Of a stretch of DNA of 64,000 nucleotides, positions 1-64,000 are shown in pieces. The number at the start of each line of letters is the position of its first letter. The first letter of the stretch is position 1. Below the pieces are notes generated by a model. The model was given only the letters and a program-made list of their open reading frames with translations. It searched no databases and had not been told where the DNA came from. The translations under genes and the position numbers were made by a program. The DNA is from Defluviitaleaceae bacterium (GTDB lineage Bacteria; Bacillota; Clostridia; Lachnospirales; WQUN01): NCBI GenBank assembly GCA_009786925.1, contig WRGY01000127.1:113010-177009 (forward strand), written 5' to 3'.

Positions 1-394
1 CTCCACTTTCTATGAAGGAGCGCAATGCCTTGTATTCTATTTCAATCTCATACTCCGAAAGGGCGAGCTGTATAGAATAATCATTTTTTAACAAAACACT
101 CTCTATACCATGCAAGATTTCTGAATTAACATAGCCAATAAAGCCCAAAAGCACCCCTATACTACGCCGCGCACCACCCGCGTTTTGCGTAGATACAAAA
201 GTCCCCACACCCTGCCGCCGCTCCAAGATGTTTTCGTACTCCAAAACACCCACCGCTTGGCGCACAGTCTGGCGACTAATGCTGAAAATCTCCATCAGCT
301 CGCCTTCTGAATAAAACTTGTCTCCATTTTTAAGGTTGTTAATTTCGATTTGCTGTTTTACCCATTCTACGACTTTAGCATATTTGGCCTGCAA
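1..394 (-). CDS. GntR-family (AraR-like) transcriptional regulator, C-terminally truncated by the window edge
   Basis: The reading frame is open from a TTG at 394 down to base 1 (131 codons), so only the N-terminal part is present. Residues ~1-70 form a GntR winged helix-turn-helix: YSEGELMEIFSISRQTVRQAV is followed by LEYENILERRQGVGTF, the usual wing. From ~residue 80 the text RRSIGVLLGFIGYVNSEILHGIE looks like the start of a LacI/periplasmic-binding-protein sensor, so the whole protein would be an AraR-type sugar-responsive repressor. TTG was chosen because AAAAGGGG lies about 8 nt upstream and no ATG or GTG fits better. The inducer and targets cannot be told from this fragment. Confidence 0.8.
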   Translation of the reverse strand, partial: MQAKYAKVVEWVKQQIEINNLKNGDKFYSEGELMEIFSISRQTVRQAVGVLEYENILERRQGVGTFVSTQNAGGARRSIGVLLGFIGYVNSEILHGIESVLLKNDYSIQLALSEYEIEIEYKALRSFIESG

Positions 395-414
395 CCCTAA
401 CACCCCTTTTTATG

Positions 415-451
415 TAAAAAAAGCAACTGATGGTATTGTACCACCAGTTGC
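415..451 (-). terminator. Rho-independent terminator of the giant secreted-protein gene
   Basis: GCAACTG (423-429) pairs with CAGTTGC (445-451), extended by TGGT/ACCA inside. On the minus strand the stem is followed by a run of T (plus-strand A run 415-422). It ends the transcript of the 466-7221 gene, just before the GntR regulator start. Confidence 0.75.
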
Positions 452-465
452 TTTGTGTGGCTAGA

Positions 466-3400
466 CTATAAAATAATTTCGAAGCTCCTTGTTGTATCGT
501 CCCAATCCACTACCGCGCCGAAGAAGTATGCAACAAACCTCGCGGGCAACATTGTCCTTCCATCGACAATCATCGGCGGAACATCCATACCCAGTGCAGA
601 AAGCTCCGGTGTAATAACTCCGATGGGTACGATTAGTGTTTGGCCGTCTTTTGTGAGTGATACCTGCCGTGTTGCGTCGTCCCAGCCTACCTCTGCGCCA
701 AGCGCGTATGAGATAAAGCGTATGGGAAGCAGTGTTCTGCCGCCTTCGACGATGGGCAATACGTCCATGGCCAGAGACATTGCGTTGTCGGCAAGGTCTA
801 CTATGAAGTAGGAGTCAAGACCGATAACGAGTCTGCGTAATTCTTCTACATACTCAATGGTGAAAGAGCCTGTAAACTCCGCCTCGAATACGAAATAGCC
901 TGTATCTGTATCAAATCTGCCGCCGATGATTTCGCCGTCCTCTGTGACTGCTACCAGTCTGTGGACATTAACGCCTTCGAGGTCAAAGTCAGCAAGTGAT
1001 ACAAGTATTCGCATGGGCGATACGGGAAGATGTGTGACCGCCACGGTGTAGAGTACACTGTCATTGCCTTCTGCAAATCCACCCGGTGCCTGGGTGGTGG
1101 TTGCTTGTGGTTCAGCCGGTTGTGTACCTGCCGGTCTTACGATTACAGCACCGCCGCCGCCCGGTGGTCTCGGTCTGACGACTTCTCCGGGTGTTGTGCC
1201 ACATGTGCATGGGTCGTTGTCACAGATGTCGCAGAGGTCATAATCTCCGTCATCGTCACCTTGTTCCAGTACGACGAGACTAAATATTTCGGATAATGCT
1301 GTCACACCGCGGAATAGTGTTGCGGTAAGGACAACCGATACATCGCCGTCTGTCGGGCGGGTTACAACGCCGGTCGCCGCATTTAGGGTTGCAGGACGGC
1401 TGGAGTGCCACGCGATAGACACGCCGTTGATGGATGTCGGCAAAGTGCCGAGGTTTGTTCTTACTTCGCTTTGCAACGTGTTTTCTCCGCGTATGCTGTC
1501 CCATGTGATAGCCGCCAAAGCGTCTGCCACGGCAATCCTGTCTAAGCAGGCAGGACAATCATTATCATCACAGCAGTAGAAATTAACACGTTCCAATACG
1601 ATTTCATAAATATTAAAATCGGGATGCGGCCCTACGCCATAAGCACCGAACTGGACGCGAATAGAACCGGCAGGTTCTTCGCCCGCGATAGAATCCAAGT
1701 CAAACTCTACAGAAGCAGTCCAACCGTCCGCAGGAGTTCCGCTGATGGTAGAGCCGGGTAGACTTGCACCGGGGCCAAACCATGGCGGGACATCCCTTCT
1801 TATTAATATAGGTGTCGTACCACCACTGCCGACAAAGGTCAGGCGATATGTCTGGCTCGGTACAAGGTCAAATGACTCCAGCACCACGTCTAAGCCAAAC
1901 CAATAGTTATCTCTGTCGCTTACTGCAATACCTCTGGTATTGCCGGGCGTGTTGATTATTTCAAACGATGCGTCATCACTGTTTGTCAGATGCGGCCCCA
2001 GGTCATCAGCAATCGCCGCGCCCAAAGGCAGAGCCTGAACATAATCACATTCGGACATTCTCCACATCTCTACAACAGAGAACTCGGGTGGTACACCCAA
2101 AATCACATCAAGCTGAATCGTACTAAAGCTTATATGGCCTCTTCCACGATGTGTCTGACCCGGAGAAGCTCCGGAGTTATTAGTGAGTGTGATATACAAC
2201 GCGCTTGCATGATTTGTGCCATCGAAAAGGAATGCAGTGGGGACTGAAACGGTGGCAACCGCAGGGGCATCACCGGCAGTTTGGTGTACAGATACATACA
2301 TTCCATTGCCCGACACAAGATGTGTGACACCCTGTGGGTCAACACCGGGACCTACGGACAAATCTGTCCATGTTAAAATCCGTCTGTTTTGGAAGCCTGA
2401 TGGCATATTGAATGTCAGGAGAGCCGAAGTAATGCCGTCAGGTGCAGTTTGACTGAAATTGTCCAAACATAATCTAAGCACTACAAAGTCTCCTGCATAG
2501 GTGGGTTCGTTTAATAGTATTGAGCCTGAGGCACCCGGGCCGACAAGGCTGACTCGGGGGTCTACAAATGTGGGCATGGGTGGATTAGAAGTAGGATTAG
2601 ACGTATTGTCTCCCATTACAACCCATACCAGCTCTTCCAGCTCGGGTGGTGCCGCCCATGCTTCAATGATAATGCCCAGTTCTACAACTTGCTCATGGTT
2701 TTGTGGGTTAAACACTCGGTCACGAGTACCGTTACCGACTGCAATCCTGTCAGGCATTTCGAAATATCCACGCAGGGTTATTTGTTGCTCACCCATAAAT
2801 CCGGGCAACAAAGCGATATTGTCAAAGTCCCACTCCGGGAATACGTGATAACCCCAGCCGCGCTCGGTTTCAATCCATGCGGTATCGGGCAAATCCCATT
2901 CTTCTACAGGTGTGCCGTGAGGTATGACAAGTCTTCCGCCTGATAGCTCCCAAAGATTTTCTCTGTGGTCGCCCCAGTTATGCCAAACTTGACCTGTCCA
3001 GTCGTTAGGATTAAGAGGTGCGACTGAGTCAAGATTTGGGAATATAAATGTCGGAGCCGGGCCGCTGTATACACCAAATGGGTTTGTTAATGCAACGCCT
3101 GTTCTGTTTGCAGGAATATCTGTGCCGATGTATCCGATAATTTGGACACGCACATAGTTACCCCAAACATAACGACCCAGTTCTGCCAAATCCAAATACG
3201 GGCCTTCGTGGATGACGACACCGCCGCCGCGTGTCAGGTCGCGTGTACCACCGTATCCGCCGCGCCATGGATTACCTGTTACCCATTGGATAACGACATT
3301 GCTGTCCGCGCCATACATATCTGCGTCTACTGTAATAACTTGACCATCTACACTGATGCTGTTAATCACAGGTGTAGGCTGGCTCAACAACGCACCTCTG

Positions 3401-6400
3401 CCGCTTGCAGAGTTTCCGGCGGCACCGGGGTTTACACCCAGTCTACGGTCTATGCGTGTTACTGCATAAAACGCACCTTCCAGCATTGCATCTCTTGTTG
3501 CTAATGAGTTGGTGCTGTGGAGGCTGTCAGGTGGCAAAAGCATAACATTCCAGTTGTAACCTGTTTGTTCGATACCATGGGAGTCGTCTGCCGAAAGTGC
3601 CCAGACATTACGACCTGCGGGCATCGTTTCCATGAGGACGTTATCCCACAAAATACGGTCGGAGCGAGTTTCGCCGTCTGCTCTGTTGTAAAGCTCAAAG
3701 CCTAAAACAGAATAGAACATTTTAAACCATGATGCATAGCCTTCTACCATCAATGGGTTGTTAGAAGCACGCATACCCAGTTCGAGGTCCGGCTCTTGGC
3801 CTCTAAAGTTTCCGGGCCAGTCACGATGTGCCGGGAAGTATGGGCTGTCATACCATGTGTGTCTGCCCGGGTGAGCAATCATTGTTACGCCGCCAAGCTC
3901 TTGTGCGCGACGGAAAACACCATGCTCTTCGTTGTGGTTGTGGTCGTGAAGTGGTGCGGGTGCTTCCATTGTGGCACGCTGGGGTACACTTTGTGTAAAG
4001 TTAGCCCAGTAAGTGTTGACGTGATTCATATAGGTTTGTTCGTTTGCATATGGGATGGGAGCCATTCCGCGTTCGGATTGGCTGCTATGCCCTGCCAGTC
4101 TGCGAGCGAGTGTCCTGTGTCCGCCATTTGTCATAAAGAGAGATGTCGGGAACGGGCCTGTAAATGTTCCGTCCAAAACAGAATCGCGCTCTTCTATTGT
4201 CATTTGATGTGCCGGGTTACGCCAATCATTTGGCGGCCACCAGCTCCATGTCCTCGGGGTAGGCCCGACGGCACGCACCGACCAGTCGCCTGTACATATT
4301 ACGTTGTGGTCGGTTACTGCAAGTATGTCAAATCCTTTGTTAAAATGGTCTGCCACCGTATCCCTAAGCAACGCATTACCGTCCGAACGTGTTGTGTGGA
4401 CATGAAGTGCGGTACGGAACTGGTAATGTGTCGCCCAGTTGACGGATGCATATGGGTTTGTGATGGTAAAGGGACCTGTCATCGTAGGGTTCAATGCTCT
4501 TGCGGGGCATGTGCAGTTGTGACTGCCTGAGAGTACACACCATGTGCAGTAGTCGTTATCACAATGTGGGTCGCCGTCACAACGATGTCCGCACTCGTCA
4601 CAACACTCGCCGCTGTCATCACAGTCGTCACAGTTGGGGCCGTAGGAGGGTTCACATTCCGGCAAATCACAGCCGTCGGGACAGATGCGCACGACGCGGA
4701 TTTGGGTATAGGTTGTGATTTCAGACGCGCCTCCGGGGTTAGAGGATAGAGAAATCGTTGCATTACCCATCGCAGTGATTTGTGCCGCTGTCCATGTTAC
4801 GGAGTGGGTAAACTCTGCACCTGCCGCAGCGGGTGCGCCGTCGATTACGGTTCCACCTGCAAGGCCAACAGGGGCACCGGTTCCGCCCTCTACTCGTATA
4901 CGAGGCGTAACAGCCGTCGCGACTGATGCGGTATATTCAAGTCTGTAATAATGGTCATCAATGGGACTGTTTACAGTGGCGAATGCAGCAAGGTTAATGC
5001 GTGGTGCTTGACCGACACCACCCCTGCCTTCCAGCACTATAGTCCTCGGCGGACCCGCAGTTACCGTAAGGCCAACACCGCTACCCAAATGCGTGCTTAA
5101 CCAACCACCGGTGGCTGAAGCAGCGATATTATTTCCCGATAAACCCGGAGCAATCCCGGGATGCGTCTGCATATCGAAGAGAATGTTCTCTGCGACCGGA
5201 GGCTCACACGCCGGTAGGTCACAGCCACTCGGGCAGATACGCACGACGCGGATTTGGGTATAGGTTGTGATTTCGGGCGCGCCTCCGGGGTTGGAGGATA
5301 GTGAAATTGTTGCATTACCCATAGAAGAAATTTGTGCCGCCGTCCATATGACGGAGTGAGTAAACTCTGCACCTGCCGCAGCGGGTGCGCCGTCGATTAC
5401 GGTTCCGGGGGCAACGGGAGCTGCACCGCTTCCACCCTCTACTCGTATACGAGGTGTAACAGCCGTCGCGACTGATGCAGTATATTCAAATCTGTATTCA
5501 TGTCCGTCAATAAATCCGTTTTCGGGGGTGAGTGCGGCTAGGTTGATACGTGGTGCTTGACCGACACCACCTCTACCCTCGAGTACAATCGTCCTTGGCG
5601 GACCCGCAGTTACCGTAAGGCCAACACCGCTACCCAAGTGTGTGCTTAACCAACCACCGGTGGCTGAAGCAGCGATATTATTTCCCGATAGAGCCGGAGT
5701 AATCCCGGGATGCGTCTGCATATCAAAGAGTACTACCTCTCTGGCAGGGCCGGTGGAGCAAGATGCACAGCTACCCGGGATTGACAGCTCTGCATGTATA
5801 AATCTGTGGAACTCTGCCTGCCCGCGGTGGTTGCTGACAAGAGCGGTGGTATCGTTGGGCGAAGCAGGGTCGGGCTGGTTAGTCGTCAGTGTGACATAGA
5901 TGAAGCTTGCAACATTGTCCGATGCGTCAATGAGCATCTCTCTCGGGATGCTATTATTCATCGGAGTTGTGTTGCCTGTGCGCATCCATTCGCCTGTGAT
6001 ATAGCTCGTGGAAAGGAGATGGTCAGTGGTCTCATTGCCCGGTGAAGAGAGGTCTGTCCATATGGCAAGTCTTCTCGTGGCGTTCACGAGACCACCGTCG
6101 TTTGTGAAATTGAGCGAAACATCGGTGGTTGCACTGTTTAGCAAATCTACAAATGCCTGTTGTCCTGCTGTCGGAACGTCGATTGCAAGTCTCAAAATGT
6201 GGCCGACATTATTAGCACCACCCGGAAGCAAGAAAGCCACATCGGCATCCCTGTCACCGACAGGGTTAAGTGTCCATGAAAAAGTGCAGTCGGGGCAAGA
6301 AGCCGACAACGGCATAAAACGAGCAATGACAAGTACATACACTGTCGCTTCAGCAAAAGCCACCTGTACGTATTCCACGGTTTCTACACGCTCGGGATGT

Positions 6401-7221
6401 ACGTATATGCTGTCATTATTTTCTTGGTCGTCATTATATTCGTTATATTCTTCATTTTCTTCTTCGTCTGCTTCTGAATCTTCTGTCGTTTCATTTTCTG
6501 TTTCATCATCTGTTGTTGCGCCATCGCCGGTTGCGTCATCGCTAACCGCTTCACCAGCAACTGCATCATCAGAATAATGAACGTATTCCCCCAAAACCAT
6601 GACCTCATAAGGCTCATCATTGTCAGCGGGGGGGGGTACGCTGTTTTCGTCCGACGGCAAATATTCGCCGTTTTCGTCGGCCTCGTCGCTGTCGCCATAT
6701 TCCGCTTCATCGTTTTCAACTTCATCGTATTCTTCATCATATTCCATGTCATCAGCGGGTTCTTCGCTCTCTTCATCTTGCTCTTCATCATCTTCGGTGT
6801 CACTATTTTCCGCGCCACCCGATTCTTCTGTGCCACCCTGCGGCGGCAGTACATACTCTACTGTGACAATGCGGGCATAGACTGCCGCTCCGATTGCCAG
6901 CGCAGAGGCTGCTTCGTACTCGCATACGGTGAGGACATCACCGTCGATGGCGGTGTAGTCCGACTCGTTACCGTCGAGAGTCCATACTACCTTGTACTCG
7001 GTATCGTCACCGATTTCGGCAACATTTACCAACATGTACGTAAGTGTAAGGTCATCCCCCGGGAATAGCTCACTACCATCAAAAGGCAGTACAACACCCG
7101 AGAAGTCACCACCGCCAAAAAGCCCATAATTTACGGCTTCAGCCAATGCGGTGGAGATTGTGCCAAACACCAAAAGCACCGACAAAACGAGTGCCATGAT
7201 GCGACTTGCAGCTTTCCTCAT
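466..7221 (-). CDS. Giant secreted PHP-domain metallohydrolase with stalk domains (2251 aa)
   Basis: A signal peptide (residues 1-27, ending STALAEA) marks export. Next come an N-terminal beta-type segment, a Asp/Glu-rich spacer (~130-285) and two near-identical 183-residue repeats starting at ~500 and ~683, each opening LFDMQTHPGI and ending VVRICP.GCDLP. A Cys-rich stretch (~850-905) leads into a PHP (polymerase/histidinol phosphatase) domain at ~930-1215 with the metal-ligand motifs HVHTTRSDG, TDHN, AHPGRH and DDSHG. A cohesin-like segment (~1590-1700), an atrophied bacterial Ig domain (~1885-1980, IAWHSSRPATLNAATGVVTRP) and a Pro/Gly/Thr linker follow. The C-terminus (~2130-2251) is a doubled copper-amine-oxidase-N-like stalk domain (VEGGRTLLPIRF, VDGRTMLPARF). 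The start has GGAGGGG upstream. Likely cell-surface phosphoesterase or scaffold; substrate unknown. No sortase motif is seen. Confidence 0.8.
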   Translation of the reverse strand: MRKAASRIMALVLSVLLVFGTISTALAEAVNYGLFGGGDFSGVVLPFDGSELFPGDDLTLTYMLVNVAEIGDDTEYKVVWTLDGNESDYTAIDGDVLTVCEYEAASALAIGAAVYARIVTVEYVLPPQGGTEESGGAENSDTEDDEEQDEESEEPADDMEYDEEYDEVENDEAEYGDSDEADENGEYLPSDENSVPPPADNDEPYEVMVLGEYVHYSDDAVAGEAVSDDATGDGATTDDETENETTEDSEADEEENEEYNEYNDDQENNDSIYVHPERVETVEYVQVAFAEATVYVLVIARFMPLSASCPDCTFSWTLNPVGDRDADVAFLLPGGANNVGHILRLAIDVPTAGQQAFVDLLNSATTDVSLNFTNDGGLVNATRRLAIWTDLSSPGNETTDHLLSTSYITGEWMRTGNTTPMNNSIPREMLIDASDNVASFIYVTLTTNQPDPASPNDTTALVSNHRGQAEFHRFIHAELSIPGSCASCSTGPAREVVLFDMQTHPGITPALSGNNIAASATGGWLSTHLGSGVGLTVTAGPPRTIVLEGRGGVGQAPRINLAALTPENGFIDGHEYRFEYTASVATAVTPRIRVEGGSGAAPVAPGTVIDGAPAAAGAEFTHSVIWTAAQISSMGNATISLSSNPGGAPEITTYTQIRVVRICPSGCDLPACEPPVAENILFDMQTHPGIAPGLSGNNIAASATGGWLSTHLGSGVGLTVTAGPPRTIVLEGRGGVGQAPRINLAAFATVNSPIDDHYYRLEYTASVATAVTPRIRVEGGTGAPVGLAGGTVIDGAPAAAGAEFTHSVTWTAAQITAMGNATISLSSNPGGASEITTYTQIRVVRICPDGCDLPECEPSYGPNCDDCDDSGECCDECGHRCDGDPHCDNDYCTWCVLSGSHNCTCPARALNPTMTGPFTITNPYASVNWATHYQFRTALHVHTTRSDGNALLRDTVADHFNKGFDILAVTDHNVICTGDWSVRAVGPTPRTWSWWPPNDWRNPAHQMTIEERDSVLDGTFTGPFPTSLFMTNGGHRTLARRLAGHSSQSERGMAPIPYANEQTYMNHVNTYWANFTQSVPQRATMEAPAPLHDHNHNEEHGVFRRAQELGGVTMIAHPGRHTWYDSPYFPAHRDWPGNFRGQEPDLELGMRASNNPLMVEGYASWFKMFYSVLGFELYNRADGETRSDRILWDNVLMETMPAGRNVWALSADDSHGIEQTGYNWNVMLLPPDSLHSTNSLATRDAMLEGAFYAVTRIDRRLGVNPGAAGNSASGRGALLSQPTPVINSISVDGQVITVDADMYGADSNVVIQWVTGNPWRGGYGGTRDLTRGGGVVIHEGPYLDLAELGRYVWGNYVRVQIIGYIGTDIPANRTGVALTNPFGVYSGPAPTFIFPNLDSVAPLNPNDWTGQVWHNWGDHRENLWELSGGRLVIPHGTPVEEWDLPDTAWIETERGWGYHVFPEWDFDNIALLPGFMGEQQITLRGYFEMPDRIAVGNGTRDRVFNPQNHEQVVELGIIIEAWAAPPELEELVWVVMGDNTSNPTSNPPMPTFVDPRVSLVGPGASGSILLNEPTYAGDFVVLRLCLDNFSQTAPDGITSALLTFNMPSGFQNRRILTWTDLSVGPGVDPQGVTHLVSGNGMYVSVHQTAGDAPAVATVSVPTAFLFDGTNHASALYITLTNNSGASPGQTHRGRGHISFSTIQLDVILGVPPEFSVVEMWRMSECDYVQALPLGAAIADDLGPHLTNSDDASFEIINTPGNTRGIAVSDRDNYWFGLDVVLESFDLVPSQTYRLTFVGSGGTTPILIRRDVPPWFGPGASLPGSTISGTPADGWTASVEFDLDSIAGEEPAGSIRVQFGAYGVGPHPDFNIYEIVLERVNFYCCDDNDCPACLDRIAVADALAAITWDSIRGENTLQSEVRTNLGTLPTSINGVSIAWHSSRPATLNAATGVVTRPTDGDVSVVLTATLFRGVTALSEIFSLVVLEQGDDDGDYDLCDICDNDPCTCGTTPGEVVRPRPPGGGGAVIVRPAGTQPAEPQATTTQAPGGFAEGNDSVLYTVAVTHLPVSPMRILVSLADFDLEGVNVHRLVAVTEDGEIIGGRFDTDTGYFVFEAEFTGSFTIEYVEELRRLVIGLDSYFIVDLADNAMSLAMDVLPIVEGGRTLLPIRFISYALGAEVGWDDATRQVSLTKDGQTLIVPIGVITPELSALGMDVPPMIVDGRTMLPARFVAYFFGAVVDWDDTTRSFEIIL

Positions 7222-7257
7222 AAATACCCCTCCTGTTATGAAAGTTTAGATGTACGT

Positions 7258-7286
7258 ATATTATGTGCTATGCACAAAAAATGCAA
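7258..7286 (-). promoter_or_regulatory. Sigma-A-type promoter of the giant PHP protein gene
   Basis: Reading the minus strand: TTGCAT (-35, 7286-7281), a 17-bp spacer, then TAATAT (-10, 7263-7258), about 37 bp before the ATG at 7221 and followed by the AGGAGGGG ribosome site. Spacing and sequence are near consensus; no operator is apparent. Confidence 0.5.
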
Positions 7287-7343
7287 GAGATTTTTTAAAT
7301 TTTTAGTAAAACAACTCACGAATAAACATGACGCAACAACAAT

Positions 7344-8307
7344 ATGTATGTTCTTATGACAAATCCAAAAAAACTAAAAAAAGGTGACACCGTAGCAATC
7401 ATCGCAACGAGTAGCCCCGCAAACAAAAAAAAATTAATCGACGGAATAAAAACACTGGAAAACATGGGCTTACATGTGTGCGTAATGGAAAGTTGTCTCA
7501 CCGACGGTGACGAAGAGACCCCATCGTATCTGGCGGCCTCTGATAAAGTCCGCTTGCGCGACCTGCACACCGCCTTTGCGGACAAAAACATAAAAGGTAT
7601 ATTTGTCGCAAGAGGGGGCTATGGCGCGGCTCGCCTATTGCCGCATGTGGACTTCGACCTCATCCGCCAAAATCCAAAAATCTTCGCAGGTTACTCCGAC
7701 GTAACCGCTCTCCACATAGCCATAAATCAAATATGTAAACTTATCACCTATCATGCGCCCATGCCCGCCGCCGACTTGCCCATCGCCGATTCTGCGACAT
7801 TGCATTCCCTTTGGGCATCGATTTTTGATGGAGCTTGCAAAGCAAAATCCGGACGAGAGGGGCATATCTTGACAGGGGGAAATCTATCTGTCATTTGCGC
7901 TTCTCTGGGGACTCCATATGAAATCAATACCCACGGACGGATTTTATTCTTGGAAGAAATCCAAGAGCCGCCATATCGGATAGACAGGATGCTTGTCCAA
8001 CTAAAACAAGCAGGAAAGCTACGTGAAGCGGCGGGGGTTGTGCTTGGCGATTTTTCGCCGGAAAATCCGGACACAATAAATTGTGCTTGGCGATTTTTCG
8101 CCGGAAAATCCGGACACAATAAAGCTCGCCATAAGCGAGCTGTTAGTCCCCGAAGGAAAACCCATCATAGTCGATATACCATGTGGGCATTGTATGCCAA
8201 ATTTAACATTACCGCTGGGTGCTGTCGCAAAAATTTCTACGGAATCATTACATCCACTTCAAATATACTGCCATCCGCAAATACAAGCGGGACGCATACT
8301 ATTTTAG
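7344..8307 (+). pseudogene. LD-carboxypeptidase (LdcA/MccF, peptidase S66) gene frameshifted by a tandem duplication
   Basis: The family removes the terminal D-Ala from muropeptide tetrapeptides in peptidoglycan recycling, using a Ser-Glu-His triad. The N-terminal frame (7344 to ~8080) has the RGGYGAARLLPHVDFDLI motif, the nucleophile elbow FAGYSDVTALH and FLEEIQEPPYRIDRML. At 8038-8123 a 43-bp segment is present twice in tandem, which shifts the frame (+1). The first frame then runs as meaningless sequence to 8540, while the family C-terminus (KLAISELLVPEGKP, GHCMPNLTLPLGA, holding the expected catalytic His) continues in another frame to 8307. The expressed product should lack the His and be inactive. 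No clear ribosome site precedes ATG 7344 (7356 is an alternative). The C-terminal end overlaps cheX on the other strand. Confidence 0.8.
8038..8123 (+). repeat. 43-bp perfect tandem duplication inside the LD-carboxypeptidase gene
   Basis: Copy 1 is 8038-8080 and copy 2 is 8081-8123, each running from TTGTGCTTGGCGA to CACAATAAA without mismatch. Since 43 is not a multiple of three, the duplication breaks the frame; removal of one copy restores it. Each copy holds the imperfect palindrome GATTTTTCGCCGGAAAATC, a structure prone to slippage. Confidence 0.93.
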
Positions 8308-8710
8308 CCACCTTCTCTGCGACGGGAAAGTCTGCGGCAGTCGCATCAAAGCGTAGCTGTGGAGGTTTTATATCCACGACAATTTCTTTTCCCGCAAATA
8401 TCGTAGCGACATTGCCCGATACGATGTTTGCAAGTTCTGACAGGGCAGATTTTGCCATATCATCTTGCAAGGTAGGGACAGGCATACCCATCATCATACG
8501 TGAGACAATGGCACAGCCTGTGGCTTCTTGCATATTATAAACGACATCGCCTTCAAAAGCCCCGATAATACTAACCGAAACGGTAACAGGCGAAGTTGTA
8601 TAAGGATTTGTTTTCACAAATATTTTGCCCACTGTGGGGGTTTCTTGGCACACAGAAGCAAAAACGCGCTGCGCACCCTGTACAAAAGCGTTTACATAAG
8701 ACGCATCCAT
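8237..8710 (-). CDS. cheX: CheX-type chemotaxis phosphatase (157 aa)
   Basis: CheX dephosphorylates CheY-P and helps chemotactic adaptation in the cytoplasm. The protein opens MDASYVNAFVQGAQRVFASV, as in the family, and has the characteristic E-x2-N pair within SALSELANIVSGNVATIF (about residues 85-103). Length 157 is normal. It is the last gene of a minus-strand group with the ytfJ-like gene only 3 bp upstream. A chemoreceptor at the right end of the window shows that the organism is chemotactic. Its 3' end overlaps the tail of the broken carboxypeptidase gene by about 70 bp. Confidence 0.75.
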   Translation of the reverse strand: MDASYVNAFVQGAQRVFASVCQETPTVGKIFVKTNPYTTSPVTVSVSIIGAFEGDVVYNMQEATGCAIVSRMMMGMPVPTLQDDMAKSALSELANIVSGNVATIFAGKEIVVDIKPPQLRFDATAADFPVAEKVAKIVCVPLVFADGSIFEVDVMIP

Positions 8711-8713
8711 TTT

Positions 8714-9106
8714 TTACTCGTCCCCATTCTCATCTTCTGTCTTGTCTTTTTTGTCAAAGAAAGAGCCAAGGTTTAGCTTTGAAAGAATACCGGGCACCAT
8801 ATCAATGAGCTTGTTGACGCTTTCTTGGCTTTTTACGTTAACGAGCTGGACAGTACCGTTTACGATGACAATAACCGCCGAAGGTGACATTTTTGCACCG
8901 AGTGCGCCGCCGCCCGCACCTTTAGCCGCAGTTTTGTCATCGGAGGGCAAATCAGAAAGACCTGTACCCATCCCAAAGGTGACATCTACCAGCGGCACAA
9001 TGATTGTATCCCCAAAATGTACGGCCTCACCGACTACAGTCTTTGTAGAGACAAAGTCCTCCATCTTGGAAAAAAGCGTCTTTAAATTCTCGTTTATATT
9101 ATGCAT
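8714..9106 (-). CDS. ytfJ: YtfJ/GerW-family sporulation protein (130 aa)
   Basis: In Bacillus the YtfJ (GerW) family is a forespore protein needed for normal spore germination. Seen here: the N-terminal NINENLKTLFSKMEDFVSTKTVVGE, then IIVPLVDVTFGMGTG, a Gly/Ala stretch (KGAGGGALGAKMSPSAVIVI) and a charged KKDKTEDENGDE tail. The next gene upstream encodes a DUF2953 protein, the same pairing as ytfI-ytfJ in B. subtilis, which supports the call. The ATG has AAGGAAGA upstream. Confidence 0.85.
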   Translation of the reverse strand: MHNINENLKTLFSKMEDFVSTKTVVGEAVHFGDTIIVPLVDVTFGMGTGLSDLPSDDKTAAKGAGGGALGAKMSPSAVIVIVNGTVQLVNVKSQESVNKLIDMVPGILSKLNLGSFFDKKDKTEDENGDE

Positions 9107-9128
9107 TTCAATCTTCCTTTCGTGTTAT

Positions 9129-9812
9129 TCACCACAAATCCAGTAAAAATGTGCGCATGGGTTTTTTTATGAGCATAAATAAAATCGGTATAAGTATACG
9201 GAGTGCAACTACTCTGCCTCGCACGGCAGCGTTTAGACTAATGGCCATGTCGTCAGAATGGAAATCTCCAACGAGTTGGATTTTTTCCTTTATAATAGGA
9301 AACATGCCTGCCAAAGTCTCGTATGCCCCAAAAAACAAGCCTGTTTTAAAAGGGCAAGCCAAACCGATAGAGCCGCTTACATTTATATACTCGGGCAACA
9401 AAGAGCCGCCGATTTTTTTCAGAGTATTAAGCACTTGTTTTATGATAGTTTTTCCTTGCGCGTCTGTCAAGACTTCATACACGCTTGCGGCTTTTTTTGT
9501 GGTGCTTTCTTTTTTTGTGGTTTTTGCAACTTTTTTTGTTTGTTTCGGTTGCTTCAATGGCTTTGGCTCTTTGTTTTTTAACTTTATCTTAAAAAACAAG
9601 ATATAAAAACGAGAAATATTTTCTCCATCAATGCTTTGATAATAAAAACGTATTAGTCTAAAAAAATATGTTACTTTTACGGAATAGCTTGTACCTTTGC
9701 CATGTGATGCCGTGACATTATATTTAACGGGTATAGCCAAAAACAGAAAAACCAACAACAAAAGCCCTACTAACACAACAAAAATCCATAACAAAATCCA
9801 CAATACAATCAT
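9129..9812 (-). CDS. DUF2953 membrane-anchored protein (YtfI-like, 227 aa)
   Basis: One N-terminal membrane helix (~2-27, LWILLWIFVVLVGLLLLVFLFLA region) is followed by IPVKYNVTASHGKG, the start of the DUF2953 domain, then a Lys/Thr-rich loop (~85-115) and a conserved C-terminal part (GSLLPEYINVSGSIGLACPFKTGLFFGA). The function of the family is unknown, but it is regularly found beside ytfJ in spore formers, as here (22 bp away). The upstream TIGR01906 gene is 2 bp away, suggesting one transcript. Confidence 0.75.
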   Translation of the reverse strand: MIVLWILLWIFVVLVGLLLLVFLFLAIPVKYNVTASHGKGTSYSVKVTYFFRLIRFYYQSIDGENISRFYILFFKIKLKNKEPKPLKQPKQTKKVAKTTKKESTTKKAASVYEVLTDAQGKTIIKQVLNTLKKIGGSLLPEYINVSGSIGLACPFKTGLFFGAYETLAGMFPIIKEKIQLVGDFHSDDMAISLNAAVRGRVVALRILIPILFMLIKKPMRTFLLDLW

Positions 9813-9814
9813 GA

Positions 9815-10546
9815 TTATCTAAACCCTAAGCGGTCACTGCGCAGATAAATAGTGCCGATGACAATAATAACCGAACTAAACAAAACAATAAGTCCCGCAA
9901 CAAAAATGGATATATAAAGGAAGAAATGCAGTGGATACATATTAATCATCAAATCCACGAAAGGCGTGAGCCTCCAATAATTTGCCGCATCTCCGCGGAA
10001 GAAAATGTAATGGAACACATCCCAGCTTCTTTCGAAATTAAGGGAAATCAAACCGGCCAAAATCGCAGTAATCGCCAAAAACCCTGCCAAAATTTCACGA
10101 CAACAGCGTGAAAGCAAAAACAAAGGGTTTTCTCTCATCAACATAATCACAAGCACCAGCGCAATGAGTGCAAAAAATGCAATGTTGCGCGCCATAAACA
10201 GCCGGTCGTATAACAACCTCACGTCGTACATATGCCTTATTTCTGTTGCAGAAAAAAAGTTTTGGCCCAAGATACGGCTCCCTCGCTCTGTGCGGCCGCG
10301 CACTTCCACTGTTATACCGTCCAGGCTTTCGCGCCTTCCGCGCATATATGCCAAAAGTTCGGTCGTTACGTACATCAGGTCATCATGGCTTATTCCTATT
10401 TCTTCCGAAATAGTTTGACCATCGGCGTTTTCTTGCACATAATGCCATCTGAAAAAGGGCATAAAAAACGTGGGTATAATCACACTCTGACTCACAACAA
10501 GCATAAGCACACATAGTGCGCAAGCATAACCCAACACCCAACGCAT
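9815..10546 (-). CDS. TIGR01906-family (DUF1461) integral membrane protein (243 aa)
   Basis: Four hydrophobic segments are visible (~5-30, 120-140, 150-172, 205-235). Between the first two lies an extracytoplasmic region with SHDDLMYVTTELLAYMRGRRESL, the conserved motif of this family. No function is established for it. It heads a minus-strand run with DUF2953, ytfJ and cheX genes. ATG 10546 has AAGGGG upstream. Confidence 0.75.
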   Translation of the reverse strand: MRWVLGYACALCVLMLVVSQSVIIPTFFMPFFRWHYVQENADGQTISEEIGISHDDLMYVTTELLAYMRGRRESLDGITVEVRGRTERGSRILGQNFFSATEIRHMYDVRLLYDRLFMARNIAFFALIALVLVIMLMRENPLFLLSRCCREILAGFLAITAILAGLISLNFERSWDVFHYIFFRGDAANYWRLTPFVDLMINMYPLHFFLYISIFVAGLIVLFSSVIIVIGTIYLRSDRLGFR

Positions 10547-10604
10547 TTTTGCACCCCTTTCATGATTAATACACTACATTATATACCAGTTATATGAAAA
10601 TGTA

Positions 10605-10647
10605 AAAAGGAGCCGTCTTGCAGGCAATGCCATTAACAGCTCCTTTT
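10605..10647 (-). terminator. Bidirectional terminator after cotJC
   Basis: AAAAGGAGC (10605-10613) pairs with GCTCCTTTT (10639-10647) around a 25-nt loop. It follows the cotJC stop at 10654 and also separates it from the TIGR01906 gene start. Confidence 0.6.
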
Positions 10648-10653
10648 GTGGTG

Positions 10654-11067
10654 TTACTTTTTATCAAAGGCAGGATTTATTGCGTACATGTTTTTTCTGT
10701 TCATACGTTCTTTTGTGATTTCAAGCCCTTCGCCAAAACGTTGAAAGTGGACGATTTCGCGCTCACGCAAAAAAATTATGGGGTCGCGCACATCAGGGTC
10801 ATCCACCATGCGCAAGATATTATCGTAGGTGGCGCGTGCTTTTTGCTCTGCAGCCATATCTTCTACAATGTCAGCGATTACGTCGCCCTTGGACTGAAAC
10901 CCACCTGCATTCCATGGCACACCCGAGGCAGAGACCGGATATATACCCGTCGTATGGTCTACAAAGTAGTCCTCAAAGCCCGCTTCTTTTATTTCTGTGA
11001 TGGAGAGATTGCGTGTTAGTTGGTACACAATTGTACCTATCATTTCTAAATGACCGAGTTCTTCCGT
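10654..11067 (-). CDS. cotJC: cotJC 3' portion: spore-coat CotJC, C-terminal 137 residues
   Basis: This is the downstream half of a gene split by the 11068-14412 element. It begins TEELGHLEMIGTIVYQL, in the frame of the glycine codon formed at the element boundary, and ends NPAFDKK. CotJC belongs to the manganese-catalase family and in Bacillus is part of the spore coat with CotJA and CotJB. The EELGH.E metal-ligand motif lies here, while the other ligand helix (PDGELGASLRYLSQ) is in the 5' part, so neither half alone can form the di-metal site. There is no start codon near the break; the first ATG (11043) would give only 129 residues. Joined length would be 199 aa, normal for CotJC. Confidence 0.92.
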   Translation of the reverse strand, partial: TEELGHLEMIGTIVYQLTRNLSITEIKEAGFEDYFVDHTTGIYPVSASGVPWNAGGFQSKGDVIADIVEDMAAEQKARATYDNILRMVDDPDVRDPIIFLREREIVHFQRFGEGLEITKERMNRKNMYAINPAFDKK

Positions 11068-11090
11068 ACCTATATATGTATCGAAATTGC
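11068..11090. other. Left end of the cotJC element (hybrid att site)
   Basis: Plus strand: core ACCTA (11068-11072), then arm TATATGTATCGAAATTGC toward the element interior. On the minus strand the recombinase stop codon TAG (11072-11070) lies in the core, so the recombinase gene ends at its own recombination site. The cotJC side supplies one half of attB. Confidence 0.8.
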
Positions 11091-12656
11091 ATACCCGGAG
11101 CCATGTTGAGCGGTTTTGACCAAAACATCTACGATGCTGACATCTACATTATACTTCTCCATCTTCCCGGACGATTCCCACCTTACCCTAACACCAAAGG
11201 GTATAGAACTAATGAATATATCCACCAGGTTATCATTGCGGATTATTGCCTTATTAACCAATTCGCGATACAGCATTTCGTCTTTGGAATTCAGACCTGC
11301 TATGCTACGAATCTCTGCGACACAGGTATCATTTAATGCGACAATATTTTGCTGTAGACTGCCGGATATTTGGAGTTGGGCTTTTATTGCGGCAATATCG
11401 TTATCGTATCGTTCATTCATCAGTTTTAGGTCATCTTTGTTGATAGTTCCTTCGAACATCGCATTTATGGCTTTTTCTTTTTTATTGTTAATATCGCCTA
11501 TCCTGCCATGTAGTTTTTTAACATCCATAGATTTAACGTCTTGAGATAACACGGTTTTTATGTCATATGACAACTCTTTAACAATCTTTTCTTTATCGAA
11601 TCCGATATGCGTGATGACAAATTTTACACAGGCAATAACCACTTTTTCGTTTATTGCAAAAGAGCCACAACTCCAAGCCTTGTATACTTCGCCATTTTTT
11701 AATTTCTTTTTGCGGCTTACAAAGTTTTTACCACATTCGCCACATACCAGCTTGCCACTGCACCAGTAGCGATTACTATGTTTTGATTTTTGCTCATTAG
11801 TTGGAGAACGCCTTGTTAGTTCTTTTTGCGTTTCTTCCCATATTTGTCTGCTTATTATTGGCTCGTGATGGTCGCGCAAATATATCATATCCTCATGCCC
11901 GCGATTATATTTTTTTTCATGGGTCAAATAATCAGGCGTAAAGGTCTTTTTTTGCAATAAGTCACCCACGTATTTTTCATTACGCAATACACGCAAAATG
12001 GTTACATTGCTCCATTGTCCGGCTCGTTTGGGGCGCAGACCCGCTTCTTGCAATTCCCTTGCAATTACATGCGTACCCTTGTTTTCGTTCAAAAACTTGT
12101 GAAATATCAGACGCACTGTTTCCGTTTCATCATGGTTGATAATCAGCTTGCCATCTTTTACAAAATAGCCAAGCATATCCCGCCCAAAAACTACTCCCGC
12201 CTTCATACGCTGTGTTTGTCCCCATTTTACACGTTCGGATGTTTTACGACTTTCTTCCTGCGCGATAGACGACATGATAGTCAGCCTTAGCTCACTATCA
12301 GGGTCAAGGGTATTTATGTTGTCAGCAATAAACAGAACACCGATACCAAGGTTTTTTAGTTCTCTTGTATATTTTAGACTATCGAGAGTGTTGCGAGCGA
12401 AACGGCTAATTTCCTTTGTTAATATCATGTCGATATTTTTCATTCTTGCTTCTGCAATCATGGAATTAAAGCCTTTGCGCTTTTTTGTTGAGGTTCCGGA
12501 TATACCTTCGTCATAATAGATGTTGACCAAAATCCACCCTTTCTGATTTTTAATATAATCCATAAAATATTGTCGTTGACTGTTAAGAGAATTAACCTGG
12601 TCGTCCTTGTCCGTTGACACTCGGCAATATGCGGCCACTCGCAGATTACGCTTCAT
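11070..12656 (-). CDS. Large serine recombinase (SpoIVCA/CisA type, 528 aa)
   Basis: Site-specific recombinase expected to integrate or excise the cotJC element. Catalytic resolvase domain ~residues 4-150: AAYCRVSTDKDDQ with Ser14 as nucleophile, DEGISGTSTKKRKGF, EISRFARNTLDSL. Recombinase domain ~165-285 (FGRDMLGYFVKDGKLI, GLRPKRAGQWSNVTILRVLRNEKYVGDL). Zinc ribbon ~305-345 (CGECGKNF ... WSCG), then a coiled-coil-rich C-terminus. Length and architecture match SpoIVCA and clostridial skin recombinases. The last residues are encoded by the left att arm. A 24-bp stretch near the 3' end (11108-11131) recurs at 41926-41949. Four bases separate it from the upstream 63-codon ORF. Confidence 0.95.
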   Translation of the reverse strand: MKRNLRVAAYCRVSTDKDDQVNSLNSQRQYFMDYIKNQKGWILVNIYYDEGISGTSTKKRKGFNSMIAEARMKNIDMILTKEISRFARNTLDSLKYTRELKNLGIGVLFIADNINTLDPDSELRLTIMSSIAQEESRKTSERVKWGQTQRMKAGVVFGRDMLGYFVKDGKLIINHDETETVRLIFHKFLNENKGTHVIARELQEAGLRPKRAGQWSNVTILRVLRNEKYVGDLLQKKTFTPDYLTHEKKYNRGHEDMIYLRDHHEPIISRQIWEETQKELTRRSPTNEQKSKHSNRYWCSGKLVCGECGKNFVSRKKKLKNGEVYKAWSCGSFAINEKVVIACVKFVITHIGFDKEKIVKELSYDIKTVLSQDVKSMDVKKLHGRIGDINNKKEKAINAMFEGTINKDDLKLMNERYDNDIAAIKAQLQISGSLQQNIVALNDTCVAEIRSIAGLNSKDEMLYRELVNKAIIRNDNLVDIFISSIPFGVRVRWESSGKMEKYNVDVSIVDVLVKTAQHGSGYAISIHI

Positions 12657-12660
12657 CGTT

Positions 12661-12852
12661 TCACCTCTTTAGCCGTTCGAGCTGTTGTTTTTGCAATAAA
12701 ATGAGTTGATTGAGTTGTTCATCTGACAATAACTTTTTGCTATGTAATTGTTTCAGCACACTTATTTTGAACGCAATCGAGAAATCCCTACCCTGCTCCG
12801 ATGTAAGAACGATACTGTCTTTACTGCCCTCATTTTTCATTATTTTCATCAC
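12661..12852 (-). CDS. Small hydrophilic protein upstream of the recombinase (63 aa), possible accessory factor
   Basis: MKNEGSKDSIVLTSEQGRDFSIAFKISVLKQLHSKKLLSDEQLNQLILLQKQQLERLKR-type sequence is charged and mostly helical, with a C-terminal short-helix hairpin resembling SHOCT-like segments. It ends 4 bp before the recombinase start and is probably co-transcribed. Small proteins next to serine integrases often set recombination direction, but no homology to a known directionality factor is seen, so that role is a guess. Start may be the second or third Met (MMKIMKN). Confidence 0.6.
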   Translation of the reverse strand: MMKIMKNEGSKDSIVLTSEQGRDFSIAFKISVLKQLHSKKLLSDEQLNQLILLQKQQLERLKR

Positions 12853-12938
12853 ATCCCATAAATCTTCAAAATTTATTATGGTAATGAAACGACTTATATA
12901 GTATATTACTTAGGTTAGACTAGGATGGAGGAAAAGTT

Positions 12939-14381
12939 TTGTATTTCACTTTACTCGTCGTTTCGATACTGGTTTTATTATGTATTTTCTCTAGCAAAGT
13001 TTTATACCGTTTTGGCGTGCCTTCTTTGATTATCTTTTTGGCTATTGGTATGATGATGGGTACGGACGGCTTTGGCGCATTAAATTTTCATGATTTTGCA
13101 TTAGCGGAGAATATTTCTACCGTTGCTATTGTACTTATTATTTTTTATGGCGGTTTTAGCACAAAATGGGACACCGCAAAGCCTATTCTTACAAAGGCCG
13201 CGCTTATGTCATCTTTTGGAACAATAATCACGGCTTTTGTAATTGGATTGTTTTGTATGCTTATTTTGCGTGTGCCTTTTTTGTACGGTTTACTGCTGGG
13301 GTCAGTGGTAGGCTCTACAGATGCCGCATCTGTTTTTTCTATTTTGCGCTCACGCAAGCTTAGTCTAAAAGGAGGGCTTGCCCCGCTTCTCGAAGTAGAA
13401 AGCGGTAGCAATGACCCCTTTGCATATATGATGACTGTCATTGTTGTTGCGGCTATCGGCGCGCAAAATGCTGATGGCAGTGGGACCGGCATTATCACTT
13501 CTTTTATTATGCAACTTGGTGTAGCCATTGCTTTGGGTGCATTGTTTTCGTTCCTTAGTGTTGTTTTGCTAAAGCGATTGCAATTGCAGGTGTCCGGGCT
13601 TAACCCGATACTGCTTTTGGCTATCGTTATCCTTAGCTTCTCTCTTTGTGTTTTGCTTGGCGGCAATGGGCTTTTATGTGTTTATATCCTCGGAATTGTA
13701 ATAGGAAACAATAAAATTTTACACAAAGTCAGCCTTGTAAACTTTTTTGATGGTTTATCGTGGATTATGCAGATTGCACTTTTTCTTACACTGGGACTGC
13801 TTTCTTTTCCGTCGGAGTTGCCGAGCATTATAATCCCCGGTACTTTGTTATCTGTTTTATTGATTTTTGTTGCTAGACCTGTGGCTGTTTTATGTATTTT
13901 GAGCTGGTTTAAAACGCCTATTAAGCAGCAAATTTTTATTGCTTGGGTTGGACTGCGTGGCTCTGCTTCCATTGTGTTTGCGATTGTTGCAGTCACTGCC
14001 ATTGGTGATATTCTTCCTTATGATTTGTTCCATCTTGTATTTTATATCGCGTTGTTTTCTATATTGATTCAAGGTACATTTATGCCCTTAATGGCAAAAA
14101 AGCTCGATGTCATCGACGATAGCGAAGAAAACTCCGTAATGAAAACATTTACCGATTATCATGAAGAAGTCCACTCGCTTATGCTGGAATACAAAGTAAA
14201 AAAAGGCGACTTTATCCTTGGCAAACGCATAGTAGAAGCATCCATCCCGGAAAATCTTTTAATCATAATGATAAAACGTAATGGCGAATTTATTATTCCA
14301 AATGGCTCAACAATGCTAAATAAGGACGATGTACTCGTGATAAGTGGCGAGGACTTTAAATTTTTTGAAGCAATGGCATAG
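12939..14381 (+). CDS. CPA1-family K+(Na+)/H+ antiporter with C-terminal TrkA-C domain (480 aa)
   Basis: About 12 membrane helices span residues 3-385 (family Na+/H+ exchanger; conserved GSTDAASVFSILRSRKLSLKGGLAPLLEVESGSNDPFAYM region with the ND acid pair at ~155-160, and AWVGLRGSASIVFA near 335). The cytoplasmic tail 400-480 is a TrkA-C ligand-binding domain (GKRIVEASIPENLLIIMIKRNGEFIIPNG), as in CvrA/NhaP2-type potassium antiporters. TTG 12939 is preceded by GGAGG at 7-nt spacing. It is the only cargo-like gene of the cotJC element, divergent from the recombinase, and ends 7 bp before the right att arm. Ion choice is not provable from sequence. Confidence 0.88.
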   Translation: MYFTLLVVSILVLLCIFSSKVLYRFGVPSLIIFLAIGMMMGTDGFGALNFHDFALAENISTVAIVLIIFYGGFSTKWDTAKPILTKAALMSSFGTIITAFVIGLFCMLILRVPFLYGLLLGSVVGSTDAASVFSILRSRKLSLKGGLAPLLEVESGSNDPFAYMMTVIVVAAIGAQNADGSGTGIITSFIMQLGVAIALGALFSFLSVVLLKRLQLQVSGLNPILLLAIVILSFSLCVLLGGNGLLCVYILGIVIGNNKILHKVSLVNFFDGLSWIMQIALFLTLGLLSFPSELPSIIIPGTLLSVLLIFVARPVAVLCILSWFKTPIKQQIFIAWVGLRGSASIVFAIVAVTAIGDILPYDLFHLVFYIALFSILIQGTFMPLMAKKLDVIDDSEENSVMKTFTDYHEEVHSLMLEYKVKKGDFILGKRIVEASIPENLLIIMIKRNGEFIIPNGSTMLNKDDVLVISGEDFKFFEAMA

Positions 14382-14387
14382 AAGATA

Positions 14388-14412
14388 TATCATTGCGATA
14401 CATATACACCTA
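14388..14412. other. Right end of the cotJC element (hybrid att site)
   Basis: Interior arm CATTGCGATACATATAC precedes core ACCTA (14408-14412). Its reverse complement GTATATGTATCGCAATG matches the left-end arm TATATGTATCGAAATTG in opposite orientation. In the excised circle the two arms would face each other around ACCTA as a near-palindromic attP. In the unexcised state the 5' cotJC frame reads on into VYVSQ and a stop. Confidence 0.8.
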
Positions 14413-14593
14413 CATCTGTTAAGATTGCACGCATTTCCGGGTAGGGCATTGCAAACCGTTGGCTAAGATAGCGTAGGGATGCACCCAGTTCGCCATCAGG
14501 CCCGCCGTATTGAGTGATAATAAATTTTGCCAGTTTTGGGTTTGGATTTTTGATTTTTACAGGATATTGTAGTTTTTTCTCATATACAAACAT
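14408..14593 (-). CDS. cotJC: cotJC 5' portion: spore-coat CotJC, N-terminal 62 residues
   Basis: Starts MFVYEKKLQYPVKIK and runs to ILTDVG at the element core, holding the first metal-ligand helix (GPDGELGASLRYLSQRF). Without excision the frame continues as VYVSQ-stop using element DNA. ATG 14593 overlaps the stop of the upstream cotJA-cotJB gene (TAATG), so translation is probably coupled. The C-terminal 137 codons are at 10654-11067. Confidence 0.92.
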
Positions 14594-14943
14594 TATGCTT
14601 CCCCTTCCCATGGCCAAGGCGAAAATACCCAATCCTCGTTGCTTAAATTTTGTTTTGCTTGTGCTGACTTTGCTTGATATTCTTTGTAAAGCTCTGACGC
14701 AGTGCTGTCGTTTGGGTTTGTGTCGAGATAAAGGCGTAGCTCAAGGCATACAAAGTCGAGCACCATGAGTTCTGACATTGGCGTGTTGGGTAGTGGTTGT
14801 GCGATTTGAAAATCTTGGAACGGTAAGTCCAACTCGGGAAACAAAGTGCCTCGCATAATCGCATCTTCGTCAGAATAGCGATGTGTAAAATGCTGGCGCG
14901 GTACATAGGGATATGCGGGGGTCAGGCCCATTTCTTGTGGCAT
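14593..14943 (-). CDS. CotJA-CotJB fusion spore-coat protein (116 aa)
   Basis: In Bacillus cotJA and cotJB are separate genes ahead of cotJC. Here residues ~1-50 resemble CotJA (Pro/Tyr-rich PAYPYVPRQHFTHRYSDEDAIMRGTLFPELDLPF) and residues ~56-116 resemble CotJB (MSELMVLDFVCLELRLYLDTNPNDSTASELYKEY ... WVFSPWPWEGEA) in one frame. The length is about two thirds of the separate proteins combined (CotJA part shortened). The ATG has GTGAGGAGAAA upstream. The order cotJ(AB)-C is kept. Expected mother-cell expression during sporulation; no sure sigma-E or sigma-K promoter was identified. Confidence 0.8.
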   Translation of the reverse strand: MPQEMGLTPAYPYVPRQHFTHRYSDEDAIMRGTLFPELDLPFQDFQIAQPLPNTPMSELMVLDFVCLELRLYLDTNPNDSTASELYKEYQAKSAQAKQNLSNEDWVFSPWPWEGEA

Positions 14944-15015
14944 ATAAAATTTCTCCTCACATTAATGTATTTTATCTTATTCCGGCATAGACAAGTGTGT
15001 TACAGCATATGAATA

Positions 15016-15081
15016 TGAAACGCTGTTTCAAATTTATATTGACATATGCAAAATCCACCGCTAAAATGAAACGCTGTTTCA
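15016..15081 (+). promoter_or_regulatory. Zur-operon promoter bracketed by two identical palindromic operators
   Basis: TTGACA (15039-15044), 17-bp spacer, TAAAAT (15062-15067) form a near-consensus sigma-A promoter. The 15-bp palindrome TGAAACGCTGTTTCA occurs at 15016-15030 and again at 15067-15081, centers 51 bp apart, one upstream of the -35 and one starting at the last base of the -10. Position suggests that a repressor, most simply the Fur-family product of the first gene, blocks RNA polymerase when zinc is plentiful. The sequence is not the classical Bacillus Zur box. Confidence 0.75.
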
Positions 15082-15101
15082 ATTTGGGGAGGAGTAAAGT
15101 T

Positions 15102-15569
15102 TTGGCTCGCTCGGGTAACTATAAGACAAAACAGCTGGAAGCTGTGTTGGACTACGTGATTTTGCATAAAGACTCTCATGTGACGGCGGCGCAGATTGTG
15201 GAGCATTTCGGAAAGGCAGAAATTCCGATAGGGCGCACCACGGTATACCGCAATCTTGATAAGCTCGCAGAGAGCGGAAAGGTGCGCAGGTATAGCACCG
15301 ATGGTGTCGCCGGTGCTTGCTACCAGTACGCCGACGAAGGTTGTCACAGTCATTATCATCTTAAATGTGAAGAGTGTGGAGAGCTAAACCATTTCGAATG
15401 CGACGAAATCACCATCTTACAAAACCATCTGCTAACGACACATTCTTTAAAAATAAATATAAACAAAACCGTTTTTTACGGGATTTGCGCAAAATGCGCG
15501 TGTCTGGAGGACAATAATGAAAAAAACTGTATTGCTCATTGTGATTTTTGCAACCCTTGCATTGTTTAG
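15102..15569 (+). CDS. zur: Fur-family metalloregulator, probably zinc-responsive Zur (155 aa)
   Basis: N-terminal winged helix (~1-75: TKQLEAVLDYVILHKDSHVTAAQIVEHF, IPIGRTTVYRNLDKLAESGKV) and C-terminal metal/dimer domain with HSHYHLKCEECGELNHFECDE, i.e. the His-rich sensor motif and a CxxC of the structural zinc site; GICAKCACL gives the second Cys pair. TTG 15102 was chosen because GGGGAGGAG lies 7 nt upstream; upstream in-frame ATGs fall inside the promoter and operators. Its product is placed as Zur because the next genes encode a zinc-type ABC transporter. The 3' end overlaps znuA by 53 bp, so translation is coupled. The Cys-rich tail after the second Cys pair is unusual. Confidence 0.82.
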   Translation: MARSGNYKTKQLEAVLDYVILHKDSHVTAAQIVEHFGKAEIPIGRTTVYRNLDKLAESGKVRRYSTDGVAGACYQYADEGCHSHYHLKCEECGELNHFECDEITILQNHLLTTHSLKININKTVFYGICAKCACLEDNNEKNCIAHCDFCNPCIV

Positions 15570-16620
15570 CGGCTGTTCCGAAAATGGTAACATCAACGAA
15601 GGACTAAGCCTCGTAACCGACAATTTGTACGTGACGGCAGCGGAGGAAACGCCAACCGCACAACCACAATTTAACATCGTAAGTACCATCTTCCCGCCAT
15701 ATGACTGGGTAAGAGAAATAGCCGGAGAGTATATAGACAATTTTAACCTGTCGTTTTTAACAGACGGCGGAGTGGATTTGCATAATTTTCAACCGTCTGT
15801 GAGTGATGTCGCACGGATTTCTACTGCCGATATGTTTATCTATGTGGGAGGGCATTCTGATTTGTGGGTAGCGGATGTACTGTCTAATGCAGTCAACCCC
15901 AATATGATTGTAGTTAATCTCATGGATGTACTGGGGGATGCAGTGAGTCATCACCACCATGGGCATGATTGTGACCATGACCATCATCACCACGACCATG
16001 ATTGTGACCATGACCATGACCATCATCACCACGACCATGATTGTGACCATGACCATGACCATCATCATGACCAGATTAGTTGTGGTGAGTACGATGAGCA
16101 TGTTTGGCTGTCTCTCTCTTTTGCAAAGACATTGACTGCGGCGATTTCGGACGCGCTTATTATGCTTGCCCCTGCAAACGAAGATGCCTTCCGTGACAGC
16201 CTAAACACATATATCGGCAAGCTGTGGACACTTAATGCCGAATATGAGGCAGCCGTTGCGGCGGCTTCTAAGGATACTGTTTTGTTTGCCGACCGTTTTC
16301 CGTTTTACTATCTGCTTAGGGATTATGGGATTTCTCACTATGCGGCATTTCCCGGTTGTCATGCCGAGACAGAAGCTAGTTTTACTACTATTGCATTCTT
16401 AATAGAAAGGGTTAATGACCTCGGTCTGCATACGATTCTTGTAACGGAAAGTGCAGACCAAAGCATCGCACGCACCATAGCCAGAGATTCTGATAATGAC
16501 CCGCAAACACTTGTGCTAAACTCTTTGCAATCGGTGAGTGCGAGGGATGCACAAGATGGTGTGACATATCTTTCCATCATGCGGGAAAACCTATATGTAT
16601 TGAAACAAGCACTACAGTAG
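15517..16620 (+). CDS. znuA: Zinc ABC transporter substrate-binding lipoprotein (ZnuA/AdcA-like, 367 aa)
   Basis: A lipoprotein signal (residues 1-21, lipobox LFSGC) anchors it outside the membrane. The cluster A-I fold is recognised by IVSTIFPPYDWVREIAG, the metal-ligand His in DLHNFQPSVSDVARI, EHVWLS, the FADRFPFYYLLRDYGI region and the C-terminal VTESADQSIARTIA. Residues ~143-186 are a His/Asp/Cys loop with tandem units of HDHDCDHDHDHHH type, far longer than usual and typical of zinc rather than manganese binders. GGAGG lies 6 nt before ATG 15517. It works with ZnuC and ZnuB encoded next. Confidence 0.93.
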   Translation: MKKTVLLIVIFATLALFSGCSENGNINEGLSLVTDNLYVTAAEETPTAQPQFNIVSTIFPPYDWVREIAGEYIDNFNLSFLTDGGVDLHNFQPSVSDVARISTADMFIYVGGHSDLWVADVLSNAVNPNMIVVNLMDVLGDAVSHHHHGHDCDHDHHHHDHDCDHDHDHHHHDHDCDHDHDHHHDQISCGEYDEHVWLSLSFAKTLTAAISDALIMLAPANEDAFRDSLNTYIGKLWTLNAEYEAAVAAASKDTVLFADRFPFYYLLRDYGISHYAAFPGCHAETEASFTTIAFLIERVNDLGLHTILVTESADQSIARTIARDSDNDPQTLVLNSLQSVSARDAQDGVTYLSIMRENLYVLKQALQ

Positions 16621-16634
16621 AAACGAGGAAAAAA

Positions 16635-17321
16635 ATGGCGCAACTAACCTGCGAAAATCTAGCACTGGGATACGAAGGAAAAACCGTAGTATCCGACCTA
16701 AGCTTTGCCGTAAACTCGGGAGAATATCTGTGTATAGTAGGCGAAAATGGCTCAGGCAAAAGCACTCTGATGAAAACAATCCTAAACCTAAAAACACCGC
16801 AGTCGGGTAAAATCACAACAGACAGCGGCTTTGCTGCTACAGAAATAGGCTACATGCCACAACAAACAGCGGCACAAAAGGACTTTCCCGCCTCTGTGCG
16901 GGAAGTGGTGCGCAGCGGATGTTTAAACCGTGTCGGCTTGCGGCCTTTTTTTAACAGGGCAGAAAAGCAACTGGCAGAGGATAATATGAAGAGGCTTGGC
17001 ATAGAGCATCTCGCAAAGCGTTGTTATCGTGAGCTTTCGGGCGGGCAACAACAGCGTGTTTTGCTTGCCCGAGCATTATGTGCCACGCATAAAATTTTAT
17101 TGTTGGACGAGCCTGCCGCCGGACTCGACCCAAAGGCTACAGCAGAAATGTACGACATAATCAGCGACCTAAACAAAAGTGGCACAACAATCATAATGAT
17201 TTCTCACGATATAGAGGCTTCTGTCAAATATGCTTCTCACATTTTGCATATAGGCAATGGCGAGTCCATGTTTTTTGGCACAAAGGATGAATATGTAAGC
17301 AGAGGAGGATATGGTGCATGA
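16635..17321 (+). CDS. znuC: Zinc ABC transporter ATP-binding protein ZnuC (228 aa)
   Basis: Cytoplasmic ATPase driving zinc uptake. Walker A GENGSGKST (~37-45), Q-loop MPQQTAAQKDFPAS, signature LSGGQQQR (~137), Walker B LLLDEPAAGLD, H-switch ISHD (~190). It follows znuA by 14 bp with GAGGAAAAA before the ATG, and its stop overlaps znuB by 4 bp (ATGA). Confidence 0.93.
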   Translation: MAQLTCENLALGYEGKTVVSDLSFAVNSGEYLCIVGENGSGKSTLMKTILNLKTPQSGKITTDSGFAATEIGYMPQQTAAQKDFPASVREVVRSGCLNRVGLRPFFNRAEKQLAEDNMKRLGIEHLAKRCYRELSGGQQQRVLLARALCATHKILLLDEPAAGLDPKATAEMYDIISDLNKSGTTIIMISHDIEASVKYASHILHIGNGESMFFGTKDEYVSRGGYGA

Positions 17322-18160
17322 CGGATATTATTGACAGACTGATTTTTTATTTTTCGTTTTCATTTGTGCAGTATGCATTGATTGTTGGTGTGCTGATTGC
17401 CCTCTGCTCTTCACTCTTGGGCGTTACTCTTGTTTTGAAGCGGTTTTCGTTTATCGGAGACGGGCTTTCCCATGTGGCTTTTGGTGCAATCGCCATCGCC
17501 GCCGCGTTTAGCCTCACAAACCAGTTTATCGTCGTACTTCCCATTACTGTCATAAGCGCGGTTTTGCTTTTGCGTACAGGCCAAAACACAAGCATCAAAG
17601 GTGATGCCGCTCTTGCAATGATTTCTGTAAGCGCGCTGGGATTGGGCTATCTTGTTTTGAATGTTTTTTCCACCTCGGCCAATCTTGCGGGTGATGTTTG
17701 CACATCACTTTTTGGCTCGATTTCTATTTTGACACTCTCTACATTAGATGTCTGGCTGAGTATTATCCTGTCGGTGTTAGTCATCGCCGTCTTTTTGCTT
17801 TTTTATCACAAGATATTTTCTGTCACATTTGACGAAAATTTTTCTACCGCAACAGGCACAAAGGCCAAGACATACAATTTTATATTAGCCATCGTGATTG
17901 CCGTCATTATTTCCCTTGCAATAAATTTGGTGGGAGCGTTGCTCATATCAGCGTTGGTGATTTTCCCCGCGCTTTCTGCAATGAGGGTTTTTAAGAGTTT
18001 TAAGGCGGTCACAATCTGCTCCGTGTTTTTTTCGACGATTTGTGCCGCATTGGGCATTATAATTTCTATCTTGGCAGGAACGCCCGTAGGCTCTACAATA
18101 GTAGCCGTAGACATCGTAGGCTTTGCGATTTTTAGCCTAATCGGGTACAAGAGGGGATAA
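17318..18160 (+). CDS. znuB: Zinc ABC transporter permease ZnuB (280 aa)
   Basis: About eight membrane helices; conserved ABC-3 family segments ALCSSLLGVTLVLKRFSFIGDGLSHVAFGAIAI and AINLVGALLISALVIFPALSAM. Length is normal. It forms the channel paired with ZnuC (4-bp gene overlap). The following lipoprotein gene is only 6 bp away, so the operon continues. Confidence 0.92.
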   Translation: MTDIIDRLIFYFSFSFVQYALIVGVLIALCSSLLGVTLVLKRFSFIGDGLSHVAFGAIAIAAAFSLTNQFIVVLPITVISAVLLLRTGQNTSIKGDAALAMISVSALGLGYLVLNVFSTSANLAGDVCTSLFGSISILTLSTLDVWLSIILSVLVIAVFLLFYHKIFSVTFDENFSTATGTKAKTYNFILAIVIAVIISLAINLVGALLISALVIFPALSAMRVFKSFKAVTICSVFFSTICAALGIIISILAGTPVGSTIVAVDIVGFAIFSLIGYKRG

Positions 18161-18166
18161 CAACTT

Positions 18167-18592
18167 ATGAAAAAATTATTTATGATTTTTGTTGCAATTA
18201 CATTGTTGGTGGGTTGCGGTGCGCAAGGTGACAGCACGCAAACCCCCGTAGATATAGACATGACACAAATGAGTGTAACAATGGTGTCGGCACAAGCGGC
18301 ACAGCTTGAGCTTAGTCCGACTGCACATCTTGGACAAGTTGTACGCATGAGGGGTTCGCACTACATCGCTTTTTGGGAAATGTTGCAAACGGATTTGCAC
18401 TACATTGTACTGGACCTCACAGTAGGATGTTGCGGCTCGGCCTTTGAGTTTATCCTCTCCGATGAACTAATAGCAACGGTAGGTTATCCCCCCCATGGTG
18501 CAGAAATCGAAATAGTCGGCACCTACAGTTACTACGAAGTGCTTGGGCATACTTTTTATTTTTTTGCCGTCACCGAAATCTCGGTGGATTAA
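18167..18592 (+). CDS. Small lipoprotein at the end of the zinc operon (141 aa), possible TIGR03943/YcgQ-like domain
   Basis: Signal with lipobox LLVGC (Cys17) predicts a lipid anchor. The mature part holds LGQVVRMRGSHY, then YIVLDLTVGCCGSAFEFIL and a GAEIEIVGTYSYYE segment. The spacing of a first strand, a CC pair and a later G-T-Y strand recalls the C-terminal domain of TIGR03943/YcgQ proteins, which are often encoded with zinc transporters; this is a weak, eye-level resemblance. It lies 6 bp after znuB, so it should be zinc-repressed with the operon. A role in periplasmic-side zinc delivery is inference. Confidence 0.6.
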   Translation: MKKLFMIFVAITLLVGCGAQGDSTQTPVDIDMTQMSVTMVSAQAAQLELSPTAHLGQVVRMRGSHYIAFWEMLQTDLHYIVLDLTVGCCGSAFEFILSDELIATVGYPPHGAEIEIVGTYSYYEVLGHTFYFFAVTEISVD

Positions 18593-18652
18593 AAATTTGA
18601 CGTTATCGCTGTTTTGTAGTAGCTTTTAATCCAAAGAGAAGGAGGGGCTGCT

Positions 18653-19504
18653 ATGAAAAATAAAATTCCTTTTATTAAAATGCATGGTTGTGGAAACGAC
18701 TATGTGTTTTTTGATTGTTTTGAGAATGAGTTGCAAAACCCGAGTGAAATTTCTGTCAAGTTTTCCGATAGGCATAAAGGCATCGGCAGTGACGGACTTG
18801 TGATGATTTTGCCATCGTCGGTAGCAGATGCAAAGATGCGTATGTTTAATGCCGATGGTAGCGAAGCGGGTATGTGCGGAAACGCAATCCGCTGTGTGGG
18901 CAAATATCTGTATGAGAGTGGGCGCGCTAAAAAGGAAAACATGCAAATAGAAACACTAAGTGGGATAAAACTCTTAGAAATTTTTGTACAAAACAATGAG
19001 GTAAACTCTGTGCGTGTAGACATGGGTAAGGCAGAGCTAAACCCTGAAAAAATACCTGTGACATTAAAGGGCGACAATATAATCGGTCGCCAAGTGACAA
19101 TCGACGGACAGCGTTATGAAATTACATGTGTAAGTATGGGCAACCCTCATGCGGTGTATTTTTATGACGACATAGAACATTTTGATTTACATGAAATCGG
19201 ATCAAAAATCGAAAATGCCGACATCTTTCCGTCTCGGATTAATTTTGAGATAGCGCAGATGGAACTGGATTGCCGAAACACAATCGCCATGCGTGTATGG
19301 GAGCGTGGCAGTGGCGAGACTATGGCATGTGGAACAGGTGCATGTGCGGTGGGTGTTGCGGCAGTGTTGATGGGATACTGCGACAAGGATACCGACATCA
19401 CCGTGCGTCTGCGCGGCGGAGAACTAACCATAAAATACACTGATGAGGCTGTCTATATGACGGGTGGCTGCGAAAAAGTATTTGAGGGGGAAATTACAAT
19501 ATGA
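18653..19504 (+). CDS. dapF: Diaminopimelate epimerase DapF (283 aa)
   Basis: Converts LL- to meso-diaminopimelate for lysine and peptidoglycan. Starts IPFIKMHGCGNDYVFFDCF; catalytic cysteines lie in MCGNAIRCVGKY (~75) and ACGTGACAVG (~228). The glutamate-containing RVWERGSGET motif is present. ATG 18653 has AAGGAGGGG upstream. The stop overlaps the next gene by 4 bp (ATGA), which couples it to the GMP synthase gene, an unusual pair. Confidence 0.96.
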   Translation: MKNKIPFIKMHGCGNDYVFFDCFENELQNPSEISVKFSDRHKGIGSDGLVMILPSSVADAKMRMFNADGSEAGMCGNAIRCVGKYLYESGRAKKENMQIETLSGIKLLEIFVQNNEVNSVRVDMGKAELNPEKIPVTLKGDNIIGRQVTIDGQRYEITCVSMGNPHAVYFYDDIEHFDLHEIGSKIENADIFPSRINFEIAQMELDCRNTIAMRVWERGSGETMACGTGACAVGVAAVLMGYCDKDTDITVRLRGGELTIKYTDEAVYMTGGCEKVFEGEITI

Positions 19505-20457
19505 CAAGAGAAGAATTTGACCTTAAAACATATTTAAAGGTAATCACAAAGGAAATCCGCAAAACTGTGGGTGACAAAAAGGTGTTGCTCGCACTTTCGG
19601 GCGGGGTGGATTCGTCAGTGTGTGCCGCGCTTTTGGCAAAGGTGATTCCCGGGCAGTTGACATGCATTTTTGTAGACCATGGCTTTATGCGGCTTGGCGA
19701 AGGCGACGAAATCGAGTCCGCTTTCTCCGACCGCGGACTAAATCTCATTAGAGTCAATGCCCAAGACCGTTTTCTTGCCCGGGTAGAAGGCGTAACCGAG
19801 CCGGAGAAAAAACGCAAAATCATAGGCGAAGAATTTATACGAGTATTTGAAGAAGAAGCCAAAAAATTGGGCAAAATCCCATTCCTCGCCCAAGGTACAA
19901 TATATCCGGACCTCATAGAGAGCGGCGGAAAGTATGGTACGACAATAAAAAGCCATCATAATGTGGGAGGCTTGCCCGAAAACTTGGATTTCGAACAACT
20001 AATCGAACCTCTTTCGATGATGTATAAGGAAGAAGTACGTATCATAGGTCGCCGCCTAAAACTCCCGCCTGCATTGGTAAAACGCCAGCCCTTCCCGGGA
20101 CCGGGTCTTGCTGTGCGCGTAATCGGCGACATTACCAAACAAAAACTTGACACCCTGCGACATGCGGATGCAATCTTCCGAGAGGAACTGGAGAAGTCGG
20201 CGCGCCGCCCAAGCCAATACTTTGCAGTACTTACCAACACCTCCTCTGTGGGAATAAAGGACGAAAAACGTACCTTCGACTATGTAGTGGCCTTGCGTGC
20301 CGTGGAGACCGCCGATTTTATGAAGGCTAGGGCAACGCGAATACCATATCCCACACTGGAACGTATAGTTGAGAGGGTTACTTCTGAAGTAGAAAAAGTA
20401 AGCCGTGTTGTTTATGATATTACGCCAAAACCCACCGCTACGGTGGAGTGGCTGTAA
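19501..20457 (+). CDS. guaA: GMP synthase ATP-pyrophosphatase subunit without glutaminase domain (318 aa)
   Basis: Uses ATP and ammonia to aminate XMP to GMP. PP-loop LLALSGGVDSSVCAAL (~29-44), the IESGGKYGTTIKSHHNVGGLPE and LPPALVKRQPFPGPGLAVRVIGD motifs, and the C-terminal dimerisation domain ending ITPKPTATVEWL are all present. The ~190-residue glutamine amidotransferase domain that normally precedes it in bacteria is absent; the start is fixed by overlap with dapF, so it is not simply a wrong start. It may use free ammonia or a separate glutaminase (archaeal GuaAa-type) encoded elsewhere. Confidence 0.9.
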   Translation: MTREEFDLKTYLKVITKEIRKTVGDKKVLLALSGGVDSSVCAALLAKVIPGQLTCIFVDHGFMRLGEGDEIESAFSDRGLNLIRVNAQDRFLARVEGVTEPEKKRKIIGEEFIRVFEEEAKKLGKIPFLAQGTIYPDLIESGGKYGTTIKSHHNVGGLPENLDFEQLIEPLSMMYKEEVRIIGRRLKLPPALVKRQPFPGPGLAVRVIGDITKQKLDTLRHADAIFREELEKSARRPSQYFAVLTNTSSVGIKDEKRTFDYVVALRAVETADFMKARATRIPYPTLERIVERVTSEVEKVSRVVYDITPKPTATVEWL

Positions 20458-20484
20458 CACGAACGAATATTTGACATCAGCGAA

Positions 20485-21735
20485 ATGTTGTTCTATGATG
20501 TCTGCATGGACATTATGGATAAATTAAAAATTTTAGCAGACGCGGCAAAGTTTGATGTCGCCTGCACCTCAAGCGGGAACAATCGCGCCGCAAAACGTGG
20601 AGCTTTGGGTAATGCCGTCGCTTGCGGTATTTGTCATAGCTTTACGGCGGATGGGCGATGTATTTCGCTACTAAAAATTTTGCTGACAAACAAATGCGTA
20701 TACGACTGTATGTATTGTGTGAATCGGCGGTCTTCTGATGTGCCTCGTGCCGAGTTTACCCCCGAAGAAGTGGCGGAGCTTACCATTCGATTTTATCAAC
20801 GAAATTATATAGAGGGGTTGTTTTTAAGCTCTGCGGTAATCGAAACACCAGACTATACTATGGAATTATTGGTTTCGGCACTGCGTATAGTGCGCGAGAC
20901 CTATCATTTTAACGGATACATACATGTAAAGACGATTCCCGGTGCGGATGAAGCATTAATCCGCCAAGCAGGGCTTTTGGCTGACAGGGTCAGCGTCAAT
21001 ATAGAATTGCCATCGCAAGAGAGCCTTCAACGCCTTGCCCCGGAAAAGACAAAGCAAAACATACTCCTTCCCATGAAAACAGTACGTGAAGGCATAGCAC
21101 AGCGCAAGAATGAGCTGTCTTTATATCGTCATGCCAAAAATGAGCCGTCGTTTGCACCTGCCGGGCAAAGCACGCAGCTCATCGTGGGTGCGACCCCGGA
21201 GAGCGATAGCAAAATCGTATCATTGGCAGAGGGGCTGTATGGCAAATTCAAGCTAAAGCGGGTGTTTTATTCCGCGTATATCCCGGGCAATCCGACGCTT
21301 CCTATGACCGCGCCGCCACTTTTGCGTGAGCATAGGCTATATCAGGCAGATTGGTTGCTTCGTTTTTATGGTTACAAGGCGGGCGAGCTTTTTAGCCATG
21401 CAGACGAGAATTTGAGCCTTGAAATGGACCCGAAATGTCACTGGGCTGTGAACAATTTAGATAAATTTCCTGTGGAAGTTAACCGTGCCGACTACACAAC
21501 ACTCTTGCGTGTGCCGGGCATAGGCCAAATCTCTGCACAAAAAATAGTGGCTGCACGCCGCGTAAACAAGCTTGACTTTGACGCGCTGAAAAAGATGCGT
21601 GTGGTGCTGAAACGAGCAAAGTATTTTATCACTTGTGATGGCAAGACATATGAAAAAATCCCTCTATTGCCCGAGGTGGTGGCCCCACGCCTGATGGATA
21701 AATCCGACACGGGTTATTCCCAGCTTACACTATAG
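20485..21735 (+). CDS. Putative DNA modification/repair radical-SAM protein (TIGR03916 type, 416 aa)
   Basis: Radical-SAM core with the cluster motif CVYDCMYC (Cx3Cx2C, ~70), preceded by the conserved GICHSFTADGRCISLLKILLTNKC. The C-terminus has a helix-hairpin-helix (TTLLRVPGIGQISAQKIVAARR, ~345), indicating nucleic-acid contact. The family is always found with the TIGR03915 protein, here encoded 10 bp downstream. Its reaction is not established. Start is uncertain: no strong ribosome site; Mets at 20506 and 20515 are alternatives and MDKLKILADAAKFD fits homologous starts. Confidence 0.85.
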   Translation: MLFYDVCMDIMDKLKILADAAKFDVACTSSGNNRAAKRGALGNAVACGICHSFTADGRCISLLKILLTNKCVYDCMYCVNRRSSDVPRAEFTPEEVAELTIRFYQRNYIEGLFLSSAVIETPDYTMELLVSALRIVRETYHFNGYIHVKTIPGADEALIRQAGLLADRVSVNIELPSQESLQRLAPEKTKQNILLPMKTVREGIAQRKNELSLYRHAKNEPSFAPAGQSTQLIVGATPESDSKIVSLAEGLYGKFKLKRVFYSAYIPGNPTLPMTAPPLLREHRLYQADWLLRFYGYKAGELFSHADENLSLEMDPKCHWAVNNLDKFPVEVNRADYTTLLRVPGIGQISAQKIVAARRVNKLDFDALKKMRVVLKRAKYFITCDGKTYEKIPLLPEVVAPRLMDKSDTGYSQLTL

Positions 21736-21745
21736 GTTGCCTGCA

Positions 21746-22483
21746 ATGCTAACGTTTGATGGTACATTCTACGGCTTTTTGACAATAATCCATGCCGTAT
21801 ATTATGAAAAAATTGAGCCATGCGGTATACAAGTTGAGGGGGCGGTGCAACTTTCCCTTGCAGAGATACCGCGTTTTATTGAAACAAACGATGAGTATGC
21901 CGAGCGAGTCTATCATGCCATACGTGAAAAAATCTCCGAGGAGTCGGCAGAGCATGTTTATCGTGCGTTTTTGGCATCGGATGATGAAAGGTTTATGGCG
22001 ATGTTGCATTACATAAGGCTTGGTTTTAAGGTTGGGCATATGGTGGACAGCCATTTGCATGAAGATTTTGTACGACGGGTGCATAAACTCTCAAAACATG
22101 TGTGGCGTGAGGCGCATTTGTTATTTGGATTTTGTCGCTTTGCCGAGACAAAACATGGCGCGTTTTATTGTGAGGTTACACCAAAAAACGATGTGCTTAA
22201 TTTGCTTGCACAGCACTTTTGTGAGCGACTGATGAATCAGGCGTGGGTAATCCATGACAAGACGCGGCATAAGGCGGCGATATATGATGGCAATACGTAT
22301 GTAATCGCTGTGGTGCCTCCCGATGAGGCTACATTTACCTATGCGGACGGCGAGGAAGATATACAAGAAATGTGGACGGTATTTTTTAACACATTGGCGA
22401 TAAAGGAGAGGATAAACCCAAAAGTACAGAGGGGGTTGTTGCCTCTTTATTTTAGAAAAAACATGACGGAGTTTAAGCAGTAA
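21746..22483 (+). CDS. TIGR03915/DUF4130 family putative DNA-metabolism protein (245 aa)
   Basis: Begins MLTFDGTFYGFLTIIHAVYYEK, typical of the family, with the RLGFKVGHMVDSH and HKLSKHVWREAHLLFGFCRFAE motifs and a C-terminal GLLPLYFRKNMTEF. Members are either separate, as here, or fused to uracil-DNA-glycosylase-like domains, and accompany the radical-SAM partner, so both are thought to act in DNA modification or repair. ATG 21746 is preferred over TTG 21737 because it aligns with the family start. Confidence 0.8.
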   Translation: MLTFDGTFYGFLTIIHAVYYEKIEPCGIQVEGAVQLSLAEIPRFIETNDEYAERVYHAIREKISEESAEHVYRAFLASDDERFMAMLHYIRLGFKVGHMVDSHLHEDFVRRVHKLSKHVWREAHLLFGFCRFAETKHGAFYCEVTPKNDVLNLLAQHFCERLMNQAWVIHDKTRHKAAIYDGNTYVIAVVPPDEATFTYADGEEDIQEMWTVFFNTLAIKERINPKVQRGLLPLYFRKNMTEFKQ

Positions 22484-22522
22484 CGTATATTTTTTTTTGT
22501 TTTACATACAATAAGCGCGGAG

Positions 22523-23314
22523 ATGATGAATATGAGATTTGAGTATTTATTTCAGGCCGCGTTTGCTTTTTTTACGGCTTTGTCAGTCTTTTTGTCTGCG
22601 CCCGCATTTTTGGAAAAGAAGGCGGCACAGACAATGGTAGTGACGGCGGCTTTGCCCGCAAAGTCAGAAAAAAAACTGCCGATATACAGTGTTGACACCC
22701 CTGACAAAAAGGTGGCTATTACCTTTGATGCGGCATGGGGTGCCGATGATACTGATGTTTTGTTAAAAATACTGGCGGACAATGATGTGCTTGCTACATT
22801 TTTTTTCTGCGGCTCGTGGGTGGACAAGTTCCCGGAGCAGTTGAAAAAATTTGCGGCGGCAGGTCATGACATCGCAAACCACGGCGACACTCATGCACAT
22901 GTCGCACAGCTAAACTTGGAACAAAACAAAAAAGAAATAATGGGGTGCCACGATAAAATAAAAGCGGTCACTGGTATAGAAACAAACCTGTATCGCCCGG
23001 CCTATGGCGAATACAATAACGATGTAATCACCGCCGCCGAAGAGCTGGACTACTATACAGTGCAATGGGATGTAGACAGCCTCGACTGGATGAAAAAAGG
23101 CCCGCAGTATGAAATAGACCGCGTGCTAAAAAACAAAGACCTCAAAAACGGCTCCATCATCCTTTTTCATAATGATGCAAAATACACACCACAAACCCTG
23201 GATATAGTAATCAAGGGGCTAAAAGAAAAAGGATACGAACTTGTACCCATATCACAGCTGATTTATATGGACAACTTTGAAATAGACCACACGGGGCGAC
23301 AAAAGAGGATTTGA
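22523..23314 (+). CDS. Polysaccharide deacetylase, NodB fold (PdaB-like, 263 aa)
   Basis: One N-terminal membrane helix or signal (~5-30) then a NodB domain (~60-255): KVAITFDAAWGADD (catalytic Asp pair), NHGDTHAHV (metal His), LYRPAYGEYN, VDSLDWMKKG, and SIILFHND. The TFDAAWG version and length are typical of the sporulation deacetylase PdaB/YlxY group, which removes acetyl groups from peptidoglycan in the spore cortex or cell wall. Start may be any of three close ATGs (22523, 22526, 22532). It stands alone. Confidence 0.85.
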   Translation: MMNMRFEYLFQAAFAFFTALSVFLSAPAFLEKKAAQTMVVTAALPAKSEKKLPIYSVDTPDKKVAITFDAAWGADDTDVLLKILADNDVLATFFFCGSWVDKFPEQLKKFAAAGHDIANHGDTHAHVAQLNLEQNKKEIMGCHDKIKAVTGIETNLYRPAYGEYNNDVITAAEELDYYTVQWDVDSLDWMKKGPQYEIDRVLKNKDLKNGSIILFHNDAKYTPQTLDIVIKGLKEKGYELVPISQLIYMDNFEIDHTGRQKRI

Positions 23315-23370
23315 AAAAATTCCCGATTATGCTATAGTTACTTTATATAGTGATTGGGAGTGATGTCCGA

Positions 23371-24513
23371 GTGTTTGTTTCTAAAATAAATTTAAGCGAA
23401 GCTGAAGTTGGAATGAAGCTTGCAGAGTCGGTGTATTTCCCTACAAACACAGGTCAGTTTATGCTCGTGGCACGAAAGCTCGCCGCGTTGGACGAAAAAA
23501 CAATAAATATGCTGCGACATCACGATATTCAAGAAATAGAAGTATATGCAAAAACGCGCCCGACCACTACCGATATAGATGACATTAAAAAAGAAGAGCA
23601 TGTGCCGATTAAAACCATAATCGAAGAAAAGCTAAAGGTAGAAGCGGTCGAAAATGTAAAGCAGTTGTTTAACAGTGTAACCCCCGATGGTAATCTGAAT
23701 AAAACAACTGCTTATCAGTGCGTAAAAAACATCGAAGGTGTAGTAGGCGATTTGTTAAACGTAATAAGTAATGATGCAGGTGAAATTTTTCATATATATG
23801 ACCTAAAGGCATATGACGAATATACATATCACCATTCTCTAAGCGTGTCGGTGCTTTCTATGGCAACGGGGCGTGCGCTTGGCATGGACGACGAAATGGT
23901 TTTGCGCCTTGGCAGTGCGGCTATGCTGCATGATATAGGCAAGCAAATGATTCCGCCGGAGATTATCAATAAAAAAGGCAAGCTCACAGACCCCGAATTT
24001 AATCTGGTGAAAAACCACCCGAGCAGAGGTGCGGACAGCCTAAGGGATAATGGCGTGGGCGACGAAGAGCTTTGGGGCGCAATTCGCCACCATCACGAAA
24101 AAATAGATGGCAGTGGCTATCCAAACAAACTAAGTGGTGAAGAAATTCCGCTTTTTTCGAGAATCATTGCCGTAGCAGATGTGTATGACGCAATTACTTC
24201 CTATAGGTCGTATCGCTCGCCGATGCCGCCGCTGGACGCTTTTAATGTAATTTTTGAGGATATAAATACTTCGTTTGATTATAATATTACAAAGGCGTTT
24301 TATGAAAAGCTGGAGTTTTATCCAATTAATTCGATTGTGGAGCTTAATGACGGAAAAATAGCAATAGTCGTGCAGGCCAGCAACTGGAAACTGCGCCCCA
24401 TTGTACGCCTATGGGGGAGTGACGAAATCGTGGTGCTTTCATCACATAAAAGCTTGGGCATAAAACGTATAATAAATGCGACCGAGCTACCGGAGGGTTA
24501 TGAGTTTGTGTGA
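23371..24513 (+). CDS. HD-GYP domain protein, probable cyclic-di-GMP phosphodiesterase (380 aa)
   Basis: N-terminal DUF3391-like segment (SEAEVGMKLAESVYFPTNTGQFMLVARKLAALDEKTINML) then an HD-GYP domain at ~145-320 with HHSLSVSVLSMATGRALG, HDIGKQMIPPEI, RHHHEKIDGSGYPNKLSGEEIPLFSRIIAVADVYDAITS. All metal ligands and the GYP loop are intact, so c-di-GMP hydrolysis is likely. GTG 23371 is chosen because GGGAGTG lies upstream; GTG 23350 is an in-frame alternative. The 3' end overlaps pgsA on the other strand by 16 bp. Confidence 0.9.
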   Translation: MFVSKINLSEAEVGMKLAESVYFPTNTGQFMLVARKLAALDEKTINMLRHHDIQEIEVYAKTRPTTTDIDDIKKEEHVPIKTIIEEKLKVEAVENVKQLFNSVTPDGNLNKTTAYQCVKNIEGVVGDLLNVISNDAGEIFHIYDLKAYDEYTYHHSLSVSVLSMATGRALGMDDEMVLRLGSAAMLHDIGKQMIPPEIINKKGKLTDPEFNLVKNHPSRGADSLRDNGVGDEELWGAIRHHHEKIDGSGYPNKLSGEEIPLFSRIIAVADVYDAITSYRSYRSPMPPLDAFNVIFEDINTSFDYNITKAFYEKLEFYPINSIVELNDGKIAIVVQASNWKLRPIVRLWGSDEIVVLSSHKSLGIKRIINATELPEGYEFV

Positions 24514-25049
24514 AAAAGGGAACGTGTTTTATAAGTATACTGTACCGCAGAATATATACTAATCGCTACTGTTGCAATGGTTAACGCAATCTCCAGAGGT
24601 GCGATTTGCAAAATCGTGAATGGAAACGGCAACAGGAGATATATGATTAATGCGATTTGCATACCTGTTTTCCACTTTGCACTACTACTCGCCGCCAAAA
24701 CGATGTTTTGCTCCAACGCAAGCTGTCGCAGACCTGAGATGTAAAACTCGCGACTTATCAATATTATCGTCACCCAAGCGTGCATACTGCCCGTATAAGT
24801 AAATGCAATAAATGCAGCACATACCAGCATTTTGTCGGCCAGTGGGTCCATGAGCTTGCCGAAGTTTGTCACCTGCCCCAGCTTGCGTGCCAAATATCCG
24901 TCTACAGCGTCAGTAATCGCCGCGACCACAAATAAAACCAACACGACCCACTCGTTAGCAATCTCCGGGAAAGGCTTGACAAGGTATATAACGAGAAATG
25001 CAGGAATAAGGAAAACCCGCAACAATGTTATTTTATTCGGTAAGTTCAT
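24498..25049 (-). CDS. pgsA: CDP-diacylglycerol-glycerol-3-phosphate 3-phosphatidyltransferase PgsA (183 aa)
   Basis: Membrane enzyme of phosphatidylglycerol synthesis. The CDP-alcohol phosphotransferase motif DAVDGYLARKLGQVTNFGKLMDPLADK (D-x2-DG-x2-AR-x8-G-x3-D-x3-D) is complete, flanked by about five membrane helices. ATG 25049 has TTGGAG 6 nt upstream, inside the rimO 3' end; an ATG at 25061 is weaker. Last gene of the ftsK-folD-rimO-pgsA operon. Confidence 0.95.
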   Translation of the reverse strand: MNLPNKITLLRVFLIPAFLVIYLVKPFPEIANEWVVLVLFVVAAITDAVDGYLARKLGQVTNFGKLMDPLADKMLVCAAFIAFTYTGSMHAWVTIILISREFYISGLRQLALEQNIVLAASSSAKWKTGMQIALIIYLLLPFPFTILQIAPLEIALTIATVAISIYSAVQYTYKTRSLFHTNS

Positions 25050-26355
25050 ACAATTCTCCAATAAGGTCGTAGTCTAGTGTACTCGTAATTTTGACATTAC
25101 ATATATCACCGAGTTTTAGCTTTTTGTCCGTTGCGATTGTGACGACTGCATCTACTTCATAAGCGTCATGCTGTGTACGTGCTGTATATTCTCCGTTTTC
25201 GTAAGAATCGACCATAACAGGGATGGTTTTTCCTACATGTTTTTGTTGGTTTTCGAAATGGATTTCTTGTTGGAGTTGCATGAGCTTTTTTAGGCGATTT
25301 TGTTTTGTGGCGGGTGGCACCTGATTTGGCATGGTTGCGGCAGTTGTGCCTTCTTCGCGAGAATAAGGAAACACTCCCAGCCGCTCAAACTTTGTCTCTT
25401 TGACAAAATCATATAGATTTTTGAAATCATCTTTTGTTTCGCCCGGGAAGCCAACAATAAATGTTGTGCGTATGGCGATGTCGGGTATCCGCTCACGCAG
25501 TACGCGAATGAGTTGCATAAGTTCCCATCTTCCACCTTTGCGACCCATACGCGAGAGTACGGAATCCTCGCTATGCTGTAGAGGCATGTCGATGTATTTA
25601 CATATCTGCGGCGTTTCGGCTATGGTGGTGATGAGTGTGGGGGTGATATGCTCGGGATAGGCGTACATCAGACGTATCCACTGCGCACCACTCTCCGCCG
25701 CAATTTTTTTGAGAAGCGCCGGAAGCTTTACCGCTCCGTATATATCTATGCCATACAACGCCGTATCCTGCGCTACAAGCACAAGCTCCTTCGTACCATA
25801 CTCTACGAGCAGGCGGCACTCGTCTAAAATTTCTTCCATCGGGCGGCTCTTGTAGGGGCCTCGTATTGCGGGAATGGTGCAGTAGGTACAGCAGTTGTCA
25901 CAGCCCTCGGAGATTTTTATATATGCTATATGAGAAGCCTCAGCGTCTTTCCTTGCTTGTATACGAGCATTTGTATTATCTGCTGCGAGCGACATACCTT
26001 TGGCTTTGCCGATATACTTTGCGACTATGTCCGCGATTTTTTCATATTCGCCCACACCCACAAAAGCATCGGCCTCGGGGATGGTCTCCTTGATTTCGCC
26101 CTTATATCGCTCTGCCATACAACCCACGATAATAAGTGCGCGGCATCGACCTTTTTTATACTCGGCCAATTCAAAAATAGTGTCGAGGCTTTCCTTCACC
26201 GCATCACTAATAAATCCGCAGGTGTTTATGATTATTGCCTCGGCCTCGGCAGGATTATTCACTACATCATAACCTGCCACACATAATGTGCCGACCATGA
26301 CTTCGCCATCTACACGGTTTTTGTCACATCCAAGTGACATCAAATATACATTCAC
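25033..26355 (-). CDS. rimO: Ribosomal protein S12 methylthiotransferase RimO (440 aa)
   Basis: Adds a methylthio group to Asp of S12. N-terminal UPF0004 domain (MNVYLMSLGCDKNRVDGEVMVG, with Cys residues for the second FeS cluster), radical-SAM cluster motif CDNCCTYC (~150), FIVGFPGETKDDF, and C-terminal TRAM domain (HVGKTIPVMVDSYENGEYTARTQHDA). The GTG start at 26355 overlaps the folD stop (GTGA); the 3' end overlaps pgsA. Confidence 0.96.
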   Translation of the reverse strand: MNVYLMSLGCDKNRVDGEVMVGTLCVAGYDVVNNPAEAEAIIINTCGFISDAVKESLDTIFELAEYKKGRCRALIIVGCMAERYKGEIKETIPEADAFVGVGEYEKIADIVAKYIGKAKGMSLAADNTNARIQARKDAEASHIAYIKISEGCDNCCTYCTIPAIRGPYKSRPMEEILDECRLLVEYGTKELVLVAQDTALYGIDIYGAVKLPALLKKIAAESGAQWIRLMYAYPEHITPTLITTIAETPQICKYIDMPLQHSEDSVLSRMGRKGGRWELMQLIRVLRERIPDIAIRTTFIVGFPGETKDDFKNLYDFVKETKFERLGVFPYSREEGTTAATMPNQVPPATKQNRLKKLMQLQQEIHFENQQKHVGKTIPVMVDSYENGEYTARTQHDAYEVDAVVTIATDKKLKLGDICNVKITSTLDYDLIGELYELTE

Positions 26356-27173
26356 GATTGCAACGCCTTTGCCTTTAAACAGTTTTCCATCAGTGTGGCG
26401 ACGGTCATCGGCCCCACTCCACCGGGTACGGGGGTCATGTACAAAGCTTTAACCAAAACGACAAAGTCCACATCGCCACATACCTTGCCGCCTTGGCGGT
26501 TTACGCCTACATCTATGACAACCGCGTTTTCTTTTACCATATCAGCGGTAATCAGCTTTGGAATACCTACCGCCGCCACCAATATATCCGCACGTAGGCA
26601 TTCTTCGGCGAGGTTTTTTGTACGGCTGTGACATATGGTTACGGTTGCATTTTCTGCCAAAAGCATCAGCGCGAGTGGCTTGCCCACGATGTCGCTCCTG
26701 CCAACTACCACTGCGTGTTTGCCCGCTATTTCTATGCCTTCACGCTTCAACAAGGTGATACATCCCGCCGGAGTGCAGGGCAAGAGACTTCCCTGTCCCG
26801 ACATTGCCAGCCCGACATTGTATGGGTGCAGACAGTCCACATCTTTTTTAGGGTTTAGCCTTGTTAGTATTTCATTCTTGTTTAAATGCGCGGGGAAGGG
26901 CTGTTGCACCAAAATCCCCGTAATTTTATCATCATTGTTTAGCTTATCAATCAATGCGTTTACTTCGGATTGGGCAGCCGTTTCGGGTAGCTTAAATAAT
27001 TCAAAATCAAAGCCGACCTCTTCACAGGCCTTTTTCTTCATATTAATGTACACTATGGAAGCGGGGTCGTCGCCTACCAAAATCACTGCCAGCTTACAGT
27101 CCTTGCCTTGGGCCTTTACCTCGGCGCGTATGGTTGCCGCATGTTTTTTGCCGTCTATTATTTTACCTGCCAT
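26352..27173 (-). CDS. folD: Bifunctional methylenetetrahydrofolate dehydrogenase/cyclohydrolase FolD (273 aa)
   Basis: Interconverts methylene- and formyl-tetrahydrofolate with NADP. Shows YINMKKKACEEVGF (catalytic Lys), GILVQQPFPAHLN, VVVGRSDIVGKPLALMLL and the C-terminal TPVPGGVGPMTVATLMEN. Length is slightly short of the usual 280-290 but intact. The start overlaps the ftsK end by 11 bp. Confidence 0.96.
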   Translation of the reverse strand: MAGKIIDGKKHAATIRAEVKAQGKDCKLAVILVGDDPASIVYINMKKKACEEVGFDFELFKLPETAAQSEVNALIDKLNNDDKITGILVQQPFPAHLNKNEILTRLNPKKDVDCLHPYNVGLAMSGQGSLLPCTPAGCITLLKREGIEIAGKHAVVVGRSDIVGKPLALMLLAENATVTICHSRTKNLAEECLRADILVAAVGIPKLITADMVKENAVVIDVGVNRQGGKVCGDVDFVVLVKALYMTPVPGGVGPMTVATLMENCLKAKALQS

Positions 27174-29715
27174 AGAGTTCTCGGTACTCCTCTCGGGTGA
27201 TTGTCACTTTCCTGGGCTTTACACCATCCTCGGGGCCCACGATGCCGCGTGCTTGCAGGTCATCCATGAGGCGCGAGGCTCGGTTATAACCTATCCTAAA
27301 CTGTCGCTGTAACATGCTCGTAGAACCCTTACCCTTTGCCAACAAAAACTCCACCGCGTCGTGGAAAAACTCATCTACTTCGCCTTCGGGTACAACCTTG
27401 CCGGGCATGGTTATACGTTGTATATCCTCCGGGGATTGTTCGACTTCGGGTGCTTGCGCTTTTAAGAAGTTAACCAACCCCTCGACCTCTCCGTCAGAAA
27501 TAAATCCACCCTGTACACGTATGGGTTTATTTTGCCCCATAGGAAGAAAGAGCATATCTCCCTTACCGAGCAGTTTCTCCGCGCCATACATATCCAAAAC
27601 CGTGCGGCTGTCGGTACCGCTACTCACAGCAAACGCCAAACGCGAGGGTATATTTGCCTTAATCAGCCCTGTGATAACATCCACAGAGGGTCTCTGCGTC
27701 GCTACCACCAAGTGTATACCTGCGGCTCGGGCTTTTTGTGCAAGTCGGCAGATGGACTCCTCTACCTCACCTTTACATGTCATCATCAAATCGGCAAGCT
27801 CGTCAATAATGATTACGATGAGTGGGAGTTCGTTGTCTCCGTTATTTTTTGCGTATTTATTATATCCTTTTAAATCGCGGCAACCTGTCTCCGCAAACAT
27901 ATTATATCTTGTTTCCATCTCTGCAACTGCCCAGCTAAGTGCGCCCGAAGCCTTTTTTGGGTCGGTGACAACAGGAATCAGCAAATGCGGAATGCCATTG
28001 TAAACACTAAGCTCCACTACCTTAGGGTCAATCATCAAAAGTTTAACCTCATCTGGCCGCGACTTATACAACAGGCTGGTGATGAGGGTGTTTATACAGA
28101 CACTTTTTCCGCTACCCGTAGCACCTGCAATCAGCAGATGCGGCATACGTGCGATGTCGGTGATGATGGGGCTGCCCGCAATATCCTTGCCTACGGCAAA
28201 TGAAAGCTTTGACGGAAAATTAACAAATCTCTCATCCTCCAAAATTTCGCGCAAGAAAACGCCCTGCGCCTCCTTATTTGGAATTTCTATACCCACAGCA
28301 GACTTGCCCGGAACAGGAGCCTCAATCCTAAGACCTTGTGCCGCCAGACTAAGTGCCAAATCATTGCTCAAATTAGCAATGGAGCTGACCTTAACCCCCG
28401 GCCCCGGTGCAAGGTCATATCGTGTAACCGTAGGTCCCACACTTACCTCAACGACCTTTGCTTCGATTCTAAAGCTCCTAAGTGTTTCTTCTAAAATCCT
28501 GGAGTTTTCCAAAACCTGTGTCCTTGACTCCGCGCTGATAGAAGGACGCTCGTTCTTGGAGAGCAGACTAAGCGAGGGCAGTTGATAATCCTCGTAGGTA
28601 TGCTGTTTTGCAATCGGAGTCGACGGCGCAGTCGCACGCCCCGCCTGTGCATACTCGTCATAATCCAACATATCATCATCGTCATCTGCAAAAAGCGGAG
28701 GCACAGGCTCTTCTTCCCCTACCCCATCAATCAAGCCCTTTACAATAGGGCCTTCGCTAACAGGTAAAACTTCAAACTCATCTGCCAGCTCGTCCGACAG
28801 GTCATCCGGCGACTCATCATCCGACTCGTACATTGGCTCGTCCGGCAGCTCATCCAATGGCTCCTCTTCTACATATGAATCAAAAGAGTCGCCGACAATA
28901 GTAGCAGGGAAAGAAATCACCGCCGACCGTTTATTCAGGTCATCGGCGATGACAGGCTTACGCTCTGCAAAAAGCGGATTTGGCTGCTTTCTTTTTTCTA
29001 ATTCTTCGTTTATGAGCATGATTTTTCCGGGCGATTCCGGCTCATATGATTGTTCCAAGTCTATGATATTGCTTTTTTTATCTTTTTTGCGAGGTGGTCT
29101 CACAGGGATGATATTGTCAGGCACGTCATCATCTTCTTCTTCGTAATAATGCCGAGACTCCTCATAGTAGTCACGCGCTTTGCCCACACCGTTTCCTAAA
29201 AAATTGACAAAGGAGCGTCCCGTGATTAATATGACCAAAATCACGATTGCTACGATAATTGCAATCGGCGCGCCCACACCCAACAACGCACTGAGAGAGC
29301 CTCCTATGAGCATACCAAAAATGCCTCCGCCAGATTCCAATCCCGCCCTGTATACTTCAAAGAAAATAAAGTCATCCGTTTCGCGATTAAAAACAAAAAT
29401 ATGTAAAAGGGATAAAATAAGCCAAAACGTGGCAATGATTTTGACAACAGGCAATACGACCTCGCGTGCAATAAGCCTGCAAACCGCAACCGCCAAGATG
29501 CCGACAGGCAAAACAAAAGCTCCATAGCCAAAAAAGCCAAACAAAAATCCACGAAAAAAGTTACCAATCCCGCCCATATTGTCCGGCAAAAGCACAGCAA
29601 GTAATAGCAAAAAGCCGGCCGCCGAAAGCGAAAGATATTTAACTTCGTTGTGGATAAGCGTTTCTTTTTTAGACCCGGGAGCAGACTTAGGAGGGGTAGA
29701 GACTTTGCGAGGCAT
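27163..29715 (-). CDS. ftsK: FtsK/SpoIIIE DNA translocase (850 aa)
   Basis: Pumps chromosomal DNA through the division or sporulation septum. Four N-terminal membrane helices (~30-165), an acidic linker (~180-350, Asp/Glu/Pro-rich), alpha/beta motor (~370-760) with Walker A GATGSGKSVCINTL and Walker B VIIIDELADLMM, and a C-terminal gamma winged helix (TSMLQRQFRIGYNRASRLMDDLQARGIVGPEDG) that reads polarity sequences. ATG 29715 has AAGGTG upstream; a GTG at 29727 is possible. Heads the operon. Confidence 0.95.
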   Translation of the reverse strand: MPRKVSTPPKSAPGSKKETLIHNEVKYLSLSAAGFLLLLAVLLPDNMGGIGNFFRGFLFGFFGYGAFVLPVGILAVAVCRLIAREVVLPVVKIIATFWLILSLLHIFVFNRETDDFIFFEVYRAGLESGGGIFGMLIGGSLSALLGVGAPIAIIVAIVILVILITGRSFVNFLGNGVGKARDYYEESRHYYEEEDDDVPDNIIPVRPPRKKDKKSNIIDLEQSYEPESPGKIMLINEELEKRKQPNPLFAERKPVIADDLNKRSAVISFPATIVGDSFDSYVEEEPLDELPDEPMYESDDESPDDLSDELADEFEVLPVSEGPIVKGLIDGVGEEEPVPPLFADDDDDMLDYDEYAQAGRATAPSTPIAKQHTYEDYQLPSLSLLSKNERPSISAESRTQVLENSRILEETLRSFRIEAKVVEVSVGPTVTRYDLAPGPGVKVSSIANLSNDLALSLAAQGLRIEAPVPGKSAVGIEIPNKEAQGVFLREILEDERFVNFPSKLSFAVGKDIAGSPIITDIARMPHLLIAGATGSGKSVCINTLITSLLYKSRPDEVKLLMIDPKVVELSVYNGIPHLLIPVVTDPKKASGALSWAVAEMETRYNMFAETGCRDLKGYNKYAKNNGDNELPLIVIIIDELADLMMTCKGEVEESICRLAQKARAAGIHLVVATQRPSVDVITGLIKANIPSRLAFAVSSGTDSRTVLDMYGAEKLLGKGDMLFLPMGQNKPIRVQGGFISDGEVEGLVNFLKAQAPEVEQSPEDIQRITMPGKVVPEGEVDEFFHDAVEFLLAKGKGSTSMLQRQFRIGYNRASRLMDDLQARGIVGPEDGVKPRKVTITREEYRELYGR

Positions 29716-29921
29716 CAAAGAACACACCTTTTTATGAAGGCAACCAGTAGGCTACCTAAAAAATGACCAAGCTTGCGAGATTATAGCATTAATAGGAAAG
29801 TATTACAAGAAAGAGGCAACTTCGCACTTTTTGTCGCATTGTGTTTATGCTCGCAGTTGCTTCCGTGAGGTTAAGAATGTTTAGTAAAATAAAAAAAATA
29901 TGACTAGGGGGATAATCTAAA

Positions 29922-30341
29922 ATGAACAGAGCATTAACAAGAAAAAACAAAGACCGTTTGGACCGTACCATAGGCCAAAACATCAGAGCCGAACGTGAAA
30001 TGAGAAAGATGTCTCGCGAAGAACTAGCCGAAGCACTGGATTTGACCGTATCACACATGGGCCTGATGGAGCGTGGCGAGCGTGGAGCTACTGCTTTAAC
30101 GCTGGAAAAACTTGCATATGTATTCGACTTAAAAATCGACTCTCTTTTTGCGGAGCCTGACAAAAAATCATTATCCGTTAAAGAAGGCGGAGACGAAGCC
30201 CTTGCAAACCGCAAAAAAATCGCTAGCCTTCTGACTCGTCTAAACGAAAAAGAAACAGAATTTGTAGTGCATGTGATAAGCGGAATGATAAGTCTCCATC
30301 TCACACGCGACCTAAGCACTCACGAAGGCTACAAAAAATAA
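29922..30341 (+). CDS. XRE-family helix-turn-helix regulator (139 aa)
   Basis: HTH_3 domain at ~18-75 (IGQNIRAEREMRKMSREELAEALDLTVSHMGLMERGERGATALTLEKLAYVF). The C-terminal half (~85-139) is helical and of unknown role. GGGGG lies 12 nt before the ATG. It lies between ftsK (divergent) and the tRNA group; no target gene is evident. The stop is 3 bp before the -35 of the tRNA promoter. Confidence 0.85.
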   Translation: MNRALTRKNKDRLDRTIGQNIRAEREMRKMSREELAEALDLTVSHMGLMERGERGATALTLEKLAYVFDLKIDSLFAEPDKKSLSVKEGGDEALANRKKIASLLTRLNEKETEFVVHVISGMISLHLTRDLSTHEGYKK

Positions 30342-30344
30342 TAC

Positions 30345-30373
30345 TTGACGAAGATGTGTGCGTGGTTTATACT
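30345..30373 (+). promoter_or_regulatory. tRNA-Phe promoter
   Basis: TTGACG (30345-30350), 17-bp spacer, TATACT (30368-30373), 35 bp before the mature tRNA 5' end. Confidence 0.65.
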
Positions 30374-30408
30374 TGCTATCGCGTGTTTGGCTCCGCATAC
30401 ATCTTTAT

Positions 30409-30481
30409 GCCCAGTTAGCTCAGTTGGTAGAGCAGTGGACTGAAAATCCACGTGTCGTTGGTTCAATTCCGACACTGGGCA
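30409..30481 (+). tRNA. tRNA-Phe (anticodon GAA)
   Basis: Full cloverleaf: acceptor GCCCAGT/ACTGGGC, D arm GCTC/GAGC, anticodon loop CTGAAAA with GAA, T arm GTTGG TTCAATT CCGAC. 73 nt to the discriminator A; CCA is not encoded. Confidence 0.95.
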
Positions 30482-30495
30482 TTGCGCTCGTTTTT

Positions 30496-30566
30496 GCGGG
30501 TGTAGTTCAATGGTAGAACACTAGCCTTCCAAGCTAGATACGCGGGTTCGATTCCCGCTACCCGCT
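30496..30566 (+). tRNA. tRNA-Gly (anticodon TCC)
   Basis: Acceptor GCGGGTG/TACCCGC (with a G-T pair), anticodon stem CTAGC/GCTAG with loop CTTCCAA (TCC), T arm GCGGG TTCGATT CCCGC. 71 nt; no encoded CCA. It follows tRNA-Phe by 14 bp and is probably co-transcribed. Confidence 0.95.
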
Positions 30567-30597
30567 TTTGCAGACCTATACACAAAATGGATTACAT

Positions 30598-30626
30598 TAG
30601 ACAAATAGATTTTGTTATGATATAAT
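30598..30626 (+). promoter_or_regulatory. tRNA-Gly(GCC) promoter
   Basis: TAGACA (30598-30603), 17-bp spacer, TATAAT (30621-30626), 9 bp before the tRNA 5' end. Confidence 0.6.
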
Positions 30627-30635
30627 CCCAGACAT

Positions 30636-30707
30636 GCGCGAATGGCTCAGTGGTAGAGCATCGCCTTGCCAAGGCGAGGGTCGTCAGTTCGAATCTGATT
30701 TCGCGCT
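30636..30707 (+). tRNA. tRNA-Gly (anticodon GCC), integration target
   Basis: Acceptor GCGCGAA/TTCGCGC, D arm GCTC/GAGC, anticodon stem TCGCC/GGCGA with loop TTGCCAA (GCC), T arm GTCAG TTCGAAT CTGAT. 72 nt, no CCA. Its 3' 48 bases recur at 33891, marking it as the attachment site of the following island. Confidence 0.95.
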
Positions 30708-30708
30708 T
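30660..30708 (+). repeat. attL-like direct repeat (tRNA-Gly 3' part)
   Basis: 49 bp from the anticodon stem to two bases past the acceptor stem, inside the intact tRNA gene. It differs from the 33891 copy at two T-stem positions that pair with each other (T-A here, C-G there). Confidence 0.85.
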
Positions 30709-30717
30709 CCCGAAAAT

Positions 30718-30739
30718 CCCGCATAAATGCGGGTTTTTT
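30718..30739 (+). terminator. Terminator after tRNA-Gly(GCC)
   Basis: CCCGCA (30718-30723) pairs with TGCGGG (30728-30733), followed by six T. Confidence 0.8.
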
Positions 30740-30813
30740 CATGTCTCTGCATTTTCTAGTTTGGAAAATTTTAGGCGACTTTTACCCTCTAAACTTGCCT
30801 AAAATTATCGGCG

Positions 30814-30835
30814 TTGCTGTCAAAATTGCTGTCAA
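30814..30835 (+). repeat. Two direct TTGCTGTCAA repeats at the left end of the island
   Basis: TTGCTGTCAAAA (30814-30825) directly followed by TTGCTGTCAA (30826-30835). A third copy lies at 33811-33821 near the right end in the same orientation. Candidate integrase arm sites; no experimental support here. Confidence 0.55.
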
Positions 30836-30877
30836 TTTTGACCCCGTGCAAATCCATTACATCCTATGTACATTGAA

Positions 30878-30908
30878 AGAAGCGGCTCGGGGGTCGCTTC
30901 TTTTTTTT
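30878..30908 (+). terminator. Terminator or attenuator ahead of the AlbA_2-BRCT gene
   Basis: AGAAGCG (30878-30884) pairs with CGCTTCT (30895-30901), followed by eight T. It lies about 100 bp before the start at 31012, so it ends upstream transcription or acts as a leader control. Confidence 0.65.
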
Positions 30909-31011
30909 GTCCATGAACATATCTCCATTTTTGCCACAAATGCCATTTGTTCCGTTGACAGCGTGGAGAGTTTATGATTTTATTATAGAAAATGCTATGG
31001 GGATGGTTTCT

Positions 31012-32775
31012 ATGACTGAAATGCAAACATTCGAACGCAAGCGCGAATACAATCAAAAAGCCCAAAACACCATGCTTGCATTTTTGAACACCGATGGCGG
31101 TACGCTTTACATTGGAATTTCCGATGACGGTTCTGTCTATGGCGTTGAGGGAAATATTGATGAAATAGCGCGAAGCATCACCAACAGCTTTCGTGATTCT
31201 GTCACACCCGACCCTTCCGGATATTTTAAGGTTGACCACGAAACACGTGAAGGCAGAGATATTATCGTTATCACTATGGAGCGGGGTTCTTCCATTCCTT
31301 ATTGCTATGCATCTGATGGTCTTACACCCAAGGGCGTATATGTGCGTGTAGGAAGCAATACCGTAATGGCGACCCATGAACATATCCGCCAAATGATTAA
31401 GGACAGCGGCACAGGGCAGTTTTTGACAGAATTATCCGTTGAGCAAAACCTCACCTTTGAATATGCCGACAAGGTGTTTGCAGAAAAGGACGTTTATTTC
31501 GGGGAAACACAAAAACAATCACTTGGGCTAATCCGTGCCGATGGACGCTATGCAAACCTCGCCCTTATCCTCTCCGACCAATGCCCATACACCACAAAGG
31601 CTGCAATTTTCGAAGGGCAGACCAAGGCGAAATTCAAAGACCGCAAAGAATTTACAGGTTCGATTTTCAAGCAAATTGAAGAAGTCCACTCGTATCTTCA
31701 TGTATATAACCGTACCAGAGGTACATTTGATGGCGTTTACAGAGTAGACCACCCCGATTATCCCGATATTGCCATTCGGGAGTCTCTTATCAATTCGTAT
31801 ATTCACCGCGACTACTATATAGAAGGAAGCGTCCTTGTGAGTTTGTTTGATGACCGCCTTGAATTTATGTCGGTGGGCGGGGTTATGCCCGGCGTTACTC
31901 ACGACCTTATGCGCTTGGGTGTTTCAGTTACGCGAAACGAGAAGCTGGCGCAGGTTTTTTATCGGTTGAAAATTATTGAAGCATTCGGTACGGGAATACC
32001 GCGCATTTTTGAGTCGTATGAAAAATGCTCAGTTGTCCCGGAAATTCCCGTAATTGACGGCGGTTTTCTTATCCGCATTCCCAATATAAACCACGCTATG
32101 CCAAAGGACGCAGTGAACGGCAAGATTGCGAATGGTTCAAGTGAACAGCAGTTACTAGACACGTTTTCCGGCGTAAATTTCAGCAAAGAAGATGCCGCAA
32201 AGATTCTTGGGTTAAGCGTGAGTGGTGCGTATAAATTGTTGCAACGAATGGTAGGAAACGGTTTGCTTGCCACACGAAAAGAGGGCAAGAAATGGACGTA
32301 CAGCGATATGCAAAACCAAGCAGACTACGCCATCGTAGAAAGTGAGTATCTTGCAGGAAAATTCGTAGCCTTCGTTGGAATGTTTAGCGGCGGAGCGACA
32401 AAACTGAAAGACCTTGTTTATGCAGCGGGCGGCGCACCAACGGACACCATTCCGGCGTTTACGAATTACATCGTAATCGGAGAGCGCGGTCAAGAATCGC
32501 AAGCTTACAAAAACGCAAAACAAATGATTGATTCCGGGGGACATATCGAATTGACCGAAAGTGAACTTCGCAGTATCTGTGCAGGAGAAATACCCGCGCC
32601 TGCGGAGAAGCCAATTCGGAGCGATAATCAGATGCTTTCCTATGCACTGCCGGAATATGAACGCGAGCGAAAAGAACGTCAAGCGGATGTTTTCCATGCC
32701 AAACGCGCCGCATTTGTGCAAAAGTACGGTGTACTTCAACCTGATGGAAGCAGAGATAAAAAATATTGGGGCTAA
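31012..32775 (+). CDS. AlbA_2 / RecG-like ATPase-fold / winged-helix / BRCT fusion protein (587 aa)
   Basis: Residues ~1-115 are a Schlafen-AlbA_2 domain (FERKREYNQKAQNTMLAFLNTDGGTLYIGISDDG, PKGVYVRVGSNTVMA). Residues ~240-360 match the HATPase_c_4 region of AlbA_2 'ATP-dependent DNA helicase RecG-related' proteins (AIRESLINSYIHRDYYIEG, FGTGIPRIFESYEKC). Residues ~375-435 are a winged helix (SKEDAAKILGLSVSGAYKLLQRM). Residues ~450-530 resemble a BRCT domain (GKFVAFVGMFSGGATKLKDLVYAAGG ... YIVIGERGQESQAYKNAKQM). The BRCT addition is unusual. ATG 31012 has GGGG 9 nt upstream and fits the family start; in-frame starts extend to 30907. Function is unproven; relatives act as regulators or in phage defence. 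Confidence 0.82.
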   Translation: MTEMQTFERKREYNQKAQNTMLAFLNTDGGTLYIGISDDGSVYGVEGNIDEIARSITNSFRDSVTPDPSGYFKVDHETREGRDIIVITMERGSSIPYCYASDGLTPKGVYVRVGSNTVMATHEHIRQMIKDSGTGQFLTELSVEQNLTFEYADKVFAEKDVYFGETQKQSLGLIRADGRYANLALILSDQCPYTTKAAIFEGQTKAKFKDRKEFTGSIFKQIEEVHSYLHVYNRTRGTFDGVYRVDHPDYPDIAIRESLINSYIHRDYYIEGSVLVSLFDDRLEFMSVGGVMPGVTHDLMRLGVSVTRNEKLAQVFYRLKIIEAFGTGIPRIFESYEKCSVVPEIPVIDGGFLIRIPNINHAMPKDAVNGKIANGSSEQQLLDTFSGVNFSKEDAAKILGLSVSGAYKLLQRMVGNGLLATRKEGKKWTYSDMQNQADYAIVESEYLAGKFVAFVGMFSGGATKLKDLVYAAGGAPTDTIPAFTNYIVIGERGQESQAYKNAKQMIDSGGHIELTESELRSICAGEIPAPAEKPIRSDNQMLSYALPEYERERKERQADVFHAKRAAFVQKYGVLQPDGSRDKKYWG

Positions 32776-32924
32776 CTTTCAAAGTTTGCATGACCACTTG
32801 CGTATCAATTCCCCAAAAAAATGAATTTGCATAATTCATATCCCTGTAATACGCATAATTACTCAAACACTTCCCTGCGAAACGGTATGTCGTGTAATAG
32901 AATTATGCAAAGGGGAGTTGAGCG

Positions 32925-33254
32925 ATGCTTCACGAGGAATTTTTTGCAAACCGCCTTGCGTCTTTGCGTATAAAGAAAGGCGTGTCCGCACGAGATATGA
33001 GCTTGTCCATCGGGCAGAGCGCGAATTATATAAACAAAATTGAAGGTAGGAAATCTTACCCATCTATGACGGTGTTTTTCCACATATGCGAATATTTAGG
33101 GATTACTCCCAAAACTTTTTTCGATGAAGATGTTCCCAATCCGGCAATTATAAACGAGCTGCAAGACCACTTTAATGGGTTGGATGCTGATTCTCAAAGC
33201 CTTTTCTTTGGGCTTGTACGAAAAATGTCTTTGATGTGCAAGACATGCAAGTGA
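32925..33254 (+). CDS. XRE-family helix-turn-helix regulator (109 aa)
   Basis: HTH_3 at ~9-67 (NRLASLRIKKGVSARDMSLSIGQSANYINKIEGRKSYPSMTVFFHICEYLGITPKTFF), then a short helical tail. AAGGGGAG precedes the ATG. It lies 149 bp after the AlbA_2-BRCT gene in the island and may control it; that is inferred only from position. Confidence 0.85.
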   Translation: MLHEEFFANRLASLRIKKGVSARDMSLSIGQSANYINKIEGRKSYPSMTVFFHICEYLGITPKTFFDEDVPNPAIINELQDHFNGLDADSQSLFFGLVRKMSLMCKTCK

Positions 33255-33364
33255 AAAAAATGTTATACTGTGTTGTTACTTTCAGCTCATTGGGTGTTGT
33301 GCAAATTGACTGCGCTTACTCATAAAAAAGGTCGAGCGATTTCTGTCGAAAAAGTGTTGACAGT

Positions 33365-33694
33365 TCAGGAGCCTTCATAGTGCTGAATCGGCAGGCCAAT
33401 AAGAAGCTCAACCTTGATTGGGTCATGCGGTGTTAGCTCTCTAACCATTTCTGCCTCTCCTACAAGCTCTTTTCCAATGGCGAACAACGTCAAAATAAAG
33501 TAATTTTCGTTTTCCGCCTTGTCCATATGCACCGGAAAATTCGTGTCAACTAAGGTGTACACCCTGTCTTGATATTTTAACACGTCGCCGCCTATTGTTG
33601 GCAGATATTCGCTTTCAACAAAACCTGCGGGGAACACCAAATGTTCGGTTTTTATTAACCGGTTTCCGTGGTCGATGGAGATAATTAGTTTCAT
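33365..33694 (-). pseudogene. ParM/StbA-like actin-family plasmid segregation protein, N-terminal fragment (109 aa)
   Basis: MKLIISIDHGNRLIKTEHLVFPAGF and the following YQDRVYTLVDTNFPVHMDKAENENYFILTLFAIGKEL resemble the first subdomain of ParM-like proteins in Firmicutes mobile elements. The frame stops at IGLPIQHYEGS, about a third of the normal length, so the rest is lost. ATG 33694 has AGGAGG upstream. Probably a relic of the element's plasmid or ICE ancestry. Confidence 0.65.
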
Positions 33695-33840
33695 TTCATT
33701 TCCTCCTGTATTTTCAGAATGGCTTTGCAGTTTTTGTCTAAAAAACGCAAGCCTTTGAATTGATTGACAGGTTAACGTCGTGTTGCTAAAATTCATTCAA
33801 TTGCCGTAAATTGCTGTCAAACTTCAAAAACTGAAAATGC

Positions 33841-33878
33841 AAAAACCGCCTAGATTGCGGGCTTGAGGCAGGTTTTTT
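33841..33878 (+). terminator. Imperfect terminator hairpin near the island's right end
   Basis: AAAAACC-GCCT pairs with AGGC-A-GGTTTTTT around a 14-nt loop; one bulged A. Usable in both directions. Confidence 0.5.
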
Positions 33879-33890
33879 AAGAGCGTGACT

Positions 33891-33939
33891 ATCGCCTTGC
33901 CAAGGCGAGGGTCGCCAGTTCGAATCTGGTTTCGCGCTT
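33891..33939 (+). repeat. attR-like direct repeat (truncated tRNA-Gly copy)
   Basis: Copy of the 3' part of tRNA-Gly(GCC) without acceptor 5' strand or D arm, so it is not a working tRNA. T arm here is GCCAG TTCGAAT CTGGT, a compensated C-G pair relative to the intact gene. Confidence 0.85.
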
Positions 33940-33947
33940 AACCGTAA

Positions 33948-33972
33948 GCCCGCTTAAACAGCGGGTTTTTTG
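33948..33972 (+). terminator. Terminator after the truncated tRNA copy
   Basis: GCCCGC (33948-33953) pairs with GCGGG (33961-33965), followed by six T. It resembles the terminator after the intact tRNA. Confidence 0.7.
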
Positions 33973-34022
33973 CTATTTGTGCCAATCCTGTTGAGAGGGA
34001 AAATTCTGTACATAATCCTCTC

Positions 34023-35639
34023 CTAATCCAAAGGCAAACTAACCGTCATTTGCCACTCGCCGCCGAACATAACCGACTGCTCCCTGTAATCCTGCAACCA
34101 CAGCGAATAGAAATACATCCTCTCATTGCTTATGTCCGTGTCGATATGTTCAAACATTCGGTGGTCGTCACTCCAAACTCCGATTGTCCAAAGCCGTTCA
34201 CCTCTTTCCCCACGCACAATAGACCTGTAAAGGCTCATTGTGCCGCCCTCAGCCCAAATATCCATGTTTGGCAAACGCCACGCCAAACGGATTCCGCCGG
34301 GCGAGGGTTCAACTACATAATGGCTACGGTCGAGATTTTCGCCGAGAAAGATTAAATCGCGCCCCATTTCGCCGATATAATATCGAATTGTTTGAATGGG
34401 AAGGTTTTGCGTATCCACGACAATTCTTCGGTTGCCGAAGATTTCCCTGTCGGGTTCGCTCCATGCACCACTCCATTGCCTCCCATGGTCGTCCCACATT
34501 ATGGGGCGGGTCAAGTCGTAGCGCAGTTCAAAAATTCCCGACTCTAATTCATACATAGAGACAGGTTTGGTTGCAACCCCAAACCCTCCCATCAGCAAAT
34601 TCAGCGGAGTAACGGGAAGACTGCGAAAAATGCCGCCCATAATCCAAATATCGTCGGCATGAAGATGAATTGTCGGGTGAACGTGAAAATTAACAGGGAG
34701 TATGGAGTTTGCGTCAATCACAGGGCTGTAGTGAAATGCCTTGTCAACCCAATTGCCGCTTATGTGTTGCAAAACCGTTATAATTTCGGCATCACATCTT
34801 GCGGCGAGACGTTCAAATGTGAGGCCGCGTGAGAGAAATCCCGCGAAAACCCAGCCTACGCCGCGATTCGTATAAATCTGCACGAAACGTCCGCTGTAGT
34901 CCAAAATTTCAAATTCGTCGCCGTAATGTACGAAGGTTAAAACGTCGTAATTATCGCCCGGACCGGTACGCACGCGCAAAACATGGGCGTAGTCGATGAC
35001 CTGCCTCGTACCGACCGAAAACGTGTCACGGCGGATAAACTGCCCCGGCGTAAAGGCAGTCGGCGGCGTGGTTGAAATATCAATACGCTGACGCATATCC
35101 TGCTCTACGCGGAAACCCAGCCAATATGATAAATCGTACAGACAAAAATAAAGTCCGTCCACATCTGCGACAGCGGTAAAAGATATTGTTATTGCGGGCG
35201 TTTCATCGCCGTCAATCCCAAGTACAATTCGGCGAAACGGATTCCGCCCGAAATCGGGGTGGCTTCCGCCGGGCGCAGGAATAAATCCATAGGACCCGAA
35301 CAATGCGTTCCGTGGGGAAATCCATTGCAATTCCGTGAAATTTACGGTGTACGGTTCGCCCCACCGAATCCAAAAATCCCATCCGTATGGGGCTTCGATT
35401 ATGTCAAACTGCGCGGGTGTTCCGTTCAGTATATACGCAACATCGCGCAATGAAACCGAGAATAAATTAACACCGTCACCCGCATATCCCCAAACTTCAA
35501 AAGGTAAACCGTCCACGAAAATATAAAACCGTTGCGAATTAAAGCCCGATGTGGCAGAAGCATCTGTCGCAAACATTGACATCATAAAAACCGCCGCTAA
35601 TATCCACACGCTAACGGATTTTAATGCTTCTTTGCCCAT
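34023..35639 (-). CDS. Secreted protein with stalk-like and SH3b domains (538 aa)
   Basis: Signal peptide (KSVSVWILAAVFMMSMFATDASA). Residues ~30-180 have the FYIFVDGLPFEVWGYAGDGVNLFSVSLRDVAYIL pattern of copper-amine-oxidase-N-like stalk domains, with a second copy around VDGLYFCLYDLSYWLGF. Residues ~205-265 form a bacterial SH3 domain (ALRVRTGPGDNYDVLTFVHYGDEFEILDYSGRFVQIYTNRGVGWVFAGFLS type), usually binding cell wall. The C-terminal ~270 residues are not recognised. ATG 35639 has AGGGTGGAG upstream. It stands alone; likely surface-bound. Confidence 0.75.
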   Translation of the reverse strand: MGKEALKSVSVWILAAVFMMSMFATDASATSGFNSQRFYIFVDGLPFEVWGYAGDGVNLFSVSLRDVAYILNGTPAQFDIIEAPYGWDFWIRWGEPYTVNFTELQWISPRNALFGSYGFIPAPGGSHPDFGRNPFRRIVLGIDGDETPAITISFTAVADVDGLYFCLYDLSYWLGFRVEQDMRQRIDISTTPPTAFTPGQFIRRDTFSVGTRQVIDYAHVLRVRTGPGDNYDVLTFVHYGDEFEILDYSGRFVQIYTNRGVGWVFAGFLSRGLTFERLAARCDAEIITVLQHISGNWVDKAFHYSPVIDANSILPVNFHVHPTIHLHADDIWIMGGIFRSLPVTPLNLLMGGFGVATKPVSMYELESGIFELRYDLTRPIMWDDHGRQWSGAWSEPDREIFGNRRIVVDTQNLPIQTIRYYIGEMGRDLIFLGENLDRSHYVVEPSPGGIRLAWRLPNMDIWAEGGTMSLYRSIVRGERGERLWTIGVWSDDHRMFEHIDTDISNERMYFYSLWLQDYREQSVMFGGEWQMTVSLPLD

Positions 35640-35775
35640 ACTGAAACTCCACCCTCGCTGTGAAATACACTGCAACAAATTATATCATGAATTTAATTTT
35701 AAATCCGCTATTTGCTATTGCCATTCAGATGTGTTACAGTGAGTAATAATTTTTAGGATAAAGGTGGTGAGAGGT

Positions 35776-35943
35776 ATGGAACAATTCACATTCAAAACAG
35801 CAATGACAAAGGGCAACTGCGCCCATTTGGCGGTTTTTAACCGTCAGCTTGCTCATGATTTTTCCACTTTACGGGATGAGTATACCCATTTTTGGAAAAG
35901 CGATTGTTTTGAATGCCTGTCACCACATGATATAGCGGCCTAG
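35776..35943 (+). CDS. Leader ORF upstream of the ABC-F gene (55 aa)
   Basis: A 56-codon ORF (MEQFTFKTAMTKGN ... ECLSPHDIAA) with GGTGGTGAGAGG before its ATG. It ends at a perfect hairpin AGCGGC CTAGTT GCCGCT (35934-35951) and is followed 22 bp later by a strong terminator in front of the ABC-F gene. Short translated leaders in this position sense ribosome stalling by antibiotics and let transcription pass the terminator. The product itself is unlikely to have another role, though this cannot be excluded. Confidence 0.65.
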   Translation: MEQFTFKTAMTKGNCAHLAVFNRQLAHDFSTLRDEYTHFWKSDCFECLSPHDIAA

Positions 35944-35965
35944 TTGCCGCTCCTTTATGTATGGT

Positions 35966-36006
35966 ATCCCCTGTGCAAACAAAACAGTATGCACAGGGGA
36001 TTTTTT
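35966..36006 (+). promoter_or_regulatory. Transcription attenuator in front of the ABC-F gene
   Basis: ATCCCCTGTGCA (35966-35977) pairs perfectly with TGCACAGGGGAT (35990-36001), followed by six T. The terminator lies only 19 bp before the ABC-F start, so it must be overcome for expression, as in known antibiotic-induced ABC-F leaders. Confidence 0.82.
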
Positions 36007-36024
36007 ATATAGAGGAGCTTTTTT

Positions 36025-37599
36025 ATGATTGATATATCGGTTAATGGGTTAAATAAATATTATGGCTCAAATCATGTGCTTCGTGGTATCACCTTTGAAG
36101 TTTATAAGGGTGAAAAGGTTGGACTATTGGGCAAAAATGGTTCAGGTAAAACAACACTCTTTAAAGTTGTTGCCGAGGATGAGCCTTATGACAGTGGTAG
36201 CATATCAAAGGCATCGGGCAAAAAAGTAGAGATTCTTGCACAGATGCCGATATTTGGCGAAAACGACACGGTGGACGATGTTCTGCGTTCGTCATTCGCA
36301 GATATTGCAGAAATACATGAGTCCATGAAGAAAATCGAGGGCGACGGCAATCCGTCCGTTTTGAAGCGTTATGGCAAGCTGATGGACGAGTATGAGCGGC
36401 TTGGCGGGTATGATGTAGAAACAAAAATAGAAAAAATATGTAATGGAATGGGTATTGGCGAAAATATGCGGCATGGGTTGTTTAGCTTACTAAGTGGAGG
36501 TGAAAAAACCAGAGTCAACTTGGCGCGCATTCTTCTCCGCGATTGCGATATTCTATTGCTCGACGAGCCGACCAACCACCTTGATTTGGACTCTTTGGAG
36601 TGGCTGGAAAATTTTATTAAAAAGTTTTTGGGGACGGTTGTGATTATTTCTCATGACCGAGTTTTCCTTGATAATGTGGTGAGTCGGATTATCGAAATCG
36701 AAGATGGCGAAGCTAATTTTTATTCAGGCAATTATACTTTTTATGCAGAAGAAAAAGAGCGACGCTATCAAACCCAAGCAGAGCAGTACAAACAGCAACA
36801 GCGTAAAATTGGACAACTGGAAACGGCAATCAAACGGCAACGTGTGTGGGCGGCAATAAATCCATCAAATTCAAGCTTGGCTAAACGCGCTCTGGCTATG
36901 GAAAGGCGCATCGAGCAGATGGAAAAGGTGGACAAGCCCACCACATCACGGAAAATGGCAGAGGATTTTAACAGTGGAGGCCATGCGGCAAAAGTGGTTG
37001 TGTCGCTTGATTTGGTGCGGAAGTCCTACGGCTCCAATGTGATTATTGATGATGTCAGCCTTAGTATTGACAGGAATGAACGTATTGCCCTAATCGGCGC
37101 GAATGGATGTGGCAAAACCACTCTTTTGAAAATGATTATGGGTGAGGAAATGTGTGACAGCGGTACAGTCAAAGTGAGCAGTAATATTAAAATTGCGTAC
37201 ATGCCCCAAATCATTGTGTTTGACGATTCAAATGCAACGGTACTCGATACTCTGCGCAATGCCGCGCCGCTTCCCGAAGAAAAACTGCGAAGCATACTTG
37301 CACGCTTTAAATTTAAAGCACCGGATGTAATTAAAAAAGTCGGCAGTCTTTCGGGTGGCGAAAGAAGCCGACTAAAGCTCTGTTTACTCATGCAAAACCA
37401 AGCTAATTTTTTGATTCTTGACGAGCCGACAAACCATCTCGATATTGAATCAAGAGAGTGGATTGAGGATGCTATTGAAGATTTTAACGGCACGATGTTG
37501 TTTATTTCTCATGACCGATTTTTTCTGAGCAAATTTGCTACAAAAATATGGAGCATGAGTGGAGGCGGGGTCAAATACTGCCACGATGAAGCATGGTAA
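36025..37599 (+). CDS. ABC-F family ATPase, probable ribosome-protection protein (524 aa)
   Basis: Two ABC domains in one chain without membrane segments: Walker A1 GLLGKNGSGKTT (~34), signature LSGGEKTR (~152), Walker B LLLDEPTNHLDLDSLEWLE; the interdomain linker (~220-320) is charged and helical; Walker A2 GANGCGKTT (~354), LSGGERSR (~440), ILDEPTNHLDIESREW. Such proteins enter the ribosomal E site and displace antibiotics or relieve stalling. The attenuated leader favours drug-inducible resistance over housekeeping, but the class of drug cannot be told. GAGGAG precedes ATG 36025. The 3' end overlaps the lacI-type gene on the other strand. Confidence 0.88.
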   Translation: MIDISVNGLNKYYGSNHVLRGITFEVYKGEKVGLLGKNGSGKTTLFKVVAEDEPYDSGSISKASGKKVEILAQMPIFGENDTVDDVLRSSFADIAEIHESMKKIEGDGNPSVLKRYGKLMDEYERLGGYDVETKIEKICNGMGIGENMRHGLFSLLSGGEKTRVNLARILLRDCDILLLDEPTNHLDLDSLEWLENFIKKFLGTVVIISHDRVFLDNVVSRIIEIEDGEANFYSGNYTFYAEEKERRYQTQAEQYKQQQRKIGQLETAIKRQRVWAAINPSNSSLAKRALAMERRIEQMEKVDKPTTSRKMAEDFNSGGHAAKVVVSLDLVRKSYGSNVIIDDVSLSIDRNERIALIGANGCGKTTLLKMIMGEEMCDSGTVKVSSNIKIAYMPQIIVFDDSNATVLDTLRNAAPLPEEKLRSILARFKFKAPDVIKKVGSLSGGERSRLKLCLLMQNQANFLILDEPTNHLDIESREWIEDAIEDFNGTMLFISHDRFFLSKFATKIWSMSGGGVKYCHDEAW

Positions 37600-38566
37600 A
37601 GGGGACAAAGTTCTTTCCGTTAAACGGTAGGCCTTTTGCGATTTGTTGCAAAGTGTCTACGGCGAGCCTACCCATGCCATAGAAATCCTGAAAAATCGTA
37701 GCGACCGGAGGCGTTGTATATTCCAACGCCTTTAGTCCGTCAAAACCAATCAGCGCGATGTCCTTACCTGCCACCAAACCTTCTTCTTTAATAGCACGCA
37801 ACGCTCCGAGTGCCATGAGGTCACTGGCTGCGTATATTGCCGTAATATCCTTGTGGATTTGCAATATTTTTTTTGTGTTTGCATAAGCAATATCCTCCAC
37901 AAAATCACCGGGGATGATATGTATATCATCCAACATGTGACGGCGGGCGGCAGAGATAAAGCCGTTTTCGCGCTGTTTGGTGACTTCGGAGGCGGGGTGG
38001 CCGAGTATGTGGCAGATTTTCTTGTGGCCTTTTGACACGAGCAGGTCTACCGCATCCGATGAGGCTTTTTCGTTGTCAGTTGTTACAAAGGCGGTGTGCG
38101 CACCTTCGCGCTCCACATCTATGAGGACTGTGGGGATGGTGCTTTCCAACAAGGCTTCAAGATAGGGGTCATCGTCACCTACCCCTTGCACGATGGCACC
38201 CATCAATGAATGATGCTTGCAAAACTCAACATAGGTTTGCTTAAACTGCTTAATCTGCGGAGTGGTGAATATAATCAGCTCCTGTCCGATTTCACAGGCG
38301 CGAGCATGTGTCCCGCTTAACAGGCGGAACATATGCTCATCGAAAGTGTTGTGCGTGTTTAGGTCTTTTACGATTAGCCCAAGGTAGGGTTTTCGCCCGC
38401 GAGAAAGCTCTACGGCAGATTTGTTTGGGATATAGTCCAGTTCCTTTGCCGCAAAAAAAATTCTTTCCTTTGTCACATCGGAGATTTCTGCGTAGTTGTT
38501 AAAGGCTTTTGAGACTGCGGAGATACTCACTCCCGCACGCATTGCTACATCTTTTATCGTTGACAT
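37571..38566 (-). CDS. LacI-family transcriptional regulator (331 aa)
   Basis: N-terminal HTH (STIKDVAMRAGVSISAVSKAFNNYAEISDVTKERIFFAAKELDYIPN) with hinge helix, then a periplasmic-binding-protein-like sensor (residues ~60-331, YLGLIVKDLNTHNTFDEHMF, AIYAASDLMALGALRAIKEEG, IALIGFDGLKALEYTTPPVATIFQD). Expected effector is a sugar. AGGAG precedes the ATG. No transport or sugar gene is adjacent, so its target is unknown. Confidence 0.92.
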   Translation of the reverse strand: MSTIKDVAMRAGVSISAVSKAFNNYAEISDVTKERIFFAAKELDYIPNKSAVELSRGRKPYLGLIVKDLNTHNTFDEHMFRLLSGTHARACEIGQELIIFTTPQIKQFKQTYVEFCKHHSLMGAIVQGVGDDDPYLEALLESTIPTVLIDVEREGAHTAFVTTDNEKASSDAVDLLVSKGHKKICHILGHPASEVTKQRENGFISAARRHMLDDIHIIPGDFVEDIAYANTKKILQIHKDITAIYAASDLMALGALRAIKEEGLVAGKDIALIGFDGLKALEYTTPPVATIFQDFYGMGRLAVDTLQQIAKGLPFNGKNFVPFTMLHRGSI

Positions 38567-38584
38567 GATTTATACTCCTATAAA

Positions 38585-40036
38585 TTACGAATGTTTTCTT
38601 CTAAGCCATACAAACGCACCGATTGCAATAAATATAAGGGGCAAGCCACCCATGCTAATCCCGCCGATGATATTAGCCTCGCTTGCTGTTATCAAAAGTG
38701 GCATTTGGCCGGGTGGTACACGCCCCGGTATCCAAATGCTCGGTGGCTGGTCTGTCATCCACTGCAATGAGTTAAGCACAAAAAGCCAGTTTGCCTCGCC
38801 GATATAGGCATTGTACCATGGGTCGATAAAGTCAAAGCTGTTAGTCACTACCAAATGCGTATAATACGCCGTTCCGTCTAAGAAAATCCTGTCAGTAACC
38901 GCAAGGGCAAGCGGAAAAGACCCGCCGATATCCGACGGATGGCGTGCCGCAGTCTCAGCCTCCGAGCCTACCCCGCGTGAAAACGCACTGTCTGTAGTAT
39001 GCCAAATCGGCTCTATATCCAGAGTCGTGCGACGGACACTGTTAACCCGCATTTCTGTGGCAAGGAAGGGGATGATGTTTGTAAAGCCGCGGAGATTTTC
39101 GTTGATTGGATGTGGGGTTAGGTTTGGTACGATATACGGAACGCGCCCGGGAAATATATAATTTCCGTCCACTTCAAATATAAAATTGCCTGTGACATAA
39201 AGGCCATATGCATCCAATACGCTTGCGAGATTTGGCGTAGCGTCTTGCACATGGTCAAGCGCGAAAAATGCTCGCCCCTCTTCTTCTAAAAATGTAAGCA
39301 CCCTTGCTGCTTTTGGCTCTGTCCAGTCACGAGACGGCATGGGAATAAAGAGAATATCCGCATCTTCAGGGATTTCTTGCAATACGAGATTAACCTCTCG
39401 CAGTTCAAAATTTTCTGATTCCAAAAAAGAAACAAACTGCGGCGGGAGTGGGAGTTCTCCACTTCCCATTACATAATAAACCACAGTGGCCGCACCCTGT
39501 GTCACATGATGGATGGCCCTTGTGATTTCGCGTTCGATATTATAGCTTGTTATACGCATGATTTGTCCCGTGAATGGGTTGATGTCAAAATCAACCATCT
39601 CATGAGACTGTACCACGCGAATCGCATCGGCAGATTCTACCACGACGCTATGGCTGGGGATACCGCCTTCTATACCTGCATCCGCCGCAAAACGATGTAC
39701 CAATGCAGGGTTTAGCATGGGGTCGCGTTGCTCGATGGTGATATAAGAACTCGCCGCATCGTATTCTGTGAGCAAGTGGCTGATAATCCGTGACATTTCT
39801 GCAAGCCCGCCGGGCAACTCCTGCCCTACCCCTGCAATAAGTGTAATTGTAATATCCTGCTCCAGCTCATCCAAAAAACCACGGCTCTGCTCCGTAAGCG
39901 TAAAAATCCTCTGGGTGGTCAAGTCAAGATTTCTATCAAACTCACCCGCGAGCAAGTTTGCCAACACAAAAATAACAATGGCAAAAAGCACCATTACAGT
40001 AGAAAAAGTCCCATATCGAAAGCGTTTGTCAAACAT
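38585..40036 (-). CDS. GldG-like ABC-transporter auxiliary protein (483 aa)
   Basis: Membrane helix at ~14-35, a large extracytoplasmic ABC_transp_aux domain (RIFTLTEQSRGFLDELEQDITITLIAG, ADILFIPMPSRDWTEPKAARVLTFLEEEGRAFFALD) and a C-terminal helix (~455-478) followed by LRRKHS. It is co-transcribed with the permease and ATPase genes upstream. Such three-part sets (GldA/F/G type) export unknown substrates in non-gliding bacteria. Confidence 0.85.
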   Translation of the reverse strand: MFDKRFRYGTFSTVMVLFAIVIFVLANLLAGEFDRNLDLTTQRIFTLTEQSRGFLDELEQDITITLIAGVGQELPGGLAEMSRIISHLLTEYDAASSYITIEQRDPMLNPALVHRFAADAGIEGGIPSHSVVVESADAIRVVQSHEMVDFDINPFTGQIMRITSYNIEREITRAIHHVTQGAATVVYYVMGSGELPLPPQFVSFLESENFELREVNLVLQEIPEDADILFIPMPSRDWTEPKAARVLTFLEEEGRAFFALDHVQDATPNLASVLDAYGLYVTGNFIFEVDGNYIFPGRVPYIVPNLTPHPINENLRGFTNIIPFLATEMRVNSVRRTTLDIEPIWHTTDSAFSRGVGSEAETAARHPSDIGGSFPLALAVTDRIFLDGTAYYTHLVVTNSFDFIDPWYNAYIGEANWLFVLNSLQWMTDQPPSIWIPGRVPPGQMPLLITASEANIIGGISMGGLPLIFIAIGAFVWLRRKHS

Positions 40037-40900
40037 CTAACGCCACCTCCTTTTTTCGATTACATTGACTGTGAGATAAATAAAAAGCGCGGCGAATGAA
40101 ATATAATAGACGATGTCACTAATCCTCACAGCACCTCTCGCAAAAAAATCAAAGCGATTGAAAATAGAAAACCACAGAAGCACCCGCACGATGATTCCGT
40201 CAAATATCAAGTTATTGTACATATAAAGTCCACCCGCAACCGCCAGGCCAATAACACCGACAATCACCGCCGCCCATATTTTGCGAGTGGAGTTATACCA
40301 AACTGCAACCACAGCGGCAATCACAAAAATCACAAACATAAACGATGCAAAGGTAGAAACAGGCATACTGACTGCAATCGCATCAATCAAAAACATAACA
40401 AAAATCGCACCCATGCTCCCCACAGCCGCGATGATTTGGCTTTCTGTAAGCACAGAAACAAAAACCCCAACCGCAATACATGCCGCACCCAAAAGCACAA
40501 ACCCGATATAAGTCCCCACAATCTGTGCAACAGGCAACTCACCATAACTAAGCAATAACAGCGGCATTACAATCGTGGCAATCACACCAATCAAAAAAAG
40601 AGAAAGCGCGGCAAAAAACTTGCCCAAAACAATCCCCGTGACTGTGAGCGGACTTGTAAAAAGTAGCTGGTCGGTTTTTTGACGTATTTCCTCGGAAAAA
40701 AGTCGCATAGTCAGCACAGGCACAAGTATAAAAAAGAACACCGTGACATTGGCCAATACAAAGTGAAAATTCCCATCCAGACTGCGCACATTTAGCAGTG
40801 TAAAAAAAATCCCGATAAGCAACAACAAAAACGCTAAAAAAACATAGCCCATCATATTTGTAAAATATGTGCGCATTTCTTTCTTATATATCGCTAACAT
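40037..40900 (-). CDS. ABC-2 type permease, GldF-like (287 aa)
   Basis: Begins MLAIYKKEMRTYFTNMMGYVFLAFLLLLIGIFF, with six predicted membrane helices and the LFSEEIRQKTDQLLFTSPLTVTGIVLGKFFAAL cytoplasmic motif of this family. It overlaps the ATPase gene by 17 bp and abuts the GldG-like gene. Confidence 0.88.
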   Translation of the reverse strand: MLAIYKKEMRTYFTNMMGYVFLAFLLLLIGIFFTLLNVRSLDGNFHFVLANVTVFFFILVPVLTMRLFSEEIRQKTDQLLFTSPLTVTGIVLGKFFAALSLFLIGVIATIVMPLLLLSYGELPVAQIVGTYIGFVLLGAACIAVGVFVSVLTESQIIAAVGSMGAIFVMFLIDAIAVSMPVSTFASFMFVIFVIAAVVAVWYNSTRKIWAAVIVGVIGLAVAGGLYMYNNLIFDGIIVRVLLWFSIFNRFDFFARGAVRISDIVYYISFAALFIYLTVNVIEKRRWR

Positions 40901-41843
40901 TTTCTACCTCCGTACCGGTAAGTGAAAGGAAAACCTCTTCGAGTGACATTTCGTTAGATTTCATCATCAGGATAGGCAGACCATGCCTCACACATGCGTG
41001 AAAAATCACCTCGCGGATGTCCGCGCCATCCTCACCGTTTAGTATTAATTCTACCGTGCCTTCTTCCCTTGACTCCCCAAAACCCAATGAGTCAATCATC
41101 GGCACATCACCAAATGCGGCGGCGGCATCCTCGCGATTGCATTTTAAGCGCACCTGCATTTGCCCTTTTTGTAAGCCCTCCGAAAGCCCTTCCGGTGTAC
41201 CATGTGCCACGATTTTGCCCTTGTTGATTATCATAACGCGGTCGCATACGGCACTTACTTCTTGCATAATATGGCTGGACAAAATCACGGTATGCCGCTC
41301 CCCCAGCCGTTTCACCACATCTCTCATCTCGATAATCTGCTTTGGGTCCAGCCCAATCGTAGGCTCGTCCATGACAATAACCTTTGGCTCACCAATCATA
41401 GCCTGCGCCAATCCGACACGCTGCCTATACCCTCGCGACAGGTTTTTTATTAGTCTGCTCTCCATATCCAAAATACTAACCTGCTCCATCACATGCGTGA
41501 GCATTTTTTTTCGCTCCTTGCGCACCCGCTTTATATCCGCAACAAAATTAAGGTATTCTCGTACACGCATGTCGCCATATACAGGCGGCGTGTCCGGCAA
41601 ATACCCTATGTTGGCTTTTGCCATCTCAGGCTCTGCCAATATGTCAATCCCATTAATACTAACCTCCCCCGAGGAAGCCGCTATATATCCTGTCATTATA
41701 TTCATCGTCGTGGTCTTTCCTGCCCCGTTCGGCCCCAAAAACCCTACGATTTCGCCTGCGTCGATTGTAAAGCTCAAATCATCAATCGCCTTACGCACAC
41801 CGTATCTTTTTGTCAAATTGCGTACCTCAATCAAAAAAATCAC
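40884..41843 (-). CDS. ABC transporter ATP-binding protein, GldA/NatA type (319 aa)
   Basis: Walker A GFLGPNGAGKTT (~33), signature LSRGYRQRVGLAQAM (~135, SRGYR variant common in this group), Walker B VIVMDEPTIGLD, SSHIM switch. The C-terminal ~80 residues form the usual NatA-like extension. First gene of the three-gene exporter. Confidence 0.92.
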   Translation of the reverse strand: MIFLIEVRNLTKRYGVRKAIDDLSFTIDAGEIVGFLGPNGAGKTTTMNIMTGYIAASSGEVSINGIDILAEPEMAKANIGYLPDTPPVYGDMRVREYLNFVADIKRVRKERKKMLTHVMEQVSILDMESRLIKNLSRGYRQRVGLAQAMIGEPKVIVMDEPTIGLDPKQIIEMRDVVKRLGERHTVILSSHIMQEVSAVCDRVMIINKGKIVAHGTPEGLSEGLQKGQMQVRLKCNREDAAAAFGDVPMIDSLGFGESREEGTVELILNGEDGADIREVIFHACVRHGLPILMMKSNEMSLEEVFLSLTGTEVENVSDI

Positions 41844-41895
41844 TCCATTCGAATTGAAGAGATTATATCATGCAAGCCAAATACAGCAAACAAAA

Positions 41896-41932
41896 ACCGC
41901 TCCGACCCTTTAAACATATGGGTCGGAGCGGT
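41896..41932 (-). terminator. Strong bidirectional terminator, 13-bp perfect stem
   Basis: ACCGCTCCGACCC (41896-41908) pairs with GGGTCGGAGCGGT (41920-41932), with T runs on both sides. It follows the yafQ toxin gene on the minus strand, and precedes the exporter operon. Confidence 0.8.
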
Positions 41933-41949
41933 TTTGACCAAAACATCTA
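41926..41949 (-). repeat. 24-bp repeat shared with the cotJC-element recombinase gene
   Basis: GAGCGGTTTTGACCAAAACATCTA is identical at 11108-11131, in the same orientation. There it codes for DVLVKTA near the recombinase C-terminus; here it partly overlaps the terminator and has no gene. It contains the small dyad GTTTTGACCAAAAC. Nature unknown. Confidence 0.7.
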
Positions 41950-41999
41950 TTATCCTCTGGCGGGCAACTCGAATGCATCCAACTCCTCCAGCACTATCG

Positions 42000-42272
42000 T
42001 CAAAATAAATCGCTGTGCGTTCCTGTGCGTGTTAATTCCAAAATCAACTCTTTATCCTTAACCTTATAAATCAACAGCCAATCAGGGGTTATGTGTAACT
42101 CTCTATGCCCCTTATAATCGCCCTTTAAGGCGTGGTCAAGATATTTCGGCGGTATAGGTTGCTCGGCAGATAAGATGTCAAGCACTTCCTCAAACAGCCG
42201 TGTATCGTAACCACGCTTTTTGATTGTCTTGTAATCTCTCTTGAAACGTGCGGAGTATCTAATCGTCAGCAT
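42000..42272 (-). CDS. yafQ: YafQ/RelE-family mRNA interferase toxin (90 aa)
   Basis: Full-length YafQ-type protein: LTIRYSARFKRDYKTIKKRGYDTRLFEEVLDIL, LKGDYKGHRELHITPDWLLIYKV and LELTRTGTHSDLF, including the catalytic His/Asp/His set of the family. It cleaves ribosome-bound mRNA when its antitoxin is lost. The start overlaps the antitoxin gene by 14 bp. Confidence 0.92.
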   Translation of the reverse strand: MLTIRYSARFKRDYKTIKKRGYDTRLFEEVLDILSAEQPIPPKYLDHALKGDYKGHRELHITPDWLLIYKVKDKELILELTRTGTHSDLF

Positions 42273-42531
42273 CTAAATCCTCCATCAGTTCCTTTACGCT
42301 ATGAAATTGCCTGCTCATGTTGCGACCCATGTTTACATCTTGAATCGCCGCAAGGGTTTCTTCATTGGGGATATTTAACCTCATCTCAAAAGGAATCCCT
42401 CTCGAACGTACTGTTTGCCGTAAAAACACGGTAAGGGCTGTAGACATATTTAGCCCTAATTCATTAAAAATTTCTTCCGACTGCTTTTTTAAGTCTGCAT
42501 CAATACGGACGTTTAGATTTGTGGTTGCCAT
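42259..42531 (-). CDS. dinJ: RelB/DinJ-family antitoxin (90 aa)
   Basis: Ribbon-helix-helix start (TTNLNVRIDADLKKQSEEIFNELGLNMSTALTVFLRQTVRSRGIPFEM) and acidic C-terminus (MEDLDADD) that would neutralise the toxin. AGGAG precedes the ATG. Such antitoxins usually repress their own operon. Confidence 0.92.
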   Translation of the reverse strand: MATTNLNVRIDADLKKQSEEIFNELGLNMSTALTVFLRQTVRSRGIPFEMRLNIPNEETLAAIQDVNMGRNMSRQFHSVKELMEDLDADD

Positions 42532-42866
42532 AGTTTCAACTCCTATTCATTAAGGCCTTAGTAATAGTATATCCAATTCGTTGCAAAATGCCAACACGAA
42601 TTTATACGTTTGCTTTACGTTGTCATTGCGAACAAATGAATCATTGCAATTCACAAGCCCCATTCTCAAACATGAGAATAACCACAATTTCAAGGCAAAA
42701 TCCCAAGTTTGGCATATACGGGATAGCCTTATTTTTTTCGCTAGGGCGTGTAGCCACTATCAAGAGTTGAGAAAATAAATTATAATGACCATATGGAGAT
42801 AAATGAAGAACTTATCATTAAACCCCAATTAGAAATTTTTGACTATGAAGAAACCGCCTGCAAACT
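42532..42866. other. Non-coding stretch between dinJ and the polysaccharide exporter
   Basis: About 335 bp with no supported gene. An ORF beginning at 42793 has no ribosome site and runs antisense into the exporter ATPase gene, so it is not accepted. A TGTCATTGCGAAC motif near 42618 is seen often in bacterial repeats but no second copy was found here. Confidence 0.5.
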
Positions 42867-43598
42867 TTATGAAGTGATAGAAGCTTCATACATCCCGATA
42901 ACCTTTTCTGTCTCACCAAAGGCAATCTGTTTGCCTTTGTCCATCCATAATACCTTGTTGCACAATTGTTTTATTTGTGAAAGTGAATGGGAAACGAAAA
43001 TCGTAGTTGCTCCGTTTGCAATGATTTCTTTCATCCTTGCTTCGCTTTTGCGCTTAAATGAGCCGTCACCGACACTTAGCACTTCATCAAGTATTAATAT
43101 GTCAGGCCGCACTAAGCAAGCAATCGAAAATGCTAATCGCGCACGCATACCCGATGATAGTTGCTTAAAAGGTCTTTCTTGAAAATCTTCCAGCTCTGCA
43201 AAACTGATAATATCGGCATAAGTTTCATTCATAAACTCGCGGGTGTAACCCATTAGCGCACCCCGCAAAAATGTGTTCTCGCGTACAGTCATTTCTCCGT
43301 CAAAGCCTGTGCCAAGCTCCAACAGTGCGCCTATTGTACCCTTCACTGCTAATGTACCTTTTTTAGGTTGCATGATTCCCGACACTGCTTTAAGCAAAGT
43401 AGATTTGCCTGCACCGTTGTTTCCGATAATGCCTAAAAAATCTCCACTTTGCAGCTCAAAGCTAATATCCTCCACTGCCCAAAACTCTTTAGCCTTATAT
43501 TTCCCTTTCACTTTTTGGATAACATAATCCTTTAGTCCGATATTTTTCAAATCACCGATGAGATAGCTGATACCAACATTGTTTACTCGTACCGTCAT
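42867..43598 (-). CDS. Polysaccharide ABC exporter ATP-binding protein (TagH/RfbE-like, 243 aa)
   Basis: Walker A GIIGNNGAGKST (~52), signature QLSSGMRARLAFSIA (~140), Walker B DILILDEVLSVGD; the GIGTGFDGEMTVRENTFLRGALMG-type segment is characteristic of teichoic-acid and O-antigen exporters. No C-terminal carbohydrate-binding extension. Pairs with the permease 12 bp upstream. Confidence 0.93.
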   Translation of the reverse strand: MTVRVNNVGISYLIGDLKNIGLKDYVIQKVKGKYKAKEFWAVEDISFELQSGDFLGIIGNNGAGKSTLLKAVSGIMQPKKGTLAVKGTIGALLELGTGFDGEMTVRENTFLRGALMGYTREFMNETYADIISFAELEDFQERPFKQLSSGMRARLAFSIACLVRPDILILDEVLSVGDGSFKRKSEARMKEIIANGATTIFVSHSLSQIKQLCNKVLWMDKGKQIAFGETEKVIGMYEASITS

Positions 43599-43610
43599 CT
43601 TAATATCCCC

Positions 43611-44390
43611 TTACATATAATAAATAAAGCGATAGTTAAACCTTTTATAGAAAAAAGACCCTATGGCCAGAGCAACAAATGCAGAAAGACCACAAGAGAG
43701 CCAAATGTACCAAGACGGGATAACCCCATATAAAACAATAAGCCTAAAAAAATGGATGTGCGAAAATATCGGATTAAGTAAAAACAATCGTTGCACAGTT
43801 ATAGAAAATCCATCAATACTATAAAAAATAGCTGATAGCCACATCACAAGCAATGTGAAAATATCATATAAATATTGCACATCTCTAAAAAACACATACA
43901 ATGCCGAAAGTATCAACCCGACCCCTATATTAAACACAGTCAATGTAATAATCGGATATAAAAGAAAAATAAATTTCCAATGAAACGGAACGCCATCGAC
44001 GGCGGCAAAAATAAAAAACATAACAAGCATAAGCCCAAAATTCATGAGTGATGCTACATTCTTTGATAATAAAAATAGATATTTTGGTACTTTTATTTTT
44101 GAAATTATGCCTCTATTGCCCAACAGTGATTGCATACCTTGGCTTGTGGATTCTTTAAAAAACGAAAATATTTTTATCCCCGCGAAAACATAAATTACAA
44201 AATGAGGCATCTCACGTCCAAAAAAATTAATAAATATTAAAGATATGACTAACAAATGAAGCAATGGCCCGAGCATACTCCAGGCCATCCCCAAAATTGT
44301 GCGTTTATATCTCTTTTTAAAATCACGCTTTACAAGCTCTTCGAAGAGAAAATTATATTTTTGCCAACGTGTAACTATTGGTGAGAGCAT
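43611..44390 (-). CDS. Polysaccharide ABC-2 exporter permease (TagG/RfbD-like, 259 aa)
   Basis: Six membrane helices; N-terminal amphipathic segment FEELVKRDFKKRYKRTILGMAWSMLGPLLHLLVISLIF typical of TagG/Wzm. ATG 44390 is chosen because GGAGG lies 10 nt upstream; an earlier ATG at 44420 lies inside the previous gene. Exports the glycan made by the locus. Confidence 0.92.
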   Translation of the reverse strand: MLSPIVTRWQKYNFLFEELVKRDFKKRYKRTILGMAWSMLGPLLHLLVISLIFINFFGREMPHFVIYVFAGIKIFSFFKESTSQGMQSLLGNRGIISKIKVPKYLFLLSKNVASLMNFGLMLVMFFIFAAVDGVPFHWKFIFLLYPIITLTVFNIGVGLILSALYVFFRDVQYLYDIFTLLVMWLSAIFYSIDGFSITVQRLFLLNPIFSHIHFFRLIVLYGVIPSWYIWLSCGLSAFVALAIGSFFYKRFNYRFIYYM

Positions 44391-44395
44391 GAATA

Positions 44396-44812
44396 TTAAT
44401 CCTCCAAATTCCAAATCCAATATATTGATTTATCAATAAGGCAATCCAGCAAGAATGCAACTCGACCGGGCGTGGAATCATTTTCCGAGATATAAAAACT
44501 ACCGCATAGCCCATTATCCTCATCATGAGTAATCGCAAAATCAAATTCCGGGTATATGGATTCTATATTTTTAGCAATACGCTTCATTGCTTCTTGCACA
44601 TTGGCATTAAGACTTATAGATTTATCAAATTCAAGCTTTATGCAAATTCCTTGGTCAGCCAGCAAAACCTTGTACATATAGTAATTGAAGGAAACAGGCG
44701 TTGACATACAATTGTTTTGTTCATCAACCTCCCATTTTAATGAAATAGGCATGGTTAGGCTTAGTTGCTTAATCACATCACTAAAGAATGCTGTCGCAGA
44801 TGCTACTATCAT
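44396..44812 (-). CDS. Uncharacterised protein of the polysaccharide locus (138 aa)
   Basis: Not recognised. Mixed alpha/beta, no signal or membrane segment; Cys and acidic residues in the second half (FAITHDEDNGLCGSFYISEND). Its start region ATATGATAGT and the ribosome site AAGGGG are part of the 22-bp sequence duplicated by the toxin-antitoxin insertion, so before insertion it followed the glycosyltransferase-methyltransferase gene directly. It is 5 bp from the exporter permease start and belongs to the same transcript. Confidence 0.65.
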   Translation of the reverse strand: MIVASATAFFSDVIKQLSLTMPISLKWEVDEQNNCMSTPVSFNYYMYKVLLADQGICIKLEFDKSISLNANVQEAMKRIAKNIESIYPEFDFAITHDEDNGLCGSFYISENDSTPGRVAFLLDCLIDKSIYWIWNLED

Positions 44813-44880
44813 ATCCTTATCCCCTTGTTGATAGTTTTTTTGAAAGTGGTATAATGTGGGCGTTAGGAGGTGCCTTAGTT

Positions 44881-45105
44881 ATGGTAAAAACGAAAAATAT
44901 TAATATTGAGATTGCTCAAGATATATACGAAGATATATTAAACCACTCCCAACTTTTTGGGTTTAGCATATCTGAATTTGCTGTCGATGCACTGCGAGAG
45001 CGGTTGGAGTATCTTGAGGACGTTAATGCACTGCGCAACAGAGATAAAAAGGAGCCTCGTGTTTCATGGGAAAAAGTCCAAAAAGATGCAGGACTGTTGC
45101 TATGA
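44881..45105 (+). CDS. Antitoxin of a RelE-type module (74 aa)
   Basis: VKTKNINIEIAQDIYEDILNHSQLFGFSISEFAVDALRERLEYLE resembles a ribbon-helix-helix DNA-binding domain, followed by a charged tail (RNRDKKEPRVSWEKVQKDAGLLL) likely to bind the toxin. TTAGGAGGTG precedes ATG 44881. It ends in the ATGA overlap with the toxin gene, the usual layout of type II modules. Confidence 0.85.
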   Translation: MVKTKNINIEIAQDIYEDILNHSQLFGFSISEFAVDALRERLEYLEDVNALRNRDKKEPRVSWEKVQKDAGLLL

Positions 45106-45365
45106 GATATACACTGGAGTGGGAGCGGAGAGCTGAAAAAGAATTTAGAAAGTTGGACAAATTGACCCAAAGGCAAATCCAAAAATTTCTAAATGAGGTT
45201 GCAGAAAGTGATAATCCAAGACAAAATGGATATGGATTAAAATATGAGTTGTCGGGATTTTGGAGATATGATATTGGCTCATATCGCGTTATTTGTGAAA
45301 TTGAAGACGAAATACTTGTGGTAGTAGCTGTAAGGGTTGGCCACAGAAGAAATGTATATAAATAA
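45102..45365 (+). CDS. relE: RelE-family toxin (87 aa)
   Basis: RYTLEWERRAEKEFRKLDKLTQRQIQKFLNEV, then YELSGFWRYDIGSYRVICEIEDEILVVVAVRVGHRRNVYK: all the RelE landmarks, including the C-terminal GHRR.VY. It would cut mRNA on the ribosome. ATG 45102 overlaps the antitoxin stop. It is intact. Confidence 0.93.
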   Translation: MRYTLEWERRAEKEFRKLDKLTQRQIQKFLNEVAESDNPRQNGYGLKYELSGFWRYDIGSYRVICEIEDEILVVVAVRVGHRRNVYK

Positions 45366-45405
45366 TTACTAAAGTTGAAAGAATGGAGGCTTGACTATCA
45401 TATCC

Positions 45406-47469
45406 TTATCCCCTTTTTTTCTTCTTTGACCTGACAGCAATTGCTTTTTTGTATAAGGAATATTGTAGCTCGGCATTCTGCATCAACAGCAGCTGATTGT
45501 TAGATAAGTCGTACATATTAGAAAAAAGCTGTGATTCAATCTCTTTTGCAAAGTTGTCATCCATTGTTTTTTGTACGCATGACAAGGCCTTATCCAGCTT
45601 ATGTTTTATTAAATTGCTTTCCTGTGGATTACGTGCTGTCTGGAATGGCGTTTTTGCAATTCGCATTAAAACATTTTTTAATTCATCAGAAGAAGTAGGG
45701 AGTTTTAGGCATCCAAAATATGCTTTATTTTTGGGATAGCCGTTTTCATCTATGTGAGATACTCTGTACCTCTCGTCCGCCCAACCGTCATACAAGACAC
45801 TACCACCCCAACGTGTCGGATTAAGTTCTCCGACTGAAGAAATAAGTATTAAAGATTCTCCGTGTAAAAAGGGTAAAACAAACAACAGGTCAAAAAAAGG
45901 GAGTGGATGCAGTCTGGCACCATCAATCAAGACCATGTCTATTTTTATTTTAGGATTCACATCATCAATATGGCGCAATTTATGAAAACGAAGTTTTTCG
46001 ACATCGTCAGCTACATGCATTATCCTATCAAATGAAGTATCTTCTTCGCTAATATTGCATACCCTGTAAAGATTAAAGTCATCCCGCTTACAGCCTTCCC
46101 TTAACAGCAAGAGCGAATCCATACCGTTATACCCGCCGACTTCAAGCACATTATTTATTCCATTTTCAAAAACAGAAGCATTAAGTAGTCCCAGCATAAA
46201 GCAGACATGGGAGTCTAAACCATCTTGCTCCGGATACAAATCCCTCCCTGTCTTTTCATGCTCGCCGGTTAGAAACAAACCATCAAATCCCTCTGCGGCA
46301 TCATAAATAAAAGGAAGATATTGCCACGCTGTATCCCGGTTAAACATGACGCTTAACTCACACATGGGGTAAATTTCCGGAGATTCTTCGATTTTTTCAT
46401 TTACGGCCTTGTAAACCCAGCTACCCTTGTAATAATTGCCCTCTTGCGCTATCTTGATATATTTTTCTCTGTCAGAGGGCAAAAATTTATAATGTAGGCA
46501 TACCGCACCGAATGGGGTGTTATTGTATTTACGAGGATAAACAACATGAGACGACAGCAAAAAACAATCAGTAAACTTTAATAGAGCAGGCTTATTTGGG
46601 CTTGGGGATTGCCCTTTTTCTTCAACTGAAAAAAGCCGATTCCTCAATGTACCATCTTTATTAAATTTTGTACTACCGTCGAGTCGGTCAAAATAGACAC
46701 AATCCTCTAGGTAATCATTGTCGCTTTTAGTAGCATCCATTAAAATTCCATTTGGATACACATCTATCAACACAGCTCTTAGAAAAGGGAGGTTTTTTTT
46801 ATCAAGTATGCGGATAAGGTTTTGTATATTAAGAACATTAGATGCCGGGTATTCAAACAACTCGTCAGAATCTACTACGATATACCAGCGGTTAGCACCA
46901 TAATGCGCCGCTACACGATTAAACCACCCTGTTTTGCGTGCGGAGTTGTACTTAATATTTGCTCTAAAGCATGATGTATCCGTCTGCTCAATTACTTTTT
47001 CTACCGTACCATCCACAGAGCCGTTATCTATAAAAGCAAAATGCCTCACGCCCAAGTTGCGATAATGTTTCAAAAAATGGTCTATCCGAGTACAGTTGTC
47101 TTTTACAGTTACGAGCAAAATAACATCGTCATCTTTAGGTGGATGTGTAAACGCTTTTAAACACTCTATCGGGTTTGTGTAAAAAGCTTTTATTGCAAGG
47201 ACAGCTTTTTTGAAATCATTATATTCGTGAGTAGGGTCAAATATTATGTCCTCACATTTTTTCACCCAAAAATCTCTATCTGACATGAGCAATGCATTTA
47301 GATTTAATTTGTCTTTTTGTTCATAAGCTCGAATTTTAGACAATGTGCGTTTATTTCTTATCATAACGATAAATTTATTATAAAAAGTCCCATAACTACT
47401 TTTTAGAGTACGGTACATATACAAAGCACCGGGTATACGCCTTATCGTTTTTCTTGTCTGCCAATACAC
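45406..47469 (-). CDS. Fused glycosyltransferase and SAM-type methyltransferase (687 aa)
   Basis: Residues ~95-330 form a GT-A glycosyltransferase of the DUF23/GT2_4 kind (DVILLVTVKDNCTRIDHFLKHYRNLGVRHFAFIDNGSVDGT, WYIVVDSDELFEYP with the metal-binding DSD). Residues ~430-590 look like a class I methyltransferase (NVLEVGGYNGMDSLLLLREG as the SAM motif, IDMVLIDGARLHPLPFFDLLF as Methyltransf_24 core). The tail is helical and Lys-rich. Donor and acceptor are unknown. Its stop codon lies in the 22-bp repeat next to the toxin-antitoxin cassette. Confidence 0.78.
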   Translation of the reverse strand: MYWQTRKTIRRIPGALYMYRTLKSSYGTFYNKFIVMIRNKRTLSKIRAYEQKDKLNLNALLMSDRDFWVKKCEDIIFDPTHEYNDFKKAVLAIKAFYTNPIECLKAFTHPPKDDDVILLVTVKDNCTRIDHFLKHYRNLGVRHFAFIDNGSVDGTVEKVIEQTDTSCFRANIKYNSARKTGWFNRVAAHYGANRWYIVVDSDELFEYPASNVLNIQNLIRILDKKNLPFLRAVLIDVYPNGILMDATKSDNDYLEDCVYFDRLDGSTKFNKDGTLRNRLFSVEEKGQSPSPNKPALLKFTDCFLLSSHVVYPRKYNNTPFGAVCLHYKFLPSDREKYIKIAQEGNYYKGSWVYKAVNEKIEESPEIYPMCELSVMFNRDTAWQYLPFIYDAAEGFDGLFLTGEHEKTGRDLYPEQDGLDSHVCFMLGLLNASVFENGINNVLEVGGYNGMDSLLLLREGCKRDDFNLYRVCNISEEDTSFDRIMHVADDVEKLRFHKLRHIDDVNPKIKIDMVLIDGARLHPLPFFDLLFVLPFLHGESLILISSVGELNPTRWGGSVLYDGWADERYRVSHIDENGYPKNKAYFGCLKLPTSSDELKNVLMRIAKTPFQTARNPQESNLIKHKLDKALSCVQKTMDDNFAKEIESQLFSNMYDLSNNQLLLMQNAELQYSLYKKAIAVRSKKKKRG

Positions 47470-47471
47470 GG

Positions 47472-47822
47472 TTACAGCTCCTCAACGCTACTATCTACAG
47501 CAATACGCTGTGTTAGTGATTTTATTTTTTTGTCCAGTTGAGATATTTTTATCGATTGGAAAAATATTTTTAACAAAAGAATGAAGATAAAAATTAGAAA
47601 CACAAAGTTTACAGGACTGTAAATACCCAGCATACTTGCAAACCAAACCCCTACAGATGGAAAGATAGCCAGAAAAAGTACAAACCAAAAGAAGCATACC
47701 CAAAAAACAGTATCTTCTATCTGCATCTGTGATTTACGGATTTTTCTCATCGTATACCATAATGTAAAAAAACTGACGAGCAAAAGCAAAACACGGATGG
47801 GAATACTAATCATAAAGCTCAT
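47472..47822 (-). CDS. DUF2304 membrane protein (116 aa)
   Basis: Three membrane helices and a helical cytoplasmic tail; YTMRKIRKSQMQIEDTVFWVCFFWFVLFLAIFPSVGVWFASMLGI is the family signature. DUF2304 proteins are encoded next to dolichol-phosphate-mannose-synthase-like glycosyltransferases, as here (5 bp downstream of one), and probably help the lipid-linked sugar pathway. Confidence 0.85.
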   Translation of the reverse strand: MSFMISIPIRVLLLLVSFFTLWYTMRKIRKSQMQIEDTVFWVCFFWFVLFLAIFPSVGVWFASMLGIYSPVNFVFLIFIFILLLKIFFQSIKISQLDKKIKSLTQRIAVDSSVEEL

Positions 47823-47827
47823 ACTCC

Positions 47828-48514
47828 TTACTTTTTTCTAAACCACTGCACAACAAGAATTGAAATACACATGCGTAACATGTAACGCATCGAGTTTGCA
47901 AAATTCAAATAACTCTCTCCTGCTACGCGTTCATGCATAGTTACCGGTACTTCTACCACTTTTGCACCACTTCTCATCAAATACACCAATGTATCAGGCT
48001 CCGGTCCGTAGTTCATGCCCCACGCAAATTTTTCTATCATCTTTTTATTAAACAAACGCATACCTGATGTAGGGTCAGTGAGCTTAGTTCCTGTAGTTAC
48101 TTTAATAAGTAATTGTAATAAACTTGCACCTGCCATACGTAGTGAGAATGGTTTATCCTCTTTTAAAAAACGAGAACCAATTACTATATCTGCATTATGT
48201 GCATCCATAGAATCACATAGGACAGAGATATATTTTGCGTTATGCTGTCCGTCCCCATCAAACTGCAAAACGCCATCATATCCTTGTTTTGATGCATACT
48301 GCATTCCGGTTTGTATTGCGGCCTCCAAACCAAGGTTTATAGGTAAATCTAAATAGCTAAAACAACCTTGTTTGCAGGTATTAATAGTGCAATCACTGCT
48401 GCCATCATTTACGATGATATATCTATGACATGAGGCATATTTATTGATGTTTTTCATTACATTTTCGATATTTTCTGCTTCGTTATATGCAGGAATCACG
48501 ATAAGTATTTTCAT
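47828..48514 (-). CDS. Family 2 glycosyltransferase, polyprenyl-phosphate sugar synthase type (228 aa)
   Basis: MKILIVIPAYNEAENIENVMKNI, VNDGSSDCT, DGVLQFDGDGQHNAKYI (DxD) and GSRFLKEDKPFSLRM are the DPM1/GtrB-like motifs. No long membrane extension. Expected to load a sugar on undecaprenyl phosphate for later transfer outside the membrane, possibly by the 576-aa membrane protein of this locus. GGAGG precedes ATG 48514. Confidence 0.88.
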   Translation of the reverse strand: MKILIVIPAYNEAENIENVMKNINKYASCHRYIIVNDGSSDCTINTCKQGCFSYLDLPINLGLEAAIQTGMQYASKQGYDGVLQFDGDGQHNAKYISVLCDSMDAHNADIVIGSRFLKEDKPFSLRMAGASLLQLLIKVTTGTKLTDPTSGMRLFNKKMIEKFAWGMNYGPEPDTLVYLMRSGAKVVEVPVTMHERVAGESYLNFANSMRYMLRMCISILVVQWFRKK

Positions 48515-48520
48515 ATGTGC

Positions 48521-48676
48521 TTACCTCCAAGCCAAAAATGCCCATGCCTCACATTTCCCAAATGCAACAAAAATTTGATACACGCAGGAAAGGGTACTTT
48601 TGCATCGTCGGTTTACATATTCTTCATCAAATTTCAAGACCTGTTCGTCACTGGCCTTTAAAGTTAAATTTCTCAA
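48521..48676 (-). CDS. Possible short ORF between the SMR-type and glycosyltransferase genes (51 aa, TTG start)
   Basis: An ORF LRNLTLKASDEQVLKFDEEY...AWAFLAWR fills the otherwise empty gap: AGGAG lies about 11 nt before its TTG, and its stop overlaps the ribosome site of the next gene. It is not recognised, and may be a remnant of a larger gene or simple chance. Confidence 0.35.
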   Translation of the reverse strand: MRNLTLKASDEQVLKFDEEYVNRRCKSTLSCVYQIFVAFGKCEAWAFLAWR

Positions 48677-48690
48677 GATGCTTTCATCTC

Positions 48691-49047
48691 CTAAACCCTA
48701 AAGCTTGCAATAATAGTGCCTATCACAATTATGCCTACACCAATCCATCGATTAATGGGTACTGTCTCATGCAACAACAACGAAGATAGTAGTACAACCA
48801 AGGGGAAGGCAAGAGCTTGGATAGGATATGCCCAACTTAGCGGCACACGCGACAAAATCAGTATCCAAAGCACAAAAGCAACTCCGTATAATAGCAATGT
48901 CACGTAAACAAGAGGATGACTGATTATCTTAACTAAATCTGCAAAATGGGTGAAATCAAAATTCTTTGCAGTATGCCTCATGACTAACTGACCCGAGACA
49001 AGCATTACGACACTAACCAGACAAAGCACGACATCAAAGGGCTTCAT
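48691..49047 (-). CDS. Small four-helix EamA/SMR-type transporter (118 aa), possible lipid-sugar flippase
   Basis: Four membrane helices with VVMLVSGQLVMRHTAKNFDF, LLYGVAFVLWILILSRVPLSWAYPIQALAFPLVVLLSSLLLHETVPINRWIGVGIIVIGT, the pattern of SMR/ArnE-like proteins. In a glycan locus such proteins often flip polyprenyl-phosphate sugars. ATG 49047 has AAGGAG 7 nt upstream; an ATG at 49089 lies inside the previous gene. Confidence 0.82.
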   Translation of the reverse strand: MKPFDVVLCLVSVVMLVSGQLVMRHTAKNFDFTHFADLVKIISHPLVYVTLLLYGVAFVLWILILSRVPLSWAYPIQALAFPLVVLLSSLLLHETVPINRWIGVGIIVIGTIIASFRV

Positions 49048-49762
49048 TTTGATACTCCTTACAACGTTCAAGATGTGGATTTTGCGCAAGAATAAATGAA
49101 TACAAAGAAAAATTTTTGCCGACTCCTAAACGCTTAACCTCTATGCCCTTAAAAAAGTAGCTGATGACTTCTGTTATTTCTGTGATGTTATTTACATGTT
49201 CATGCTCCATCAAAACTGAATAATCCAAACCGTGTTTGAGCCTAAACTCCAGACCGGTAGTTAGGCTATACCCTATCTTCCACAGAAATCCGCCCTCATT
49301 AGGGACAGAAGTACGCAGCACACCGTCGTCTTTTAATAATAAACCTGCGCGACTAACTACATATGGCAAATCACAAATATGTTCAAATGCTGCACAAGAA
49401 GTAATACGGTCATATTTTTTGCCAATAGGAACATCATCAATTAAGTTATAGGTGTTTTTTATCTTGTCTTTATGCTTACTATTGGAGTATAGAGCAGAAA
49501 AAGGCTCGACTATATCATACACTGCTCCCGGATTTTCATAATCTAACTGATTAAGTGTTCCTGCACCTATTTCCAGAGTTGATTTGTTTTGCGAAGCGTC
49601 CTTTGCTACTTGCAGATGCAACCATGACTCCATACGTTGCGATAATGATGACGCAACTGTCTCCCCGTTTCGATTGCTTTTGTAATGGCTGTCATAAATG
49701 TCCGCATATTGAGGTGGAAGTAGCTTTCGTTTTTTTGGAAATTTATCTATTATCGATGGCAT
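49034..49762 (-). CDS. SAM-dependent methyltransferase (242 aa)
   Basis: Motif I is STLEIGAGTLNQLDY, followed by DRITSCAAFEHICDLPYVVSRAGLLLKDDGVLRTSVPNEGG, a Methyltransf_11-like core. Likely methylates a sugar or cap of the glycan. It overlaps its neighbours at both ends (14 and 20 bp), consistent with tight coupling in the locus. Confidence 0.82.
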   Translation of the reverse strand: MPSIIDKFPKKRKLLPPQYADIYDSHYKSNRNGETVASSLSQRMESWLHLQVAKDASQNKSTLEIGAGTLNQLDYENPGAVYDIVEPFSALYSNSKHKDKIKNTYNLIDDVPIGKKYDRITSCAAFEHICDLPYVVSRAGLLLKDDGVLRTSVPNEGGFLWKIGYSLTTGLEFRLKHGLDYSVLMEHEHVNNITEITEVISYFFKGIEVKRLGVGKNFSLYSFILAQNPHLERCKEYQNEAL

Positions 49763-51473
49763 TATATGACTCCCTCCTCGATTGTTTTATATACAAAACT
49801 ACAACAGGAAGAAACATCCCTACAAAAAATATTGGCAACCCATAACGGTATTCCAACCACGCGCTCGTTAAAAATTTTGTTGCCATAAAGGCAAAAACAG
49901 GAATGTAAGCAATCAACCATTTATACTCTCGCATTAGGAAAACCCATCCTGCACTTACTAACAATAATGCCATCCAAAAGCCATGCCGCCAAAAGAACGT
50001 CATGCCGAAATGTGTCTCTGTTGCTCTGCGCAATTGAGCAAAAATTATTTCGAGATGTTCATTTCTTCCTCTCACAACACCAAAATATTCTGCTGAACCA
50101 CTATTAAAATGCCTCGGCGCGTGGTTAGTGATATTGTTTTTGGGGTCAACCACCCAATAATGCCTTGTTCTGTGTAGCATAGTACTAAACATATACCACG
50201 GATTCCTAACAAATGTATCTGCGTAATTAATTATAAACTCACCTGTGCTTATTTCTCGGAAAACAAATTCACGATTCATCCATTCTCTTCTGCGTGGTGC
50301 CATAGCCTCCGGATGAAATGTATCACGCAAATCCTCTATATTTGGTATGGCATTATTTAACATTTCAAGGCTACTTTCAGAAAGAGTGCCACCTCGATAA
50401 TAAGTTGCCTGCATGTCGTGTAATCCTGCAAAAAACCTTGCAGCATCAATGTTGTAATCCCTAACCGCACCAACAAGTGAATGTATTGGAAAACGAACAA
50501 ACAAAATAAGAGCAATAACTGCTCCCATGCTAACAAGCATTTTCTTCATTTTGTTTTTATAAAACATAACAAGCAAAACCGGGTATATAACAAAAAATAC
50601 AACCATGACATTTGACTTTATGAAATACATATAAACAAGGCACAAGCACAACTGAATGCACAGAGATGTCCGCTGCGCATCACCATCTTGCAATATTTTT
50701 ATTATTACATAAGTAATCCACAAGATGGAAATAGCAACCATAAAATCTGCCATGAGAGTGACCGAAATGAGGCCAATAGGAGGAATCATCGGCAACAAAA
50801 ATGCTACTGTAACTGCGTATTTAAGTTTGAGCATCAATATTCTGCTATGCATATACATCAAAATGCTCGCTGATAGTGCTGAAAAAGCTAAAATTTGCGC
50901 TATTGCGATACCGGCCAATGCCGACTGGGCGTTTGGTGCGAGTCGATAGATTATATGATTCATCAGCGTGTAACCAAAACTAAACCGAGCAAAAAACGTC
51001 CGTACAAAACTTGGCGAATCTTGATACAATATGATGGGATTAAATGCGCGTTGCCACAACATCATCAGTGAAAATGTGATAGCAAAAAGCAAAAGCCATT
51101 TCTTCCAATATGTTTTTTGGTTTAAAAAATCAGACGCGGGTTTTAGGTTTGATAGACGGTTAAACATATCCAGTGCAGACTGAAAAACATAGTACATCCA
51201 TACATACCCTATCAAAAAAATAACAACCCTAACAAAAATACTATATGTTAATATTTCCGACTCTATAAACAGGCCAAAGCCAAAAACGGCAAAGGTAAGA
51301 TAACCATTTGTAAGGACAAATGCGACTATTTCATACCACCTGTCATAACTAAATTTAATTCTTTTTATGTGGAATGCAACACCCAATGAAATAAAAAGGG
51401 CAAGAAACACATTCAAAAAATTAATGGGTATAAGTATAAACAACAAAAAAGAAATCCCTGTAAACATTAGCAT
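49743..51473 (-). CDS. Polytopic membrane protein of the glycan locus (576 aa), possible GT-C glycosyltransferase
   Basis: At least ten membrane helices, with loops containing WQRAFNPIILYQDSPSFVRTFFARFSFGYTLMNHIIYRLAP and, later, a long extracytoplasmic segment (~330-470). The layout resembles GT-C enzymes that use polyprenyl-phosphate sugars, but no decisive motif is visible. Start at 51473 is set by GGAGGGGG 8 nt upstream; 51494 is an alternative. No other function can be assigned. Confidence 0.65.
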   Translation of the reverse strand: MLMFTGISFLLFILIPINFLNVFLALFISLGVAFHIKRIKFSYDRWYEIVAFVLTNGYLTFAVFGFGLFIESEILTYSIFVRVVIFLIGYVWMYYVFQSALDMFNRLSNLKPASDFLNQKTYWKKWLLLFAITFSLMMLWQRAFNPIILYQDSPSFVRTFFARFSFGYTLMNHIIYRLAPNAQSALAGIAIAQILAFSALSASILMYMHSRILMLKLKYAVTVAFLLPMIPPIGLISVTLMADFMVAISILWITYVIIKILQDGDAQRTSLCIQLCLCLVYMYFIKSNVMVVFFVIYPVLLVMFYKNKMKKMLVSMGAVIALILFVRFPIHSLVGAVRDYNIDAARFFAGLHDMQATYYRGGTLSESSLEMLNNAIPNIEDLRDTFHPEAMAPRRREWMNREFVFREISTGEFIINYADTFVRNPWYMFSTMLHRTRHYWVVDPKNNITNHAPRHFNSGSAEYFGVVRGRNEHLEIIFAQLRRATETHFGMTFFWRHGFWMALLLVSAGWVFLMREYKWLIAYIPVFAFMATKFLTSAWLEYRYGLPIFFVGMFLPVVVLYIKQSRRESYNAIDNR

Positions 51474-52471
51474 GTCTTGTACCCCCTCCACCACTCCACA
51501 AATTTGCCCAACCCCTCACGAAGATTAGTCGTTGGGGCAAATCCTGTGTCTGAAACCAGGTCATCAATATCTGCAAACGTAGCAGGGACATCTCCCGGTT
51601 GCATTGGCATGAAAATTTTTTTCGTTGTTTTACCTACACATTCCTCCATTATGTTTATAAAGTCCATTAGTTTTTCAGGCGTATTATTTCCAATGTTGTA
51701 TATCTTGTAAGGCACAGCATTCACATCAGCTGTTTTTACAGCGGCAGAAACAGATACTAATGAAATAATACTTGATACTACATCATCTATATATGTGAAA
51801 TCCCTCATCATCGCACCATTGTTAAAGACTTTGATAGGTTGACCCTTTTCTATAGCATCCAAAAACAGAAATGGAGCCATGTCGGGTCTGCCCCATGGGC
51901 CATATACAGTAAAAAATCGCATTCCGGTAGTGGCCAGGTTAAATGTATGGCTGTAGGTATACGCCAACAGTTCATTTGACTTTTTTGTTGCTGCGTACAA
52001 ACTAACGGGGGTATCCACCCTGTCGTCTACAGAAAATGGCAATTTATCATTTGCTCCATATACAGAACTAGATGATGCATAAAGCAGATGCTTTGTTTTG
52101 TTGTGTCGGCAGCATTCCAATATGTTTACAAACCCCACCACATTAGACTTTATATACTCCATAGGGTTTTCTAAGCTGTACCGTACACCTGCCTGAGCGG
52201 CTAAATGAATAACTACTGATGGGCTGTACTTGCCAAACACACCATCAAGACTATCTTTATCTGCTAAATCGGCAAGCACAAACTCAAAATTAGTATGTTT
52301 TTGCAAGTACTTGAGGCGGGATTCTTTGAAGGAAACTGCGTAGTAATCATTCATGTTGTCAAAACCTACCACATTTGCTCCTGCTTCGAGCAAGCTTTTT
52401 GCCACATGGAATCCAATAAACCCAGAAGCACCTGTCACAAGATATGTTATATCAAATCTTACTTTATCCAC
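51467..52471 (-). CDS. NAD-dependent epimerase, UDP-glucuronate 4-epimerase type (334 aa)
   Basis: Rossmann motif TGASGFIGFHVAKSLLEAGANVVGFDNMNDYY, ASSSSVYGAND, catalytic YAATK (Y-x3-K), and RFFTVYGPWGRPDMAPFLF, all typical of UDP-glucuronate 4-epimerases. With the UDP-glucose dehydrogenase gene two places upstream it would give UDP-galacturonate for the glycan. The 3' end overlaps the next gene. Confidence 0.9.
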   Translation of the reverse strand: MDKVRFDITYLVTGASGFIGFHVAKSLLEAGANVVGFDNMNDYYAVSFKESRLKYLQKHTNFEFVLADLADKDSLDGVFGKYSPSVVIHLAAQAGVRYSLENPMEYIKSNVVGFVNILECCRHNKTKHLLYASSSSVYGANDKLPFSVDDRVDTPVSLYAATKKSNELLAYTYSHTFNLATTGMRFFTVYGPWGRPDMAPFLFLDAIEKGQPIKVFNNGAMMRDFTYIDDVVSSIISLVSVSAAVKTADVNAVPYKIYNIGNNTPEKLMDFINIMEECVGKTTKKIFMPMQPGDVPATFADIDDLVSDTGFAPTTNLREGLGKFVEWWRGYKTC

Positions 52472-53466
52472 TGCAATAACCTCTGCTTTCTTGCCATCAT
52501 ATAAATTTTTCTTGCAGGTTTATATGCCCACCAGCCCATACATAAAAGCTGTATGCCTATACGTCGTCTTTTTGGTAAAAGCCTGATTGCGTCCCATGAG
52601 CAACATGATAATATCGTTTTGCGAAGGTCGTATAATACCCCACTCCATATATAACCATTACTATCTTTAAGGATTTGATTGATAAGATATAAATTCAAGC
52701 CTATGTAAAAACACATGGCGTGGTTTTCAAGTGAAATCTGCTTTTCTTTTACAAAAGAAATAGCCGCCTTGCCTGCACCCAGCACATTTAGCCTCTCCTT
52801 GCTAAATGATACCCCGGTTATGCTGTCCGAGCGAAACGTATAACAAAACAATGGTTGCATAGTGCGTATGATTTTTTTTGCATAAAACATTAATCTGTAA
52901 GTAGTGTGCTGGTCTCCTGCGGTCAACCCTTTTGGAAAAAAAACGTCGTTATCTAAAAAAAGCGATGTCCTATAAACCTTTGCCCATGTTTCAGGATTTA
53001 TTTTGCCACCGGAAGTAAATATATCCCCCATTGCTTCGAGTCCGGAGAGTATGATGTCATCCCCTAAAACAGCGTCAAAATCCGGCTCGGCTGTTCGAAT
53101 ATAAGAACACACACCTATATCTGCGTCATATGCGTTAATTTTTTGCATAAGGACTTCCAGCATGTTGGGGAGCATAAAATCATCACTGTCCACAAACGCT
53201 ATAAACTCACCTTTGGCTTTTTGTAGACCTATGTTTTGCGAGTCTGACTGACCAGTATTTTCTTTGTGAATAGTGACTACGCGATAATCATCTATAGCGT
53301 ATTTATCACATATTTCACTGCTTCCATCGGTGGAGCCATCATCAATGAGCAAAACTTCTGTATTTCGATATGTTTGGTTAATAATGGAGTCCACACATCG
53401 GCAAAGATATTGCTTAGTGTTATATACGGGAACGATTATGCTAATGAGCGGTTTTGCGTCTGCCAC
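52459..53466 (-). CDS. Family 2 glycosyltransferase (335 aa)
   Basis: PLISIIVPVYNTKQYLCRCVDSIINQTY, LIDDGSTDGSSEICDKYA and IAFVDSDDFMLPNMLEVLMQK (DxD) give a standard GT2 domain; the rest is CpsI/EpsJ-like. GTG 53466 is preferred: AGGGA precedes it and it starts just after the ugd stop; the longer frame to 53517 overlaps ugd. Confidence 0.88.
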   Translation of the reverse strand: MADAKPLISIIVPVYNTKQYLCRCVDSIINQTYRNTEVLLIDDGSTDGSSEICDKYAIDDYRVVTIHKENTGQSDSQNIGLQKAKGEFIAFVDSDDFMLPNMLEVLMQKINAYDADIGVCSYIRTAEPDFDAVLGDDIILSGLEAMGDIFTSGGKINPETWAKVYRTSLFLDNDVFFPKGLTAGDQHTTYRLMFYAKKIIRTMQPLFCYTFRSDSITGVSFSKERLNVLGAGKAAISFVKEKQISLENHAMCFYIGLNLYLINQILKDSNGYIWSGVLYDLRKTILSCCSWDAIRLLPKRRRIGIQLLCMGWWAYKPARKIYMMARKQRLLQWIK

Positions 53467-53470
53467 GAGA

Positions 53471-54652
53471 TTAATCCCTGTAAAACAAATCTCTTGTGTA
53501 TATTTTTTCTGCCACATCTTCTATTTCTGAACTAAAGCGATTGGCTACTATGACATCCGAGACACGCTTAAACTCACTCACATCGTTCATCACCTTGGAG
53601 TTATAAAACGTTGGTTTTGTTAAAACCGGCTCATATATGACTACCTCTATCCCTTTTGCTTTTATCCGTTTCATCACGCCCTGTATTGCAGACTGCCTAA
53701 AATTATCAGAGCCAGTTTTCATTGTTAATCTGTATATGCCTACAACCTTTGGATTTTTTTTAATAATGTTGTCTGCTATATAGTCTTTACGAGTTGTATT
53801 TGCACTCACGATTGCGGCTATTATGTTACCTGGGACATCATTATAATTAGCAAGTAATTGTTTGGTGTCTTTTGGTAAGCAGTATCCACCATATCCAAAA
53901 GACGGATTGTTATAATGGTCTCCGATACGTGGGTCAAGTCCTACACCTTTTACTATTTGGCTTGTGCTTAGACCGCGGATTTCTGCATAAGTATCCAACT
54001 CATTAAAAAATGCAACACGCAAAGCAAGGTATGAATTGGAAAATAGCTTAATAGCTTCTGCCTCTGTCGCACCAGAAATCATCACCGCAACCTCTTTTGA
54101 TGCCGCACACTCTTTTAGCATTTCTGCAAACTGCTCTGCTGCCGAACGCAATGATTCATCCATACAAGGTATCCCTACTATGATTCTTGATGGATGAAGA
54201 TTGTCATATAGGGCTTGTCCTTCGCGCAAAAATTCTGGAGAAAACAGGAGTTTTTGTGTGCAGCGGCCGAACATTTTCTCGGTAAAACCAACAGGGATAG
54301 TAGACTTTATTACAACTACGGCATTGGGCGCGTATATCTCAGCCTGTTTTATAGTAGACTCCACTATGGATGTATCAAAATTATTGAGAGCAGTATCATA
54401 ATCAGTGGGTGTTGCCACAATGACAAAATCTGTACCATTTAAAGCTTCTGCAATGTTCGTCGTGGCACTTAGGGCAAGTGTTTTTTCAGCTAAGTACCGT
54501 GAAATATAAGAATCCTCAACAGGGGATTTTTTGTTGTTGACACAATCAACTCGGTCTTTTGAAATATCCACAGCAACTACTCTATGCTTTTGTGAAAGTA
54601 ACACTGCTATAGACATACCAACATACCCAAGCCCAACCACAGCAATCTTCAT
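53471..54652 (-). CDS. ugd: UDP-glucose 6-dehydrogenase (393 aa)
   Basis: Oxidises UDP-glucose to UDP-glucuronate using NAD. N-terminal [55 protein letters not shown], and the catalytic cysteine in [15 protein letters not shown] (~255). Starts in an ATGA overlap with the preceding glycosyltransferase gene. Confidence 0.95.
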
Positions 54653-55506
54653 AACAATACACTCGCTCTCTTTCCGAGATAAATACGAATCCGCTTTGTG
54701 ATGCTATGTACCGAGTATCGGAGGGTATAGGCTGTTGAAATAAAAACCCCATACCCTACATAACGGTAAGCATTAAAAGTCATTTTTGCAGATTTGACTC
54801 GTCGCGATGACTTTGACTCGTCAGACATTCGGTATACAAGCAAGGGTTCGTCCAATCCGCGGGCGCATCCCTTTTCCTTTACAAGCTGTAGCCATACAGC
54901 ATAATCTTCATGAGTGTCATCCGTAAGTGGAAATGGAATCATTTCTTCTTTCAACACCATCACAGATGAGCATGACATGAGATTTTTTCGGAGAAGGTCT
55001 TTGTACCTAAGCTTACTTTCAGCGTTAAGGGTATAGCCTGACATGCCTCCGCATTCCTTCATATACATAGTAGACGTATATGTAATCGGCTCTCCTGTCT
55101 CCTCCGCAAAACGCAGTTGTTTTTGCAATTTATCCTCTCGCCACATGTCATCACTATCAAGAAATGCGACCCATTTGCCTCGCGCCTGTGTCATAGCGAA
55201 GTTGCGTGTCATTGCAACCCCTGCATTTTGAATGTTTGCGTATACATGTATGCGGGAGTCACCCTCTGCCAAGGCCTCCACTAAACCTAAAGTCCCATCC
55301 TCCGAGCAATCATCCACAACAATAAGCTCCCAGTGGATATAGGTTTGTGCCAATACAGACCGTATGCTGGTTTGTATTGTGTTTTCCGCATTATATGCGG
55401 CCATTATGACGCTAATGGTTGGGCTATGTATCCTTTCACGCACAAAAGATGACCGTGTCTTATTAATCATCTGCATAAGATAGCCCCATTCATTTTGCTT
55501 GTACAC
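54649..55506 (-). CDS. Family 2 glycosyltransferase, first gene of the polysaccharide locus (285 aa)
   Basis: [44 protein letters not shown] and [20 protein letters not shown] (DxD) are GT2 motifs; the C-terminal [20 protein letters not shown] matches WfaP/TuaG-type enzymes. Several starts are possible (55506, 55476). The operon leader upstream holds a palindrome and terminator next to the resolvase gene. Confidence 0.9.
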
Positions 55507-55509
55507 GCC

Positions 55510-55535
55510 TATAAGAAAGTGTACCTTTTTATAAA
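55510..55535. repeat. Imperfect palindrome related to the resolvase-adjacent site
   Basis: TATAAGAAAG-TGTA-CCTTTTTATA; its right part GTGTACCTTTTTATA is identical to the center and arm of the palindrome at 55639-55676 (read on the other strand). Candidate second subsite for the resolvase. Confidence 0.5.
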
Positions 55536-55540
55536 AGTCA

Positions 55541-55587
55541 AAAGCGTCCGAATTGTGGTCAGATAGACCATATCACGGACGCTTTTT
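55541..55587. terminator. Two-part hairpin terminator between the resolvase and the glycan locus
   Basis: AAAGCGTCCG (55541-55550) pairs with CGGACGCTTT (55576-55585) and encloses a second stem TGGTC/GACCA; T runs lie on the plus-strand side. It insulates the glycan operon from the resolvase transcript. Confidence 0.7.
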
Positions 55588-55638
55588 GTGATTAAAATGC
55601 GTGAATCTGTAAGAATATATCAAAATTTCTGCTTGACA

Positions 55639-55676
55639 GCACAAGTATAAAAAGGTACACCTTTTTATACTTGTGC
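55639..55676. repeat. Perfect 38-bp palindrome abutting the resolvase stop codon
   Basis: GCACAAGTATAAAAAGG (55639-55655), 4-nt center TACA, CCTTTTTATACTTGTGC (55660-55676). Each arm is 17 bp without mismatch. It lies directly after the resolvase TAA and may be its recombination or binding site, or a terminator-like fold. Confidence 0.7.
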
Positions 55677-56228
55677 TTATTTACCCCCGCCCCGAAATTC
55701 TCGCAAACGGTTGTAAAATGTGGCTTGTTTAAGCCCTGTTTGTTTCAATGCTTCATCGAAAGAAATTTTTCCGAGTTCCCAAAGATGCACCACTTCGACA
55801 AAATTTATTGGAGGCTTTTTTATAGGGCGGCCAAAATGCACACCTCGTGCCTTGGCGGCGGCTATGCCCTCTGCTTGGCGTTGCAAGATATGTTCGCGCT
55901 CCAGTTCTGCAACCGCCGCAAAAACCGTTAGCATAAAACGCCCCGATGGGGTCGTGGTGTCTATATGCTCCTTTAGGCTTATAAACTCCACACCCTTTTT
56001 TGTTAGCCTTTCCACGAGGTTAAGTAAATCCTTTGTGTTTCTGGCAAAGCGGCTTATGGACTCCACTACAACTATGTCGCCTTTTTGCACCTTACTCATC
56101 AGTGTTTGCAGGACAGGTCGTTTTATATCCTTTCCACTTAATTTTTCTACAAAAATCCTTTCCTGCGGGATGCCGCGTTCGCGCATTGCGGCTAACTGGC
56201 GATATTCGTGTTGGTCTCTCGATGACAC
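55677..56228 (-). CDS. Small serine recombinase (resolvase/invertase type), no canonical start (about 183-191 aa)
   Basis: Resolvase domain with LSGKDIKRPVLQTLMSKVQKGDIVVVESISRFARNTKDLLNLVERL, then the E-helix (FAAVAELEREHILQRQAEGIAAAKARGVHFGRP) and a C-terminal HTH (WELGKISFDEALKQTGLKQATFYNRLREF). The family N-terminus YAYCRVSSRDQ, with the catalytic Ser, is encoded from 56243 onward, but in that frame there is no ATG, GTG or TTG before the upstream stop; only an ATA at 56252 lies suitably after AAAGGGTG. The GTG at 56228 (used here) would cut off the first strand of the fold. Either a rare start codon is used or the gene has decayed. Confidence 0.8.
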   Translation of the reverse strand: MSSRDQHEYRQLAAMRERGIPQERIFVEKLSGKDIKRPVLQTLMSKVQKGDIVVVESISRFARNTKDLLNLVERLTKKGVEFISLKEHIDTTTPSGRFMLTVFAAVAELEREHILQRQAEGIAAAKARGVHFGRPIKKPPINFVEVVHLWELGKISFDEALKQTGLKQATFYNRLREFRGGGK

Positions 56229-56532
56229 ACGACAATACGCATAATTTTTTATAAAATCACCCTTTCGCTTGTTTTGATTGATTTCCTTTCATTTATTTCG
56301 CTATATGATATATGTAACCCAACGACATATGTTATGACATTGTCAGAGGCTTTGCCAATAAAAAAAACCATTACCCACGACATAAAGCGTCATAAGTAAT
56401 GGCGTATAATCCTCATGCTTTAGCGACTCAGCAAACCATGCAAGCAAGCAAATGGGGCGCATTCATCTCCGGGTATAAAATGTCGCAACCTTACTTTTCA
56501 AATCAGCTCGTACCGTTACCCCCGGCTTACTT
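56229..56532. other. Intergenic stretch between resolvase and DUF4956 genes
   Basis: Contains the presumed resolvase start region and SD (to about 56265), AT-rich DNA with the short dyads around ATATGATATATG and GACATATGTTATGACATTGTC (56300-56345), and the terminator at 56361-56402. No gene is seen. Confidence 0.5.
56361..56402 (-). terminator. Terminator of the VTC-DUF4956 operon
   Basis: CCATTAC (56368-56374) pairs with GTAATGG (56396-56402); on the minus strand the stem is followed by T7-8. Confidence 0.72.
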
Positions 56533-57198
56533 TTACGCATAATCCCCCGTGTACTCTACCAGTACTACATTATCTGCTGTCTGCTTTAGTGGCTCGATAA
56601 AGTCGGTGTTGTTGCGTTTTACCTTTACTTCCATGGTAAGCTCGGTATAGCCCGCGCTTACGGTTTTATTTTTCAGCTTGTGGCGAATTTTTTTCATATG
56701 TTCGGTCACGCCGCTTTCTGCATCATTTGCGTATCTGACGATGAGCAAAAATGCGCGTTTATCAAACTTCATGATTGTAAATGCGATGTAGATTACAGCA
56801 ATAAACGCTGTGCCGATTAGCGCGACACTAAACAATCTGGCTCCGGATGTAAGCCCTGCCGCTACGCCCCAAAAAAGAAAGCCGACATCCAGTGGGTCTT
56901 TTACTGCGGCGCGGAACCGTACAATAGAAAGCGCACCCACCATACCCAGCGTAAGCACGAGGTTTGTACCGATAGTGATAATGATAAACGCAGTGACCAC
57001 AGTAATCATTAGGATTAGCAGATTGAAATTTTCGCTATACAGCACCCCTCGGTTAAAAAACCTGTACACAAGAAAAATAATGAATCCGCAAAATGTGGCG
57101 ACACCCAGCACCGCAAGTAGATTTTCCGGTCGTAGTTCTTCCAATACCATCAACTGTGGGCTAACCAGCAAATTTCTTAAAAAATCAAATCTCCCCAT
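56533..57198 (-). CDS. DUF4956 membrane protein (221 aa)
   Basis: Membrane helices at ~30-50, 63-85, 95-145 with TLGMVGALSIVRFRAAVKDPLDVGFLFWGVAAGLTSGA, the family signature, and a cytoplasmic ACT-like C-terminal domain (ELTMEVKVKRNNTDFIEPLKQ). Such proteins are encoded with VTC-domain and CotH proteins, as here. ATG 57198 has GGAG 9 nt upstream; the function is unknown. Confidence 0.88.
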   Translation of the reverse strand: MGRFDFLRNLLVSPQLMVLEELRPENLLAVLGVATFCGFIIFLVYRFFNRGVLYSENFNLLILMITVVTAFIIITIGTNLVLTLGMVGALSIVRFRAAVKDPLDVGFLFWGVAAGLTSGARLFSVALIGTAFIAVIYIAFTIMKFDKRAFLLIVRYANDAESGVTEHMKKIRHKLKNKTVSAGYTELTMEVKVKRNNTDFIEPLKQTADNVVLVEYTGDYA

Positions 57199-57883
57199 GT
57201 GGTAAAACTCCTTTTTCGCGTACAACGCAGTATTTTGACATATCTGTGCGAGCCAGCGGCAAGCCGTTTAGCAAGCGTTTTATAACTTCGGGCAAAAAGC
57301 GGCTATACTTTACTTCCAACAGCATTGGACTGTAGGCTTCTTTGCCATAACTCATTTTTAGCGGTTCGTAGTGAAAGGGCAATGTTTCTCCCATTTGGAA
57401 CGGTGGGCTGTCGAAGGTAAATCGCACATCCCCCGGCTCGTACACATACGCACGCCGTTTGTATGCAAACATGGCGGTAGGTCGTAGCCCCTTTAGCCTG
57501 TACACCATTGCGAGTGTTTGCCACAGTGGTGCCTCTTCATTTAAAATAAATTCCAAATTGCCTTGCTTTATCATTTCGTATTGCTCATTGGATATTGTCA
57601 TGGTATCTTTGTAAGAGAGTAGACCCTCCTTATGCTTTCTTTCCAATCGGATAAAGGATGTGTCTCCGTTGTAGTAGCGCAGTCGATACTTGTTACGCTC
57701 CAGTCTCCCCATGTATTTTCCGTAATAACAGCTGTCATATCTGTCATCAAGATATAGATTGTGTACGATGTATGAGCCGCCGTTTTCGTCGGGTTTCATG
57801 ATGGCCGCGGCGCGTGCGCGCAAGAGTTCTGCCGTGGGTACATCAATAAGATATTTGTTTTCGTATCTAAAGCGCAATTGCAC
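57185..57883 (-). CDS. VTC-domain protein, possible polyphosphate polymerase (232 aa)
   Basis: VTC/CYTH-like tunnel: RFRYENKYLIDVPTAELLRARAAAIM, YIVHNLYLDDRYDSCYYGK, KYRLRYYNGDTSFIRLERKHKEGLLSYKD and TDMSKYCVVREKG carry the basic residues that bind phosphate chains in yeast Vtc4. It overlaps the DUF4956 start by 14 bp. GTG 57883 is chosen so as to match the family start (QLRFRYENKY); an ATG at 57925 would collide with the divergent cotH start. In this three-gene context it may polymerise or bind polyphosphate. Confidence 0.85.
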   Translation of the reverse strand: MQLRFRYENKYLIDVPTAELLRARAAAIMKPDENGGSYIVHNLYLDDRYDSCYYGKYMGRLERNKYRLRYYNGDTSFIRLERKHKEGLLSYKDTMTISNEQYEMIKQGNLEFILNEEAPLWQTLAMVYRLKGLRPTAMFAYKRRAYVYEPGDVRFTFDSPPFQMGETLPFHYEPLKMSYGKEAYSPMLLEVKYSRFLPEVIKRLLNGLPLARTDMSKYCVVREKGVLPHGEI

Positions 57884-57924
57884 CCACTCATTTCTAAAAA
57901 TATGTATACATAGGAGGTTTTCCA

Positions 57925-60171
57925 TTGAAAAGAATCCTCGTTTTTATTTTAACCATTGCGGTTTTGCTCGTTTCAGTATTTTTTTTGAGTTCTTATCCCG
58001 TGGAGCTGGTGGTACCGCAAGAAATCCAAGAAATTGTATTGACAGACGACGAAAATGAGCCTCTTGCGATATGGTTCTCGGAAGAAGGCCATTTTTTCCC
58101 GCAGGGTGTCAGTGTTGAAGTTTTTTCTAACAACCCCAACGCCACGATTCATTATACACTAGACGGTGCGTTTCCGACAACCTCTTCCAATACTTATGTA
58201 AATCCTCTCAATTTTTCGCGATTGGGGCGGGATGTTATTGTGTTGCGGGCGATTGCCATATACGAAGAAGAAGTTACTCTGCCGCTTACGCATACATTTT
58301 TTCTTACCCCCGATGTGGACGACCGCTTTGATGTTTTGATTTTTTCCGTTTCTACGGATAACGATTATCTATATGGTTTTTATGAAGGGCTACTCGTAGA
58401 CGGCGTTGTGCGCAGGGATTTTTTGTTGGAAGAGCCACATCCGCATATGAATCCGCTGACACCCGCAAACTGGAATCAACGTGGCCGCGAGTGGGAACGC
58501 CTCGTCCACATAGAAGTTTTTAATCCTGACGGAGAGCGTGTGCTTGCACAGGACGCAGGAGCCAGAGTATTTGGCTCGTGGTCGCGTGCCGAGCAGATAC
58601 GCTCCATGCGTTTTATTGCGCGTCGCGAGTATAGTCCACATGCAGGTCGTTTTCATTACGATTTTTTCCCGGGAGATATTATATTGGATACATTCGGCTT
58701 TACCACCCCTGTCATTGCATACAATACGCTAATCCTACGTAACGGTGGCAACGACCGCAATCACGGCATTATGCGAAACGAACTCGGCTCCATACTCGCC
58801 CGCCGTGCAGGTTTTATGGATGTGACACCTGCGCGTGGTGCAGTGCTGTTTATGAATGGGAATTATTACGGCTTTATGTGGTTGCAGACTCGCTTTGATG
58901 CACATTATTTACAGGAGCTTTACAACACGCCCACGCGAGAGTTTGATGTAATCGGCCGTGGCGAGTGGTGGTTTAGGAACACAACAGAAGAACTCGAAGA
59001 AGCATTGTCATACAAAAACAACTTTGCGTGGCGAGACCTTTCTGATGACACGGAGTTTGCGCGGCTAAACGAAATTTTGGATGTGGATAACTTCTTGTGG
59101 TACTATGCCTTTCAAATTTTTATAGCAAATGCAGACTGGCCGCATAATAACTTGCGCCGCTGGCGTTATACCGGTGAGCCTTTCCCGGGAATGGCATCCG
59201 CTCTGGACGGACGGTGGCGTTACGCCATCTTTGACCTCGACCAGACTTTTGGGCTTTTTGGCCAAAACTATCGCCGCCCTGTTTTCCAAAATGTACTGAC
59301 ACATGACAATGAGCATGGACAGCTAATCCGCAATATCCTCACCCGCCAAGACATGGCAGAACGCTTTACCATGATGATGAACGACATTGCCGCAAATGTA
59401 GTCAACTACGAAATCGTCCGCGAAATCGCAGACGGACTGCTGGACGAAGCCTATAACGAAATCAATCACACAATCGAGGCAGAGCTATTGCATCACTGGG
59501 TGGGCTGGTACAGCATAGGCAACTACCGCACCAGCACATTGGAGTTTGCAGAGCGCAGACATATTTTTATAAACCAAAGTCTTGCAGAAAAATTCGGCTT
59601 CCCTGCGGATAGCGAAATGTTTGAGGTGCGGGTAACAGGCGGCGACGCAATCATAGGGAGTGTACAGGCGGAATCTTCGCGTTATTTTGCACATCTGACC
59701 ATCCCCGTCACACCTGTATTGCCTCCGCACACCGCATTCTCGCATTGGGTCAAAAATGGCTTTGTCGTTTTGGATGAAGGTTTAAAAGTAACATTTGATG
59801 ATGCAATAAGTGGTGTCGTGGAACTCACACTCGTGACAATCCCTGACCCGCCGCCCATCAAAATCAGCCATGCCTTTGTCGAAGGGGCGGGCAACGGCCT
59901 CACCATATATAATCCCACGGATGCCGTGGTACGTGCGGACGGATTCTTCCTAAGTAATAACACAGAAAACCTGCAAAGATTCCGCCTGCCCACCCTTATG
60001 CTAAACCCCGGTGACAGCTTTTACTTTGCGGGGCGTGACAGCCGAGGCGGCGGTGATATTTTCCGCTACCGCCTCAATTTTGACATCCGCGAAAACAGAC
60101 ATGTTTTTCTTTCCGATGAAGAAGGCAATATTGTAGACGGAATATTTGTAGGAAGTGTTGAAAATGATTGA
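57925..60171 (+). CDS. CotH-kinase-family secreted protein with chitobiase-like and lamin-tail domains (748 aa)
   Basis: An N-terminal membrane helix or signal (~4-24) leads to a chitobiase/hexosaminidase C-terminal-like domain (VSVEVFSNNPNATIHYTLDGAFPT, ~65-125). The CotH kinase domain (~195-560) has SWSRAEQIRSMRFIAR, NGNYYGFMWLQTRFD, NADWPHNNLRRWRY and RYAIFDLDQTFG with the metal-binding DxD. A lamin-tail domain (~655-745) closes it. CotH kinases phosphorylate spore-coat proteins; surface versions may act on other targets. TTG 57925 follows TAGGAGG at 7 nt. It overlaps the RNase Z gene by 8 bp and is divergent from VTC/DUF4956. Confidence 0.9.
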   Translation: MKRILVFILTIAVLLVSVFFLSSYPVELVVPQEIQEIVLTDDENEPLAIWFSEEGHFFPQGVSVEVFSNNPNATIHYTLDGAFPTTSSNTYVNPLNFSRLGRDVIVLRAIAIYEEEVTLPLTHTFFLTPDVDDRFDVLIFSVSTDNDYLYGFYEGLLVDGVVRRDFLLEEPHPHMNPLTPANWNQRGREWERLVHIEVFNPDGERVLAQDAGARVFGSWSRAEQIRSMRFIARREYSPHAGRFHYDFFPGDIILDTFGFTTPVIAYNTLILRNGGNDRNHGIMRNELGSILARRAGFMDVTPARGAVLFMNGNYYGFMWLQTRFDAHYLQELYNTPTREFDVIGRGEWWFRNTTEELEEALSYKNNFAWRDLSDDTEFARLNEILDVDNFLWYYAFQIFIANADWPHNNLRRWRYTGEPFPGMASALDGRWRYAIFDLDQTFGLFGQNYRRPVFQNVLTHDNEHGQLIRNILTRQDMAERFTMMMNDIAANVVNYEIVREIADGLLDEAYNEINHTIEAELLHHWVGWYSIGNYRTSTLEFAERRHIFINQSLAEKFGFPADSEMFEVRVTGGDAIIGSVQAESSRYFAHLTIPVTPVLPPHTAFSHWVKNGFVVLDEGLKVTFDDAISGVVELTLVTIPDPPPIKISHAFVEGAGNGLTIYNPTDAVVRADGFFLSNNTENLQRFRLPTLMLNPGDSFYFAGRDSRGGGDIFRYRLNFDIRENRHVFLSDEEGNIVDGIFVGSVEND

Positions 60172-61090
60172 TATAGCACTCGTAGGCACAGGCGGCATGA
60201 TGCCTCTGCCAAATCGTTTCTTGTCATCCATGCTCTGCCGCGTAAACGGCAGTCTTATTTTGTTTGACTGCGGTGAAGGTACACAGGTGAGCTTGCGCCT
60301 TTTGGGCTGGGGATTTAAACAAATTGATATTATTTGTTTTACGCATTTCCACGGCGACCATATCTCAGGTCTGCCCGGGCTTTTGCTCACCTTGGCAAAC
60401 GCCGACCGCACCGAGCCACTCACACTCATAGGCCCCCAGGGTTTGGCTTCTGTGGTTAACAGCCTGTGCGTCATAGCCCGCGACCTACCCTTTCCCCTTG
60501 AGTTTATGGAATGGGAAACAAACACCGAACATACCTACAGCCCCACAGCCATGCTAATCATAAAAGCCCTCCCCGTCAGTCACCGCACGCCCTGTTTCGC
60601 ATACAGCGTAGACTTGCAAAGGCGCGGCAAGTTTGACCCGGAGCGTGCGCGTGAGCTGGAAATACCCATAGCATTTTGGAGCGAGTTGCAAAAAGAAAAT
60701 GACGCAGAGATTGCATATGAAGGCAGGACATTTACAAGTGACATGGTGATGGGTGCGCCCCGAAAGGGTCTGAAGGTCGTTTTTTGCACAGATACCCGCC
60801 CGACTGCGACACTGCCTGCCTTTGCACAGGATGCCGACCTTTTTATATGCGAAGGCCTCTATGGCGATGACGAACTGCAAGAAAAGGCCGCAAAACGCAA
60901 ACATATGATTTTCCGTGAAGCGGCAGAGCTTGCAAAAAAAGCAAATGTGCGCGAGCTTTGGCTCACGCATTACAGTCCTTCACTACCCGACCCCTACAAC
61001 TATCTCGAAAACGCAACAAGGATTTTTTCTGCAACAAAAACAGGAAAAGACCGCATGACAAAAACATTAAAATTTGAGGAGAAATCATGA
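60164..61090 (+). CDS. rnz: Ribonuclease Z-like metallo-beta-lactamase-fold nuclease (308 aa)
   Basis: IDIALVGTGGMMPLPNRFLSS start, FDCGEGTQVSLR and the zinc motif FTHFHGDHISGLPGLL (~62-77), FCTDTRP and LWLTHYSPSL near the C-terminus: the tRNase Z landmarks. It would trim tRNA 3' ends, needed since the tRNA genes here lack encoded CCA. ATG 60164 has AGGAAG upstream. It overlaps tsaD by 4 bp. Confidence 0.92.
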   Translation: MIDIALVGTGGMMPLPNRFLSSMLCRVNGSLILFDCGEGTQVSLRLLGWGFKQIDIICFTHFHGDHISGLPGLLLTLANADRTEPLTLIGPQGLASVVNSLCVIARDLPFPLEFMEWETNTEHTYSPTAMLIIKALPVSHRTPCFAYSVDLQRRGKFDPERARELEIPIAFWSELQKENDAEIAYEGRTFTSDMVMGAPRKGLKVVFCTDTRPTATLPAFAQDADLFICEGLYGDDELQEKAAKRKHMIFREAAELAKKANVRELWLTHYSPSLPDPYNYLENATRIFSATKTGKDRMTKTLKFEEKS

Positions 61091-62064
61091 TAATACTGGG
61101 GATAGAAACAAGCTGTGACGAAACCGCCGCCGCCGTAGTAAAGGACGGCCGCCATGTGATTTCTAATATAATCGCATCACAAGTGGACATACACGCACCT
61201 TTCGGGGGTGTCGTGCCGGAAATCGCGGCAAGGAGGCATATCGAGTGCATAAGATACATCGTAGATGAGGCCCTCACCTCTGCGGGGGTAACTTTGCCCG
61301 ATATAGACGCATATGCCGTAGCAAACGGCCCGGGTCTCGCAGGCGCATTACTCGTGGGACTAAACTATGCAAAAGGTCTGGCATTCGTAAACCAAAAACC
61401 CCTCATAGGCGTGAATCACATAGAAGGTCATGTCTGCGCAAATTTTTTGGAAACAGAACTTGAGCCGCCTTTTTTGTCGCTTGTGGTCAGCGGGGGGCAT
61501 ACGTCGCTCATTACGGTAGAAGATTATGAAACATACCGTGTGGTAGGCTCGACTCGCGATGACGCGGCAGGAGAAGCCTTCGACAAGGTAGCGCGAGTGC
61601 TTGGACTGCCATATCCCGGAGGGCCGGAGATTGACAAAATATCACGCGGCACAGAGCCTACAATACCATTCCCGCGGGCAAAAATAGCGGGCTTCGATTT
61701 TAGCTTCAGCGGGCTAAAAACCGCTGTGATGCAGTATATTAAAAAAGAAGAAAGCCCGGATATTCCGACCATAGCCGCGTCCTTCCAAAAAGCCGTGGTG
61801 GATGTACTCACAGACAAGGCAATCGCCGCATGTCAAAGCGAAGGCTTCGTTAAAATAGCACTCGCCGGTGGAGTAGCCTGCAACAACGCACTTAGAGACT
61901 CCCTACAATCCGCATGTATACAAAAAAACATAGAACTCTACATGCCAAAGCCGATTTTTTGTACAGATAATGCGGCAATGATAGCGGCTCGCGGATTTTA
62001 CAGCATAAAAAATGGTAAAAGTGACGGACTAAACCTCAATGCATTCCCGGGGCGCATGGTGTAA
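61087..62064 (+). CDS. tsaD: tRNA N6-threonylcarbamoyladenosine transferase TsaD (325 aa)
   Basis: IILGIETSCDETAAAVVKDG start, HIEGHVCANF (metal His pair), SGGHTSLITVEDY, GGPEIDKIS and ALAGGVACNNALRD; length and order fit TsaD. It transfers threonylcarbamoyl to A37 of ANN-reading tRNAs with TsaB/TsaE. Start in an ATGA overlap with the RNase Z gene. Confidence 0.96.
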   Translation: MIILGIETSCDETAAAVVKDGRHVISNIIASQVDIHAPFGGVVPEIAARRHIECIRYIVDEALTSAGVTLPDIDAYAVANGPGLAGALLVGLNYAKGLAFVNQKPLIGVNHIEGHVCANFLETELEPPFLSLVVSGGHTSLITVEDYETYRVVGSTRDDAAGEAFDKVARVLGLPYPGGPEIDKISRGTEPTIPFPRAKIAGFDFSFSGLKTAVMQYIKKEESPDIPTIAASFQKAVVDVLTDKAIAACQSEGFVKIALAGGVACNNALRDSLQSACIQKNIELYMPKPIFCTDNAAMIAARGFYSIKNGKSDGLNLNAFPGRMV

Positions 62065-62353
62065 ATCACCAAACGCCCTGTTTTATTTCCATAATAAACC
62101 ACACATCATTGTCATTATTCATAGATTTATAAGAGCCGACACGCTTCATATTTGTACATACATACTAAGTTTTAAAATTTATTACTAAAAGGCAATGACA
62201 AAAATTAAAAAATATGCAAAAAAACATATGCGAAATACTAAAAAGACTTGATTTTTTTGCATATGGTGTTAAAATTTTTATCTCTAACAAAAATCACATA
62301 AGCGAGCAAGGGTGCAACCTTACCCTTCTCCATTCCCTGAGGAGGGTGTCTCA
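62065..62353 (+). promoter_or_regulatory. Upstream region of the chemoreceptor gene
   Basis: About 290 bp without a gene. TTGATT (62249-62254) and TAAAAT (62271-62276) with a 16-bp spacer form a possible sigma-A promoter. A small hairpin AAGGGT/ACCCTT lies near 62310-62327, before the GGAGGG ribosome site. No riboswitch pattern was recognised. Confidence 0.4.
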
Positions 62354-64000
62354 TGAATTGGATAAACAACATGAAAATCCGCAGCAAACTGATTTTCGGC
62401 TTTGGTCTTGTACTTATTATCACTGCCGTAATCGCTATCTTCAGCATCGTCAACATGTCTACACAGGCATCAAACGTTGAGTTGTTGATAGAGTATCCCA
62501 CCGCAAGGTACAACAACTTGGCTCTTGCAAACGGTGAGCTTACCGAGGTACGCCGCATCGTTGCGACCATGGCGTTCCGCCTTGGTGACACCGCAGCACT
62601 GTCACAGCTTTATGCACAAGCTTCACGGGCTCACAGCTATGCCACACGTTATCTCACAGAAAACATGGAGAGCATACGTAACGACCCCCAAATGTCTGAT
62701 GAACGCCGTGTTTATATGTTAAGAGACACAGAAAATGCGTTACAACTCTTTTACGCCTATTATGACTATGTATTAGAAAATATGTATATTGCCGCACGCG
62801 AAGGTATAGTCGGTGATGCCGCGAGTCGCGAAAGAGCAGACTATTATTTTACAGAGGGCATCAGGCTCTCCGATGCTATGCAAGATGTTTTTGATGACCT
62901 CATAGCAGGTACTCTGCAAACAAAAAACCTCCGCGTTTCAGAAATCAACCAAGCCGCTTACAGCACCATCACCATCATGACAATATTGACCGCAGTAGCG
63001 ATTTTGCTCGGTATTGCTATTTCTCTGTTTATCGCAAGCGTGGTTACAAAACCCGTAAACGAAGTGGTCAACATCTTAGACAATGTTTCTAATGGTAACT
63101 TCAATATAAACATGAAATCACAGCTCACCCGCGACGAAATCGGCACGATGACACAATATGTATACAACATGATAAACGTTGTACGCAAAATGGTGGATGA
63201 CATCTCCAATCTATCCCATGCAATAGTAGACAACGGAGACATAGACTACCGCATAGACGCGACCCACTACCGTGGCGGATACAACGAAATGATGACAGCC
63301 CTAAACGACTTTACACAAAGCTATGTAGACGAAACAATGAGCATACTGGATGCGCTTTCTCATGTAAGCCAAGGTGATTTTAGTGCAAACATGAGACAAC
63401 TGCCGGGCAAAAAAGCAGTGATTAACCAAACAATGGACAGCTTTATCACAAGCCTTAATGACGTAAGTGCAGAAATCAACGCAATGATAAACGCCGCCGC
63501 AGTAAAAGGCGAAATGAATTTTGTAATCGACGCAAGCAAATACCAAGGCGACTGGCGGACAATCGTACAAGGCCTCAACGACATAGCAAAAGCGGTAGAT
63601 GCACCTGTTTCAGAAATCATGAATGTGATGAATCAACTCTCACACGGCGACTTTAGCAACAACGTAAAAGGCAACTACGCCGGTGATTTCCTACAGATGA
63701 AAGAGTCTGTAAACTCCACAATATCAAACCTTTCCGGATATATCACAGAAATTTCCGACACACTTACCCGCATAGCAGACGGCGACCTCACCGTATCCAT
63801 CACTCGCGACTATGTAGGCAGCTTTGTAGCAATCAAAAATTCTCTTAACAATATCTCCAAAACCTTGCATAAAACCATGAGCGAAATCACCTCTGCGTCC
63901 GAACAAGTTCTCTCAGGCGCGAAACAAATCTCTGCAAGCTCTATGGACCTCGCGAACGGCGCGTCTACACAGGCAAGCTCCATCGAAGAACTCAACGCCT
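62354..64000 (+). CDS. Methyl-accepting chemotaxis protein, truncated by the window end (549 codons present)
   Basis: Starts MNWINNMKIRSKLIFGFGLVLIITAVIAIFSI (helix 1), four-helix-bundle sensor ~30-195, helix 2 ~200-222 (TIMTILTAVAILLGIAISLFIASVV), then HAMP (TKPVNEVVNILDNVSNGNFNINM) and a run of HAMP-like units, each with a GDF or GDL turn (SQGDFSANM, SHGDFSNNV, ADGDLTVSI). The start of the signalling domain (SASEQVLSGAKQISASSMDLANGASTQASSIEELNA) reaches the edge. AGGAGGGTG precedes ATG 62354. Ligand unknown. Confidence 0.93.

Follow-up and report, generated by a model that had tools for sequence, protein, structure and literature searches.

A Schlafen-GHKL-winged-helix protein with a C-terminal BRCT domain, probably a self-regulated RNA-cutting protein, in a Defluviitaleaceae bacterium

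What might a bacterial protein do when a Schlafen-type core is joined to a BRCT domain, a module otherwise typical of DNA-repair proteins? The question is raised by a gene in a 64,000-nucleotide stretch from a Defluviitaleaceae bacterium (the window). Positions 31012-32775 of the forward strand form one uninterrupted reading frame of 587 amino acids, and homologues begin at the equivalent methionine, showing that the start codon is correct. We assigned the following layout.

31012-32775, forward strand: SLFN-GHKL-wHTH-BRCT protein, 587 amino acids (reading frame, Pfam, homologue alignment, fold)
31018-31365, forward strand: Schlafen/AlbA_2 domain, residues 3-118 (Pfam; E3, E8 and K10 align with SLFN11 E209, E214 and K216, PMC9482658)
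31828-32025, forward strand: GHKL-type HATPase_c_4 domain, residues 273-338 (Pfam, fold matches)
32137-32307, forward strand: winged helix-turn-helix, about residues 376-432 (weak Pfam match, fold)
32350-32601, forward strand: BRCT domain, about residues 447-530 (hhalign, AF2 model, PDB structure matches, profile back-search)
32653-32754, forward strand: long C-terminal helix and conserved motif KRAAFxxxYGVxQPDGxR (AF2 model, homologue comparison)

The SLFN_AlbA_2 (E 7e-18) and HATPase_c_4 (E 3e-16) matches are above the Pfam cut-offs, and an N-box-like RESLINSYIHRDY directly precedes the latter domain. The helix-turn-helix, matched weakly by Pfam (residues 393-430, E 0.006), is a clear winged helix by fold. 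Overall, residues 1-430 are predicted to adopt a fold that matches PDB 3lmm, SLFN12, the SAMD9 tRNase domain, GHKL kinases and winged helix-turn-helix proteins; the best full-length structural match, DIP2311 from Corynebacterium diphtheriae (PDB 3lmm), has about 15-18% identity to the window protein. The sole PADLOC matches were pAgo/Aga models covering the middle region, which we did not accept as Argonaute membership since pAgo proteins with an AlbA_2 domain are known (PMC6299218).

A PDB profile search with the Schlafen region retrieved SLFN12, SLFN14, SLFN11 and bacterial CbCash (2e-9 to 2.5e-6). E3, E8 and K10 are invariant in 14/14 aligned homologues, with the spacing of SLFN11 E209, E214 and K216, each of which is essential for nuclease activity, while D252 is dispensable (PMC9482658). 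SLFN13 needs a three-carboxylate triad (PMC5862951), whose third member aligns with S37 of the window protein, next to a nearly invariant D38. The E/E/K signature and the SLFN structural matches make RNA cleavage by the core plausible, while S37 at the third carboxylate position counts against it. Among the human Schlafens, known as antiviral RNases, SLFN11, SLFN12, SLFN13 and SLFN14 share this core and its active-site signature, and SLFN11 likewise couples an RNase to DNA binding. To our knowledge, none of the four carries a BRCT. Vertebrate SLFN13 differs from the window protein in its pseudo-dimeric core (PMC5862951) and SLFN11 in its helicase domain (PMC9482658).

The first-pass annotation had proposed a C-terminal BRCT-like domain, unusual for such proteins; the domain proved real and the fusion unusual, with profile search and structure prediction of the C-terminal region both in favour. 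PF00533 gave no match at the Pfam gathering score in the window protein or its homologues, and NCBIfam yielded for BRCT a weak LigA match alone (E 0.087). A seven-row profile combined the window protein, the fusions L009, L010 and L021, and the BRCTs of L008 (joined to an XRE domain in one protein), L003 (immediately following an XRE gene) and L004 (a fragment). Compared by hhalign with 11 LigA and other BRCTs, it reached E 4.7e-8 (94.9%), against a best E of 0.013 among 60 column-shuffled controls, and the fusion rows alone still reached E 1.5e-5 against LigA-type BRCTs. An hmmsearch of PDB gave two matches alone, both RFC1 BRCT (E 0.14-0.16); over genomes of the same class and phylum the seven-row profile recovered LigA and DnaQ-type exonuclease BRCTs, with E down to 6e-9. 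The AF2 model of the C-terminal region has the BRCT order b-a-b-b-a-b-a (mean pLDDT 79, and about 90 across most of the BRCT). Of the 50 PDB structures closest to it, nearly all are BRCTs, headed by RFC1 (2ebu, E 3.5e-4). BRCT fold and remote sequence homology are thus established. The full-length model is poor in this region, which counts against the explanation we favour below.

The domain resembles the single BRCTs of LigA, RFC1 and DnaQ-type exonuclease-BRCT proteins in fold and by remote homology, but falls below PF00533 and does not conserve their phosphate pocket. The same BRCT subtype occurs in XRE-BRCT regulators of the same bacterial family (L008/L098, L099), with the C-terminal tail in L008 too; these differ in joining it to an XRE helix-turn-helix, without a Schlafen or kinase-like domain. 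The module is fused to the XRE regulator in L098 (2456-3235) and directly overlaps one in L099 (3540-4123), where the BRCT has an internal stop. The L008 module was absent from the plasmids and phages searched. L097 (2983-4251 and 4368-4601, reverse strand) holds a divergent Schlafen-like gene with a BRCT fragment and an XRE-like fragment upstream on the same strand, all apparently degraded.

Might the BRCT steer the protein to DNA ends or nicks, as first suggested? The 5'-phosphate residues of the Rfc1 BRCT are T166, G167, R174 and K209 (PMC9359705). The window BRCT keeps the glycine alone (1/4); the Thr, Arg and Lys positions carry V, T or a gap, and Q, and vary among the fusions. With three of the four pocket residues missing, we find no support for targeting to DNA ends. 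In the corresponding defence model, the BRCT of an effector would recognise ends, nicks or 5'-phosphates in phage DNA and thereby activate the RNase. Such a model would fit the nearest folds, which are single BRCTs of RFC1, REV1 and XRCC1, RFC1 itself binding 5'-phosphorylated ends (PMC9359705); a helix beside the window BRCT also recalls the Rfc1 DNA-binding linker helix, and SLFN11 combines a tRNase with stalled-fork binding (PMC9482658). Given the replaced pocket, we consider such end sensing decidedly unlikely. It also seems unlikely that a Schlafen RNase has gained a DNA-repair-type BRCT sensor and would shut off translation at particular DNA structures or replication/repair proteins; if true, the protein would be a bacterial counterpart of SLFN11, in which tRNA cleavage is linked with stalled forks.

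The gene had been read as island cargo forming a candidate two-gene defence unit with a neighbouring XRE regulator. The following features bear on both parts.

30660-30708, forward strand: left direct repeat, the 3' part of tRNA-Gly(GCC) (repeat comparison)
33891-33939, forward strand: right direct repeat, a copied tRNA-Gly 3' end and probable attachment-site scar (repeat comparison)
32925-33254, forward strand: XRE-type small regulator (Pfam), a neighbour and not a conserved partner

Duplication of the tRNA-Gly 3' end around the gene supports its placement as cargo of a small tRNA-integrated island, and this part of the earlier claim holds. Inspection of the open reading frames revealed no integrase between the repeats. 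A reading frame at 33365-33796 (reverse strand) weakly matches ALP_N (E 0.013), the N-terminal domain of actin-like plasmid segregation proteins, and ends early; it is likely the remnant of a larger mobile element. In this genus the tRNA-Phe/Gly/Gly cluster (window 30408-30707) appears to be a hotspot for integration: in relatives it is followed by tyrosine-recombinase-like fragments (L079 and L081, by an RHTFAT-type motif) or, in L082, by an IrrE-family gene with a helix-turn-helix.

The XRE gene starts after a gap of 149 bp. Ahead of it, window 32826-32911 contains a perfect 12-bp inverted repeat (TTTGCATAATTC/GAATTATGCAAA) and a third similar site, which are probably the XRE operator. Among the gene clusters listed, computed on all 22 loci with relatives of the 587-residue protein, we recognised neither an XRE homologue nor any recurrent partner gene; the relatives sit singly among unrelated genes. 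We reject the two-gene unit because the adjacency is not conserved and the XRE gene has its own operator-like repeats.

Upstream of the Schlafen gene itself lie three further features.

30876-30908, forward strand: hairpin then T run, terminator-like, which may insulate the gene from upstream (sequence)
30919-30926, forward strand: one upstream TCTCC site, operator-like (2-6 in most homologues)
30955-30983, forward strand: probable promoter, TTGACA-N17-TTTTAT, its spacer containing GGAGAG (position shared with homologues, whose -10 is stronger)

Nearly all close homologues examined, across phyla and including Treponema, have 2-6 upstream TCTCC sites, frequently spaced about 9 bp apart, with GGAGA placed between -35-like and -10-like boxes, at otherwise unrelated loci. 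Shuffled sequences seldom reach the observed counts, and the arrangement is absent in three more distant homologues (L026-L028). Sharing of this promoter suggests self-regulation by the winged helix. The window promoter keeps the -35 box, the spacer GGAGAG and one TCTCC; homologues have a stronger -10 box and stronger upstream repeats, therefore expression may be low here, a point against our preferred explanation. A conserved operator-like promoter would also suit a transcriptional regulator without RNase activity, in which the SLFN/AlbA_2 and winged-helix domains bind DNA, the GHKL domain senses nucleotide and the BRCT dimerises or recruits a partner. Some SLFN/AlbA_2 proteins are indeed treated as DNA-binding regulators (PMC6299218), which counts against an RNase effector, and elsewhere the related BRCT modules accompany XRE regulators, fused to them in L008/L098 and encoded by an overlapping gene in L099. 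Invariance of the E/E/K nuclease residues would not be expected had activity been lost, however, and the gene clusters listed show no conserved surrounding genes for such a protein to control; we regard a pure regulator as possible, if rather unlikely.

A scan of 84,980 species genomes placed relatives at 22 loci, in Clostridia and Treponema and, more distantly, in Sphaerochaeta, Bacilli and Caldisericia; isolate names suggest that the Clostridia and Treponema hosts come from termite or cockroach guts. Most complete homologues stop near residue 435, without a BRCT. The BRCT is intact in three loci (window, L009, L010) and interrupted in L021, and in L022, whose homologue lacks a BRCT, a relic of the tail remains past the stop codon (tail motif KIAAFARRYGVLQADGGR at 5975-6028, shortly after the stop). 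In L021, the broken fusion gene is followed about 3 kb downstream by a second, more divergent Schlafen gene (8557-9735). The loci with an intact, broken or relict BRCT all fall within a single clade of 10 members (100/98 support); in it, L011 and L012, the closest relatives of the window protein, have no BRCT. Gain and loss on the tree require at least two changes, with three the best estimate, so a single BRCT-fusion clade is not shown; the pattern fits early acquisition followed by several losses, or exchange. BRCT dN/dS is about 0.2 for the window against L009 and L010 (dS about 1.5) and 0.39 between L009 and L010. By these sequence comparisons, the BRCT is a patchy accessory of one clade under purifying selection. 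The patchiness, the broken L021 and relic L022 copies, the weakened window promoter and the lack of an integrase inside the island would each suit a decaying island remnant with the BRCT as a neutral, disposable tail. Against this, the 587-codon frame is open despite heavy divergence, BRCT dN/dS is low and the C-terminal motif is kept, and we consider decay very unlikely.

Viral-contig scans found no relatives of the window protein, and tblastn against phages and plasmids returned many homologues of the core, all of them covering less than 80% of the query. The single BRCT match in the phage collection was a LigA gene. L133 (MT839175.1), filed as phage, carries this type of gene, LigA, with a dihydrodipicolinate-synthase-like gene, and is probably bacterial DNA.

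The earlier link of the AlbA_2-type core to phage defence has gained ground. One report (PMC12839542) describes proteins that combine a Schlafen RNase, a minimal histidine kinase and a winged helix. It finds them close to BREX loci, in at least 1017 taxa, and groups them with BREX and anti-phage defence. Their three core domains, and the order of these, agree with the window protein, which differs in adding a C-terminal BRCT and helical tail and in having no BREX genes seen nearby. By inspection, we recognised no BREX core genes among the open reading frames of window 24000-40000, and none recurs as a gene family near homologues; nor were other defence genes found among the neighbours read, which counts against the explanation we favour. 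The three-domain core is thus already known, while no description of its fusion to a BRCT was found in the searchable literature.

Our best reading, held with middling confidence, is a solitary Schlafen-type RNase effector and autoregulator with an added docking domain. The N-terminal domain would be a metal-dependent RNase, its probable target tRNA or other RNA, controlled by the GHKL domain as a nucleotide-binding switch. The winged helix may bind the TCTCC/GGAGA sites in its own promoter and so keep the protein level low. The single BRCT and helical tail would be an accessory docking module for DNA or a partner protein, one not using the usual phosphate pocket, that tunes where or when the protein acts. 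Carried on a tRNA-integrated island, the protein would most likely serve as a phage- or stress-triggered effector that blocks translation; it is probably a self-regulated RNA-cutting protein, and perhaps phage-triggered.

The connection of bacterial Schlafens with phage defence is recent. A natural clade with and without the added BRCT offers a ready comparison for what this sensor does, and the shared TCTCC/GGAGA promoter is a DNA target on which the winged helix of the family can be tested directly.
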